Notes under the pieces: generated by a model
What the model saw: the letters and a program-made list of their open reading frames with translations, nothing else
What the model was told of the DNA's origin: nothing
Database searches by the model: none
Translations under genes and position numbers: made by a program
In this document: positions 1 through 64,000 of the stretch, piece by piece
Layout of the letters: each line of letters starts with the position of its first letter
Numbering within the stretch: position 1 is the first letter of the stretch
Assembly: GCA_024636585.1 (NCBI GenBank)
Contig: JAGXGS010000034.1
Coordinates: 1 to 64,000, forward strand
Source of the DNA: Thiogranum sp.
GTDB lineage: Bacteria > Pseudomonadota > Gammaproteobacteria > DSM-19610
DNA length: 64,000 nucleotides
Reading direction: 5' to 3'

Positions 1-39
1 CCACAGTAACCATTCCATATCCTGGCCTCCTCGAACTGC

Positions 40-786
40 TTAGCGGTACTTGACGAACGCGTCGTCGGTGTACTTGCTGAAATCAACCATGGTGCCCAGC
101 ACCTGCAGATACGCAATCAACGCATCCAGCTCGGAAATACCCGAACGATCGCCGTCGTAATTACCAAAGTTGGCTTGCTCAAGCAGGTTTTTCTGCGCGT
201 CCGGGATGTGCAGCTGACGTGCCACGGTTTCACCAAACTTGACTACGTTAGCGTCGAATTCAGCCTGTGTCAGTGAATACGGCACCCCCACTTTACGCAA
301 CGCCTTCATCCGCGCAGCGGTGTCGGAAATATCCAACGGCGTCGACAGCAGCCAGGGGTAATTCGGCATGACCGACTCGGGCACCATGGAACGTGGCGCG
401 ACCAAATGCTGAACGTGCCATTCGTTTGAATACTTGGCGCCTACGCGTGCCAGATCTGGGCCAGTACGCTTGGAACCCCACTGGAAAGGGTGATCGTATT
501 GTGATTCGGCTGCCAGCGAATAATGGCCATAGCGCAGTTTCTCGTCGCGGAACGGGCGAATCATCTGCGAGTGACACAGATAGCAGCCTTCACGCGTATA
601 GATATCGCGACCACGCTGCTCCAGCGGCGTATAGGGGCGTACGCCCTCGACTTTTTCGATTGTCTTGTCGATGAAAAACAGCGGTGCGATTTCCACCAGA
701 CCGCCCACGCTGATCGCCAGCATGGTCAACACGGCCATCAGGCCAATGTTGGTTTCAATCCATTCGTGTTTGAAATTGAAGTTCAT
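40..786 (-). CDS. ccoO: cbb3-type cytochrome c oxidase subunit II
   Basis: 248 aa; [23 protein letters not shown] haem c motif (CxxCH) and N-terminal TM helix typical of CcoO. Confidence 0.95.
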
Positions 787-802
787 TATGATTTTCCCTG
801 AA

Positions 803-2257
803 TCAGGCGGTTGCCAACTTGGCAGTCAGCTTGGCTTCCAGAATCGCGTTCTCGCGCTTGCCCTGACGGATGGTCATGAACATGTTGAACGTCATCAGCA
901 CAGTACCGGCGAGGAAGAACATGCCGCCGATCGCGCGCATTGCGTAGAAGGGCATCATGGCCGCGACAGATTCGGCAAACGAGAATTTAAGGTTGCCGAA
1001 CTCATCGAAGGTGCGCCACATCAAACCTTGTGTGATACCGGATATCCACATCGCAACGATATAAAGAATGATGCCGACGGTGGCGAGCCAGAAGTGCCAT
1101 TCGATCAGTTTCTGACTATAAATTTTGGTGTCCCATAGTTTGGGCATCATGTGATACAGCGAGCCAAACGTGATCATCGCCACCCAACCCAGCGCGCCGG
1201 AGTGCACGTGACCGATGGTCCAGTCCGTGTAGTGCGACAGCGCGTTGACTTCTTTCAGCGACATCATCGGGCCTTCAAAGGTCGACATGCCGTAGAACGA
1301 CAGCGCAACAATCATGAAACGCATGATCGGATCGGTACGCAATTTGTCCCAGGCACCCGACAAGGTCATGATGCCGTTGATCATGCCGCCCCATGAGGGC
1401 ATCAGCAGCAGGATCGAGAAGGCAGCGGCCAGCGACGAGGTCCAGTCCGGCAGCGCTGTCCAGTGCAGGTGGTGAGCACCCACCCACATGTACATGAAGC
1501 CCAGTGCCCAGAAGTGAACGATCGACAGGCGATAGGAGTAGATCGGGCGGCCGGCCTGCTTGGGCACGAAGTAATACATCATGCCGAGGAACGCCGCGGT
1601 AAGGAAGAAACCAACCGCGTTATGGCCGTACCACCACTGCGTCATCGCATCCTGAACGCCGGAAAACAGGCTGTAGGATTTCATCGACAGCAAGTCGATG
1701 GGCATTGCCAGGTTGTTGAACGTGTGCAGCAGCGCGGTCGCCAGGATAAATGCCAGGTAGAACCAGTTTGCGACGTAAATGTGCGGTTGCTTGCGGCGCA
1801 TGATGGTCCCGACGAACAGGATCAAATAGGCCACCCACACCACCTCGATCAACAGGTCGATCGGCCATTCCATTTCTGCGTATTCACGCGCCTGGGTGTA
1901 ACCCAGCACATAGCTGATATCAGCCAGCACAATAATGGCCATCCAACCCCAGAAAGTGAAGCTGGCCATTCCATCCGACATCAACCGGGTCTGGCAGGTT
2001 CGCTGCACGACGTAATAGGAGGTGGCAAACAAAGCCGAGCCACCGAAGCCGAAAATCACCGAAGTGGTATGGACGGGGCGAAAGCGGCCAAATGAGAAGT
2101 AAGGGCTGTCAAAGTTCAGAAATGGCCAAGCCAGTTCGGAGGCGATATAGACACCGACAAACATGCCGACCACCGCCCAAACCAGCGACATGACGGCAAA
2201 TTTCTTAACAATATCAAAGTTGTACTGCTCCGCACCGGAATACGAGGTTACCGCCAT
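803..2257 (-). CDS. ccoN: cbb3-type cytochrome c oxidase subunit I
   Basis: 484 aa polytopic protein; [86 protein letters not shown] motifs. Confidence 0.96.
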
Positions 2258-2377
2258 GACCGCTCCTGTTGACCCTGCAAAAGCGCTTATGGCTGCGTCT
2301 TTAACAGTATATGCTTATATTAAAAAACTGCGGAATTATATGCCAGCACCCCTGACATCTGCAAGACCAAGCCTGCC

Positions 2378-2968
2378 TTAAGACGAGGACAACAGGATTT
2401 TCAAGTCGTGGGCAATCGTCTCGGGGCTACTGCCATAAGGCATTAACAGTCGTAATCGGCCTTGTGGATCATAAATATAGGTTCCGGCGCTATGGTCGAT
2501 CAAATAATCGTCCGCGCCCTTTACCGAAGTCTTTTGATAGACCACTTTGTACTCATGCGCCAACTGCTTCAAGCCCTCTGTATCGGTATACATTCCCAAA
2601 AACCCGGGATTAAAGGCCGGCACAAATTGCTTTAGCAGGTCGGGGGTATCCCGTTGCGGATCCAACGTCACAAAAATGACTTGCACCTGTTCCGCTTCGG
2701 GTCCCAACTGTTTGAGCGCGGTTGAGAAGTCCGACAAGGTCGTCGGGCAAACATCCGGGCAGTGGATATAACCAAAAAAAACCGCTACGACCTTGCCCTT
2801 GAAATCAGCCAAGCTACGGACTGCTCCGTTGTGATCAGTCAGCTTGAAGTTACGCGCGAAATCGGCGCCCGTAATATCCGTTGCCTGAAAAGCGGGGGGG
2901 GCTGCGGGCATACACCCATTCAGTCCAAGCACAACCAGGGTTACCGCCGCAGCGAGCCACCGTCTCAT
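2378..2968 (-). CDS. SCO1/SenC family copper chaperone, lipoprotein
   Basis: GYIHCPDVCPTTL (CxxxC) and distal LIDHSAG His; N-terminal lipobox-like LNGCM. Confidence 0.93.
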   Translation of the reverse strand: MRRWLAAAVTLVVLGLNGCMPAAPPAFQATDITGADFARNFKLTDHNGAVRSLADFKGKVVAVFFGYIHCPDVCPTTLSDFSTALKQLGPEAEQVQVIFVTLDPQRDTPDLLKQFVPAFNPGFLGMYTDTEGLKQLAHEYKVVYQKTSVKGADDYLIDHSAGTYIYDPQGRLRLLMPYGSSPETIAHDLKILLSSS

Positions 2969-3429
2969 GGCCGGAGCTGGTCGAACAGCTGGCCGGGCAC
3001 ATCAGCCAAGCGGTATTTGCCTGATTCAACAGCTTTTGCCAGTTTTTCGAGCGTAGTGTCCTGTAGCAGGTCCATGATTTTCTTCTTCACCGGGATCCAG
3101 CGAAAATGCAATGGGCAAGCGGTTTCATCACTACAAACCTTTAAACCCAACAAACAGCTTTGGGTAAACACAGGGCCTTCGGTCAACAGAAGGATCTGCA
3201 TGAGATTGATTTTGTCACCACTTTCCCGGAGGCAGAAGCCACCCAGACGGCCGCGAAAGGAAAACAGCAGATTGCCTTTGGCCAGGCTCTGGAGAATTTT
3301 AGCCAGATAAGGCGCAGGCACCCCAAGCTGGGAGGCGATGTCCTTGTTCAGGACTGGCGTCGCGTTGGGCTGGGTCGCCATATAGATCAGCGCCTGTACG
3401 GCGTACTGACTGGTACGTGAAAGAATCAT
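2965..3429 (-). CDS. Rrf2-family transcriptional regulator, probable Fe-S cluster sensor
   Basis: MILSRTSQYAVQALIYMA wHTH start; three clustered Cys SCLLGLKVCSDETACPLH; 4-nt overlap with the SCO gene. Confidence 0.9.
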   Translation of the reverse strand: MILSRTSQYAVQALIYMATQPNATPVLNKDIASQLGVPAPYLAKILQSLAKGNLLFSFRGRLGGFCLRESGDKINLMQILLLTEGPVFTQSCLLGLKVCSDETACPLHFRWIPVKKKIMDLLQDTTLEKLAKAVESGKYRLADVPGQLFDQLRP

Positions 3430-3512
3430 CTTGCGCTCGGGTTAACGGGTTGAGCACAATATAAAACAATCTTGTCTGAATATCCAGAAATCCGCTCAAT
3501 TACCCATAAGAA

Positions 3513-4409
3513 TCAGATGGGTATCGGGAAGTAGTGATCGACCAGCATGACGCCGAACAACAAACTCAAGTGCCAGATGGAAAAGCGGAACGTTTCTTTC
3601 GCCAGCTCATCGCTGTACTTTCGGTATAAGCGCCAGCCGTAATGAATAAACCGTCCGCCCAGCAACACCGCGCCGATCAAATAAATCCAGCCCCCCATGC
3701 CCGTACCGACAGGCAACATGGTCACGGCAAACAAGAGCACGGTGTAGAGCAACACATGGAGGCGTGTATAGGCTTCACCATGTGTCACCGGCAGCATGGG
3801 CAGCCCGGCCTTGGCATATTCTTCGCGTCGATACAACGCAAGCGCCCAGAAATGCGGGGGCGTCCAGGCGAAGATAATCAGGAACAACAGCAAGGCATCA
3901 TGGTGGATTTCACCCGTTGCAGCGACCCAGCCCAACACCGGTGGCATCGCACCGGAGGCCCCGCCAATGACTATATTTTGCGGGGTGGCCGGTTTAAGAA
4001 TGATCGTGTAAATCACGGCATATCCGACAAACGTCGCCAGCGTAAGCCACATGGTGAGCGGATTGACGTAATAGTTCAGCAAAAACAGGCCCGCGCCCCC
4101 CACCACACCGGAGAAAAGCAGTGTTTGGGTATTAGTCAATTCGCCGCGCGGTAACGGCCTGGCACGTGTACGGGCCATTACAGCATCGATTTTCTGTTCC
4201 ACCAGACAATTGAACGCCGCAGCTGCACCCGCAACCAGCGCGATGCCGAGCGTACCTGCCCATAAAGTATTCCAACTTGGCAAACCGGGCACCGCGAGAA
4301 ACATGCCAATCACGGCCGTGAAGACAATCAGGCTTACCACGCGCAATTTGCACAGGGCTAAAAACTGCTGGCAACGACAGGCTGCCCCCTGAATCAACAA
4401 CGATTCCAT
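3513..4409 (-). CDS. ctaB: protohaem IX farnesyltransferase
   Basis: UbiA-fold polytopic protein with [25 protein letters not shown] and DHYFPIPI C-terminus. Confidence 0.95.
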
Positions 4410-4411
4410 AC

Positions 4412-5395
4412 TTATCTCCTGCGAACCCGATGGTTCAATATCACCAGGCTCGATAGTAAAAGTGCAGCACCCGCGTTATGCGCCACCGCCAGTGCCAGCG
4501 GCAAGCTCAGCAATACATTGCTGATGCCAAGCGTAACCTGCAACAACAGCGCCATACAGATCATCAGCCCCATTCCGGCATACCCCGGCGTACGAAAAAG
4601 ACGCAGCGCCAACCATGCCAGATACACAGTCACAATCAATGCCATGAGCCGATGGACCCAATGGATAGCCGTTAATGCGGTCAACGGCAACAACTCACCC
4701 GATGCTGTTTCTCCCAGTTCGCGGTGCAGGGTAAAAGCATGTTCGAAATTCATTACCGGCACCCATGCTGCCTGACACATTGGGAAGTCCGTGCATGCCA
4801 GTGCGGCGTAGTTAGTGCTCACCCATCCGCCCAGCGCAATCTGCACCACGACCAGAATCAAACCCAGTAATGCGCCAACACGCAGATGATCAACGCGCGC
4901 GTAATAGGCATGCGCATTACGGTTGCGTTCTTTCAACCACAACCACAAAAGCAAAGAAAGCGTTGCCATCCCACCAAGCAAATGAGCACTGACAATCAAT
5001 GGCTTGAGCAATTTGGTTACCGTCCACATGCCCAACAAGGCTTGGAACACGATCAACCCCAGTAATAGTACAGGCAACCCTATACCCGCACTCGTCTCAC
5101 GTCGGTTACGCCAAGCCAACATCACGATAGCCAGAATCAGCAGACCCAAAGCCCCGGCAAAATACCGATGGATCATTTCCTTCCATGCCTTGGCGTGTGA
5201 TACAGGTCCATCGGGACGCGTTGCCAACTCAGCATTGATTGATTCTGCAGCCAGGTGCGGTGTGATGCTTCCATAGCATCCCGGCCAGTCAGGACACCCC
5301 AGTCCCGCATCGGAAAGCCGAACGTAAGCGCCCAAGCTGACAACCCCGAAAGTCAGAATGAGTGCCACTAAAATAAGATTGCGATACATCGTCAT
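4412..5395 (-). CDS. ctaA: haem A synthase (COX15/CtaA family)
   Basis: [49 protein letters not shown]. Confidence 0.95.
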
Positions 5396-5396
5396 G

Positions 5397-5960
5397 TCAG
5401 CCGACCTGTGAGGCCTTGAGTAACAATTTGAGGTCTTTCATGATGCCTTTGGGGTTGGGGTTCTCGGGGAATCGGAGCATCAGATTACCCAGCGGATCAA
5501 TCAGATAAATATGGCTAGCGCGATTTTCCCCGGCAGGGAATTGCTCAGTGAAAGCCGTGTTTTCAGGACGCCACACATGCAAGCCAGGGTGTTCCTGCAA
5601 AAGCGTGGCATCCGGTGTGGCGCCATCCGTCAGCACCCACAAACGTTCTATCCGGTATTGCCCCTTGCCCTGGGTAATGCGTGTTTGACGCATCAGGTAC
5701 AGTTGCTTCGCACAATCCGTACCACACGCTGCTGGCCCTACATGCACCATCACCCATTTCCCTTGCAAATCATCCAGGCTAAAGGGCTGGCCATCGAGAC
5801 CAGCCCCCTGCGTGTGCTGCAAGGGCGCAGCTTTTAACAATTCCCCATAATTGGAATGCGTGGCCGGTCGCCAACTGAAGTAGGCCATATAAGCTAAAGC
5901 CACCGGCACCACAAATACGCCGACCAACATCACAAATTTACTGCGCGAAGACAATTTCAT
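5397..5960 (-). CDS. cytochrome oxidase-associated thioredoxin-fold (SCO-like) membrane protein
   Basis: 187 aa, N-terminal TM, GPAACGTDCAKQLYLMRQTR (CxxxC), YLIDPLGNLMLRFPENPNPKGIMKDLKLLLK; lies inside the cta assembly block. Confidence 0.8.
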   Translation of the reverse strand: MKLSSRSKFVMLVGVFVVPVALAYMAYFSWRPATHSNYGELLKAAPLQHTQGAGLDGQPFSLDDLQGKWVMVHVGPAACGTDCAKQLYLMRQTRITQGKGQYRIERLWVLTDGATPDATLLQEHPGLHVWRPENTAFTEQFPAGENRASHIYLIDPLGNLMLRFPENPNPKGIMKDLKLLLKASQVG

Positions 5961-5988
5961 ACTTTACTCATTCCCGACATCGGACTCA

Positions 5989-6726
5989 TCACCTGTCATC
6001 GTCACGATGACGTTTCACATTCAAGACCAACCACAACACCGTCAGCGTCGCCGCCAGACTGTACCACTGGAAGGCGTAGCTGACATGCATGCCAACGCCC
6101 GTATCGGGGCGTGGCCAGTCCCGCACCAACCCATCCTCCATCTGATTGCTCTGGAGCAACAAAACGGGTTGCAAGCTTGCACTGTAGTTTGCTGCAAACT
6201 GCTCAAAATTCAGATTTTGCCAAACCCGTCCCTTCGAAGTGCCATGCACCAGTTCGACATAGCGACTATGCGGGTCCGTCGCCACGCCAACCAGCTTGAC
6301 CACGCCTTGCGGTGCTGGCGTCCGGGGAAGCAGATCCCGGCTACGCCCGGTTGCGACCCACCCACGATTTACCAAGATGGCAAGCTGGCTACCTTGTATT
6401 TTAAATGGGGTCAGCACGTGATAGCCTGCCACCCCGTTGTACACCCGGTTATCCAACAAAATAGTTTGGGCATCGTCAAACGTGCCTTCCACTTCCACGC
6501 GACGGTACAACACGCTGTCGCGATCAAGCAGCGTGCTGCCAACCTGGATGATTTCTGCTTCCAGGGCCGCATCGAAGCGCGCCTGCAGGGCGCGCTTGGT
6601 GTCTGCACGTTCGCTTTGCCAATTGCCCAGCCACAGGGTCAGCACAAAGAAAAATAGCGCGGCCAGCGTCGGCCACACGGTTGGGGCAAATCTCCACTTG
6701 CCCAGTCTTAGTTTCAGCAAGTGCAC
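5989..6726 (-). CDS. SURF1 family cytochrome oxidase assembly protein
   Basis: LGNWQSERADTKRALQARFDAAL...VLLDNRVYNGVAGYHVLTPF...ILVNRGWVA; ORF is open to 6990 but a GTG start near 6726 gives the normal SURF1 N-terminus. Confidence 0.9.
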   Translation of the reverse strand: MHLLKLRLGKWRFAPTVWPTLAALFFFVLTLWLGNWQSERADTKRALQARFDAALEAEIIQVGSTLLDRDSVLYRRVEVEGTFDDAQTILLDNRVYNGVAGYHVLTPFKIQGSQLAILVNRGWVATGRSRDLLPRTPAPQGVVKLVGVATDPHSRYVELVHGTSKGRVWQNLNFEQFAANYSASLQPVLLLQSNQMEDGLVRDWPRPDTGVGMHVSYAFQWYSLAATLTVLWLVLNVKRHRDDDR

Positions 6727-6774
6727 GCTTACCGTAATCCGGATAAACTGAATTTTTGTTGAGCGGATATTTTC

Positions 6775-6975
6775 ATGCGAATTCTTGCTTTGCTGTTCAT
6801 CGTCTTCATTCTCGCCAGCCTTGCCAGTGCCCTCTACTATCTCATCAAGGACAAAGGTCAGTCCGATCGCGCTGTTAAAATGCTGACCATACGCGTAGGC
6901 CTTTCCCTCACCTTGTTCATTCTGCTGATGGGTGGGTATTACCTGGGGATCATCCCACAAACCGGACTGCGCTAA
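6775..6975 (+). CDS. twin-transmembrane DUF2909 family protein
   Basis: 66 aa with two hydrophobic helices; MRILALLFIVFILASLASALYYLIKDKG. Confidence 0.8.
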   Translation: MRILALLFIVFILASLASALYYLIKDKGQSDRAVKMLTIRVGLSLTLFILLMGGYYLGIIPQTGLR

Positions 6976-6987
6976 CCCGATGCTCAT

Positions 6988-7026
6988 CACAACAAAAAGC
7001 CGCGCTAGACGCGGCTTTTTGTTGTG
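6988..7026. terminator. bidirectional intrinsic terminator
   Basis: Perfect 17-bp inverted repeat CACAACAAAAAGCCGCG-CTAGA-CGCGGCTTTTTGTTGTG between convergent DUF2909 and ctaE. Confidence 0.92.
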
Positions 7027-7071
7027 CCGGGGCTATATATTCATAACCCCGGATTGACTCAATTTAATGGC

Positions 7072-7938
7072 TTATATCAACCAGTAAACCAGGATAAACA
7101 ACATCACCCAAACTACATCGACAAAGTGCCAATACCACGATACGGCCTCAAAAGCGAAGTGATGTTCAGCCGTGAAATGGCCGGCAATCGAACGCAGCAG
7201 CATAACAATCAGCATGATCGTACCGACCAACACATGGAAGCCATGGAAGCCTGTCAGCATGAAGAACGTTGCACCATACACACCTGCACCCAAGGTCAAA
7301 CCCATTTCAGTGTACGCATGGTTGTATTCATAGGCTTGCAGCCCAAGAAACACGACACCCAGCGCAACCGTCATTGCCAGACCCAGAATTAACTGGCTGC
7401 GCTTACTCTTTTTGAGGCCCCAATGTGCCCAGGTCACGGTTACACCCGAGGTTAACAGCAACAGCGTGTTGATTGCCGGCAAACCCCACGCGCCCATTGG
7501 AGTGAACTGGAATCCATCCGCAGTCAAACCAGGACCCGCGGTCGGCCAGGCTGCCTTGAAAGCAGGCCAAAGCTGCTCCATCGTGTCTGACTCACCCAAC
7601 CAGGGGACTGAGAGCATGCGGGTGTAGAACAACGCACCAAAAAAAGCTGCGAAGAACATCACCTCGGAAAAGATAAACCAGCTCATCGACCAGCGGAACG
7701 ATGAGTCAACCTGCTTGTTAAATCGGCCTGCTTCGCTGTCGCGAATCACCTCGCTGAACCAGCCGATCATCATGTAAATCATGACCGCCAACCCAGCGAG
7801 AAGTATCCAGCCGCCATTGTCGATCTCGCGCATGACCATCACACCGCCAATAGCCATCAAGAACAGTGCGAACGAGCCTATGATCGGCCAGAGCGAAGGT
7901 TGCGGCAGATAATATTTTTCAGTTTGTGCCAAACTCAT
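7072..7938 (-). CDS. ctaE: cytochrome c oxidase subunit III
   Basis: MSLAQTEKYYLPQPSLWPIIGSFALF...FHGFHVLVGTIMLIV...HFAFEAVSWYWHFVDVVWVMLFILVYW. Confidence 0.96.
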   Translation of the reverse strand: MSLAQTEKYYLPQPSLWPIIGSFALFLMAIGGVMVMREIDNGGWILLAGLAVMIYMMIGWFSEVIRDSEAGRFNKQVDSSFRWSMSWFIFSEVMFFAAFFGALFYTRMLSVPWLGESDTMEQLWPAFKAAWPTAGPGLTADGFQFTPMGAWGLPAINTLLLLTSGVTVTWAHWGLKKSKRSQLILGLAMTVALGVVFLGLQAYEYNHAYTEMGLTLGAGVYGATFFMLTGFHGFHVLVGTIMLIVMLLRSIAGHFTAEHHFAFEAVSWYWHFVDVVWVMLFILVYWLI

Positions 7939-7969
7939 GTCTTCCCCTTTTTCCTTATTTAATGATTCT

Positions 7970-8167
7970 TCATTTCACAAACTTCAGCACCAAATACACA
8001 ACCAGCAGTATGGTCAGAATAAATGTCACACCACCGATCAGCCCTGCAATGACGACCTGTGCAGGGGTTAAATCCTGCGCATCGCTGTCGTAATCACGCC
8101 GTTTACGCACACCCAAAAAACTCCAGAAAACAGCCAGTGCGGCTTTCAGATTGCTTCTTTCAGCCAC
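7970..8167 (-). CDS. DUF2970 family small membrane protein
   Basis: AERSNLKAALAVFWSFLGVRKRRDYDSDAQDLTPAQVVIAGLIGGVTFILTILLVVYLVLKFV; GTG start at 8167 overlaps the ctaG stop (longer ORF to 8218 is less likely). Confidence 0.75.
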   Translation of the reverse strand: MAERSNLKAALAVFWSFLGVRKRRDYDSDAQDLTPAQVVIAGLIGGVTFILTILLVVYLVLKFVK

Positions 8168-8714
8168 GCGGCAAGTCCTTCTGAAGCTCGGTGGTCTTTG
8201 CCTGCGCTCCGGTGTCAAAAAACGTATACGACAAGGTCACAGTGTTTACATCTTTATCCATTGAAGGGTCCAATACAAACAGCACCGGCATGCGGCGGCG
8301 TTCTCCTGCTGCCAGGGTTTGCGGTGTAAAACAAAAACATTCAATTTTTTTGAAGAACGCTCCAGCACGCCTCGGCCCATAACTGGGTACGGCTTGCCCA
8401 ACTATTGCGCGATCACTTGTGTTGACCACTTCGTAATCCACTTGCACCAACTGACCCGGATGGACTTTCATGATGCGTTGAGCGGGCTTGAACTGCCAAG
8501 GCATCCCGGCGTTCGTGTTTGCATCAAACTCCAGTGTCACCCAACGACTGGTATCAACCTGCGTATTCTTGACCAGCACCTGTTCCGCACCCGAGTTGAT
8601 TCCCGTCACTTCACATATTTTGTAATAGAAGGGAACCAGGGCAAAACCAAACCCGAACATCATCAATGACACAACAAAAAGCTTGGTCAGGGTTGTGGCA
8701 TTGCCCAGCGCCAT
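8160..8714 (-). CDS. ctaG: cytochrome c oxidase assembly protein (Cox11/CtaG)
   Basis: FGFALVPFYYKICEVTGI, FKKIECFCFTPQTLAAGERRRMPVLFVLDP. Confidence 0.94.
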   Translation of the reverse strand: MALGNATTLTKLFVVSLMMFGFGFALVPFYYKICEVTGINSGAEQVLVKNTQVDTSRWVTLEFDANTNAGMPWQFKPAQRIMKVHPGQLVQVDYEVVNTSDRAIVGQAVPSYGPRRAGAFFKKIECFCFTPQTLAAGERRRMPVLFVLDPSMDKDVNTVTLSYTFFDTGAQAKTTELQKDLPRG

Positions 8715-8716
8715 TT

Positions 8717-8815
8717 TTATTTCAGTCCGGAATACAGGGTGAACAAAAAGAGCCCCAGGGCGAACACAGCCAGCAATATTGCTGTACGCGCCTTGGAATG
8801 TCGCTTGTCTGTCAT
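8717..8815 (-). CDS. 32-aa single-TM cytochrome oxidase small assembly-type protein
   Basis: Translated by hand: MTDKRHSKARTAILLAVFALGLFLFTLYSGLK*; sits in the 106-nt gap between ctaG and ctaD; below the ORF track length cut-off. Confidence 0.65.
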   Translation of the reverse strand: MTDKRHSKARTAILLAVFALGLFLFTLYSGLK

Positions 8816-8820
8816 GGCGC

Positions 8821-10395
8821 TCACTTCACCACCGGTGCGGTTTCGAAGGTGTGATAAGGCGCAGGCGATGGAACCGTCCACTCCAGACCTTCAGCGCCTT
8901 CCCAAACCTGGGCGGTGGCTTTCTCACCGCCTTTAATCGCTTTCATGACCACAATCAAAAATATCAATTGACTGAAGCCGAACATAAACGCGCCCACAGT
9001 GGCAATCTGGTTGAACTCGGTAAATTGAAGCGCGTAATCAGGAATACGGCGCGGCATACCAGCCAGACCCAGGAAGTGCATCGGGAAGAACACGATATTC
9101 ATGCCGATAACCGACAACCAGAAGTGCCATTTACCGAGCGTCTCGTTGTACATGTGACCGGTCCACTTCGGCAGCCAGTAGTAGATTCCAGCGAAGATCG
9201 AGAACAAGGCACCCGAAACCAGCACGTAGTGGAAGTGTGCCACCACGTAATAGGTGTCATGCAACTGGATGTCGACCGGCGCGATCGCCAGGACCAGACC
9301 TGAGAAGCCGCCAATCGTAAACAGACAAACAAAGGCAATAGCGAACAGCATGGGCGTCTCGAAAGTCATTGAGCCTTTCCACATGGTGGCGACCCAGTTA
9401 AACACTTTCACTCCGGTCGGCACTGCGATCAACATGGTGGAGAACATGAAGAACAACTGTGCGGTGACCGGCATGCCCACCGTGAACATATGGTGCGCCC
9501 ACACAATGAAAGACAGCACGGCGATCGATGCGGTAGCGTAGACCATTGAGGCATAACCAAACAACGGTTTGCGCGCAAAGGTCGGGATGACTTGCGAGAC
9601 GATACCGAAAGCCGGCAGAATCAGGATGTAGACCTCGGGGTGAGCAAAGAACCAGAAGATGTGCTGGAACATCACCGGATCACCGCCGCCTGCCGCATTG
9701 AAGAAGTGCGTGCCGAAGTTGCGGTCGGTCAGCAGCATGGTCACCGCACCGGCCAGCACCGGCATAACCGCGATCAGCAGGTAAGCGGTGATCAGCCAGG
9801 TCCAGACGAACAGCGGCATCTTCATCAGGGTCATGCCAGGCGCGCGCATGTTGACGATGGTCACTACGATGTTGATGGCGCCCATGATGGAGGAAATACC
9901 CATCAGATGGACCGCGAAGATCAGGAACGGAAAGGCGTTCCCGGTCTGCAGCACCAGCGGCGGATACATGGTCCAGCCGCCGGCCGGCGCACCGCCTTCC
10001 ATGAACAGCGTTGACAGCAGCATGGCGAAGGCAAAGGGCAGAATCCAGAAACTCCAGTTATTCATGCGTGGCAACGCCATGTCCGGCGCACCGATCATCA
10101 TCGGCACCAACCAGTTGGCAAGCCCGACGAAGCCCGGCATTACGGCACCGAAAATCATGATCAGCGCATGCATGGTTGTCATGGAATTGAAGAACTGCGG
10201 CTGCACGAACTGCAGACCCGGCTCGAAAAGTTCGGCACGGATGATCATTGCCATCGCGCCACCGACCATGAACATCAGCAGCGAGAACAGCAGGTAAAGT
10301 GTGCCGATGTCTTTGTGATTGGTCGTGAACACCCAGCGCATCAAGCCGCTGCGCTGTTCTTCGTGATGTGCGTCGTGTGTTGTTGCTGTACTCAT
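8821..10395 (-). CDS. ctaD: cytochrome c oxidase subunit I
   Basis: [56 protein letters not shown]. Confidence 0.97.
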
Positions 10396-10414
10396 TACTT
10401 CTCCTCCACGACCC

Positions 10415-11542
10415 TTAACGGGCAGCCTCTACATCCGAGGGTTGAACCAGGTCACCGGTGTCGTTACCCCAGGCATTACGCTCATAGGTCACTACCGCGG
10501 CAATATCGATGTCGTTGAGCTGACCGGCAAATGCCGCCATAGCGGTGCCTGGCTTGCCGTTCATCACCATGTCAAGGTGCGCTTCTATCGGGCCTGTCGC
10601 TATCGGACTGCCCACCAGACCGGGGAATGCCCCCGGAACACCCGCACCGCTGACCTGGTGACAGGCCGCACATGCGGTGTTGTAGACGTTCTCGCCCCGC
10701 GTCATCAGTTCGTCCTGCGCCCACTCCCGGTCGGCCGCCGACGCATCCGCATCGGCGGCGGATTTCTGCGCCTGCATCCAGGCGTCGAAATCGGCATCAT
10801 TTTTTGCCACCACGACGATCGGCATGAAACCGTGGTCCTTGCCGCACAATTCCGCGCACTGGCCGCGATACACGCCCTCTTCCTGGACATTGATCCACAT
10901 TTCGTTGATGTAACCCGGAATGGCGTCTTTCTTCATGCCCAGCTCGGGAACCCACCAGGCATGAATGACGTCGTTGGCGGTGATCAGCAGGCGCACCTTC
11001 TTGTTGACCGGCACCACCAACGGATTGTCGACTTCCAGCAGATAGTTGTCGCCCTTGCCCTGGCGGTTGTAGATCTGGTCCTGAGGCGTAGACAGGGAAC
11101 TGATGAAACTGACGCCGTCGTCAATATAGTCGTAGCCCCATTTCCACTGATAGCCCGTCACCTTGATGCTGAGATCGGAGTTGGTAGTGTCTTCCATGGC
11201 GACCAGTGCCTTGGTCGCGGGTATCGCCATACCGGCGAGGATAAGGAACGGGACGATCGTCCAGACGATTTCCACCAGAGTACTCTCATGAAACTGGGCC
11301 GGCTTGGCGCCTCTCGACTTGCGATGGTAGATAATGGAAATGAACATCGCACCGAAAACCACGACAGCGATCGCCACGCACACCCAGAGAACCAGCATGT
11401 GCAGGTCATAGGCATCCTGGCTGATCGGCGTAACGCCGCGCGGTAGATTCAATCCGTACTCGGCGGACACGGCAGCTCCGTATAACGCGGCTGCGCCTCC
11501 GCTTATCGCCGTTAGCGTTCGTCTAACTATGGTTAACCACAT
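10415..11542 (-). CDS. ctaC: cytochrome c oxidase subunit II with fused C-terminal cytochrome c domain (caa3-type)
   Basis: CuA site [17 protein letters not shown] plus C-terminal [24 protein letters not shown]; start set at MWLTIVRR (11542) behind a GAAGGAGAG SD. Confidence 0.94.
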
Positions 11543-12168
11543 GCCAACATCTCTCCTTCCCACTCCCGGATACTCGAATTCTTTTATGTCAAAGAACCAG
11601 TCGGCCCTTCCACTCGTGCGCCTGTGGCAGGCATTTAAAAACCACACACAGCCAGGCTTTTTTTGTCATCTGCCCAAATAAGCCTTTTTCTGAACCAGCA
11701 GGTTCTATTGATAAGCGCGTAGCCGGGCGCTGTTTTCGACCCCCGGGATCGATGCCGCCGCGTACGCTGGGGCGCATGCTACCTCAGCGATTGGAAAGGG
11801 TGCAAAAAAATTTGAAATTTGCGGTCATAAAAACTTGCTATATCAGATATTTACAAAACAATATATTAGAATATTTTAAATAACTGAATTATGAAAACAT
11901 GCCTTGTCAGCAGGCCATTGCTATCGGCGATAAATGCCAAACAGTTATTGTTTTTCATAACGTTATTCTGGCATAAGCCGCCAATGACGAGGCACCCATG
12001 ACGGAACCGTTGCCAACCTTGACAAGATAACCTGTCGAAATCTGACGAGCGTCTGTAACTTCCCGTTAATCAATAGCTAATTCTCAAGTTGTGCAGCTGT
12101 CCGCCGACCATGGAGAGTTGATCCACAGCCTTCCGGAGCGTCTTCTCCGGTACCGAGGGAGGGCAGAC

Positions 12169-12654
12169 ATGAAGCATTTCCTGACAATCATCCTGGCTTT
12201 ATGCGCAACGTTGTTCGCAGCGCAAAATCACGCCGCTGGCGAAGTCATGTTCGAGCGCAAACTCAGCGCCGCAAAGGCAGGTGATATTGAAGCGCAGTAC
12301 GATGTGGGATACCGCTATGAAAAGGGACGCGGCACGGAACGGGATGACGAACAGGCCGTTCTTTGGTATCTGAGGGCTGCCGAACAGGGGCTGGACAAAG
12401 CTGAATACAAGCTGGGTCTGTGCTATCTGGACGGCATAGGCACTGCAAAGGACGAAGCGCAGGGGATGTCCTGGCTGGAAAAAGCTGCTGAACAGGGATA
12501 CATGCCCGCCCAGTACCAGATGGGAAAGCTGCTGGCGGCAAGCGGTCAGCACCGAAACCTTCAGCGGGCGCTGGAGTGGCTCCAGAAAGCCCAGGACAAT
12601 GGCTACGAACCGGCCACCATGGAACTGCGCAAGCTCAGGAAGAAGCTCGACTAG
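12169..12654 (+). CDS. secreted Sel1-repeat (SLR) protein
   Basis: Signal peptide MKHFLTIILALCATLFAAQNHAAG then AEAQYDVGYRYEKGRG / AEYKLGLCYLDGIGTAKDEAQGMSWLEKAAEQGYMPAQYQMG repeats; SD-like GAGGGAGGG. Confidence 0.88.
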   Translation: MKHFLTIILALCATLFAAQNHAAGEVMFERKLSAAKAGDIEAQYDVGYRYEKGRGTERDDEQAVLWYLRAAEQGLDKAEYKLGLCYLDGIGTAKDEAQGMSWLEKAAEQGYMPAQYQMGKLLAASGQHRNLQRALEWLQKAQDNGYEPATMELRKLRKKLD

Positions 12655-13334
12655 CGGAGCAACCGTTTCAGGTCCAGTCGTCGATACTGCTGTTGCGGCC
12701 ATTCGGCTGCGTCAATAAAAGGGAAATCAGCGATCAGGGGGGCTTCCAGTCGCTGCTGCAATGCCCGCACATTTTCATCAGGATTCACACACTCTCTGTC
12801 GCACCGGTTCGCGACCCAGCCAGCCATGCTGAGGCCGGCGGCTCGCACCGCCGCGGCAGTCAGCAGTGCATGATTCAGACAGCCGAGCCTGATGCCCACC
12901 ACCAGGATCACCGGGTAATCCAGCGCCACAGCAATATCCTGCATGGTTTGCCGGTCATTCACCGGTACCATCCAGCCTCCTACGCCCTCGACGACTACAG
13001 CGTCAGCCGTTGCAGCGATTTGCCGGCAGCAGTCGACGATGCGTGGTATTTCGATAACGGTGCCGACCGCATCAGCGGCGAGATGGGGCGCGATGGCAGG
13101 CTCGAAAGCGTAAGGATTGACCAGTTCATACGCCAGCTCGTGCGAACATTCCCGCAGCAGGCGCTCGGCGTCGTCATTGCGCAGCCCCCATTCAGTCTCG
13201 ATACAGCCGCTGGCAACCGGCTTCATGGCCACGGCGTTGAAATCGCCGGATTTCAGCGCCCGCAACAACGCTACACTGACACAGGTTTTACCAATGCCGG
13301 TATCGGTGCCAGTAATGAACCATCCACGGCTCAT
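12651..13334 (-). CDS. bioD: dethiobiotin synthetase
   Basis: GWFITGTDTGIGKTCVSVALLRAL; VVEGVGGWMVPV; start at MSRGWF. Confidence 0.95.
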   Translation of the reverse strand: MSRGWFITGTDTGIGKTCVSVALLRALKSGDFNAVAMKPVASGCIETEWGLRNDDAERLLRECSHELAYELVNPYAFEPAIAPHLAADAVGTVIEIPRIVDCCRQIAATADAVVVEGVGGWMVPVNDRQTMQDIAVALDYPVILVVGIRLGCLNHALLTAAAVRAAGLSMAGWVANRCDRECVNPDENVRALQQRLEAPLIADFPFIDAAEWPQQQYRRLDLKRLLR

Positions 13335-14176
13335 CGCCGTTTTATGCTCTCGACCGAAATGCTGCACTGATTGCTCGCGGTCCAGGCATGACCGTTGACG
13401 ATTTCATAGCTGGCTGGCAGCACGCCGGCGTGCCGGTACTGCTCATAGGCTGCAACCAGCCGTTGCATACGCGCCCGACCCGTAAGGCCGCGCGCTCGTC
13501 CGGCGGTTACATTATGTGCACCGATCTGTTTCAGTTCCCGCATCAACTGCCAGACGTCCGGGTAGGTCAGCGTCAGTCGTTCCACATCGACCACCGGATC
13601 GGCGAACCGGGTACGCACCAGGGCATCACCGATGTCGTGCATATCCAGGAAGATATTCACGTGACTGGCACCGTCGACAGTCTCCCAGCTGCTACGCAGC
13701 TCTTTCAGAGTATCCGGTCCGAACGTCGAGAACAGCAGCAGCCCGCCAGGTCGCAGAACCCGTTGAAACTCGGCAAAGGCGGCTTCGATATCCACGCACC
13801 ATTGCAACATAAGGTTGGAAAACAGCAGATCGAAACTGTTGTCGGGGAAGGGCAGCCGTTCGGCATCGGCACAGACGCAGCGCGGGCGGCGCAACCAGCG
13901 ACCGCGCTTGCGCGCGTGGGTCAGCATCGGCAAGGCGATATCGAGCGCCACCACATCTGCCTTCGGATAGCGCCCGAGCAAGCCGCCGAGACACTGCCCG
14001 GTCCCGGTGCCGAGATCCAGCACCCGCAGCGGCTGCAGCTGCATCAGATCGAGGCGCTCAAGCAAACGCTTTCCCACTTCGCGCTGCAACACCGCAGCCG
14101 CATCGTAGCCATTCGCGGCAGCCGCAAAACTGCGGCGCGCCTGATGCTTTTCCGGCAACTGGTCAGTTAGCTGCAT
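13331..14176 (-). CDS. bioC: malonyl-ACP O-methyltransferase
   Basis: SAM-methyltransferase motif VLDLGTGTGQCLGGLLGRYP, NLMLQWC; position inside bio operon; start at MQLTDQLPEK. Confidence 0.93.
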   Translation of the reverse strand: MQLTDQLPEKHQARRSFAAAANGYDAAAVLQREVGKRLLERLDLMQLQPLRVLDLGTGTGQCLGGLLGRYPKADVVALDIALPMLTHARKRGRWLRRPRCVCADAERLPFPDNSFDLLFSNLMLQWCVDIEAAFAEFQRVLRPGGLLLFSTFGPDTLKELRSSWETVDGASHVNIFLDMHDIGDALVRTRFADPVVDVERLTLTYPDVWQLMRELKQIGAHNVTAGRARGLTGRARMQRLVAAYEQYRHAGVLPASYEIVNGHAWTASNQCSISVESIKRR

Positions 14177-14939
14177 GTCGCTGCTCCGAAGGACTTGATA
14201 ACCATTGCTGCAGCTGCCCGGCACACTGCCGCGCATGCGAGAGAAACGGCGCATGCCCCGCCCCATTTATGATCAGCGAATCACCTGCAGCAAAAGTGTC
14301 GGCGACCAGAGCCGGCACCAGCGTGTCCCGTTCTCCGAAGATCCCGTACACCGGCATCATCAGCTCTTGCAGCACTGCCCTCTGATCAGATTGCCGCAAC
14401 AGATCAAGGCCAGCCTGCAAGGCCTGTGGACTGGCCTGTCGCCGGCTGCCGAGCTGAACACGCAAACGCCGCAGAACCGCCCCGCTGTCCTCGGCGCCGC
14501 GTACCTGCAAGGCCATGAATCTCGACAGCGTCCGTTCAATGTCCGCATCGAGCTGGCGTGCAAACTGGTCAAACACCTGGGCATCGACCGCTTTCTGCCA
14601 ACCGGCGCCGGTCACGAACCGCGGCGTCGACGCCAGTAACACCAGCGCTCGACAGCGTTCCGGTGCTGCGCCAGCGGCGGCCAATGCCACCAGCCCACCC
14701 AACGACCAGCCAACCCAGGCCGCCCGTTCCGGGGCGACTTCGAGCACCGCTTCAGCCCATTGCTCAAGCTCGGCCGGCTCCGCCTCCCGGCTGTGACCGT
14801 GCCCCGGCAGGTCTACCACCGTGACCCGGAAATGCTCGCCCAGCAGCCGCGTCCAGTCGGAGAACACCGCGCCATGCATGGCCCATCCATGCAAAAGCAC
14901 CAGCTCAGGCCCATCGCCACCGCGCTCAACATGCAGCAT
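14163..14939 (-). CDS. bioH: pimeloyl-ACP methyl ester carboxylesterase
   Basis: alpha/beta hydrolase; LVLLHGWAMHGAVF, WVGWSLGGLVAL, GAGHAPFLSH. Confidence 0.93.
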   Translation of the reverse strand: MLHVERGGDGPELVLLHGWAMHGAVFSDWTRLLGEHFRVTVVDLPGHGHSREAEPAELEQWAEAVLEVAPERAAWVGWSLGGLVALAAAGAAPERCRALVLLASTPRFVTGAGWQKAVDAQVFDQFARQLDADIERTLSRFMALQVRGAEDSGAVLRRLRVQLGSRRQASPQALQAGLDLLRQSDQRAVLQELMMPVYGIFGERDTLVPALVADTFAAGDSLIINGAGHAPFLSHARQCAGQLQQWLSSPSEQRHAAN

Positions 14940-16098
14940 TACGAGAGACTCCGCAGAGGTCCTGGAGACTATCCAGCAGGCGATCGACCTGTTCGTGGGT
15001 ATGCTGTGCCGACAAGGTGATGCGCAGACGTGCGGTGCCTGCCGGCACCGTCGGCGGCCGAATCGCAGTCACCAGAATGCCGTGTTCGCTCAGCGCCTTG
15101 CTGAGTCGCAGCGCCTCACCGGAATCGCCAACCAGCAATGGCTGGATCGGAGTCGTGGAGGGCAGCAAGGGCAACGAGAGCTGTCCTGCGCCAATGCGAA
15201 AGCGCTCGATCAGTTTATCCAGATGATCGCGCAGGGGCTGCGCCTCGCGCACCAGTTGCAGCGCCCTGCGGCTAGCCCAGGCGACTGCCGGAGGTGGCGC
15301 GGTGGTATAGATGAATGTGCGCGCCTGCTGAATGAGGGTTTCCACCAAGTCTTCAGACCCGGCTACGAAAGCCCCGAAGGTACCGCAGGCTTTGCCGAGC
15401 GTGGCCATCAGTATCAGCTCATTCGAAGACGCTGCAATCTGCTCCGCACAACAACCGCGTCCGTCGCGTCCGAGCACACCGAAGCCATGCGCATCATCAA
15501 TCAGCAGCCAGGCATCAGCTTGTTCCGCAACCTGTGCCAGCTCCGCGACCGGTGCGCAATCGCCGTCCATGCTGAACACGCCATCGCTGGCGATTAATCG
15601 CTGGCCGCGCGTCTGGGCTGCGAGTTTGGTGGTCAACCGCGCCAGATCCAGGTGTGGATATCTGACCAGCCGGGAGTTGCTGATCTGTGCAGCATCGATG
15701 AGCGATGCGTGGTTCAACCGATCCTCATAGACAAGGTCGCCGCGTCCGGTCAGCGCCGATATGACCCCCAGATTCGCCATATAGCCTGTGGAGAACAGCA
15801 GTGCCCTTGGCCGGCCGACAAATTCCGCCAGGTCTTCTTCCAGTGCCTGATGAGCATAACTGTGACCGGTAACCAGGTGCGCGGCTCCGCTGCCGACACC
15901 GAAACGGTCCGCGCCCTGTTTAAAAGCTTCGATCAGTTGCGGGTGATTTGCGAGACCCAGGTAATCATTACTGCAGAACGAGAGATACTCGCGTCCCTCG
16001 ATGCGAACCAGAACACCCTGTGGACTTTCCAGCGTCTGTCGGCTGCGGTACAGCTGCAGGCGCTTTCGCTCCGTTAATTCCGTGGCGAGGTTCTGCAT
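14926..16098 (-). CDS. bioF: 8-amino-7-oxononanoate synthase
   Basis: FCSNDYLGLANHPQ, IDDAHGFGVLGRDGRG, ATLGKACGTFGAFV. Confidence 0.96.
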   Translation of the reverse strand: MQNLATELTERKRLQLYRSRQTLESPQGVLVRIEGREYLSFCSNDYLGLANHPQLIEAFKQGADRFGVGSGAAHLVTGHSYAHQALEEDLAEFVGRPRALLFSTGYMANLGVISALTGRGDLVYEDRLNHASLIDAAQISNSRLVRYPHLDLARLTTKLAAQTRGQRLIASDGVFSMDGDCAPVAELAQVAEQADAWLLIDDAHGFGVLGRDGRGCCAEQIAASSNELILMATLGKACGTFGAFVAGSEDLVETLIQQARTFIYTTAPPPAVAWASRRALQLVREAQPLRDHLDKLIERFRIGAGQLSLPLLPSTTPIQPLLVGDSGEALRLSKALSEHGILVTAIRPPTVPAGTARLRITLSAQHTHEQVDRLLDSLQDLCGVSRNAAC

Positions 16099-16127
16099 GA
16101 AAAATTCTTACAGATGCGTCTGTTTGC

Positions 16128-17111
16128 TCAGGCCGGGTGCAGACCGAGTCGCTCGAACAGGCGCTGATCTGCGGTAGCCTCAGGATTCGAAGTGGTCAGC
16201 AGTTTTTCGCCATAGAAAATCGAATTGGCTCCGGCGTGGAAACACAGCGCCTGCATCTCATCGCTCATCTGTTCACGCCCGGCAGACAACCGCACATGGG
16301 AAGCCGGCATCAGTATCCGCGCGACCGCGATGGTGCGGACGAACTCGAACGAATCCAGCGCCTGCTGATCGGACAGGGGCGTGCCTTCCACCCGCACCAG
16401 CATATTTACGGGCACGCTCTCAGGATGCGGTGACTGCTGCGCCAGTTGCTTCAGCAGTGAAACCCGGTCGTGGCGTGCCTCACCCATGCCCACGATACCA
16501 CCGCAACAGACATTCATACCGGCAGCGCGGACATTCCGCAGGGTCTGCAGACGATCTTCATAGGTACGTGTCGTGATTACTTCGCCATAAAACTCCGGCG
16601 AGGTGTCGAGATTGTGGTTGTAGTAGTCCAGACCGGCAGCCTTCAGGCGCTCGGCCTGCTGTTCATCGAGCATGCCCAGCGTCATGCAGGTTTCCAGGCC
16701 CTCGGCCTGGACCCGCTGGACCATGTCCAGCACCCGCTCGAAATTGCGACCCCGCGGATTGCGCCAGGCTGCTCCCATACAGAAACGGCTGGCGCCGGTC
16801 TGTTTGGCGGCGCGGGCGGCAGTGACTACCGCATCCACATCCATCAGGCTTCCCGGCTCCACCGGCGTTTCGTAGTGCACGCTCTGTGGGCAGTAGTTGC
16901 AGTCTTCCGGGCAGCCGCCGGTTTTGATGCTCAGCAGCGTACTGATCTGCACGCCATTCGGATCAAAATGTGAGCGATGCACCTGCTGGGCGCGGTGCAA
17001 CAGATCATTGAAGGGCAACGCGAACAAAGCTGCGATTTCGTCCTGCTGCCAGTCGAAACGCAGGCCTTCTGATGACTGCTGCGAGGATTCAAGTGTGGCT
17101 GTCTGTGTCAT
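16128..17111 (-). CDS. bioB: biotin synthase
   Basis: Radical [32 protein letters not shown]. Confidence 0.97.
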
Positions 17112-17517
17112 GATTTTCTGCCGGTAACTCCATATCTATCCAGTCATCGCGCCGGATCCGGATCAGGTCGACGATCGACCAGGGGATCAGCACCAGGGCT
17201 GCAAGTGCCCAGGCAATAACGTAATACTGCCAGCCGCCGCCCGGAATGAAGGCGGCGGCGGCAACGAAAAATCCCGTGACGCCATAAAAACGGTATGCCG
17301 CATGCTGGGTGTAATGCCCGACCTTTTCGTTGGGATGGTGCCGGTTCATCGCGTACACCAGCATCGACAGGCCCAACCACAGCATGCCCAGCGGTATCGG
17401 AACCATGATGGCAACAATATTACCGATGTTGAACACGGCCGCCGCAGTACGTGCTTTATTGCCCGGCAGCAGCCGAACGCTGCCATGCGACGCCCTGAAA
17501 GGTTCAGATTCGGTCAT
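17089..17517 (-). CDS. uncharacterised multi-pass membrane protein, predicted first gene of the bio operon
   Basis: 142 aa with about 3-4 hydrophobic segments; overlaps bioB start by 23 nt; downstream of BirA operator. Confidence 0.75.
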
Positions 17518-17557
17518 GCCTGTTAATCGGATACACTGGCGCGGTTAGCGGGGCCGC

Positions 17558-17587
17558 ACTATGCAACCGCCAACAATCTATTGTCAA
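17558..17587 (-). promoter_or_regulatory. candidate sigma70 promoter of the bio operon
   Basis: Minus strand TTGACA-N18-CATAGT; -35 lies inside the BirA half-site GGTTGACAA. Confidence 0.6.
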
Positions 17588-17614
17588 CCAGGGAGGGTGG
17601 CATATGGTTTACAA
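17581..17614. promoter_or_regulatory. BirA (biotin repressor) operator
   Basis: TTGTCAACC-N16-GGTTTACAA; same half-site and spacer format as E. coli bioO. Confidence 0.92.
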
Positions 17615-18317
17615 GTGGGTACAACGCGCACAATCATGGCTGTTCCCGTCAATCTGTCAGTTGTGCTGCGCGGCCGGCCAGCCGGGGCTGGAAATCTGTG
17701 GGCCTTGCGCACAGGAATTACCCTGGCTGATACACACATGCCACGGCTGCGCCCGCCCGCTGCCATCCGACGCGCCGGTCAGCCGCTGCCCGGATTGCCT
17801 GCAACAGCCGCCGGCGCTCGACCACTGTGAGGCGCTGTTTGGCTATCGGGAGCCCGTTACTACCTGGGTGCAAAACCTGAAATTCCATCAGGATCTGGCA
17901 GCCGCGCAACTGCTCGGAAAGCTGCTGGCCGATCACCTGCCGACCGCGCCACCGGACAGCCTCGTGATCCCGGTACCGCTGCATCGCAAGCGCCTGGCTG
18001 AACGTGGCTATAACCAGGCTCTGGAGATAGCACGGCCGTTGCGACAACGCGGATACCTGCTGAAGCCTCAGTACTGTCGGCGGCACAAACCGACGCATGC
18101 GCAGTCGGATCTACCCGCATCGCGTCGGCGCGCGAATCTGAGCGATGCGTTTTCAGCATCTCCCCAGGTGCGCGGGCAGAATGTCACTCTCATTGATGAC
18201 GTGCTGACGACCGGCGCCACCCTCAACGAGCTGGCGGCGACACTGAAACGTGCCGGGGCATTGCGGGTAGAGGCTCGGGTAATCGCTCGAACCTTGCGGG
18301 ATCACCCGGCCAGATAG
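17604..18317 (+). CDS. comF: ComF family phosphoribosyltransferase-like protein
   Basis: [12 protein letters not shown] zinc-finger Cys pairs; PRPP loop [17 protein letters not shown]. Confidence 0.92.
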
Positions 18318-19180
18318 TGCAGAACAATGCCGATGAAAACCGCAGCGCCGAACCAGTTGTTGTTCAGGAAGGCCTGAAAACACTGGCGAGGATCGCGATC
18401 ACGGATGAGGTACTGCTGGTACAGCAATGACCCGCTGCCCAGCAGCAGACCAAAGTAATAATAGCCTCCCAGCCCGGCCGTCTGCCCCGTCAGCAGCAAG
18501 GCCCCGATCAGCAGAACCTGTATCATCGCCACAATGGCGCGATCGGCATCGCCGAACAATATGGCCGTCGACTTCACGCCGATCTTCAGGTCGTCTTCGC
18601 GATCCACCATGCCGTAGAGGGTGTCATAGGCGGTGACCCACAGGACCGTCGCCACAAACAACAGCCAGGCGATTTTTGGCACCCCCCCGGTTTGCGCTGC
18701 AAATGCCATCGGCACTGCCCAGCCGAACGCGGCGCCCAGATACACCTGGGGGAAATGGGTATAGCGCTTCATGAAAGGATAAGTCGCCGCCAGAACCACA
18801 CCCACCAGAGACAGGTACACAGTGAGCCTGTTCATCAACAACACCAGCCCGAAGGCGGTCAGACTCAGGATCACAAACAGGAACAGTGCTTCCCGTGGCT
18901 TGACCCGCCCCGTCGCAACAGGCCGGTCACGGGTGCGCTTTACCTGTGGATCGACATCGCGGTCAGCATAGTCATTAATGACGCACCCCGCCGAACGCAT
19001 CAGTGTCACGCCCGCTACAAACACCAGCAGGACCAGGAGATCAGGACTGCCTTCACCGGCAATCCACAGTGCCCATAGCGTCGGCCACAACAGCAGGTAA
19101 ATCCCGATTGGGCGGTGGAGCCGCATCAACAATGCGTATTGAGCGAGTCGTTCTTTCATAAGCAGAATGTCATCGTACAA
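18302..19180 (-). CDS. ubiA: 4-hydroxybenzoate octaprenyltransferase
   Basis: [56 protein letters not shown]. Confidence 0.95.
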
Positions 19181-19194
19181 GTGAGATCGAGGAT

Positions 19195-19785
19195 CTACAA
19201 TCGCGCTGGCGCCCGGTTCGCGGCGGTCAGAAAAACCTCCGTGACCAGCAGCGGTTTACCCCCGACCCTGAAGACTGAACGTCGCCCCCAGATTTCTTCG
19301 GGCTGGCTGGTCAGGTTCGCCACCGCACGCGCATACATCGCGCGCTTTCTATTGAGTGGCGCAAGCTCGACAACCCCTCGCGACATGGAGGGATCAGCAA
19401 ACAGAAAGGCACCCAGTGGACGGTTTCCGAGGTGAGCGAGGCGACGCTGCGGGCCACTGAGCGTCGTCACCGGCATCACGGTGCGGGCGAACACCCAGGG
19501 GCGCCCATCGCAGAGCAACTGGACTTCGCGAACCCAGGCGGCACGCGCCACTGGAATCCCCAGCGCCCGCGCTTCATCGAGTCGCGGCCGCTGCCATCCC
19601 TGATGCAATACCCGTACGCCGAAACAACCGGCACAGGCCTGCTTCACGCGGTCGGTCAGCGATCCGGAGTCGAGCAGCCAGGGCCGCAATTCCGGCGGAA
19701 TACGGCTGCGTAGCCAGCGCGGGTAAGGAGCCCACGCGGGCACGCTGACAGGGCGATCGGGAGCAGGCAATTTAAACGATTCCAC
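19195..19785 (-). CDS. ubiC: chorismate pyruvate-lyase
   Basis: [29 protein letters not shown]...[21 protein letters not shown]; adjacent to ubiA; GTG start near 19785 is approximate. Confidence 0.85.
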
Positions 19786-19937
19786 GTTCAGCAAAAGGCG
19801 GATTATGGCACAGCCGGCGGATCGGTTTTTGTTGACACAGTTCGCAGAACCGGTGGGACCGAGTGTGAAGTAGCTCGCGGAATCGTTTTGCCCCGCCAGT
19901 AGACTGCTATGCAAATCATTCCGCCAGGAGATTTCCG

Positions 19938-21449
19938 ATGGATCAATACGCAATAATAAACGAGCAGTTTTCTGACCACTTGCAGCGCGCGGCCCAGAGA
20001 CTGCGGCGCACTCTCGAACGCTCGGCAGCCTTGCGCTCATCTCTGATGGTTGCGCTGAACGCGGGCGGGTGCCTGCTGCTGCTATCGCCGGTACTGATTG
20101 CAGCTGGATTCATGAGTACAGCGGTTTTGATTGCGAATAATATCCAGGGCCCGCTGGACTGGTTCCTGCTTGGGGTGTGCGCGGCATTAAGTTTAGTGGC
20201 CGGCTGGATGTGTTATCAGCTTTCTACACTGCATCCCGATGCCGCTGACGGCGTTACGCTCGATGCAGATCAGGAGTCCCGGCTGTTCCCGATGCTCGAG
20301 CGCCGCCTGACGCACTTCAAGCTGAAGCCTTTGAACAGTGTAAGACTTGGCACCGATACTGATCTGACCATAGTGGCGACTCCGCGCTGGCCGATTCCAC
20401 TGCTGCACTCGTACACTCTCAATGTCGGAGCGCCCCTGCTGTTTTTCATTTCCGAGCCTCAGTTTCGACTGGCGCTGGCCGGAGCAGTGGCAACCAGCGC
20501 GCAATCGCGTCGCAGTCTTTTCGGCTGGGCAGCACAGGCAGTCCGCGACTGGCCCGTCATTATCCATAGCCTGGAACAGAAATCCGTGCTCGCAACCCAG
20601 CTGCTCCTGCCTGTGGCCCGCTGGATAGCGGCAGCCAACCGGACACTCGGCTACACAGTCGAAACGGGCATGTTGCAGGCGCAGACCCGCTGGATTCTCA
20701 ACCATACCGATGAGCAGACCGCGCGTGAGCTGCTGAGTTGTCAGGTGCTCGCATCGTCTTTCATCAACTGGCATTACTGGCCCATGATGCTCAAGGGTGC
20801 AGATCACTGCCCACAGCCGGTAGCGCGTCCGTTCAGTCACTTCGACCTGCTGCTTAAAGGAAGCTTCACGGAAAATGCGGCACGCCGCTGGCTGCTCAAA
20901 GCGCAGGCCGGCTCCGGCAGCAGTCAGCGCATCCTGCAGAATCTGCTTGCCGAACTAAAGATCGATTTCCTGCAGTGTCCCGCCCTACCGGAACGCACTG
21001 CCTTCGAATGCATTATCGAGACAAAAACTATGCTGAAGAAACTGGATCAGCACTGGCAGCGATGCATCACGCCTGACTGGCATCAGCGGTACGCTGAATT
21101 CCAGGCTGCGAAAAACCGCTTTGACCAGTTGCACAGACGCTCGCAGGAACAGGACCTGCGCGGCAGTTCAGCAATCAATTTCGTGCGTCTGGCCCGGCGG
21201 TTTCTGGACAAGCAGCAAAATATTAGTGTGTTCCGGAAAATGTATCGTGCCAATCCGGATGATGCGGCGGTGTGCTTTACCTGCGGAGAGGCGATGCTCG
21301 CAGCGGGACATACGCTGGAGGGGTGCGACGCCATGCAGCGCGCCGGAGAACTCGATGCGAGACTGGCGAACCATGCACAGGCCCTGATCAACCAGTACAC
21401 ACACAGCTGGCTGGACGAATCGCGGTCGGGACTGGCGCGCACCGCCTGA
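19938..21449 (+). CDS. M48-like membrane protein with TPR-like C-terminus, HExxH motif absent
   Basis: 503 aa; LNVGAPLLFFISEPQFRLALAGAVATSAQSRRSLFGWAAQAVRDW matches the spacing of M48 'GLPLL..LS..EL.AVLAHEFGH' segments but lacks HExxH; TPR-like tail NPDDAAVCFTCGEAMLAAGHTLEGCDAMQRAGELD. Confidence 0.6.
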   Translation: MDQYAIINEQFSDHLQRAAQRLRRTLERSAALRSSLMVALNAGGCLLLLSPVLIAAGFMSTAVLIANNIQGPLDWFLLGVCAALSLVAGWMCYQLSTLHPDAADGVTLDADQESRLFPMLERRLTHFKLKPLNSVRLGTDTDLTIVATPRWPIPLLHSYTLNVGAPLLFFISEPQFRLALAGAVATSAQSRRSLFGWAAQAVRDWPVIIHSLEQKSVLATQLLLPVARWIAAANRTLGYTVETGMLQAQTRWILNHTDEQTARELLSCQVLASSFINWHYWPMMLKGADHCPQPVARPFSHFDLLLKGSFTENAARRWLLKAQAGSGSSQRILQNLLAELKIDFLQCPALPERTAFECIIETKTMLKKLDQHWQRCITPDWHQRYAEFQAAKNRFDQLHRRSQEQDLRGSSAINFVRLARRFLDKQQNISVFRKMYRANPDDAAVCFTCGEAMLAAGHTLEGCDAMQRAGELDARLANHAQALINQYTHSWLDESRSGLARTA

Positions 21450-21463
21450 CCCGGCGGCAGCCG

Positions 21464-23557
21464 CTAAACGCCTCCGTAGCGGGCCATACGACCAAGCCAA
21501 CGCCGTATCACCGGCTGCACACTTTCGGCGCAATGACGCGCAAGATAATCAGCCGCCTGCTCCACCTTGTCCAACAGGTCCTGATCCCGCAACAGATCGG
21601 CAATCCGGAACTGGATCATCCCGGTCTGGCGAGTGCCGAGCACCTCTCCAGGTCCGCGCAGCTCCAGGTCACGGCGCGCAATCTCAAAGCCGTCACTGGT
21701 TTCGCGCAGCACCGCCAGGCGCTGGCGCGCCAGCGCTGACAGAGGCGCCCGGTACATCAGCACGCAGCTGCTTTGTGCCGCCCCCCGCCCGACCCTGCCA
21801 CGCAACTGGTGCAATTGCGCGAGGCCGAGACGCTCGGCATTTTCGACAATCATCAGCGATGCATTCGGCACGTCCACGCCGACCTCGATGACCGTGGTTG
21901 CCACCAGCAAATCCACTTCACCACGCTTGAACGCGTCCATACACTGCTGCTTGTCTGCATCTTTCATGCGGCCGTGCACGAGTCCGACCCTGAGTTCATC
22001 GAGTGCTTCACGCAGTAGCACAGCAGTGTCTTCTGCTGCCTGACATTGCAGTGATTCCGACTCCTCGATCAGCGTACAGACCCAATAGGCCTGAAGGCCT
22101 TTACGGCAGGCTTCGCGGACTCGCTGAATCACTTCGGCGCGCCGGCCGTCAGGCAGAGCAACCGTATGCACAGGGATTCTCCCCGGGGGCATTTCATCGA
22201 TCACCGATGAATCCAGATCTGCATACACAGACATCGCCAGCGTGCGGGGTATCGGCGTTGCCGTCATGATCAACTGATGCGGCAGCAGCTGCTTTTCACG
22301 CCCTTTGTCCCGAAGCGCCAGGCGCTGGTGAACGCCGAAACGGTGCTGCTCGTCAATAATGACCAGCCCCAGCTGCCGAAATACCACATCGTCCTGGAAC
22401 AGCGCATGAGTGCCAATCACGACCTGCGCCTCACCGGATTGCAATGCCGCCAGTACCGTGCCACGCGGCTTGCCTTTCACTTTCCCCGACAACCAGGCCA
22501 CCTGAATATCCAGACACCCGAACCAGGTAGCGAAATTGCGAAAATGCTGTTCCGCCAGCAGCTCGGTGGGAGCCATGATTGCGACCTGACAGCCACTTGC
22601 GACAGCCTGGATCGCAGCAGCAGCCGCCACGACGGTTTTGCCCGAGCCGACGTCGCCCTGAACCAGCCGCATCATCGGGTGCGAGCGCACAAGATCATGC
22701 TGCAGCTCGGCCAGGACCCGTTGCTGGGCGGCCGTCAGGGCAAACGGCAGCGCCGCCAGGAAGCGTTCCAGCAATGCCTGCCCGCCGTGCAGCGGCATGG
22801 CGCTGTGGCGTTCTGCACGCTGGCGCATTGCCTTGAGACTGAGATGGTGCGCAAGCATTTCCTCGAACGCCAGTCGCTGCTGCGCCGGGTGGGTGCCCGC
22901 TTCCAGCGCGGCAAGATCAGCGTTCGGCGGAGGCCGGTGCACGTACTGCAAGGCCGAATGCAGATCACTCAGCTGCAGATCATCGAGAAGCGTGGCGGGT
23001 AACCATTCGGGCAAGCGACTGGTCTCCAGCAGCGCCAGCGCCTGGTCGCTGAGCTTGCGCAAGGCCAGCTGGTGCACGCCTTCGGTAGTGGGATAAATGG
23101 CAGTCAACTGCTCATCGACAGGACGGTTTTCACTTTCTTCCAGTCGCTGGTATTCCGGATGCACCATTTCCAGCATCACCGGGCCGCGCCGGACTTCACC
23201 AAAGATCCGCACCCGGGCGCCGCGCTCGAAGCCCTGTTGCTGAAGTTTGTTGAAATGGAAAAACCTCAGCAGCAGCGATCCGCTGCCATCGCTGACCCGC
23301 ACCAGCAGGCTGCGGCGTCGGCCAAACTTGATTTCAGCGAGATCCACAACCGCATCGATGACAGCCCGATCGCCGGGGCGCAATCCGCCGATCGGCATGA
23401 CGCGTGTGCGGTCTTCGTAACGCCGCGGCAGATGAAACAGAACGTCCTGCACGCTTTCAATCCCGAAAGCGGCCAGCCGGGCTGTCGCCCTGGGACCGAC
23501 TCCGCGCAATGCGGACACCGGCAGCGCATCCAGGGTTGGTGGCGATTGTTCCTGCAA
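21464..23557 (-). CDS. recG: ATP-dependent DNA helicase RecG
   Basis: LVQGDVGSGKTVVAAAAA, IIDEQHRFGVHQR, TATPIPRTLAMSVYADLDSSVIDEMPPGR, QLRGRVGRG. Confidence 0.97.
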   Translation of the reverse strand: MQEQSPPTLDALPVSALRGVGPRATARLAAFGIESVQDVLFHLPRRYEDRTRVMPIGGLRPGDRAVIDAVVDLAEIKFGRRRSLLVRVSDGSGSLLLRFFHFNKLQQQGFERGARVRIFGEVRRGPVMLEMVHPEYQRLEESENRPVDEQLTAIYPTTEGVHQLALRKLSDQALALLETSRLPEWLPATLLDDLQLSDLHSALQYVHRPPPNADLAALEAGTHPAQQRLAFEEMLAHHLSLKAMRQRAERHSAMPLHGGQALLERFLAALPFALTAAQQRVLAELQHDLVRSHPMMRLVQGDVGSGKTVVAAAAAIQAVASGCQVAIMAPTELLAEQHFRNFATWFGCLDIQVAWLSGKVKGKPRGTVLAALQSGEAQVVIGTHALFQDDVVFRQLGLVIIDEQHRFGVHQRLALRDKGREKQLLPHQLIMTATPIPRTLAMSVYADLDSSVIDEMPPGRIPVHTVALPDGRRAEVIQRVREACRKGLQAYWVCTLIEESESLQCQAAEDTAVLLREALDELRVGLVHGRMKDADKQQCMDAFKRGEVDLLVATTVIEVGVDVPNASLMIVENAERLGLAQLHQLRGRVGRGAAQSSCVLMYRAPLSALARQRLAVLRETSDGFEIARRDLELRGPGEVLGTRQTGMIQFRIADLLRDQDLLDKVEQAADYLARHCAESVQPVIRRWLGRMARYGGV

Positions 23558-23562
23558 ATGAC

Positions 23563-23949
23563 TTAGTCGGACAACACCAGAATTGCATCCATTTCCACTT
23601 GCGCCGCTTTCGGCAACGCCGCCACACCGACAGCTGCGCGCGCCGGATACGGCTCCTGGAAATAGTCAGCCATCACCTGGTTGACCAGCGGAAAATGATG
23701 CAGGTCAGTGAGAAAAATGTTCAGCTTGCAGATATGCGCCAGACTGCCTCCGGCAGCCTCCGCAACCGCGGCGAGATTATCGAAAACCCGGCGGATCTGC
23801 ATTTCCATGTTGCCCTCCACCAGATCCATAGTCTCGGGCACCAGTGGAATCTGACCCGACAGGTAAACCGTATCGCCTACCTGCACCGCCTGTGAATACG
23901 TGCCTATGGCTTTCGGTGCGAGATCCGTATGAATAACCTTGCGTTGCAT
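23563..23949 (-). CDS. ridA: RidA family enamine/imine deaminase
   Basis: [49 protein letters not shown]. Confidence 0.94.
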
Positions 23950-23959
23950 ACTAGCTCCT

Positions 23960-26122
23960 TCAGCTTCTGCTTCTGCTGATTCGCATCACTGCCGGCACCT
24001 TGCGAACGCAACGCATGACCCGCGCCAGGTGCTGGCGATCGCGAACCGTGATGGTGAACTTAAGCGCCGTGTCGAGACCGTCCCGCTCTTCGATGGTTAC
24101 ATTTTCAATGTTTGAACCGGCCTCTGAAATCTCCGCTGCAATGGTCGCCAGCACGCCTTTCTGGTTGGTGACATCAACGCGGATCTCAGCAGGGAATTCT
24201 CCCTCGGTAAGCGGCTGCCATTCGACGTCGATCCACTTGTCCGGACGGCTGCGATAATCCGCGAGATTCTTGCAGGTTTCCGTGTGTATCACCAGACCAC
24301 GCCCGGCGCTGACAAAGCCGATAATGTTATCGCCGGGAATCGGCCGGCAACAGCGGGCAAAATGCACCACCATGCCTTCCGTACCGCGAATCGCAAGCGG
24401 TTTGCTATGTGCTGTATCCGCAGTGCGTTCGGCGCCCTCTTCATCATTCGGCACCAGTCGCCGCGCCACCAGCATGGCCATGCGGTTTCCTAGGCCGATA
24501 TCGGCGAACAGCGCATCCCGGTCCTTGAAGCCGGACTCCACCATAATACGGTCGAACTCGGCAATCGGTATATCGGCAAGCCCCCTGTTGATGCTGTGCA
24601 AGGCGCGATCGAGCATTCGCTGCCCCAGTTCCGTGGCTTCGTCATTGCGCAGATTCTTCAGGTAGTGACGAATGTTGGAACGGGCCTTGGCGCTGGCAAC
24701 GAAATTCAGCCAGGCCGGATTCGGATGAGCCCCGGTTGCGGTAATGATCTCCACCGTCTGCCCGTTCAGCAGCGGAGTGCGCAACGGCGCCAGTCGGCGA
24801 TCGACTTTCGCAGCAATGCAGGTGTTGCCGACATCAGTATGCACAGCGTAGGCAAAGTCGACCGCGGTCGCGCCGCGTGGCAGATTGAGAATATCCCCGG
24901 CGGGCGTAAACACGTAGACCTCGTCCGGGAACAAATCGATCTTGACGTTCTCCAGAAACTCCAGCGAGTTACCCGCGTTGCGCTGCATTTCCAGCAATTC
25001 GCGCAGCCATTCCCGGGCATGTGTCTGAGCGTTATTACCGGCCGGTCGGTCGCTGCTTTTGTACAACCAGTGTGCGGCAATGCCTGCTTCGGCAACCCGC
25101 TCCATGTCATCGGTGCGTATCTGCACTTCGATCGGCACGCCATAGGGGCCAAACAGCACCGTGTGCAGGGATTGATAGCCGTTGGCCTTGGGAATCGCAA
25201 TGTAATCCTTGAACTTGCCGGGCACCGGCTTGTACAGATTGTGCATCATACCGAGCACTCGGTAGCAGGTGTCGACGCTGTCGACGATGACCCGGAATGC
25301 ATACACATCGAACACTTCCGCGAACGATCCGACCCGGTCGCGAATTTTCTTGTACAGGCTGTAGAGATGTTTCTCGCGGCTCTGCAGGCGGTATCCGAGT
25401 CCTTCCTGGTCGAGTCGACTCTGGATCGCCGACTCGATCTTGTTGAGGATTTCCTTGCGATTGCCGCGCGCCTTGCGCACCGCCTCCGAAAGTACGCGAT
25501 AGCGCATGGGATAGAGCGTCGCAAAACCCAGATCTTCCAGTTCCAGTCGAATCTGGTTCATGCCGAGTCGGTTGGCTATGGGCGCATAAATATCCAGCGT
25601 CTCGCGCGCGATTCTGCGGCGCTTGTCAGTGCGCATGACGCCCAGGGTGCGCATGTTGTGCAGGCGATCGGCTAGTTTGACCAGTATCACACGCAGGTCT
25701 CGCACCATCGCCAGCATCATCTTGCGGAAATTTTCCGCGTGCGCCTCGGCCTGGCTGTTGAACTTGATCTGGGTAAGCTTGCTGACACCGTCGACCAGTT
25801 CCGCGACTTCCTCGCCGAATTCCCGGGTTACGGTTTCCTTGATGGTGTCGGTATCTTCGATGACATCATGCAAAATGGCGGCGACGATGCTCTGGTAGTC
25901 CATGTGCATCTCGGCCAGGATGCGCGCCACTTCGAGCGGATGATAGATGTAAGGTTCGCCCGACATGCGGTGCTGGCCTTCGTGGGCTTCGGCGCCGAAC
26001 AGATAGGCGCTGTAGACCTGCCGCACCTGATCTTTATCAAGATAAGTATCCAGCAGATCACACAGATCACTGATCAGGAAACGTGATTCTTCAGGAACAG
26101 CAATTACCGCCGGTTTTGCCAT
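23960..26122 (-). CDS. spoT: bifunctional (p)ppGpp synthetase/hydrolase
   Basis: HD motif [10 protein letters not shown], synthetase [14 protein letters not shown] and ACT domains; next to rpoZ/gmk. Confidence 0.96.
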
Positions 26123-26193
26123 TTGCCTAGTGCCCGCCGTTTTGATTCCGCGCCCAAACCACAGGTAAAGTCTGAACCGCCGCCGGACTGCGT

Positions 26194-26229
26194 AAAAAAA
26201 AGGCCGCTTCAGTTACGCCTGAAACGGCC
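26194..26229 (-). terminator. intrinsic terminator downstream of rpoZ
   Basis: Minus strand GGCCGTTTCAG-GCGTAA-CTGAAGCGGCC-TTTTTTTT (11-bp stem with one G-U). Confidence 0.9.
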
Positions 26230-26264
26230 CCGGTATGCATACTGAAGCGTGTCTTCTTCAGGAA

Positions 26265-26552
26265 TCAGTCTTCCGCGAAGTGATCGGGCATCTGCGCAAC
26301 TACCTCGCTTATCGTAGGCATTGCGGGTGTTTCCGCATTTTCGCGATCATCCGGCTTCTCGTCGAGAATCCCCGGCGTCACGAAATCCTCGGCGATCTCA
26401 CGTAGCGCCACTACTGTGGGCTTGTCATTTTCCCACTCCAGGAAGGGTTGGGCACCTTTCGCCAGCTGTCGCGCCCGCTTGGTCGCAACCAGAACCAGTT
26501 GAAAGCGGTTATCAACCTTACCGAGACAATCTTCTACTGTGACACGAGCCAT
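26265..26552 (-). CDS. rpoZ: RNA polymerase omega subunit
   Basis: [30 protein letters not shown]. Confidence 0.96.
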
Positions 26553-26603
26553 AATTGATTTCGCCAGACCTGAACTGTTGGTGGACGGGAAAGTGTACGC
26601 GAA

Positions 26604-28105
<1,502 letters not shown>

Positions 28106-28207
28106 CTCAAGTCATCCCTTCGGTATGCCGTTACACAGCCGCGCAACAACCTGTTTTATTAAAAGTTTTATGAAAAATCCAACACCGGAACAAAGGCGAC
28201 AGTCTAG

Positions 28208-29161
28208 ATGATCGGACGAAAAAAGCTAGACAGTCTGAAGCCCGGCACGCGCCTGGACGGCTATGAACTGGAAAAACCGCTGGGCGGAGGCGGCTTCAGC
28301 GTGGTCTATGTGGCGCGGCAGCTGGACACCGGCGAACGGGTCATAATAAAGGAGTACATCCCCAATCGACTGGCCCGACGCGATCGCAGCGGACAGGTGC
28401 AGGCGCGCAGTGACAAGACCGAAAGCCGGTTCAGCCGCGGTCGTAAACTATTCTTTCAGGAAGCGAGCACTCTGGCGACGCTGAAGCACAACAACATCGT
28501 TGATGTGTTCAATTTTTTCCAGGCCAATGGCACGGTCTACATGGTCATGAAATATCAGGATGGCGAAAACCTGCAGCATTATCTTGCCAGCCGCCGCGGA
28601 GGTCTCAGCGAAAGATTTCTGCGAACGGTATTCCCACCCCTGCTGGATGGCCTGGAACTGATTCATTCCCGCGACCTGCTGCACCTCGACATCAAGCCCG
28701 GCAACATCCACATTCAGTGCGGCGGACAGCCGCTGCTGCTGGATTTCGGCGCGGTACACGGTTTCCCCCAGAGTCGCCAGGAACAGCCCGGCCAGGTTAT
28801 CAGCCCCGGCTTCTCGCCGATCGAGCAATACGATAATCGAGGCTACGTCGGCCCCTGGACAGATCTCTATGCACTCGGTGCCACCATGCGCGCCTGCATC
28901 GAGGGCCGGGCACCCCTGAACGCGCGCAAGCGCCACGACCATGACAGCCTCCGCCCGGCGCAGCACGCCTTTCGCAAACGCTATTCGCATAATCTGCTGC
29001 GCGCCATCGACTGGGCCATGGAAGTCGATCCCCTGCTGCGCCCCCAGAATGTGGCTACTTTCCGTGCGGCGCTCACTGCGGACATCGCACTGGAACCGGA
29101 GCAACCGCGCTCGGCTTTCGGCTGGCTGACGACCACTTTGCTCGGCCGGGGGGAATCATGA
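28208..29161 (+). CDS. serine/threonine protein kinase (soluble, no PASTA/TM evident)
   Basis: LGGGGFSVVY, VIIKEY, LLHLDIKPGNIHI, LLDFGAV. Confidence 0.93.
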   Translation: MIGRKKLDSLKPGTRLDGYELEKPLGGGGFSVVYVARQLDTGERVIIKEYIPNRLARRDRSGQVQARSDKTESRFSRGRKLFFQEASTLATLKHNNIVDVFNFFQANGTVYMVMKYQDGENLQHYLASRRGGLSERFLRTVFPPLLDGLELIHSRDLLHLDIKPGNIHIQCGGQPLLLDFGAVHGFPQSRQEQPGQVISPGFSPIEQYDNRGYVGPWTDLYALGATMRACIEGRAPLNARKRHDHDSLRPAQHAFRKRYSHNLLRAIDWAMEVDPLLRPQNVATFRAALTADIALEPEQPRSAFGWLTTTLLGRGES

Positions 29162-30036
29162 AGGCATTAACGGCCTGGTCCAGCCACCTGGGAAATCGAT
29201 CAAGCAATCAGGATCGCTGCCTGGTGCTGGAGAAGCCGGGACGAATACTGCTGGCGGTCGCCGATGGCATGGGCGGGCATGCACGCGGCGACCTGGCTGC
29301 CGAGGTTGCGGTGCAAAGCCTGCGCCGCGCTTTCCTCGCCGAACGCGGCCAGATTTCAGAACCGCGCGCTTTCCTCACAGCCGCACTTCAGAAGGCGCAC
29401 CGGGAGGTTGTGTGCGCAGGTCGCAGTGAACACCCACCGGTCACTCCCCGTACCACCTGTGTGGTCTGCCTGGTCCAGGGTGATCAGGCGTGGTGGGCGC
29501 ATGTTGGCGACAGCCGACTTTACCTGCTTCGATCAGGAACGCTGGTTACCCGCACTCGCGATCACACTCCGGTTGAAGAGCTGCTGCAAAACGGCGTGAT
29601 CCGCGAAGATGAATTGCGTTCTCACCCGCTGCGCAACAGCGTCAGTCGCTGCCTGGGCGGGATGGCACGTCCGCCTGAGATTGCGAGCGACCAGTCTCGC
29701 CTCAAACCGGATGACATCCTGTTGCTCTGTTCCGATGGACTCTGGTCAGCGATTCCCGACCAGAAGCTCCTGGCGATACCGGGATATGGCGATCTCGATC
29801 GCATCGTCAGGCAGCTTACAGCCGAAGCCGAAACGGCCAGTTATCCGCAAAGCGACAACATCAGCCTGGTTTGCCTGCGCTGGCTCTCCGCCGGAAAACC
29901 TGCCACTACAGCAATCGACCCTGGTCCTGCCGCATCCCGCCGCAAAACCGAAAAGAAGACCACAGACCCAATCCAGCAGGCTAAAGATGACATTCACCGC
30001 GCAATGCTCGATTACGCCGCGGAAATGAAGAAATAG
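29158..30036 (+). CDS. PP2C-family serine/threonine phosphatase
   Basis: VADGMGGHARGDLAAE, WWAHVGDSRLYLLR, LLLCSDGLW; 4-nt overlap with the kinase gene. Confidence 0.94.
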   Translation: MKALTAWSSHLGNRSSNQDRCLVLEKPGRILLAVADGMGGHARGDLAAEVAVQSLRRAFLAERGQISEPRAFLTAALQKAHREVVCAGRSEHPPVTPRTTCVVCLVQGDQAWWAHVGDSRLYLLRSGTLVTRTRDHTPVEELLQNGVIREDELRSHPLRNSVSRCLGGMARPPEIASDQSRLKPDDILLLCSDGLWSAIPDQKLLAIPGYGDLDRIVRQLTAEAETASYPQSDNISLVCLRWLSAGKPATTAIDPGPAASRRKTEKKTTDPIQQAKDDIHRAMLDYAAEMKK

Positions 30037-30116
30037 CTCACTGAGCGGATGCCCCGCCGGCAACCTTCCTCGGGTATAATCAGCGCCCGAATCGCAAGCA
30101 TTACCGAGGAAATTTC

Positions 30117-30851
30117 ATGCGCCCCAGCAACCGCAAGCCGGACCAGATGCGTCCCATCACACTGACCCGCAACTACACGATGCATGCCGAGGGCTCGGTG
30201 CTGGTGGAATTCGGCAATACCAAAGTACTGTGCAACGCCAGTATCGAAGAACGGGTGCCGGGATTCCTGCGCGGCAAAGGACAGGGCTGGGTAACGGCGG
30301 AATACGGCATGCTGCCCCGTTCCACTAATCAGCGCATGGGTCGCGAGGCCGCGCATGGCAAGCAGGGTGGCCGCACCATGGAGATCCAGCGCCTCATCGG
30401 TCGCTCGCTACGCGCCGTCATCGATATGAAAAAGCTGGGCGAACGCACAATAACTATTGATTGCGATGTGATACAGGCCGACGGCGGCACGCGCACCGCC
30501 AGTATCACCGGCGGCTTTGTCGCCCTGGCCGACGCAATTCAGAAAATGGTTGCCGACGGCATCGTCAGGAACAACCCGCTGGTCGGCTCGGTTGCTTCAA
30601 TATCAGTGGGTATATTCAAGGGGACTCCGATTCTGGACCTGGATTACGCCGAAGACTCCAATGCAGAAACGGACATGAATGTGGTGATGACCAACGACGG
30701 TCACTTCATTGAAGTCCAGGGAACAGCCGAGGGGCATCCCTTCACGGAAACTGAAATGAACCAGATGCTGGCGCTGGCCAGAAAAGGCATTGCAGAACTA
30801 ACACAACAGCAGCAGAAGGTGCTCGAGCAGCAGGTCGAGAATGCCGGCTAA
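30117..30851 (+). CDS. rph: ribonuclease PH
   Basis: [21 protein letters not shown]...[22 protein letters not shown]. Confidence 0.97.
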
Positions 30852-31446
30852 AATAGTACTTGCCAGCAATAATGCCGGCAAGGTCCGGGAATTCAATGAG
30901 TTGCTGAGCGGCAGCGAATTCGAAGTGGTGCCCCAATCGGATTTGTCGGTCCCCGATATCGAAGAAACCGGACTCACCTTTGTCGAAAACGCGCTGCTGA
31001 AGGCACGCAATGCTGCCGCCCTGACCGGCTGGCCGGCCATTGCCGATGATTCCGGTCTGGAGGTCGATGCGCTGAACGGTGCGCCAGGAATCTACTCCGC
31101 ACGCTACGCCGGCGCGGGTGCCAGTGATGCAGATAACCTGTACAAGCTGCTGCAGGCACTTGAAGATGTCGATGATGACAACCGCAACGCGCGCTTCCAG
31201 TGCGTCATGGTGTACCTGCGTCATGCCAACGACCCCACGCCGCGTATTTTTCAGGGCAGCTGGGAAGGGATGATTCTGCGCGCACCGCGCGGCGCCAACG
31301 GGTTTGGTTATGACCCGGTGTTCTATGTACCGGAGCGCAACTGCAGCTCGGCGGAACTGCCCGCTGACATCAAAAACAGCTTGAGCCATCGCGGCAAAGC
31401 GTTACGTCAGCTTGTCGATGCATTACGCCAGCCCGGCCGTGTTTGA
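30841..31446 (+). CDS. rdgB: XTP/dITP diphosphatase
   Basis: [18 protein letters not shown]...[25 protein letters not shown]. Confidence 0.96.
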
Positions 31447-32629
31447 ATTTTCCGCGCCACCCCCGCTATCGCTGTATATCCATTTTCCCTGGTGCGTCAG
31501 CAAGTGCCCCTATTGTGATTTCAATTCTCACGCCCTGCATGACGATTTTCCCGAGAATGCCTATGTAGAGGCTCTGCTGAAAGACCTGGAGCTCGAATTA
31601 CCTGCCGTATGGGGCCGCACCGTGCAGACAATATTCATGGGCGGCGGCACGCCGAGCCTGTTTTCTCCGGCCGCCATCGAACGCCTGTTGAGCGGTGTTC
31701 GGGCGCGCCTGGCCCTGGCCCCTGGCGCCGAAATCACCCTTGAAGCCAATCCCGGCACTGTCGAACTGGAACGTTTTGCCGGTTACCGTGAAGCGGGGGT
31801 CAATCGGCTTTCCATCGGCGTCCAGAGTTTTGACGATAATCAGCTGCGCGCCCTGGGACGCATCCATGCTGCTGCGCAAGCCTCAGATGCAGGACGCGCG
31901 GCACGTGCTGCCGGATTCGACAACTTCAATCTCGACCTGATGTTCGGGCTACCGCAGCAGACGTCGGCGCAGGCAGTCGCCGACCTGCTGGCGGCAATCG
32001 AGCTACAACCCACGCACCTGTCATGGTATCAACTCACCCTCGAACCCAACACGCTCTTTCATGCACACCCACCGGTGCTGCCGGATGACGACGACCGATG
32101 GGCGATGCAGCAAGCCGGACAGGGTCTGTTACTGGAGCATGGCTATACTCAATACGAAGTGTCCGCCTTCGCACGTGCCGGCAGAATCAGTCAGCACAAT
32201 CTGAATTACTGGCGCTTTGGCGACTACCTGGGCATCGGCGCCGGCGCACACGGCAAGGTTACAGACGCAGGAGCGGGCAGGATACGCAGAACCTGGCGCA
32301 AACGGCATCCGAGGGCATATCTGGAATCCGCTGACTGCAGCGGCTTCATCCAGGGACAGCGCGAACTCGGTGCAGAAGAGACACTGTTCGAATATGCGCT
32401 GAACCGACTGCGCCTCAGACAGCCTTTCAGCTTGAGTGAGTTTGAAGCGCGTAGCGGTCTGCCGCGCAGCGGGATCATTCCCATACTGCGCCAGGCAGAA
32501 ATTGACGGCCTGCTGATATTGGATAACGAGACAGTGAATCACAGCGAGAAAGGCTGGCTGTTTCTGGACGATCTGGTGGCGCGGTTTTTACCGGAGGTGA
32601 CATGTAATGCTGGAAATCACCCGAATTGA
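31412..32629 (+). CDS. hemW: haem chaperone HemW (radical SAM, HemN-like)
   Basis: [41 protein letters not shown]. Confidence 0.94.
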
Positions 32630-32795
32630 TTGCCCTTACTGCGGCGAGAATATCGAGATCAGTGTCGATTGTTCCGCCGGGAGCGAGCAGTACGTGGAAG
32701 ACTGTCCGGTCTGTTGTCAGCCGATCGAAATGAGCACCGAAGTCGATGGCGACGGCACCCTCCTCGGTGTTACTGCAAGCCGCAATGATGAATGA
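32607..32795 (+). CDS. CPXCG-motif cysteine-rich small protein
   Basis: [34 protein letters not shown]. Confidence 0.85.
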   Translation: MLEITRIDCPYCGENIEISVDCSAGSEQYVEDCPVCCQPIEMSTEVDGDGTLLGVTASRNDE

Positions 32796-33096
32796 CCGGA
32801 GCGCGCCTGCTAGCCCTACCAGTCGCCAATAATCTGGCAGCCTTTGGCGCAGGCAGCGCAAATCGTTGATTAAAGCCGGGTCGAAACCTTGACGCTGATG
32901 CGGATTTCGGCGCCGAATTTGTAAGCAATTGTCGGTTTGTTCTCCGGTCGCACCTGGCGCTTAGTCACTTTATATAGGAATTAATCTATTATATCAACAA
33001 CTTGACTGCCCTGTCCAACGAGTTAGGGATAGCGCATGACCCTGTGATATTCTCCAGCCTGACATTAAGAAAAGAGCAGAAACAACTGTCGATCAG

Positions 33097-33474
33097 GTGT
33101 CGGAGACCATTATGCCCAGACTAGAAAAACAAGCGACCGAAGCATGCCAACCACTCATCGATTTTGACCAGTGGTCGGCACTCGCGAAATCGGATCCGGT
33201 GGCATTCGAGATGCAACGGGTCCGTTTCATTGAAGAAACTATCAGCGCCATGCCGGTTCACAAGCAACAGCGCATGCGTTGTCTGCAGTGGAAGATCGAC
33301 CAGGTTCGCAACCGGGCGCGCACGCCAATGGGCGCCTGCGTCAAAATCAGTGAAATGATGTGGGAATCGCTCACCGGGCCAGGTGGCTTGAACGAGGCGT
33401 TGAACCGCCTGCGCTCGGGCCAGTATGAAAGGCCGCCAGCCGCCGCGGTCCTGAAATTCCCTTCGGGATCCTGA
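33097..33474 (+). CDS. DUF3135-type protein
   Basis: [72 protein letters not shown]; start GTG 33097 or ATG 33112. Confidence 0.7.
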
Positions 33475-33506
33475 GCAATTCGGTCAGTCCCGCCAATTCG
33501 CGGGGC

Positions 33507-33535
33507 TTGTCCAGACAGGCGGTATACCGTATTAT
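33507..33535 (+). promoter_or_regulatory. candidate sigma70 promoter for rpmE
   Basis: TTGTCC-N17-TATTAT about 66 nt upstream of the rpmE ATG. Confidence 0.5.
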
Positions 33536-33601
33536 TCCCGGCCTTTCGGCGGCTACGTCACGTTCGACGGTCGGCCAGAATTTTTTGAGGCGAAAACGTT
33601 C

Positions 33602-33814
33602 ATGAAAGCAGATATTCATCCGGATTATAAAGAGGTGACCGTCACCTGCAGTTGCGGCGACAGCTTCACCACCCGGTCCACGGTGGGCAAGGATTTGCAT
33701 ATCGAAGTCTGCGCGCAGTGCCATCCGTTTTACACGGGCAAGCAGAAAATGCTCGACACCGGGGGTCGCGTGGACCGTTTCCGCAAGAAATACGGTATCA
33801 ACAAATCGTCCTGA
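33602..33814 (+). CDS. rpmE: 50S ribosomal protein L31 (zinc-ribbon, C+ form)
   Basis: [49 protein letters not shown]; four conserved Cys. Confidence 0.97.
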
Positions 33815-33837
33815 TGCACCTGTTTCCAGGCGCATGC

Positions 33838-34614
33838 ATGAAGGCGTCCCGGGTGGGCGCCTTTTTTGTGCTTGCGTGCTTTTCGCAACAGCCTGCACTG
33901 GCAGCAAACTGCGCCCCACCCGAAACACCGGCGGCGGTGACTGTAAGCTATGTTTACGACGGTGACACTCTGGCACTCGCCGACCAGCGCAAAGTACGAC
34001 TGATCGGCATCAACACTCCTGAAGCAGGTGGCGCGGGATCGCCCGCCGAGCCATTGTCTATCGAAGCCAGAAACCGGGTCCGTCAGATTCTGCTCGGCAG
34101 CGGAAATCAGGCGCGCATGTTGCTCGGGGAAGAGCGGACCGATCACTACGGGCGCAGCCTGGCACACCTGTGGACGCCTGACGGTCAAAATCTCACCGCA
34201 CTGCTGCTCCGTGAGGGTCTGGGCTGGGCTCTCGCCATCCCGCCCAATACCAGACTGCTGGACTGCTATCTGGCAGCCGAGCGTGAAGCGCGCGCCGATT
34301 CACGGGGCGTATGGAATCGGCCTGCATTCGCCGCCAGAGATTCAGCGCGACTCTCTTTACGCAGCACCGGATTTCAGCGCGTGCATGGCCGCGTGATTCG
34401 GGTCAACCGCGGCGGCGGGGCTACCTGGATCAATCTGGAAGGTCGCTTTGCCATCAGGATCCCCGACAAGCACCTGCAGTGGTTCACCCCGGCACCGGAT
34501 CAAACCTGGGTTGGCAGAAAGCTCGAAGTGCGGGGTTGGGTGAAACAAATAAAGGGCGAACTGCGGGTCAGCGTCCAGCATCCGGCTTCCATCACTCTCC
34601 AGCCGTTACAGTGA
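33838..34614 (+). CDS. secreted SNase-like (thermonuclease family) protein
   Basis: Signal peptide MKASRVGAFFVLACFSQQPALA; VYDGDTLALADQRKVRLIGINTPE; ATG at 33838 or 33814. Confidence 0.85.
   Translation: MKASRVGAFFVLACFSQQPALAANCAPPETPAAVTVSYVYDGDTLALADQRKVRLIGINTPEAGGAGSPAEPLSIEARNRVRQILLGSGNQARMLLGEERTDHYGRSLAHLWTPDGQNLTALLLREGLGWALAIPPNTRLLDCYLAAEREARADSRGVWNRPAFAARDSARLSLRSTGFQRVHGRVIRVNRGGGATWINLEGRFAIRIPDKHLQWFTPAPDQTWVGRKLEVRGWVKQIKGELRVSVQHPASITLQPLQ
33841..33867 (+). terminator. candidate rpmE terminator embedded in the SNase 5' coding region
   Basis: AAGGCG(t)CCC-gggt-GGGCGCCTT followed by T4 (T6 run), immediately after ATG 33838. Confidence 0.6.
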
Positions 34615-34689
34615 TCGGGAATCACCTGCACAGCCGGGCTGGATTTCGGTAACATTATCCCTTTGTCACAGGACTGCAACGGCACCATC

Positions 34690-36171
34690 ATGAGCTCCCT
34701 GCCTCGCCGAATGCCTCTCGTCCGCCTGATCAGGCTGGCGCTTTTTCTTGCGGTGCTGATGCACATGTCCGGATGCGCGACCAACCCTGTAACCGGGGGA
34801 CCAGATTTTGTGCTCATGTCCGAACCCGAGGAGCTCGCCCTCGGCGCCCGCTATCATCAGCAGATCATCAAGGAGATGCCGGTCTATCCCGATCAGAAGC
34901 TGGCATCTTATGTTGATAACATTGGTCAACGTCTTGCCCGGGAAAGTCATCGGCCACAGCTCGCTTATCAGTTCACTGTCCTCGACAGCACCCAGGTCAA
35001 CGCTTTCGCGCTGCCGGGCGGTTATATCTATATAACCCGCGGTCTGCTCGCGTATCTCAACTCGGAAGCCGAACTCGCTGCTGTGCTGGGCCACGAAATC
35101 GGCCATGTAACGGCACGTCACTCGGTACGCCAGCACAGCGCCACGACTGCCGCGGGAATGGCTGGCATTCTTTTGCAGGCCACTACCGGGATCAGTGGGT
35201 CACAAGATCTGTTCAATGTAGCCGGCAAGGCCATCTTGAGTGGCTATGGACGCGAGCACGAGCTGGAGTCCGACCGGCTCGGCGCTCAGTATCTGGCGCG
35301 CAGCGGCTACAGCCCGAATGCCATGCTCGACGTGATTGGTGTGCTGAAAAACCAGGAGCTGATTGAAAACGAGCGCGCCCGGGAGCAGGGGCGAGAGCCG
35401 CGCGCATATCATGGCGTATTCGCGAGCCATCCCGAAAATGATCGCCGGCTACAGGAAGTGATTGGTGAAGCTGAACAATTGAAAACGACCTCAGTCACTC
35501 GGATTGGGCGAAGTGAATTCCTGGCGCATATCGATGGCCTGGCATTTGGCGACAGCGAAAGTGAAGGGATGGTGCGTAACAACACCTTTCTGCACAGGCC
35601 CCTCGATTTCGGCCTCGATGTCCCCGAGCGATGGAGAATCGAGAACCTTCCGGATCAATTACTGATCATTGCCCCGCAGGAAGCTGCATTCATGCAAATC
35701 AAGGTGGACTCCGACTCCGGGGAACACCCCCCCCGGCAATATCTTGCGGAGAAGGGCGTCAGGAATCTACGCAACGCTGAGCCTCTGGATATAAAAGGCT
35801 TACCAGCCTATACGGGCGAAGCAGCTGTAACGACTAACAAAGGCGAACGCCAGGCACGCGTTGCAGCACTGCGCGATGGCAAGCAAACTTTCCTGTTCAC
35901 AGGTGTCAGCCGCAGCGATCAGAATTTTAGCCAGCACGATAAAGTCTTTCTGGAAATACTGCACAGTTACCACAAGCTCGATCCCCGGGAACAGGAACTG
36001 GCGAAAGGCTTGCGCCTGAAGATTATAAAACCCGATAGCGGCGCCCGCTTCGCGGATCTTGCTCGACGATCACCAATTGAAAATCACGCCGAAGCAGAAC
36101 TTCGTCTTCTCAACAGCCAGTATCCGGTCGGAGAGCCTCGCGCCGGTGAATCAATCAAAGTGGTGCGTTAG
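34690..36171 (+). CDS. M48 family metalloprotease, lipoprotein, BepA/YfgC-like
   Basis: Lipobox HMSGCATNP; AAVLGHEIGHVTARHSVRQ (HExxH) and ELESDRLGAQYL. Confidence 0.9.
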   Translation: MSSLPRRMPLVRLIRLALFLAVLMHMSGCATNPVTGGPDFVLMSEPEELALGARYHQQIIKEMPVYPDQKLASYVDNIGQRLARESHRPQLAYQFTVLDSTQVNAFALPGGYIYITRGLLAYLNSEAELAAVLGHEIGHVTARHSVRQHSATTAAGMAGILLQATTGISGSQDLFNVAGKAILSGYGREHELESDRLGAQYLARSGYSPNAMLDVIGVLKNQELIENERAREQGREPRAYHGVFASHPENDRRLQEVIGEAEQLKTTSVTRIGRSEFLAHIDGLAFGDSESEGMVRNNTFLHRPLDFGLDVPERWRIENLPDQLLIIAPQEAAFMQIKVDSDSGEHPPRQYLAEKGVRNLRNAEPLDIKGLPAYTGEAAVTTNKGERQARVAALRDGKQTFLFTGVSRSDQNFSQHDKVFLEILHSYHKLDPREQELAKGLRLKIIKPDSGARFADLARRSPIENHAEAELRLLNSQYPVGEPRAGESIKVVR

Positions 36172-36224
36172 CCGCTCGAACGCATCGTTATTCCTGCCAA
36201 AAAACACCTGTTAATGGAATCCCC

Positions 36225-37454
36225 ATGTACAAAGATCTGAAACAAGAAGCCCTCGATTACCACGCCCTTCCCCGCGCCGGCAAAATAGCGACGCAGATCA
36301 CCAAGCCCTGTACCTCGCAATCTGAGCTGTCCCTGGCCTATACGCCAGGCGTCGCGGAACCGGTACGCGCAATTGCCGCCAACCCGGACGATGCCTTTCG
36401 TTACACCAGCAAAGGCAATCTGGTCGCCGTCATTACCGATGGTACCGCGGTGCTGGGACTGGGAAATGTTGGCGCGCTGGCGGGCAAGCCGGTCATGGAA
36501 GGCAAGGCGGTACTGTTCAAACGCTTCGCCGATATCGACGTCTTCGACATCGAAGTGGATGCGGACAATACAACTGATTTTATCGACACGGTAGCTCGCA
36601 TCGCCAGCGGATTCGGCGGAATCAATCTCGAAGACATAGCAGCGCCGCAGTGTTTCGAAATCGAGCAGGCGTTGATCGAGCGCCTCGATATCCCGGTATT
36701 TCACGATGATCAGCATGGCACCGCCATCATTATCTGTGCCGGGCTCCTGAATGCACTTGAAATCAAGGATAAATCACTCGCTGAAGCGAAGATCGTATGC
36801 CTCGGGGCAGGTGCCGCCGGAATTGCATCAATGAAGTTGCTGCTTGCTCTCGGTGCATCGCGAGAAAACATACTCATGGTTGACCGCAAGGGCGTGATCA
36901 GCTCCCGGCGCTCTGACCTGAACATCTATAAGCAGGAGTTTGCTGTAGAAACTGATCGCGTCACACTCGCAGACGCTATGCGCGGTTGTGATGTCTTTAT
37001 TGGCGTCTCCGGACCCAATCTGGTAGACGAGGCGATGCTAAGGAGCATGGCGGACCACCCGATTGTATTCGCCCTTTCCAACCCGGACCCGGAAATCAAT
37101 CCATCGCTGGCACACCAGGTGCGCGATGACCTGATTATGGCAACCGGCCGCAGCGACTTTCCAAACCAGGTGAATAACGTGCTTGGCTTTCCCTTCATCT
37201 TCCGTGGTGCATTGAATGTCCGGGCGCGCACCATTAATCGCGAAATGCAGATTGCCGCGGTGGAAAGCCTGCGGGCCCTGGCGCATCAGCCGGTACTGCC
37301 GGAGATTCTGCAGGTGTATGGATTACCCGAACTGGCTTTCGGTCCGGATTACATCATTCCCAAGCCGTTCGATCCGCGGCTGATGGAGTTTGTTCCGGCG
37401 GCGGTCGCAAAAGCCGCTATTGACTCGGGTGTGGCGAGACTGGAAAACCCTTAA
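36225..37454 (+). CDS. maeB: malic enzyme (short form, no phosphotransacetylase domain)
   Basis: LAYTPGVAEP, VITDGTAVLGLGNVGALAGKPVMEGKAVLFKRFADIDVFDIEV, VFHDDQHGTAI; 409 aa only. Confidence 0.93.
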   Translation: MYKDLKQEALDYHALPRAGKIATQITKPCTSQSELSLAYTPGVAEPVRAIAANPDDAFRYTSKGNLVAVITDGTAVLGLGNVGALAGKPVMEGKAVLFKRFADIDVFDIEVDADNTTDFIDTVARIASGFGGINLEDIAAPQCFEIEQALIERLDIPVFHDDQHGTAIIICAGLLNALEIKDKSLAEAKIVCLGAGAAGIASMKLLLALGASRENILMVDRKGVISSRRSDLNIYKQEFAVETDRVTLADAMRGCDVFIGVSGPNLVDEAMLRSMADHPIVFALSNPDPEINPSLAHQVRDDLIMATGRSDFPNQVNNVLGFPFIFRGALNVRARTINREMQIAAVESLRALAHQPVLPEILQVYGLPELAFGPDYIIPKPFDPRLMEFVPAAVAKAAIDSGVARLENP

Positions 37455-37458
37455 TCGC

Positions 37459-38655
37459 TCAGTCCATGGGCGTCACAAGTTTTGCGGCGCGACATGCGCG
37501 CTCGCGCGCGTCAGTCACGTCGTCCGCATAGGCGAGTGCGACACCCATGCGGCGGCGGCGGAAAGCCTCGGGTTTCCCGAACAGACGAAGTTCGGTTTGC
37601 GGTACGCTCAGCGCCGCATCGACGTCGCCGAAGGAAATACCTTTTCTATCCATCCCACCGTAAATGACCGCACTCGCCCCGGCATTGCGTAACGCCGTGT
37701 CGACCGGCAAACCAAGAATAGCGCGCGCATGCAATTCGAACTCGTTCTGCCATTGGGTAATCATGGTCACCATACCGGTATCGTGCGGCCGTGGACTGAC
37801 TTCGCTGAACCAGACCTGATCACCAGCGATAAATAACTCGACGCCGAATAATCCGCAACCGCCGAGGCTGTCGGTTATCCGGGCGGCAATTTCCTGTGCC
37901 CGGGCGAGCGCCGCGTCGCTCATGGCCTGCGGCTGCCAGCTTTCCACGTAGTCGCCTTGCTGCTGAATGTGCCCGATGGGCGCACAGAATGATGTTTCGA
38001 TTGCACCGGATTGCCCATATGCACGAACCGTCAGCAAGGTGATTTCAAATTCGAACTGGATCAACTCCTCGACGATGACACGATTACCATCGACACGCCC
38101 ACCACTTCGGGCATATTCCCAGGCTGCCGGCAAATCATCCGCAGTCGATACCAGTGACTGACCTTTTCCTGAAGAAGACATGACCGGCTTTATGACGCAG
38201 GGATAACCGATACCAGCCTCAATCGCCGCCTGAACCGCTTCCAGACTTTCCGCGAACGCGTATCGCGACGTCGGCAGGTTCAGATCTTCGGCAGCGAGGC
38301 GACGTATGCCTTCGCGGTTCATCGTCAACTGCGCTGCGCGTGCCGTTGGAATCACCCTGGCGAGATCGCGTGCTTCGATCTCTGCCAGCATATCGGTCGC
38401 AATCGCCTCGATTTCCGGAACAATGATGTGGGGCTTTTCGTGTTCAACCAGCGCCAGCAGCGCAGCGCCGTCGGTCATATCGATAACCTGGGCCCGATGT
38501 GCAACCTGATGCCCCGGTGCATTCGCATAACGATCAACGGCTATGGTTTCTGCGCCCAGGCGCTGTAAGGCAATGATCACTTCCTTGCCTAATTCACCAC
38601 TGCCGAGCAGCATGACCCGTGTGGCGCCTGGCGATAACGGCGTGCCAATTTTCAT
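37459..38655 (-). CDS. purT: formate-dependent phosphoribosylglycinamide formyltransferase
   Basis: ATP-grasp; [49 protein letters not shown]. Confidence 0.96.
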
Positions 38656-38676
38656 GAACGGCTTTTCCTCTATGAC

Positions 38677-39279
38677 TTACTCGAGCAAAATCTCGAGCTG
38701 ATTCAGAGCAGCCCGCGCCATCGGCCGCCCATCCACCGGGCTGCGCGGCGCCTCCCGGGAACCCTCACGGGGAAACACCACCATGTCTACTGCGTGCTCA
38801 CCGGCAACAAAATGGAATGATGGAAAATCTCGCCATTCATCCTTTCCGATACGCATCCGCTGCTGGGATACCTGGAAAGGAATGCCGGCCTCCATCAGGA
38901 AGAAGCTTATTTCTTCAGGCGTATCCGCAAAAAGGTGCAGGTCGATGGAGGTATGAAGTCCAGCGGAGCCGGTTAAAACCGAACCCACCAGACGTGGGGA
39001 GAATTGCGCCAGAAAACGCATTGCCTTCGCAGCGCTATCTCTCAGCGCACGCAGATGGTTCACCTGTGCGTCGCCCTGGAACAGGCGGTGATATTCTGCC
39101 AACGCAGCTTCGACTTCTATATTGCGCGGCATATTTTTGGTGTCCGGTGCCCCGAGGTGTTGAGCCGCCTTGCGCTTGGCGAGATAAAAATCCTGCACAC
39201 CCTGTTCTGCCATCAGACGCGCGGCTTCTTGAGCGATACGCGCACGCATCTGTTGGTCTCGTCCGGAATTACGTGCCAT
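38677..39279 (-). CDS. conserved protein with nucleotidyltransferase-like segment
   Basis: 200 aa; LVGSVLTGSAGLHTSIDLHLFADTPEEISFFLMEAGIPF resembles a nucleotidyltransferase GS...D.D core. Confidence 0.7.
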   Translation of the reverse strand: MARNSGRDQQMRARIAQEAARLMAEQGVQDFYLAKRKAAQHLGAPDTKNMPRNIEVEAALAEYHRLFQGDAQVNHLRALRDSAAKAMRFLAQFSPRLVGSVLTGSAGLHTSIDLHLFADTPEEISFFLMEAGIPFQVSQQRMRIGKDEWRDFPSFHFVAGEHAVDMVVFPREGSREAPRSPVDGRPMARAALNQLEILLE

Positions 39280-39284
39280 TGCAG

Positions 39285-41774
39285 CTAGAAAAGCGGGTCC
39301 GTGGCCGTGTCATTGGGAACGCCGCCATTACCGGCACCACCAGCAGCAGAATCGCTGTATTCTTCCGGCACCGTCTCGGCCTTGAACAGTTCGAACAGGC
39401 CATCCCCCTGCCCCGACCGCAAGCGCAGGCCGGTTCTGGGATCGATACGCACTGTAACTAGCCCCTGAGGCTGCGGCGGCGGCATCTCCGGCACGCCCTG
39501 CAAGGCCGTGCTCATGTAATCGATCCACATCGGCAATGCTGCATGGCCACCTGTTTCCCCGCTGCCTAATGGTTGAGCGCTGTCGAAACCGACCCAGACG
39601 GTTGTCACGAGGCTGGCGTTGTAACCACAAAACCAGGCATCACGCTGATCATTGGTCGTCCCGGTTTTTCCGGCCAGGTCGTTGCGCCCCAGTTGCATGG
39701 CGCGACGACCGGTCCCCCTTTTTATCACATCCTGCATCATCGAATTCATCAGGTAAGCGGTTTCTGCATCCACCACCCGCTCGGCATATACCGGCGGCGC
39801 ATCAGGCCGGGGCACCATCATGCCGGGCGGCACGTTCAGGACGGCAGTATGTTCTATCTCGCTCGGGGGTCCCGAAAGCTGCTCTGCGGGAATGCTCTCC
39901 AGTGCGTCAGGAGGTGACGTGCAATCGTGACAGGCGACCGGAGCATTGGCCTTCAGCACTACATTATTCCGTGCGTCTCGCACCTCCTCGATAAAATATG
40001 GTTCCACATAAAATCCTCCATTGGCCCAGACACTGTAGGCTCTGGCCATTTCGAGTGGAGTCGCCGTACCAGTGCCCAGGGCCAGCGATAAATCTTTTGG
40101 AATCCGCTCCGGCTGGAAACCAAAGCGCTGCACATACTGCGCCGCGTAAGGAGCACCAATTGCACGCAAAAGCCGTATCGAGACAAGGTTGCGTGAGCGC
40201 GTCAGTGCTTCGCGCATTCTGGTCGGGCCATAAAATTTGCCACTGTAATTTTCCGGTCGCCATGCAGTTTCCAGAGACGGATCATCAAAAACAACAGGTG
40301 CGTCATTAAAAATGCTTGCCAACGTGTAGCCCTTGGCTAACGCGGCGGCATAAATAAAAGGTTTAAAACTCGATCCGGGTTGACGCTGCGCCTGTACTGC
40401 ACGGTTAAACTTGCTTCGTGAAAAATCAAAACCGCCCGCCAGTGCCTGAATGGCTCCGTCCTGCGGTCGAAGCGAAACGAGCGCGCCCGTGACAGCAGGC
40501 ACCTGCGCCAGACTCCAACGGTTGTCGGACAGTCTTTCTACACGGATCAAGTCGCCGCCCCTAAACAACTGGCCAGCCGCTTCCGGCGCCTCGCCCCGGT
40601 GATTGGCCGAGATGTAAGTCCGTGCCCAGGATACTCCCTCCCAATCCAGTTCAGCAGGGCCATAACCTGCAACATGCAGCTTTGTTGATTGTCCCTCTAC
40701 AGCGACCACAATCGCTTCACGCAGCCCCCCCACAACCACGGAATGTTCCAGGATCCGCGCATAGTCCTGCTCAGTGGCCTGTTCATCGAGGTCGACATGG
40801 CCGGAGACACCTCGATACCCATGACGCCGATCATAATCAAGCAAAGTTCTTCGCAGTGCGGCATTAGCCGCCGTCTGGCGCTTTCCCTCGACTGTTGTGA
40901 CGACGCTATAGCCACCGATATATGCCTCGTCACCGAACTGATCGACCATGAAGCTCCTGACCATTTCAGCTACATAAGGTGCCTCTATCTCAGCCGGATT
41001 CCGATGCAGCTTTGCCGTATCTTCCTGAGTCAATGCAGCACGGTATTGTTCAGCGTCAATGAACTCGAGGCTGTACATGCGCCCCAATACATAGTCGCGG
41101 CGTTGCAGCGCTCGCGCCGGGTTTGTGAGCGGATTATTTGTTGAAGGCGCTTTGGGCAAGCCCACTATCATGGCAATTTGCGGGAGATCGAGTTCGTTTA
41201 CCGGCACCCCATAATAAACCTGGGCAGCAGCGCCTATACCATAGGCCCGATGGCCGAAATAGATTTTGTTCAGATAGAGCTCGAGAATCTCCTGCTTGCT
41301 CAGATCACGCTCTATTTTCAGTGCCAGAAAGATTTCCGTAACCTTGCGTAAATAGGTTTTCTCGGCACTCAGGAAAAAGTTGCGAGCGACCTGCATGGTT
41401 ATGGTGCTCCCCCCCTGACGCTTCTCACCAGTCCGGATCAATTCCACGGCGGCACGTAGCAATCCCTGGTAATCCACCCCCGGATGCTCGAAAAAGCGTG
41501 CATCCTCGGATGCAAGAATTGCCTGGATGACCGGCTCGGGCAGGTCTTCATACCGGATGGGTGTCCGGTGCTGCTCTCCGAATTCTGCTATCAGCTCCAG
41601 ATCGCGCGAGTAAACCCGGAGCGGCACCTGCAGCTGCACGTCCTGTAGCCGATCAACATCCGGCAATTGAGGCGCGATATACAAATACACTGCGAGGACG
41701 GTCAGCACAGCGATCACGAGGGATGCAAAGCCTATCCCGAAAACAAGGCGCAGCGCTTTAAGAAGTGGTGTCAT
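39285..41774 (-). CDS. mrcA: penicillin-binding protein 1A
   Basis: GT51 ILASEDARFFEHPGVDYQGLLRA, GGSTITMQVARNFFLS; transpeptidase QPGSSFKPFIYAAAL, AGKTGTTNDQRDAWF. Confidence 0.96.
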   Translation of the reverse strand: MTPLLKALRLVFGIGFASLVIAVLTVLAVYLYIAPQLPDVDRLQDVQLQVPLRVYSRDLELIAEFGEQHRTPIRYEDLPEPVIQAILASEDARFFEHPGVDYQGLLRAAVELIRTGEKRQGGSTITMQVARNFFLSAEKTYLRKVTEIFLALKIERDLSKQEILELYLNKIYFGHRAYGIGAAAQVYYGVPVNELDLPQIAMIVGLPKAPSTNNPLTNPARALQRRDYVLGRMYSLEFIDAEQYRAALTQEDTAKLHRNPAEIEAPYVAEMVRSFMVDQFGDEAYIGGYSVVTTVEGKRQTAANAALRRTLLDYDRRHGYRGVSGHVDLDEQATEQDYARILEHSVVVGGLREAIVVAVEGQSTKLHVAGYGPAELDWEGVSWARTYISANHRGEAPEAAGQLFRGGDLIRVERLSDNRWSLAQVPAVTGALVSLRPQDGAIQALAGGFDFSRSKFNRAVQAQRQPGSSFKPFIYAAALAKGYTLASIFNDAPVVFDDPSLETAWRPENYSGKFYGPTRMREALTRSRNLVSIRLLRAIGAPYAAQYVQRFGFQPERIPKDLSLALGTGTATPLEMARAYSVWANGGFYVEPYFIEEVRDARNNVVLKANAPVACHDCTSPPDALESIPAEQLSGPPSEIEHTAVLNVPPGMMVPRPDAPPVYAERVVDAETAYLMNSMMQDVIKRGTGRRAMQLGRNDLAGKTGTTNDQRDAWFCGYNASLVTTVWVGFDSAQPLGSGETGGHAALPMWIDYMSTALQGVPEMPPPQPQGLVTVRIDPRTGLRLRSGQGDGLFELFKAETVPEEYSDSAAGGAGNGGVPNDTATDPLF

Positions 41775-41886
41775 AAATTTGGCAGGATGTGATCAAGTTC
41801 AAATTAAAAATCAATGGCATTCCTAAACTTCAGTATAAAGCTTCCGATACATGGAATCGAACCAAATACGATTGAAGAGCTCTTTG

Positions 41887-41915
41887 TTGACAAGCATTTG
41901 CTGATGCTCTTTAAT
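41887..41915 (+). promoter_or_regulatory. candidate sigma70 promoter of pilMNOPQ
   Basis: TTGACA-N17-TTTAAT. Confidence 0.65.
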
Positions 41916-41932
41916 CCACCACAGTATAAATA

Positions 41933-41949
41933 CACTGCAAAATGCAGTG
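41933..41949. repeat. perfect palindrome/hairpin in the pilM leader
   Basis: CACTGCA-AAA-TGCAGTG. Confidence 0.8.
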
Positions 41950-41955
41950 AATTAA

Positions 41956-43037
<1,082 letters not shown>

Positions 43038-43038
<1 letters not shown>

Positions 43039-43613
43039 TGGCACACATTAATCTATTACCCTGGCGCGAGGAGCTCCGCAAAGAGAAGCAGCAGCAATTT
43101 GCTGTTGTCGCAGCGGGATCGGCGGTTCTCGGTGGGCTTCTGATCCTTCTGGTCCACATGCAAATGGAAGGTTTGATCGATAAGCAGAACAACCGCAACA
43201 GCTTTCTTCAAGCCGAAATAACAGAACTGGACGAAAAAATAGCTCGCATCAAGACTCTCGAAAAAACCAAATCAGCTCTGCTGGCGCGTATGGACATCAT
43301 TCAGCAACTTCAGCGCAGTCGTCCGCAGAGCGTTCACCTGATGGATGAGCTGGTCTTCACGTTGCCGGATGGTGTTCATTTGCAGAAAATTTCTCAGAAA
43401 GGCACCACGTTGACTGTAAACGGGGTAGCACAATCGAATGCACGTGTTTCAGCCTACATGCGCAACATCGATGATTCCGGCTGGATGGGACAGCCCAAGC
43501 TCGATGTCATTGAAACAAAAGGCAAGCAAGACCGGGCGCGCCGGGATGCTGAATTCGTCATGCGCGCCCGACAGGTAACTCCGACCGGGAAGACTGGCGA
43601 GGAGCAGAGCTAA
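43038..43613 (+). CDS. pilN: type IV pilus assembly protein PilN
   Basis: MAHINLLPWREELRKEKQQQF. Confidence 0.95.
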
Positions 43614-44206
43614 TGGATCTTTCTCAACTCAACGAACTTGATGTCAGCAACATCGCCAGCTGGCCTTTACCGGCCAGAATAGCGGTTATCGCTCTGGTTT
43701 TTGCCGGTGTAATTGCAGCGGGCTACTGGTTAGACATCAAAGATCAGGGGATCAGGCTGGAAAAGGCTGAACAGCAGGAAACCGAATTACGCACGACCTT
43801 CGAATTCAAGGCCAGGAAAGCCGCCAATCTGGAAGCCTACGTTCAGCAGCTGGAAGAAATGAAGGAAACTTTCGGAGCGATGCTCCGTCAACTGCCGAAC
43901 AAAACTGAAGTCGCGGAACTGCTGGTGGATATCTCCCAGGCCGGACTCTCCAGCGGGCTGGAATTCGAGCTTTTCAAGCCCGAGAACGAGAATCCCAAGG
44001 ACTTCTACGCTGAATTGCCGATCAGCATCCGGGTGAAGGGCAGCTACCACGAGTTTGGCGCCTTCGTCAGCAGCGTCGCCGCCCTGCCGCGAATCGTAAC
44101 GATCCATGACGTGAACATCAATCAGGATAAGGCCGGCGATCTGTCAATGAACATTCTTGCCAAGACATATCGTTACATGGATGAAAATGACGGAGGCGCA
44201 CAATGA
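43613..44206 (+). CDS. pilO: type IV pilus assembly protein PilO
   Basis: MDLSQLNELDVSNIASWPLPARIAVI; LRQLPNKTEVAELLVDISQAGLSSGLEFELFKP. Confidence 0.94.
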   Translation: MDLSQLNELDVSNIASWPLPARIAVIALVFAGVIAAGYWLDIKDQGIRLEKAEQQETELRTTFEFKARKAANLEAYVQQLEEMKETFGAMLRQLPNKTEVAELLVDISQAGLSSGLEFELFKPENENPKDFYAELPISIRVKGSYHEFGAFVSSVAALPRIVTIHDVNINQDKAGDLSMNILAKTYRYMDENDGGAQ

Positions 44207-44739
44207 AGTCGCTACGAACATCACACGCTTTCGGCATTGGCTTACTGGGAATCGCCATTTCGGCATGCAGTAATAACAATACTGAGGATCTGCGTGTCTA
44301 TGTCGAAGAGGTAAAGTCCCAACAAACGGCACGTGTCGAACCGCTACCGGAATTTGCTCCTTACGAGAATTATATTTACCAGGCAGGCGATAGTCGCGAT
44401 CCATTCAGCCTCCCGATGCACTCTTCACCTGCGACTCAGGTCGCGGGTCCGGTCGGTAACGGCATATCGCCTGACTTCAATCGACCGCGCGAACCACTGG
44501 AGTCGGAGCCGCTGGATAGCCTGCGTATGGTTGGAACCATGGAACGTGACGGCAACTCCTGGGCGCTGGTGCGCATGAGCGACAGCACCATCCACCGCGT
44601 CAAACCGGGCAATTTTCTCGGGGCGAACCATGGGAAGATTGTCCAGATTTCAGAATCAGAAGTAGAGCTGGCCGAGATTGTTCCTGATGGCCTCGGGGGA
44701 TGGATTGAACGCCAGGCAGCACTGGCACTCAGTGAGTAA
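44203..44739 (+). CDS. pilP: type IV pilus lipoprotein PilP
   Basis: Lipobox ISACSNN; DPFSLP, REPLESEPLDSLRMVGTM. Confidence 0.94.
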   Translation: MKSLRTSHAFGIGLLGIAISACSNNNTEDLRVYVEEVKSQQTARVEPLPEFAPYENYIYQAGDSRDPFSLPMHSSPATQVAGPVGNGISPDFNRPREPLESEPLDSLRMVGTMERDGNSWALVRMSDSTIHRVKPGNFLGANHGKIVQISESEVELAEIVPDGLGGWIERQAALALSE

Positions 44740-46863
44740 TTGGAGAATAAAACCATGAACGTGAATTTGATGACCTGGAACGCTACGAAGCGGGGCTCGC
44801 TCGGCCTCACTCAGTTGGTCAGTTACGGACTACTGGCCCTGGGTATGCTGTTGCTGCCTGGCTCGTGGACACCTGCTCATGCGGAGGCCCCGCCGCTGAA
44901 CGCGTTGCAGGACATAGAGTTCGCAGGTCTGCCGGGAAACCAGGTTCAGATTATCTTCAAGCTCAGCCAGCCAGCCCCTGCACCTGCGAGTTTTACAATC
45001 GATAATCCTGCGCGTATCGCCTTTGATCTGCCAGCGACCAAAAGCGAACTGCAGAACCGTTCAAAGGCCATCGGAGTGGGGCCCGCCAAGAGCGTTACCG
45101 CGGTGGAAGTAAAGGGTCGGACGCGGGTAGTTCTTAATTTGTTTGAAATGGTTCCGTACGAAACACGCACCGAAGGCGATCAGATCATAGTGGTGCTGGG
45201 CGCCACTACAGGCGCTGCCACGGCTGCAGCTCCAGCTGCCGCGTCCGCATCAGGCAGCGCCGCATCCCGCCAGGCCGGGATCTCAGAAGTTGATTTCCGA
45301 CGCGGTGATCAAGGTGAAGGACGGGTTGTCATTTCTCTGTCTGATCCGGCGATCCCGGTGGATATGCGTCAGGAGGCGGGCAATGTAGTGCTGGACTTTA
45401 AAGGCGCCCGCATTCCGGCAGAGCTGGAGCGTCGCCTTGACGTGACCGACTTTGCCACGCCAGTCAGGACAATCGATACCGAAAGCACCCGCGAAGGTGT
45501 TCGCATGGCCATCACGGCGATGGGAGAATATGAACACCTCGCCTACCAGACCGGCGACCAGTTTACCGTCGAGATCCGTAAGACCACGAAGGAAGAGCAG
45601 GAACAACGCAAGAAGGAAGAATTCGGCTTTACTGGCGAACGGCTGTCACTGAACTTCCAGAACATCGAGGTCCGGTCTGTGCTGCAGCTGCTCGCCGATT
45701 TCACCGGCACTAACATTGTCGTCAGTGATACCGTGACGGGCAGCCTCACTCTGCGGATGCAAAACGTACCCTGGGACCAGGCTCTGGATATCGTACTGAA
45801 GACCAAGGGCCTGGCGAAACGTCAGAACGGCAATGTCATGTTAATCGCGCCCAGCGAGGAAATTGCCGCCCGGGAGAAGATGGAGCTTGAAGCCCAGAAG
45901 CAGATTGAAGAGCTGGCTCCGTTGTACTCCGATTATATCCAGGTCAACTATGCCAAAGCATCTGACCTGGCGGCTCTGCTTAAAAGCAGCAGCAGCTCGC
46001 TGATGTCGGATCGCGGCGAAGTCAGCGTAGACTCACGCACCAACACCCTGCTGGTTCAGGATACGGCAGACAAACTGGAGCAGATTCGGCGTATGGTGGC
46101 GCGACTGGATATACCAATCCGCCAGGTGCTGATCGAGTCGAGAATCGTGCTGGCCAATAATGACTTTGCCAAGGATCTGGGCGTCAGATTCGGTATCAGT
46201 CACTCAAGCACTGACAACGACCGCTTCCTGGACATCGGCGGCACCCAGGGTGGCACTGTTCCTGGCTCCGGCGGCGAGCCACTGCTGGTAAACCTTCCGG
46301 TCATCGGCTCAACTGGTTCCATCGGGATGGCGCTTGGCAAGCTGGGCAGCAATGTACTGCAGCTGGAGCTGAGTGCCATGCAGCTGGAAGATCGTGGCGA
46401 AATTATCTCCAGTCCGCGCGTCATTACTTCCGACCAGCAGGAAGCGTCGATCAAACAGGGTGTCGAGATTCCCTACCTGGAAAGTTCATCGAGCGGAGCG
46501 GCAACAGTCAGCTTCAAGGAAGCCGTTCTGGAATTAACTGTGACTCCGCAGATCACCCCGGATGATCGCATCATTATGGATCTTTTTGTCAGCAAGGATA
46601 ATATCGGCGAAATATTCTTCGGTATTCCCAGTATCGACACTCAAAACGTCACCACACGGGTACTGGTCGATAACGGTGAAACACTGGTGCTCGGTGGCAT
46701 TTACGAACAGGAAAGCGGAAAAGAGGTGGATAGCGTGCCATTCTTCGGGCAGCTGCCTGCTGTCGGCTGGCTGTTCCGGACCGAGCGAAATGTGAACGAC
46801 AAGAGCGAACTGCTGATATTCGTCACCCCGAAAATTCTCAAGCAGGGCATGATTCTCGAATAG
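44740..46863 (+). CDS. pilQ: type IV pilus secretin PilQ
   Basis: AMIN domains, secretin; VSLNFQNIEVRSVLQLLADFTG-type STN and C-terminal secretin signature; FVTPKILKQ. Confidence 0.96.
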   Translation: MENKTMNVNLMTWNATKRGSLGLTQLVSYGLLALGMLLLPGSWTPAHAEAPPLNALQDIEFAGLPGNQVQIIFKLSQPAPAPASFTIDNPARIAFDLPATKSELQNRSKAIGVGPAKSVTAVEVKGRTRVVLNLFEMVPYETRTEGDQIIVVLGATTGAATAAAPAAASASGSAASRQAGISEVDFRRGDQGEGRVVISLSDPAIPVDMRQEAGNVVLDFKGARIPAELERRLDVTDFATPVRTIDTESTREGVRMAITAMGEYEHLAYQTGDQFTVEIRKTTKEEQEQRKKEEFGFTGERLSLNFQNIEVRSVLQLLADFTGTNIVVSDTVTGSLTLRMQNVPWDQALDIVLKTKGLAKRQNGNVMLIAPSEEIAAREKMELEAQKQIEELAPLYSDYIQVNYAKASDLAALLKSSSSSLMSDRGEVSVDSRTNTLLVQDTADKLEQIRRMVARLDIPIRQVLIESRIVLANNDFAKDLGVRFGISHSSTDNDRFLDIGGTQGGTVPGSGGEPLLVNLPVIGSTGSIGMALGKLGSNVLQLELSAMQLEDRGEIISSPRVITSDQQEASIKQGVEIPYLESSSSGAATVSFKEAVLELTVTPQITPDDRIIMDLFVSKDNIGEIFFGIPSIDTQNVTTRVLVDNGETLVLGGIYEQESGKEVDSVPFFGQLPAVGWLFRTERNVNDKSELLIFVTPKILKQGMILE

Positions 46864-46898
46864 ACGCTACTTGTACCGCAGCCAGATTTCTGGCATAC

Positions 46899-46933
46899 CT
46901 GCCCGGCATGAAAAAGCCGGGCAGTTTTTTTTT
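46899..46933 (+). terminator. intrinsic terminator after pilQ overlapping the aroK start codon
   Basis: CTGCCCGGC-ATGAAAAA-GCCGGGCAG-T9; loop starts with aroK ATG (46908). Confidence 0.88.
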
Positions 46934-47426
46934 GGTCGGCCCTATGGGGGCCGGAAAATCCACGATCGGGCGCCAACTGGCGCGCCTGCTCAATCTACGC
47001 TTCCTGGACAGCGACCGGGAAATCGAAAAGCGCACTGGTGCTGACATTCCCTTAATCTTTGAATTGGAAGGCGAAACAGGCTTCCGGAAGAGGGAACAGG
47101 AGGTCATCGAGGAGCTTTCCGCGAGGCCGGGAATCGTTCTTGCCACTGGCGGCGGCGCGATTTTGGATGACAGCAACCGCCGCAACCTGTGCTCCCGCGG
47201 TTATGTCATCTATCTGAGGACTTCCGTCGAGCAGCAGCTTCAGCGCACTGCTCATGATCGCAATCGCCCCCTGTTGCAGACCAAAAATCCGGAGCAGAAA
47301 TTGCGCGATTTGCTTGCCACGCGTGATCCGCTTTACCACGACATCGCCGACTGGACTGTCGATACGGATGGTTGCCGGGCGCGCGAGGTGGTGCAAAACA
47401 TTATTCAACATATTGAGGAAATCTAA
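46908..47426 (+). CDS. aroK: shikimate kinase
   Basis: MKKPGSFFLVGPMGAGKSTIGRQLARLLNLRFLDSD; start fits usual AroK N-terminal length. Confidence 0.96.
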   Translation: MKKPGSFFLVGPMGAGKSTIGRQLARLLNLRFLDSDREIEKRTGADIPLIFELEGETGFRKREQEVIEELSARPGIVLATGGGAILDDSNRRNLCSRGYVIYLRTSVEQQLQRTAHDRNRPLLQTKNPEQKLRDLLATRDPLYHDIADWTVDTDGCRAREVVQNIIQHIEEI

Positions 47427-47453
47427 ACAGATTTTCCGTATTCTTGGGAACTG

Positions 47454-48548
47454 ATGAGAAAGTCATTGAGAATGGAGCTGGGAGAGCGCAGTTATCCGAT
47501 ACACATCGGACCTGGATTACTCTCCGAAACTGCGCTGTATGAACCGCATATCCGCGGTCGCCAGATCATGCTGGTCACCAACGAGACCGTTGCCCCCCTG
47601 TATGCAGACGCTGTACGGAATGCCTTGTCGGCCTACCAGGTGGAATCCGTCGTTCTTCCGGACGGTGAAGCATTCAAAAACCTGGACGTCCTGAACCTCA
47701 TCTACGATGCCTTGCTTAAAAACCGCTTCAATCGAAACTGCTGCCTTATCGCGCTGGGCGGCGGCGTGATCGGCGACATGGCAGGCTTTGCTGCTGCGAC
47801 CTATCAGCGCGGCGTGGATTTTATTCAGCTACCGACAACTCTGCTGGCCCAGGTGGATTCGTCTGTGGGCGGCAAAACCGGCGTCAACCATCCGCTCGGC
47901 AAGAACATGATCGGTGCATTTCATCAGCCCCGCTGTGTGCTGGCGGACACCACGACATTGAATACCCTCGACAGTCGCCAGCTGTCGGCAGGAATCGCGG
48001 AAATCATCAAATATGGCTTGATCGGTGATGCGGAATTTTTCGCTTACCTGGAGCAAAATATGGAGCAGTTGAAGAATCGGGATACTGCAACATTGATCTA
48101 CGCGATTGAACGATCTTGCCAGTGCAAGGCTGATATTGTCGCTGCAGATGAGCGGGAGAGCGGCCGGCGCGCGCTGCTGAACCTTGGCCACACCTTCGGA
48201 CATGCTATCGAAACAGGTACCGGATATGGCAACTGGCTCCACGGGGAAGCGGTTGCCACCGGGATGGCAATGGCCGCGGATCTGTCTGCACGGCATGGCT
48301 GGCTGGACCACGCCGATGTGGCTCGTATCGATGCGCTGCTGGCGGCGGCAGGCTTACCGGCCACGCCGCCCGATTCGATGAACGGAGAACGCTTTCTGGA
48401 ACTCATGGCCGTCGATAAAAAAGCTGATGATCACGGCCTGCGCCTGATCCTGCTCGATGCCATAGGCCAGGCAAAAGTCTGCAGCGACTACGATGGCGAG
48501 ATGCTCAATGAAACCCTGGAGCGTAAACCCGCCGCGATATCTTCATGA
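47454..48548 (+). CDS. aroB: 3-dehydroquinate synthase
   Basis: [65 protein letters not shown]. Confidence 0.97.
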
Positions 48549-49717
48549 CAGCGCGCCTATCTGAGTCAACCGGCGGAAATTCACTGGCACCCTACGCCGC
48601 AACAGACAGCGGTTCGCGCGGCCGACTCGTGCAGGAGCCGCCGCCGAATTACCGCAGTGAGTTCCAGCGCGATCGGGATCGCATAATACATGCCGCAGCA
48701 TTCCGTCGCCTTGAATACAAAACCCAGGTTTTCGTCAACCATGAAGGGGATTTGTTCCGCACGCGCCTTACCCATTCAATCGAAGTGGCGCAGATCGCCC
48801 GTTCGATTGCCCGCGCCCTCGACCTGAATGAAGATCTGACCGAAGCAATTTCACTGGCGCATGACCTCGGACACACGCCTTTCGGTCATGCCGGTCAGGA
48901 TGCCCTCAACGAGTGCATGAAAGATTACGGTGGTTTTGAGCATAACCTTCAGTCGCTGCGTGTGGTCGACGAACTGGAAGAAAAATATGCGGACTTCCCC
49001 GGCCTGAATCTGACCTTCGAGACCCGTGAAGGCATTTTAAAACACTGCTCGCGAAAAAATGCCGAAACACTCGGCGAGATCGGCGAACGCATTCTTAGAA
49101 AACTTCAGCCCAGCCTGGAGGCCCAGCTTACCAACCTGGCCGATGAAATCGCCTACAACAGCCATGATGTCGATGATGGTTTACGCTCCGGATTGATCGA
49201 AGTCGAGCAACTGGTGGAGATTCCCCTGTTCCTTGAACAGTACACAGAAGTGCGGGATCGCTACCCGCGCCTTTCCCAGCGCCGCGTCATACATGAGGTG
49301 GTGCGCCGATTGATCAACTGCCAGGTCGTGGATCTGGTGCAGACCAGCCAGGAATTGCTGGACAGGCATCGCCCGGCGTCGTTGGATGAAGTACGAAAAC
49401 AGCCCCGGCCATTGATATCCTTCAGTGGCGCAATGGAGGACAGAAATCTGGAGCTGAAGCGATTCCTTCGCGAGAAGCTGTACCGGCATTACCGGGTGCA
49501 CCGCATGAGCGCCAAGGCAGGGCGCGTTATTCGTGGCCTGTTTGCTGCTTTCTTCGAAGATTCTCGCCTGATGCCCGAAGATGCGCAGCAGAGTTTCGCC
49601 CGCTCGGAAACGCAGCACGGCCAGGCACGCGCCGTGGCCGACTATATCGCCGGCATGACGGATCGTTACGCTATCAAAGAATATGCACGCGTTTATAATC
49701 CCGGGGAGCTGACTTGA
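48545..49717 (+). CDS. dgt: dGTPase-like HD-domain triphosphohydrolase
   Basis: [56 protein letters not shown]. Confidence 0.92.
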
Positions 49718-49744
49718 TACCGGGCCGTTGCCAGGACTCCTCCC

Positions 49745-49990
49745 ATGCGCATCTATATGCAAATTCCGCCCGGCGACACCGGCGCACCGAAGTTCTATCA
49801 TCTGCACCTGCAGGAAGACCTCATCGAGGGCTGGACTCTGGTACGGGAGTGGGGCTACCAGGGCGCGCGCGGGCGCATGGTCAAAGACCATTACCCTGAT
49901 CGCGACAGCGCCGAGAATGCCCTGCTGCAGGTGCGTGATGCGCAAATCAAAAAAGGTTATCAGGTCGTATTTATGCAAGGACAGTCATGA
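49745..49990 (+). CDS. stand-alone WGR-domain-like small protein
   Basis: 81 aa; KFYHLHLQEDLIEGWTLVREWGYQGARGRMVKDHYPDRDSAENALLQVRDAQIKKGYQ. Confidence 0.75.
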   Translation: MRIYMQIPPGDTGAPKFYHLHLQEDLIEGWTLVREWGYQGARGRMVKDHYPDRDSAENALLQVRDAQIKKGYQVVFMQGQS

Positions 49991-51648
49991 ATAGCAATCG
50001 ATCGCCACACAGCGTGCCACTCGATTACCTGGAGAAATACGCACTCACCCGGCCCCCTTTCGAGAACACGGCAGATTCAGAATTCTTTTATGGAAGCACT
50101 GCATTGATGCAGCGCCTCGATCTGCTCGCCCATCTGACCCAGTTCGGCGATCCATTAATTCTGGTCATCGGCCCGCCCAACAGCGGAAAGAGCACCATGC
50201 TGGAACAGTTCGTTGCGCGGGCCAGCAACCGCTGGTATTTGTGCCAGCTAACTGCCGATTCGCTGGAACAGCTGCCCGCGCATTTTTCAAGCGCGCTCGG
50301 GGACACGACCCTGAGCACTGGCATCGACGCATTGCTGGACCGCTGGGACAGCGAGACGGATGCTTCGCGTTTGTTCGTCATCGCCATTGATGACGCTGAC
50401 AATCTCGATGCAAACGCCTGTCGCACACTTTGCGAACTGCTGGACAGGCCGCAGGGAGAACGCCTTCGCGTGCTGCTGTTTGGAACCGCCAGCATGCAGC
50501 CGATGCTCAAGGAGTCATTGACGAAGCTCGGCTCCACGCGCACTCTGCAGGTACTGGACGTTCCGCGTCTTTCTGAAGAAGAAACAGCAGCTTACTTGAT
50601 GTACCGGCTGTCCGTAGCCGGATACAGCGGTGAAAGCCCGTTCAGCACCACTGAAATCCGGGCCATCTGCAAAGCAGCTGATGGTTGGCCCGGCGCGATC
50701 AATGAACTTGCCGATCAGACACTAAGGGACAACATGCTACGAAGCGAAAAACGACCTGTCATAACCCAACAGCACAGCCGCAGACCACGCTGGCTGGCAG
50801 TACCCGCCGTTCTGGCCATCGCCGTAATTTATCTGGTCTGGCAGAATCTTTATGCGCCGGACCAGAACCAGAAAACCTCCGCTGTCATGGAAGAAACCAC
50901 GCTGACTTTGCCGCCAGAGTCCGAGCCCCAGCCCCAGCCCGAGCTTGCCGCAACACCTGAGCGTCCTCTGCCGCACGACAGTAATGCATCTCAACAGCCC
51001 GCCACAGATGTGCCGTCACCGGATCGGGCCGATGCCCGTCCTGCGACAGCCGCCGCAATGCCATTGGCAGAAGCGCCCGTTGCTTTACCTGCCGAGGAGC
51101 CACAGCCGAGTCGGGAAGAGGTGCCGTCGGTCACAGCCGATTCGTCGATAGCGGTCCTGGCCGAACCGCTGGAGTCACCCTCCTCGAGCGCGGAAGAGGT
51201 CCAGCCTCCTATACCATTAGAACCGCCAGAATCGCCCGCCGAAACCGCTCCAGCCCCGCCAGCCGCAGAGACACTTCAGCCCGTGGACGCGCCGACTGCC
51301 AAAACCGCAGTCCCGACGCGAAACGCGGCCTGGCTCATGAACCAGCCAGCCAGCCATTTCAGCTTGCAACTGCTGGGCTCTCGCAGCGAAAAAGCCGTGA
51401 CAGATTTTATCCGGCGCCACCAGCTGGATCCTGCGCAGACTGCTTATTATCGTGGACTTCATCAGGACGCAGACTGGTTCGTTGTGATGTATGGTGCTTT
51501 CCCTTCGCGGGATGCAGCAATGGAGGGTTTGCGAAGCTTGCCGCAGGCGGTCCGCAAGGCGAAGCCCTGGCCGCGAAAACTGGAGGTTGTGCATCAGGCA
51601 ATTCAGGCGGCAACGCCGGAGAAAGCTGGCATCGAGCAGGGGAATTGA
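49987..51648 (+). CDS. damX: DamX-like protein: AAA ATPase, TM helix, Pro/Glu-rich linker, SPOR domain
   Basis: VIGPPNSGKSTMLEQF Walker A; VFAIDDADNLD-type Walker B; TM VLAIAVIYLVWQNLY; SPOR-like HFSLQLLGSRSEKAVTDFIRRH. Confidence 0.88.
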   Translation: MNSNRSPHSVPLDYLEKYALTRPPFENTADSEFFYGSTALMQRLDLLAHLTQFGDPLILVIGPPNSGKSTMLEQFVARASNRWYLCQLTADSLEQLPAHFSSALGDTTLSTGIDALLDRWDSETDASRLFVIAIDDADNLDANACRTLCELLDRPQGERLRVLLFGTASMQPMLKESLTKLGSTRTLQVLDVPRLSEEETAAYLMYRLSVAGYSGESPFSTTEIRAICKAADGWPGAINELADQTLRDNMLRSEKRPVITQQHSRRPRWLAVPAVLAIAVIYLVWQNLYAPDQNQKTSAVMEETTLTLPPESEPQPQPELAATPERPLPHDSNASQQPATDVPSPDRADARPATAAAMPLAEAPVALPAEEPQPSREEVPSVTADSSIAVLAEPLESPSSSAEEVQPPIPLEPPESPAETAPAPPAAETLQPVDAPTAKTAVPTRNAAWLMNQPASHFSLQLLGSRSEKAVTDFIRRHQLDPAQTAYYRGLHQDADWFVVMYGAFPSRDAAMEGLRSLPQAVRKAKPWPRKLEVVHQAIQAATPEKAGIEQGN

Positions 51649-51838
51649 TGCACATCGCTCCCTTTCAAACCGGAAGGTTTTATACGTAAACACTGGCGAA
51701 AACCCGCGGTCTCAATTATCCTTTCGGGCCCAATTTTTTAACTGACGGGTTACACCGCCTCTCTTGTGAGCAGGCGGTTGTGTGTGCGCCCAATGCACAA
51801 TTTCCGAACAATATTACAAGCAGTTACAGAGGTCAGAC

Positions 51839-54800
51839 ATGAGTCACGGTGCGTTTCCGGAAAACCAGGGCCTGTATGATCGCCGCAATGAGCATGACGC
51901 CTGTGGTGTCGGGTTTGTCGCCCATATCAAAGGTGTCCCGAATCACGCGATTATCAGGCAGGGACTTCAGGTTCTGGAAAACCTCACCCATCGAGGCGCG
52001 GTGGGTGCTGATCCATTGGCCGGTGATGGCGCCGGCATCCTGCTCCAGATTCCGGATCGATTCCTGCGCGAGACCTGTGCTGACCTGGGTCTCGAGTTGC
52101 CGGTCCCAGGTCGCTATGCGGTCGGCATGGTATTCCTGCCGGCCCAGGAACAGACGCGCCTGAAGATCGAGTCGCTGTTCGAGCAGACGATCGGCGATGA
52201 AGGGCAGGTGTCAATCGGCTGGCGCGATGTACCCACTGACAATCGTGGCCTGGGCGACAGCGTGAAGGCGGTAGAACCCGTGGTGCGCCAGATCTTTATT
52301 GGCGCCGGTGAAGACTGTACCAGTCAGACCGATTTCGAACGCAAGTTGTTCGTGATCCGTAAGGTGGTCGAAAACGCAGTGCGTGCCTCTGACTGGGAGG
52401 ATCACGAACACTTTTACGTGCCGTCACTGTCCAGCCGAACGCTCCTGTACAAAGGTATGCTGCTGGCCGATCAGGTCGACGCCTACTATCAGGATCTGAG
52501 AGACGAGCGCATGGTGTCGGCCCTGGCACTGGTGCATCAGCGTTTTTCAACCAACACATTCCCTTCCTGGGATCTCGCTCACCCGTTCCGCATGATCGCC
52601 CACAATGGCGAAATCAATACTGTGCGGGGCAATGTGAACTGGATGCGCGCGCGACGACATTCCATGGCTTCGGAACTGTTCGGCGAAGACCTGGAGAAAA
52701 TCTGGCCGCTGATTCCCGAAGGCCAGTCCGATTCGGCTTGCTTCGATAACGCACTGGAATTGCTGGTCGCAGGCGGTTACTCGATGGCACACGCCATGAT
52801 GATGCTGATTCCGGAAGCCTGGGCCGGCAATCCGTTGATGCCTGCCAAACGCCGCGCGTTCTATGAATATCACGCAGCATTGATGGAGCCCTGGGATGGC
52901 CCCGCAGCTGTGGCTTTCACCGATGGACGCCAGATCGGCGCGACCCTGGACCGCAATGGCCTGCGCCCGGCGCGTTACCTGATCACCGACGATGACATGG
53001 TGGTGATGGCATCTGAAATGGGCGTCCTGCCGATTCCGGCCAGCAAGATTGTCAAGAAATGGCGCCTGCAGCCCGGCAAGATGTTCCTGATCGATATGGA
53101 ACAGGGCCGCATTATCGACGACGAAGAACTGAAGACCGGACTCGCGGACAGCCACCCATACCAGGAATGGCTGAAGAAAACCCAGGTTCATCTCAAGGAT
53201 CTACCGTCCGACGTGCCCGGGAATGGAGGCGATCCGGACACTCTGCTGGATCGGCAGCAGGCGTTCGGTTACACGCAGGAAGATTTAAAGCTGCTGATGA
53301 TGCCGATGGCCGCAGCGGGTCAGGAGGCAGTTGGCTCAATGGGTTCGGACAACCCGGTTGCAGTGCTGTCCAGCAAAGCCAAACCGTTGTTCAACTATTT
53401 TAAACAGAATTTTGCGCAGGTCACCAATCCGCCGATCGACCCGATCCGCGAAGAGCTGGTGATGTCGCTGGTTTCGCTCATCGGGCCCCGCCCCAACCTG
53501 CTCAACCTGCACTCCGGTGGCAAATACATGCGCCTGGAAGTCAGTCAGCCAATTCTGAGCAATAAGGATCTGGAACGGATTCGTAATATCGAAACCACGA
53601 CCAGCGGCGCATTCCGCACCGGAACCATCGACATCTGCTATGCGGCCGAACAGGGTGCCGGTGGCATGGCTGCGGCACTCGAAGCCGTATGCCAGCAGGC
53701 GGAAGCGTCTATAGAAGAAGGCTATAACATTCTGGTCCTGTCCGATCGTTCCGTATCACCGCAACAGATTCCAATTCCAGCACTGCTGGCAACGTCAGCC
53801 GTCCACCACCACCTGGTGCGCGCCGGCCTGCGAACCGAAGTCGGGCTGGTTGTGGAAACAGGTTCCGCGCGCGAGGTGCACCATTTCGCCGTGCTTGCAG
53901 GATATGGGGCTGAAGCGATAAATCCTTACCTGGCGTTCGAAACGCTGGCGTCCATCAAAGATGACATCAATGCCAATCTTGATATCCAGCTGGATGAAGC
54001 GACCATCAACAAGCATTACATCAAGGCAGTTGGCAAAGGGCTGCTGAAAGTCTGTTCAAAGATGGGCATCTCGACCTATCAGTCCTATTGTGGCGCGCAA
54101 ATTTTCGACGCCGTGGGGCTGAAAACCAGCTTCGTGGAGAAGTATTTTACCGGCACCGCCACGACCATCGAAGGCATTGGTATCGATGAAATCGCCGAAG
54201 AGGCCGTGCACTGGCATCGTGATGCATACGGGAAAAAACCGATCTACGCGAATGCGCTGGATGTAGGCGGCGATTATGCCTATCGGGTCCGTGGCGAAGA
54301 ACACGTATGGACACCCGACAGCATCGCAAAACTGCAGCATGCGACCCGCGCCAATGATCCGCGCACCTATGCGGAATATTCGCGGCTTATCAATGAGCAG
54401 AGCGGCAACCTGAAAACGCTGCGCGGCCTGTTCGATCTCAAGCTTGCAGCAGAACCCGTGCCGATCGAGGAAGTCGAACCGGCCAGTGAAATCGTCAAGC
54501 GCTTCGCTACGGGCGCCATGTCATTCGGTTCCATCTCGTGGGAAGCACATACCACACTGGCAATCGCCATGAACCGCATTGGTGGTAAGTCGAACACCGG
54601 TGAAGGCGGCGAAGAACGCAGTCGCTTCAAGCCACTGGAAAACGGTGACTCCATGCGCTCGGCAATCAAGCAGGTTGCGTCAGGACGTTTCGGGGTCACC
54701 ACTGAATACCTGGTCAATGCCGACGACATCCAGATCAAGATGGCGCAGGGCGCGAAACCCGGCGAAGGCGGACAACTGCCTGGACATAAAGTGAGCGAAT

Positions 54801-56497
54801 GGATTGCCCGGGTGCGGCATTCCACGCCCGGCGTCGGCCTGATCTCGCCACCCCCTCATCACGACATTTATTCGATCGAGGATCTGGCGCAGCTGATTCA
54901 CGACCTGAAGAATGTGAACCCGGCGGCACGCATCAGCGTCAAACTGGTATCGGAAGTCGGAGTCGGCACGGTTGCTGCGGGTGTGTCCAAGGCACATGCC
55001 GACCATGTCACAATCGCCGGCTATGACGGCGGCACCGGCGCTTCGCCGCTGACATCCCTGAAGCACGCCGGCAGCCCCTGGGAAATCGGCCTTGCCGAGA
55101 CTCACCAGACACTGGTTCTGAACAAGCTTCGCGGCCGCATCGCCGTGCAGGTCGACGGCGGCATTCGCACCGGCCGCGATGCCGTTATCGGTGCCCTGCT
55201 GGGAGCCGATGAGTTCGGTTTCGCGACTGCGCCGTTGATCGTCGAAGGCTGCATCATGATGCGCAAATGCCACCTCAACACCTGTCCGGTCGGGGTGGCG
55301 ACCCAGGACGAGGAACTTCGCAAGCGTTTCACCGGCAAACCGGAACATGTCGTCAACTATTTCTTCTTTGTTGCTGAGGAAATGCGTCAGCTGATGGCAC
55401 AACTTGGCTTCCGGACCATCAACGAGATGATCGGACGCGTCGACAAGCTGGACATGCGCGAAGCGCTCGATCACTGGAAAGCGCATGGCCTCGATTATTC
55501 GCGCATCCTGCACCGACCCGACGCCGGACCGGAAGTTGCTGGCTACAACTGCGAAAAACAGGACCATGGACTCGACAAGGCCCTTGATAACAAGCTGATC
55601 GAACAAGCCACGCCGGCGCTCGAACGCGGCGAAAAGGTGCACATCGAGACGCAGGTGCAGAACGTCAACCGCACCGTGGGTGCCATGTTGTCCGGTCACA
55701 TCGCCAGACGCTACGGCCATCAAGGCCTTCCGGACGACACCATACATATCAAGCTCAATGGTGTTGCCGGCCAAAGCTTCGGCAGCTGGCTGGCCCACGG
55801 TGCGACCCTGGAGCTGGAGGGCGAAGGCAACGACTATGTCGGCAAGGGCCTGTCCGGCGGGCGCATCATCGTCTACCCTCCGCGCGACTGTCCGATCATT
55901 GCCGAGCAAAATATTATTGTCGGCAATACCGTCCTCTATGGTGCGATCACCGGCGAATGTTTTTTCCGCGGCGTGGCTGGCGAACGTTTTGCCGTGCGCA
56001 ACTCTGGCGCCAGTGCGGTCGTCGAAGGGGTGGGAGATCACGGCTGCGAATACATGACCGGCGGTGTGGTCGTGGTGCTGGGAGAAACCGGGCGCAATTT
56101 CGCTGCCGGCATGAGTGGCGGTATCGCCTATGTGCTCAACGAGGACGGCAACTTTGAAAACCGTTGCAACCTCGCCATGGTGGAGCTGGAACCGGTTCCG
56201 GAAGAAGACGAGGCGCTGGAAGCGCTGGAGCACCAAGGCGGCGACATGGAAACCCATGGTATGGTGGACATCAGCGCGGACATGACGCGCTATGATGCGC
56301 TTCGACTGCAGCGTTTGATCAAGGCACACCTGCGCCATACCGGCAGCACTGTGGCAGCGCGCATACTCGACAACTGGAATGAATACCTGCCGAGATTCGT
56401 AAAAGTCATGCCGGTGGATTACCGACGCGCACTCGAAGAAATAAAGCAATCACAGGACCATGCCGCGCAACCTGACGTGGCGGCCGGAGGACAGTAG
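51839..56497 (+). CDS. gltB: glutamate synthase large subunit
   Basis: [14 protein letters not shown]-terminal Cys amidotransferase; FMN/3Fe-4S region [19 protein letters not shown]-terminal domain. Confidence 0.97.
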
Positions 56498-56500
56498 TCG

Positions 56501-57952
56501 ATGGGCAAACCTACCGGATTCATGGAGTACCCTCTCCACGACCGACATTACAAACCTGTTGAAGAGCGTATCAGGCACTTCAGGGAATTTGTGATCCCGC
56601 TGGATGAACAGGAACTGAGCCGCCAGGGTGCGCGCTGCATGGATTGCGGCATTCCTTTCTGCCACGAAGCCTGTCCGGTCAACAACATCATTCCCGACTG
56701 GAACGACCTGATATTCAAAGGCGACTGGCGGGAAGCCCTCGAAGTGCTGCACTCCACGAATAATTTTCCCGAGTTCACCGGCCGCATCTGCCCTGCCCCC
56801 TGCCAGGAATCCTGCACCCTGAACATTACCGATGAACCGGTGACGATCAAGACCATTGAATGCGCCATTATCGATAAGGCATGGGAAAACGGTTGGGTCA
56901 AACCACAGCCATCCCCGGTGCAGACCGGCAAACAAATCGCCGTTGTCGGTTCCGGGCCGGCTGGCATGGCCTGCGCCCAGCAACTGGCGCGTGCCGGCCA
57001 CGCAGTGACACTGTTCGAGAAAAGTGATCGCATTGGCGGCCTGCTGCGCTATGGCATTCCTGACTTCAAGATGGAAAAACAGAACATCGATCGCCGCATT
57101 GAACAGATGCAGTCGGAAGGCGTGGTCTTCAAAGTCAACGTGCATGTTGGCGTGGATATCGACACCGCGCAGCTGTTGAAAGATTTCGATGCGCTGGCAT
57201 TGACGGGCGGTTCGGAGCACCCGCGCGACCTGCCGGTGCCGGGTCGGGAACTGAATGGCGTGCATTTCGCCATGGACTTTCTGCCGCAACAGAACAAACG
57301 TGACGCCGGGGACACGATTCCCGACAAGATCGCGATCAGTGCGAAGGACAAGCACGTCATAGTCATCGGTGGTGGCGACACCGGCTCCGACTGCATCGGC
57401 ACATCGATCCGGCAAGGCTGCAAGTCGGTTACTCAGCTGGAAATCCTGCCGAGGCCGCCGGAAAAAGAAAACAAGGAACTCACATGGCCGGAATGGCCGA
57501 ACAAGATGCGCACCTCCTCGTCACAGGAAGAAGGGGCGAAGCGCGACTGGTCGGTAACGACCAAGATGCTGACCGGGCGTGACGGCAAAGTTGAAAAAAT
57601 ACACTGTGCGCGGGTGGAATGGGAGAAAGATGCCCAGGGCCGCTGGAATATGCAGGAAGTTCCCGGCAGTGAATTCGAACTCGATGCCGACCTGGTTTTG
57701 CTGGCGATGGGTTTCGTGCATCCCGTACAGGAAGGCCTGCTCAACGACCTCGGCGTGAGCTACGACGCACGCGGCAATGTACGTGGCGACACAGAAGGCC
57801 GCGAGGCCTACAAAACCTCAGTGGATAAGGTGTTTGCGGCGGGTGATATGCGGCGCGGGCAATCGCTGGTGGTGTGGGCTATACGTGAAGGGCGTCAGTG
57901 CGCGCGGGCAGTCGATGAATTTTTGATGGGTGTTTCGGATTTGCCGCGTTAG
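56501..57952 (+). CDS. gltD: glutamate synthase small subunit
   Basis: [43 protein letters not shown]. Confidence 0.97.
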
Positions 57953-58009
57953 TGGCAATCCATCGGAGAAACTTTTGTATAACACCTCCCAACGCGGTCT
58001 AATACTTAC

Positions 58010-59074
58010 ATGACTGAATTGAAAAACGACCGCTTTATCCGTGCCTTGCTGCGACAACCCGTCGATGTCACCCCGGTCTGGATGATGCGCCAGGCCGGAC
58101 GCTATCTGCCCGAGTACCGTGCCACGCGCGAGAAAGCCGGCAGTTTCATGCAACTGTGCGGCAATCCGGAACTCGCCTGCGAAGTGACTTTGCAGCCGCT
58201 GGAGCGTTTCCCGCTCGATGCCGCGATTCTGTTTTCCGACATTCTAACCATCCCCGATGCCATGGGACTTGGCCTGTATTTCACCGAAGGTGAGGGACCG
58301 CGCTTCAAGAATCCCATCCGCACCGAAGCCCAGATCAAGGCACTCGGCGTGCCGGACCCGGAACAGGAACTGCGCTATGTGATGGACGCGGTGCGACTGA
58401 TTCGCAGAGAACTCGCCGGCCGTGTGCCATTGATCGGTTTTTCCGGCAGTCCCTGGACGCTGGCGACTTATATGGTCGAAGGCGGCTCCAGCAAAGACTT
58501 CCGCACTATCAAAGCCATGTTGTTCGAACGCCCGGAGTTGCTCGATCAGCTGCTCGACACAGTCGCCCGTTCGGTGGCGCTGTACCTCAACGCCCAGATT
58601 GCCGCCGGCGCGCAAACCGTGATGATCTTCGATACCTGGGGCGGCGCCCTGACCCCGAGTGACTACTGCCGATTTTCACTCAAGCCAATGGAACGTATCA
58701 TTGCGTCACTGCAGCGCGAATATAACGGCAAGAAAATTCCGGTGATTCTGTTCACCAAGAACGGCGGCCAGTGGCTGGAAGCCATGACCGATACCGGAGC
58801 CGATGCGCTGGGACTGGACTGGACTACTGATCTGGCTGACGCGCGCCGCCGGGTCGGCGGACAGGTGGCGCTACAGGGCAATCTCGATCCATCGGTACTT
58901 TATGCATCACCGCCACATATTCGCGAACAGGTTGGAAAAGTGCTGGCGAGTTTCGGCAAGGGCAACGGCCATGTATTCAACCTCGGCCACGGTATTCATC
59001 CCGGCATCCCACCGGAACATGTGACCGCCATGGTCACTGCGGTGCACGAATTAAGCATGCCCTACCATCAGTGA
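58010..59074 (+). CDS. hemE: uroporphyrinogen decarboxylase
   Basis: [36 protein letters not shown]. Confidence 0.97.
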
Positions 59075-59095
59075 TATGTCGCAGGCTTCGATAAC

Positions 59096-60085
59096 ATGAC
59101 GCTGGCCATTCTGATCTGTGATGATTCGGGAATGGCGCGGAAACAGATGGCGCGCGCCCTGCCGCCGGACTGGGATGCAGAAATAAGTTTCGCAGCGGAT
59201 GGACGCGAAGGTCTTGAAGCTATCAAGGCCGGCAAGGGTGAAGTGCTGTTCCTTGATCTCAATATGCCGGTGATGGATGGATATCAGGTGCTCGAAGCGA
59301 TTCGTGCGCAGGATCTTCCTACCCTGGTGATCGTGGTATCGGGCGACATCCAGCCTGAAGCTCACCAGCGCGTCATGAAAATGGGTGCATTGGCGTTTCT
59401 CAAGAAACCGGTGGATGCCGAGCAGATTGAACAGGTGCTCAATCAGTACGGCATTCGCGGCGAGAGCAAGGGCAACCTGAGCGACGTCAAAGTCGACGTC
59501 AACCCGATGGACAGTTACCAGGAGATTGCCAATGTAGCCATGGGCCGCGCCGGCGATCTGCTCGCCCGCCTGCTGGGTGTATTCGTCGTGCTGCCGATCC
59601 CCAAAGTGCGCATGATCGAAATTGCGGAACTGCGCATGGCGCTGGAGCGGGTTGCCGATGACGACACCCTGTCCGGAGTCTGCCAGGGATTCATCGGCGC
59701 AGGAATTGCCGGTGAAGCGTTATTAATGTTCAACGAGTCCAGCTTTGCGGATATCGCTGGCTTGATGAAGTATCGGGGTGAAGTCGACGACAGCGCGCAG
59801 CTTGAACTGCTCATGGATATCGCCAGCGTGCTGATCGGCGCCTGCCTGACCGGTATCGCCGATCAGCTGGACATCAGTTTCAGCCAGAGTCACCCGGTAG
59901 TACTGGGCCGCCACGTCAAGGTACAGGATCTGCTGAAGAGTGGCTCTGCCCAATGGGAGAGGACGCTGTCCATCGAGATTGCCTATTCCATCGAGAATTA
60001 TGACATCAACTGCGATTTACTGCTGCTGTTCACCGAGGATTCACTGCCCTCGCTGAACCAGCGCCTCGCCTATGCGCTGGATTAA
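59096..60085 (+). CDS. CheY-like receiver fused to CheC/CheX-like domain
   Basis: ILICDDSGMARKQ, VLFLDLNMPVMDG, FLKKPVD; CheC-like EIANVAMGRAGDLLARLL. Confidence 0.88.
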   Translation: MTLAILICDDSGMARKQMARALPPDWDAEISFAADGREGLEAIKAGKGEVLFLDLNMPVMDGYQVLEAIRAQDLPTLVIVVSGDIQPEAHQRVMKMGALAFLKKPVDAEQIEQVLNQYGIRGESKGNLSDVKVDVNPMDSYQEIANVAMGRAGDLLARLLGVFVVLPIPKVRMIEIAELRMALERVADDDTLSGVCQGFIGAGIAGEALLMFNESSFADIAGLMKYRGEVDDSAQLELLMDIASVLIGACLTGIADQLDISFSQSHPVVLGRHVKVQDLLKSGSAQWERTLSIEIAYSIENYDINCDLLLLFTEDSLPSLNQRLAYALD

Positions 60086-60088
60086 CCC

Positions 60089-61063
60089 GTGACCGATCAG
60101 AACCAGGTAAAGGAATTCCACTGGCTCATGAATATGATCCAGACCATCGATGTCGGTCTGGTGGTGATTGACAGCACCTACGCAATCCAGGTCTGGAACG
60201 GTTTCATGGCCAACCACAGTGGCAGAGCACCTCATGATGTGATTGGGGGCAATCTGTTCGATCTGTTCGACAGTATCCCGGAAACCTGGTTCCGGAATAA
60301 GGCCGACTCGGTTTTTCTCCTTAAAAATCGCGCCTTCACTACCTGGGAACAACGTCCCTATCTGTTCCGCTTCAAGAACTACCGCCCTATCACCGGCACT
60401 GCGGAGTTCATGTACCAGAACATCACCCTGATCCCCTTGCTGTCGAGCGACGGCACAGTCAAACATATCGGCATCATCATTTACGATGTCACCGATATGG
60501 CGGTCGGAAAATCACAGCTACAGGAGGTTAACGGTCAGCTGGAATCCCTCAGCCGCACCGACCGCCTGACGCAATTGAACAACCGCGGTTACTGGGAAGA
60601 ATGCCTCGAGTCCGAACACCAACGCGCCATGCGTACCGGCGCGCCATGCACGCTGATAATGTTCGATATCGATCATTTCAAGCCGGTTAACGATACCTAT
60701 GGTCACCAGGCCGGCGATGAAGTGATTCGTGCCACTGCACGAATGCTTCTCGAAAGTAAACGCGCCATCGATATTGCGGGGCGCTACGGGGGGGAAGAGT
60801 TTGTCATCATTCTCATCGACACCGATATCAAGGGTGCGGCGGTGTTCGCCGAACGCCTGCGGCGGAAAATCGCCGCCAGCACCGTTCAGTACGAAAATGT
60901 AGAAATAACCTGGACCATCAGTCTCGGCCTCGCGGAATGCAGCGAGCATATTCGCAGCCATTGTGACTGGATCGAGTGCAGCGATCAGGCTCTGTACCAG
61001 GCCAAGCACGGTGGACGCAATCAGAGCTGCCGCTATGTGCCCGGCGACGCGCCGAAGCGCTAG
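60089..61063 (+). CDS. PAS-GGDEF diguanylate cyclase
   Basis: N-terminal PAS-like; DRLTQLNNRGYWEE, FDIDHFKPVNDTYGHQAGD, GGEEF preceded by RAID (RxxD I-site). Confidence 0.93.
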   Translation: MTDQNQVKEFHWLMNMIQTIDVGLVVIDSTYAIQVWNGFMANHSGRAPHDVIGGNLFDLFDSIPETWFRNKADSVFLLKNRAFTTWEQRPYLFRFKNYRPITGTAEFMYQNITLIPLLSSDGTVKHIGIIIYDVTDMAVGKSQLQEVNGQLESLSRTDRLTQLNNRGYWEECLESEHQRAMRTGAPCTLIMFDIDHFKPVNDTYGHQAGDEVIRATARMLLESKRAIDIAGRYGGEEFVIILIDTDIKGAAVFAERLRRKIAASTVQYENVEITWTISLGLAECSEHIRSHCDWIECSDQALYQAKHGGRNQSCRYVPGDAPKR

Positions 61064-61947
61064 CGGGTTTCCTTCAACAGCGCATCGACCAGACTTTGCG
61101 CCTGCGCCAGGTAGCCGCCACCGAACAGATTGTAGTGATTCAGTACGTGGTAGAGGTTGTAGAGTTTTTTGCGCAACGCGTAGCCTGACTCCAGGGGCCA
61201 GGCCGCCTGGTAGGCGGCATAGAAATCACGGTCGAAACCACCGAACAGTTCAGTCATCGCAAGATCCGTTTCACGATCACCAAAGTAAACCGCCGGATCA
61301 AAAATCGCCGGTTCGCCAGCTGCAGTGAAGCTGTAATTGCCCGACCACAAATCCCCGTGCAGCAGCGACGGAACCGGCCGGTGGTCATCGAGCACCTGCT
61401 CCAGATTTTCGAGCAAACGCTCGCCCGCCGCCAGTGTCCGTGCCGGCGCACCCTTGCGCGCCGCGAGCTGTAACTGGAAGCCCAGCCGCTGCTCGCGCCA
61501 GAAGCCGATCCAGTCGTCATGCTGCCGGTTCGGCTGCGGCGTACTGCCGATGGTATTGTCGCGATGCCAACCGAACCGTTCCGCGCTGATCGAGTGCAGT
61601 GCCGCAAGCCCCTCCCCCAGAGCCGCCGAACTGCCGCGCCCGCCCAGATCCAGTCCCTCCATCACCAGGTAGGACTGGCCATCTGCGATCCCCGCGCAGA
61701 TGGGCGCGGGGATACGTAGCGCATCGCTGCGTGCAAGTTCGCGCAAGCCATCAGCCTCAGCCTCGAACATAGAGAGCATGCCGGCGGAGTTGAGCTTGAT
61801 GAAGAAGCTGTCCGGGCCGGAGCTGACGCGCATGGACTGGCTGATGCAGCCGCCGCCGACAGAAGCCGGTTTTGAAAGTGAGACCTCGCGCCCCAGCGCC
61901 GCCGCGATATCCGATTCGATGGTTTTCCAGAACGATGTTGTTGGCAT
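61060..61947 (-). CDS. fructosamine kinase family protein
   Basis: SLLHGDLWSGNYSFTAAGEPAIFDPAVYFGDRETDLAMTELFGGF. Confidence 0.94.
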   Translation of the reverse strand: MPTTSFWKTIESDIAAALGREVSLSKPASVGGGCISQSMRVSSGPDSFFIKLNSAGMLSMFEAEADGLRELARSDALRIPAPICAGIADGQSYLVMEGLDLGGRGSSAALGEGLAALHSISAERFGWHRDNTIGSTPQPNRQHDDWIGFWREQRLGFQLQLAARKGAPARTLAAGERLLENLEQVLDDHRPVPSLLHGDLWSGNYSFTAAGEPAIFDPAVYFGDRETDLAMTELFGGFDRDFYAAYQAAWPLESGYALRKKLYNLYHVLNHYNLFGGGYLAQAQSLVDALLKETR

Positions 61948-61990
61948 TACACGAACTTGTCAGGGCGCGGGCCGCAACCCGTGGCCACCA

Positions 61991-62584
61991 TTACATCTGC
62001 AGTCGGGCGTGCATCGGGCTGCTGCGCGGGAAATGCGCTCGCAGGAATTCCATCTGGTCAGCGAGCACCTTGCGGCCCTGCAGAAAAATGTATTCCGCAT
62101 GCGTGGGTGTGAAAGGCACCGCCAGCAGCTCCATACCAGCCTGCTCCGGTCGGCGCCCGGCCTTGTGACAGTTGCAGCGCCGGCACGCGGTAACCACATT
62201 GGTCCAGTGATCCGCACCCTTCTGACTGATCGGTGTCACATGATCGCGCGAGAGGTCGGCAACCCGGAAGCGCTCGCCGCAATACATACACAGATGCGCA
62301 TCACGTTTGAACAGGGCCGGGTTATTCAATGGCGGGACATAGCGGTCGCGGATCTTTAACAGTGCCTGGTTGCTGCCGTGGGTGGCAATGATGGAATTGA
62401 CGTCAATATAGCTCTGGCGACCGGTCAGGGCGCAGACGCCGCCATGCACGCGGTATAGAAGGATGCCACAGCTGTAGGCAACCTGGCCGGTGTGGTACAG
62501 CCGCACCGCATCCTGGTAATTGACCCATTCGAGGGGCATACCGGCAGCATCGGTTCGCAAGACCTGAGTCTTCAAATCGTACAC
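61991..62584 (-). CDS. HNH endonuclease family protein
   Basis: CMYCGERFRVADLSRDHVTPISQKGADHWTNVVTACRRCNCHKAGR; GTG start near 62584 behind AGGAGG. Confidence 0.88.
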   Translation of the reverse strand: MYDLKTQVLRTDAAGMPLEWVNYQDAVRLYHTGQVAYSCGILLYRVHGGVCALTGRQSYIDVNSIIATHGSNQALLKIRDRYVPPLNNPALFKRDAHLCMYCGERFRVADLSRDHVTPISQKGADHWTNVVTACRRCNCHKAGRRPEQAGMELLAVPFTPTHAEYIFLQGRKVLADQMEFLRAHFPRSSPMHARLQM

Positions 62585-62778
62585 ACAGTCCTCCTGTTTC
62601 AGGATTGGATACTTTATCCCAGATAAACCCGGTTTTGTAAATGGCCGGACTGTAAAGCCTCTCCCCCGCAGCGGAACCAACATTTCATCACTGCCCGGAA
62701 TCCGTTATCATGCCGCCTTTTGCAGCGATCGGCCGGGACTCGGCCGGATATCTGGTTCACAGCTTGGAGTAGCTATAG

Positions 62779-63912
62779 ATGTCGATACGTTTGGGCGTTC
62801 CCAAAGAAATCGAACACGGCGAGCGGCGGGTCGCACTGGTTCCGGCCATCGTCGAGCGGTTCGCGAAGTTGGGGGTCGAAGTGCTGGTGCAGAATGGTGC
62901 CGGTGCCGAGAGTCATTTTCCCGACAGCGCCTATAGCGCCGCAACCCTGGTCGCCGATGCGGAAAGCCTGTACCAGCAGGCCGACATCATAGTCAAAATC
63001 CAACCGCCTACCGAGGCCGAAATTGCCATGCTCAAGGATGGTGCCGTGGTCGTCGGCATGATGACGCCGCACCGCTATCCGGAACGCGTCAAACAGCTGT
63101 GCGAGCGCAAGCTCCTGAGTTTCGCCATGGAACTGGTGCCGCGTATTTCGCGCGCCCAGAGCATGGATGTGCTGTCTTCGCAGGCGGCGGTAGCCGGTTA
63201 CAAGGCAGCATTGATGGCGGCGGACAGCCTCGACGGCTTCTTTCCGATGCTGACCACGGCCGCCGGCACTATCCGCCCTGCCAAGGTGCTGGTTATCGGC
63301 GCCGGAGTGGCGGGTTTGCAGGCAATCGCGACGGCCAAACGCCTCGGCGCCATGGTCGAAGGGTACGACGTACGCAGCGCTACCAGGGAACAGGTCGAAT
63401 CGCTCGGCGCCCGTTTTGTGGATACCGGCGTGTCGGCAGAGGGTGCCGGTGGTTATGCGCGCGAGTTGACTGAAGAAGAACAACAGCAGCAACAGGCTGT
63501 GCTCGAAAAACATATCATCGCGGCAGATGCGGTCATTACCACCGCAGCCATTCCAGGACGCACCTCGCCCCGGATTATCAGCACCGCAGTAGTCGACCAG
63601 ATGAAGCCGGGCGCAGTCATAATCGATCTGGCAGCAGAGGGCGGCGGCAACTGTGAAGTGACCCGCGCCGGTGAGCGCGTCATGCATAACGACGTCATGG
63701 TTTACGGCCCGCTGAACGTGCCGAGCGAACTGCCGATCCATGCCTCCGAAATGTTCGCCAAGAACCTGCTCAACTTCCTGACCCCCATGATCACGGACGG
63801 GGAATTCGCCCCTGACTGGGAGGACGAGGTCATCGCCGGCAGCACCCTGACCCGCGACGGCGAGATCAAGCATGCACCGACCCGCGCGCAGATCGAAGGA
63901 GCCACATCATGA
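62779..63912 (+). CDS. pntA: NAD(P) transhydrogenase subunit alpha part 1
   Basis: RLGVPKEIEHGERRVALVP; VIGAGVAGLQAIATAKRLGAMVEGYDVR. Confidence 0.95.
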   Translation: MSIRLGVPKEIEHGERRVALVPAIVERFAKLGVEVLVQNGAGAESHFPDSAYSAATLVADAESLYQQADIIVKIQPPTEAEIAMLKDGAVVVGMMTPHRYPERVKQLCERKLLSFAMELVPRISRAQSMDVLSSQAAVAGYKAALMAADSLDGFFPMLTTAAGTIRPAKVLVIGAGVAGLQAIATAKRLGAMVEGYDVRSATREQVESLGARFVDTGVSAEGAGGYARELTEEEQQQQQAVLEKHIIAADAVITTAAIPGRTSPRIISTAVVDQMKPGAVIIDLAAEGGGNCEVTRAGERVMHNDVMVYGPLNVPSELPIHASEMFAKNLLNFLTPMITDGEFAPDWEDEVIAGSTLTRDGEIKHAPTRAQIEGATS

Positions 63913-64000
63913 TGATCGAAGGCTTTACTGCACTCTATATCTTTATGCTGGCAGCTTTTACCGGCTATGAAGTCATCGCCCGGGTGCCGGTTATTTTGCA
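63909..64000 (+). CDS. NAD(P) transhydrogenase subunit alpha part 2 (truncated by window end)
   Basis: MMIEGFTALYIFMLAAFTGYEVIARVPVIL read by hand; overlaps pntA stop. Confidence 0.85.
   Translation, partial: MMIEGFTALYIFMLAAFTGYEVIARVPVIL

Follow-up and report, generated by a model that had tools for sequence, protein, structure and literature searches.

The gene at positions 19938–21449 (+ strand) of the window, the whole 64,000-nucleotide stretch of DNA analyzed here, would encode a membrane-anchored, TPR-bearing pseudoprotease, derived from M48 peptidases, whose role is to bind clients or to serve as an adaptor without cleavage. We assign this reading, taken as a whole, a probability of about 0.55. 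For the identity alone, that is, an M48-derived pseudoprotease, the sequence comparisons leave very little doubt, while we infer the client-binding or adaptor function by analogy with known M48 proteins.

Gene and protein organization

The reading frame comprises 503 codons plus a stop and runs uninterrupted through 19938–21449 (+), confirming the intact gene of the sequence-only reading; the stretch quoted there as M48-like, LNVGAPLLFFISEPQFRLALAGAVATSAQSRRSLFGWAAQAVRDW, is present in the translation. An AGGAG ribosome-binding-like motif was read directly at 19926–19930 (+), 7 bases 5′ of the ATG, and a promoter scan of the + strand 5′ of the gene returned no promoter-like site. Hydropathy reveals two long hydrophobic segments, residues 34–67 and 73–95, within a putative membrane region (residues 34–96; 20037–20225, +) in which the AlphaFold model places helices at 30–48, 50–67, and 72–96. 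Furthermore, alignment and conservation delimit a conserved stretch that spans YWPM through PFSHF (residues 280–302; 20775–20843, +), and its FW/YW start is common to the paralogues and the active relatives. TPR-like helices are found at residues 409–472 (21162–21353, +), based on the model and on TPR matches, of which the weak match to Pfam TPR_19 (E 0.12) is the sole Pfam hint for this protein. Both the N-terminal membrane segments and the TPR-like C-terminus are therefore retained, as had been claimed.

The gene sits between the divergent ubiC-ubiA pair and the convergent genes recG, ridA, and spoT. Family matches identify ubiC (chorismate lyase; 19195–20040, −) and recG (21464–23557, −); the listed start of the ubiC frame is probably too far upstream because its family match begins at residue 112. 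The ubiC/ubiA and recG-ridA-spoT flanks recur in many genomes of the same genus. We found no neighbor shared across families; conservation of the neighborhood stops at the genus level and provides no functional link. Elsewhere in the window, an active-looking, BepA-like M48 protease is encoded at 34663–36171 (+), with HEIGH at 35092 and a match to Pfam PF01435 at E 1.8e-38, in agreement with the earlier mention of such a protein. The GC content is 0.53–0.55 at positions 1–12000 and 40001–44000 of the window and 0.55–0.63 in the rest of it.

Predicted structure

An AlphaFold2 model of the window protein, built with 18 sequences, has a mean pLDDT of 87.1 over the full protein, and a model of the isolated domain reaches 87.6. 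From the N-terminus, the full model is composed of hydrophobic helices (residues 30–96), a small strand-and-helix domain that includes the former zinc helix (173–192), long helices up to residue 289, and the TPR-like part from residue 409. Solved structures were searched with Foldseek using models of the window protein only. For the full model, TPR proteins dominated the matches and BepA ranked second (E 5e-3, TM-score 0.15–0.18), probably via its TPR part, and the isolated domain matched no M48 structure above noise. The M48 fold was not confirmed by these searches, and the claim of M48 descent rests on sequence comparison.

Descent from M48 proteases

To collect wider relatives, a profile was built from same-genus and same-family orthologues together with a shorter paralogue and was used in a class-wide search; the profiles were seeded from the window protein's own family, the start codons of relatives were set by rule, and the genome samples were drawn evenly rather than exhaustively. 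As a single query, the window protein found no relatives in the genome collection, whereas an alignment (A4) used as the query did. Its matches to same-genus orthologues lie in metagenome assemblies labeled Thiogranum, Thiohalobacter, or Gammaproteobacteria bacterium. Searches of Pfam and NCBIfam with the window protein likewise gave no M48 match, PF01435 not being reached, and a paralogue (L019) matches PF01435 at E 0.08 only.

Six relatives from the class-wide search carry HExxH, and the three of them that were scanned against PF01435 (L103, L106, and L108) all match this M48 family, at E 7.2e-16, 1.4e-12, and 1.4e-10, respectively. Profile-profile comparison of the orthologues (A1) with these six active relatives (A5) gave a probability of 100% and E 9.3e-44 over 467 columns. 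Similarly, a profile of the active relatives only (A5) retrieved the window gene as the top match in its own genome (E 1.1e-31), and a direct match (E 1.5e-4) was obtained even when a single active protein, L106 (HEFGH), was the query. After the membrane and TPR parts had been cut away, a profile of the active relatives' peptidase region still matched the window gene at E 1e-16, which excludes circularity through the TPR repeats; among 2000 shuffled sequences, the same profile matched none at E up to 10. The M48-like layout noticed at the outset therefore stands above chance. That an unrelated protein merely resembles M48 would fit the missing Pfam and NCBIfam matches and the missing fold match of the isolated domain, but the three profile comparisons (9.3e-44, 1.1e-31, and 1e-16), together with graded intermediates that still carry ELxAD, led us to reject this highly improbable explanation.

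Loss of the zinc motifs

The window protein has neither HExxH nor the third zinc ligand in E-x-x-x-D that mark active M48 enzymes in the alignment. The columns that hold HExxH in the six active relatives (L103 HEYGH, L106 HEFGH, L107 HELAH, L108 HEIGH, L109 HEYGH, and L110 HELGH) are occupied by GAVAT (residues 182–186; 20481–20495, +). The sequence-only reading had named AGAVA as the replacement; these letters are indeed present at residues 181–185 (20478–20492, +), but the aligned columns lie one residue further on. Each of the six active relatives has E-x-x-A-D opposite LQAQT of the window protein (residues 246–250; 20673–20687, +), in the columns of the third zinc ligand motif EYEAD; the earlier assignment of this region to MLQAQTRWI agrees within the alignment uncertainty. 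In other families of the class, inactive members mostly have R-(R/K/E)-x-(G/A)-(Q/K) in place of HExxH and often keep E-L-x-A-D, and in one inactive protein, L096 from genome G257, the sequence is REFGH, which differs from the active motif in the first histidine only. By this alignment, the window lineage has gone beyond most inactive members, having lost the ExxxD motif as well.

To estimate the age of the loss, orthologues were surveyed and found in 14 of the 16 other same-genus genomes and in three genomes of the same family, and none of these orthologues has HExxH, which bears out the uniform loss that had been put forward for checking. A tree calculated without the motif columns separates 15 active sequences from a single clade, supported at 100/100, that contains all 30 inactive ones, consistent with a single change, although several branches within the inactive clade are poorly resolved. 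Since the clade holds with these columns removed, circularity through the motif itself is excluded. Ten families of the class (f1, f56, f58, f65, f93, f101, f122, f124, f125, and f127) are represented among the inactive sequences, while the matches contributed by a phylum-wide sample are all active. Collectively, these comparisons indicate that the loss of HExxH is ancient and common to one clade across ten gammaproteobacterial families.

Active and inactive copies were found together in only one genome of the class sample, G257 (L226, HELGH, and L096, REFGH); in the other class-sample genomes with an inactive copy, the searches run detected no active subfamily member. Within the genus, the strong-scoring members are all inactive, and no active member of the subfamily was found in the window genome (G000, 83% complete). 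Two genomes, G111 and G231, contain three inactive copies each (L087, L090, L166, L186, L222, and L223), so the family has expanded there. The shorter paralogue is present in several same-genus genomes. Short members of the inactive clade that lack the TPR part (L123 and L124 of the same genus, L140 and L141 of family f58) adjoin lon, or the ppiD that ends lon-hupB-ppiD. In genome G004, an 825-aa frame beside the paralogue (L125:8251–10725, −) went unmatched in Pfam at E 1e-5 and may be spurious or an unknown protein.

Purifying selection

Pairwise dN/dS (Nei-Gojobori) was 0.096 for L002/L003, 0.22 for L014/L015, 0.163 for L007/L013, and 0.19 for L017/L018; in more distant pairs, such as the window gene and L002, synonymous sites are near saturation. 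These four closer pairs, at 0.10–0.22, are not near 1, the value named beforehand as the mark of simple decay. Moreover, the lowest-entropy 8-mer of the whole protein within the genus is QFRLALAG (residues 175–182), most of which lies on the former zinc helix as defined by the model and conservation (residues 173–192; 20454–20513, +), and the former ExxxD positions belong to the variable part of the alignment. The pseudoprotease is maintained by purifying selection, and the pattern is unlike decay. A functionless decaying pseudogene, to which the missing catalytic residues might point, is hardly credible given the 503-codon open frame, the presence of orthologues across the genus (14 of 16 other genomes), and conservation that is strongest over the former active-site helix, and it was rejected on the dN/dS values.

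Proposed function and alternatives

In the proposed mechanism, two N-terminal membrane segments would anchor a protein that has a C-terminal TPR-like part and whose peptidase-like domain lacks all zinc ligands and the catalytic glutamate. This domain probably faces the cytoplasm, with both termini cytoplasmic as in HtpX, an orientation suggested by the arginine-rich N-terminus and by the positive charges that many orthologues carry behind the second hydrophobic segment. The edge strand, which is retained, and the surface of the TPR part may together bind a polypeptide or partner, much as BepA does in its chaperone-like mode, the remodeled former zinc helix may now serve for packing or binding, and clients or partners would be held at the membrane without being cut. 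The candidate edge strand (residues 143–151; 20364–20390, +) is a strand in the model and aligns with FNAAIxQVP of the active relatives; where these read FNAAIxQVPR, the window protein has retained the strand as DLTIVATPR.

The kept strand and the TPR part, with BepA and RF1-Oma1 as precedents, are the grounds for proposing client or partner binding. In BepA, the edge strand beside the active site contacts LptD, promotes LptD assembly, and is needed for the chaperone-like function (PMC8423444), and the edge-strand role of residues 143–151 is proposed by analogy with this case. In the protease-dead E137Q mutant of BepA, the chaperone-like activity is weakened (PMC8423444), so that losing proteolysis is not without effect on this mode, a point against the proposed mechanism. 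In sugar beet, RF1-Oma1, which has HQVGH, binds preSATP6, whereas the copy with HExxH does not (PMC6894571).

The main rival, unlikely in our estimation yet deserving attention, is a decoy or regulatory partner. Such a protein would attach to an active protease, with HtpX, the BepA-like protein, FtsH, and Lon as examples, and set how active that protease is or how much substrate reaches it. In animals, inactive rhomboids act as such regulatory partners. The window genome does hold several active M48 proteins (6 matches), shorter paralogues lie beside lon in two genomes of the genus, and members from another family lie beside lon-hupB-ppiD. Inactive homologues that act on active cousins are also common (PMC11266112). 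However, no protease gene lies near the window gene, and the 83% complete genome shows no active member of its subfamily. Additionally, the position relative to lon differs by lineage, upstream of lon in one case and downstream of ppiD in the other, and lon is absent from the stretch examined at two of the four paralogue loci. A consistent lon link was therefore rejected, as it is present in two lineages but not consistently.

A bolder statement, which we regard as quite doubtful, is that one ancient inactivation event gave rise to a gammaproteobacterial M48 pseudoprotease family in which the former zinc helix became a new, strongly conserved binding or catalytic element with a function unseen in any M48 protein. 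Less probable again would be an M48 scaffold that has acquired a new chemistry or binds a ligand, such as a site for another metal or a small molecule built from residues outside HExxH. In its favor, the genus shows invariant or almost invariant histidines near 126, 157, and 301, and high constraint on the former zinc helix, but some of these histidines are missing from the same-family orthologues (L016–L018) and from the wider inactive clade, and the replacement helix is alanine-rich with no obvious ligand or catalytic side chains.

Comparison with known systems

The closest likeness of the putative client-binding protein is to the HtpX-type M48-TPR relatives of about 620 aa (L103, L106, L107, and L109), with which it shares the membrane segments, the sequence order of the peptidase domain, the FW/YW segment, and the TPR-like part. 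These relatives carry HExxH and EYEAD where the window protein reads GAVAT and LQAQT, and they exceed it in length by about 120 residues, most of them C-terminal. As in Escherichia coli BepA (PDB 6AIT), an M48-type domain is followed by a TPR part, here seen as helical repeats at 409–472 in the model and in the TPR matches, and the edge-strand function discussed above is that of BepA (PMC8423444). BepA, however, is periplasmic and catalytically active and has no membrane segments, whereas the window protein lacks the zinc motif, probably faces the cytosol, and is membrane-anchored through segments 34–67 and 73–95, which were assigned by hydropathy.

Similarly, RF1-Oma1, an M48 protein with an altered HExxH, has been kept in a role of binding another protein (PMC6894571); it is a plant gene duplicate with one motif residue changed, whereas the loss in the window clade is older, complete, and bacterial. 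FtsHi proteins, the M41 pseudoproteases of chloroplasts, also form a membrane-anchored family that was retained for function after losing HExxH (PMC11266112), but they belong to another peptidase family, carry an AAA+ ATPase domain, and reside in eukaryotic organelles.

Implications

Pseudoproteases are well known in eukaryotes. Among M48 proteins, a pseudoprotease is known from plants (PMC6894571), and a 2024 review of inactive metallopeptidases leaves M48 unmentioned (PMC11266112). In the open-access literature, with most subscription journals outside the scope, we found no description of a bacterial M48 pseudoprotease family or clade. The present proteins show that M48-derived members exist in genomes without being labeled by current family models. 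Because this clade apparently arose once, shows motif loss in steps, and still has living active relatives, it allows one to ask which M48 functions outlast proteolysis. BepA hints that M48-TPR proteins act as chaperones, and a naturally protease-free branch would test this idea directly.
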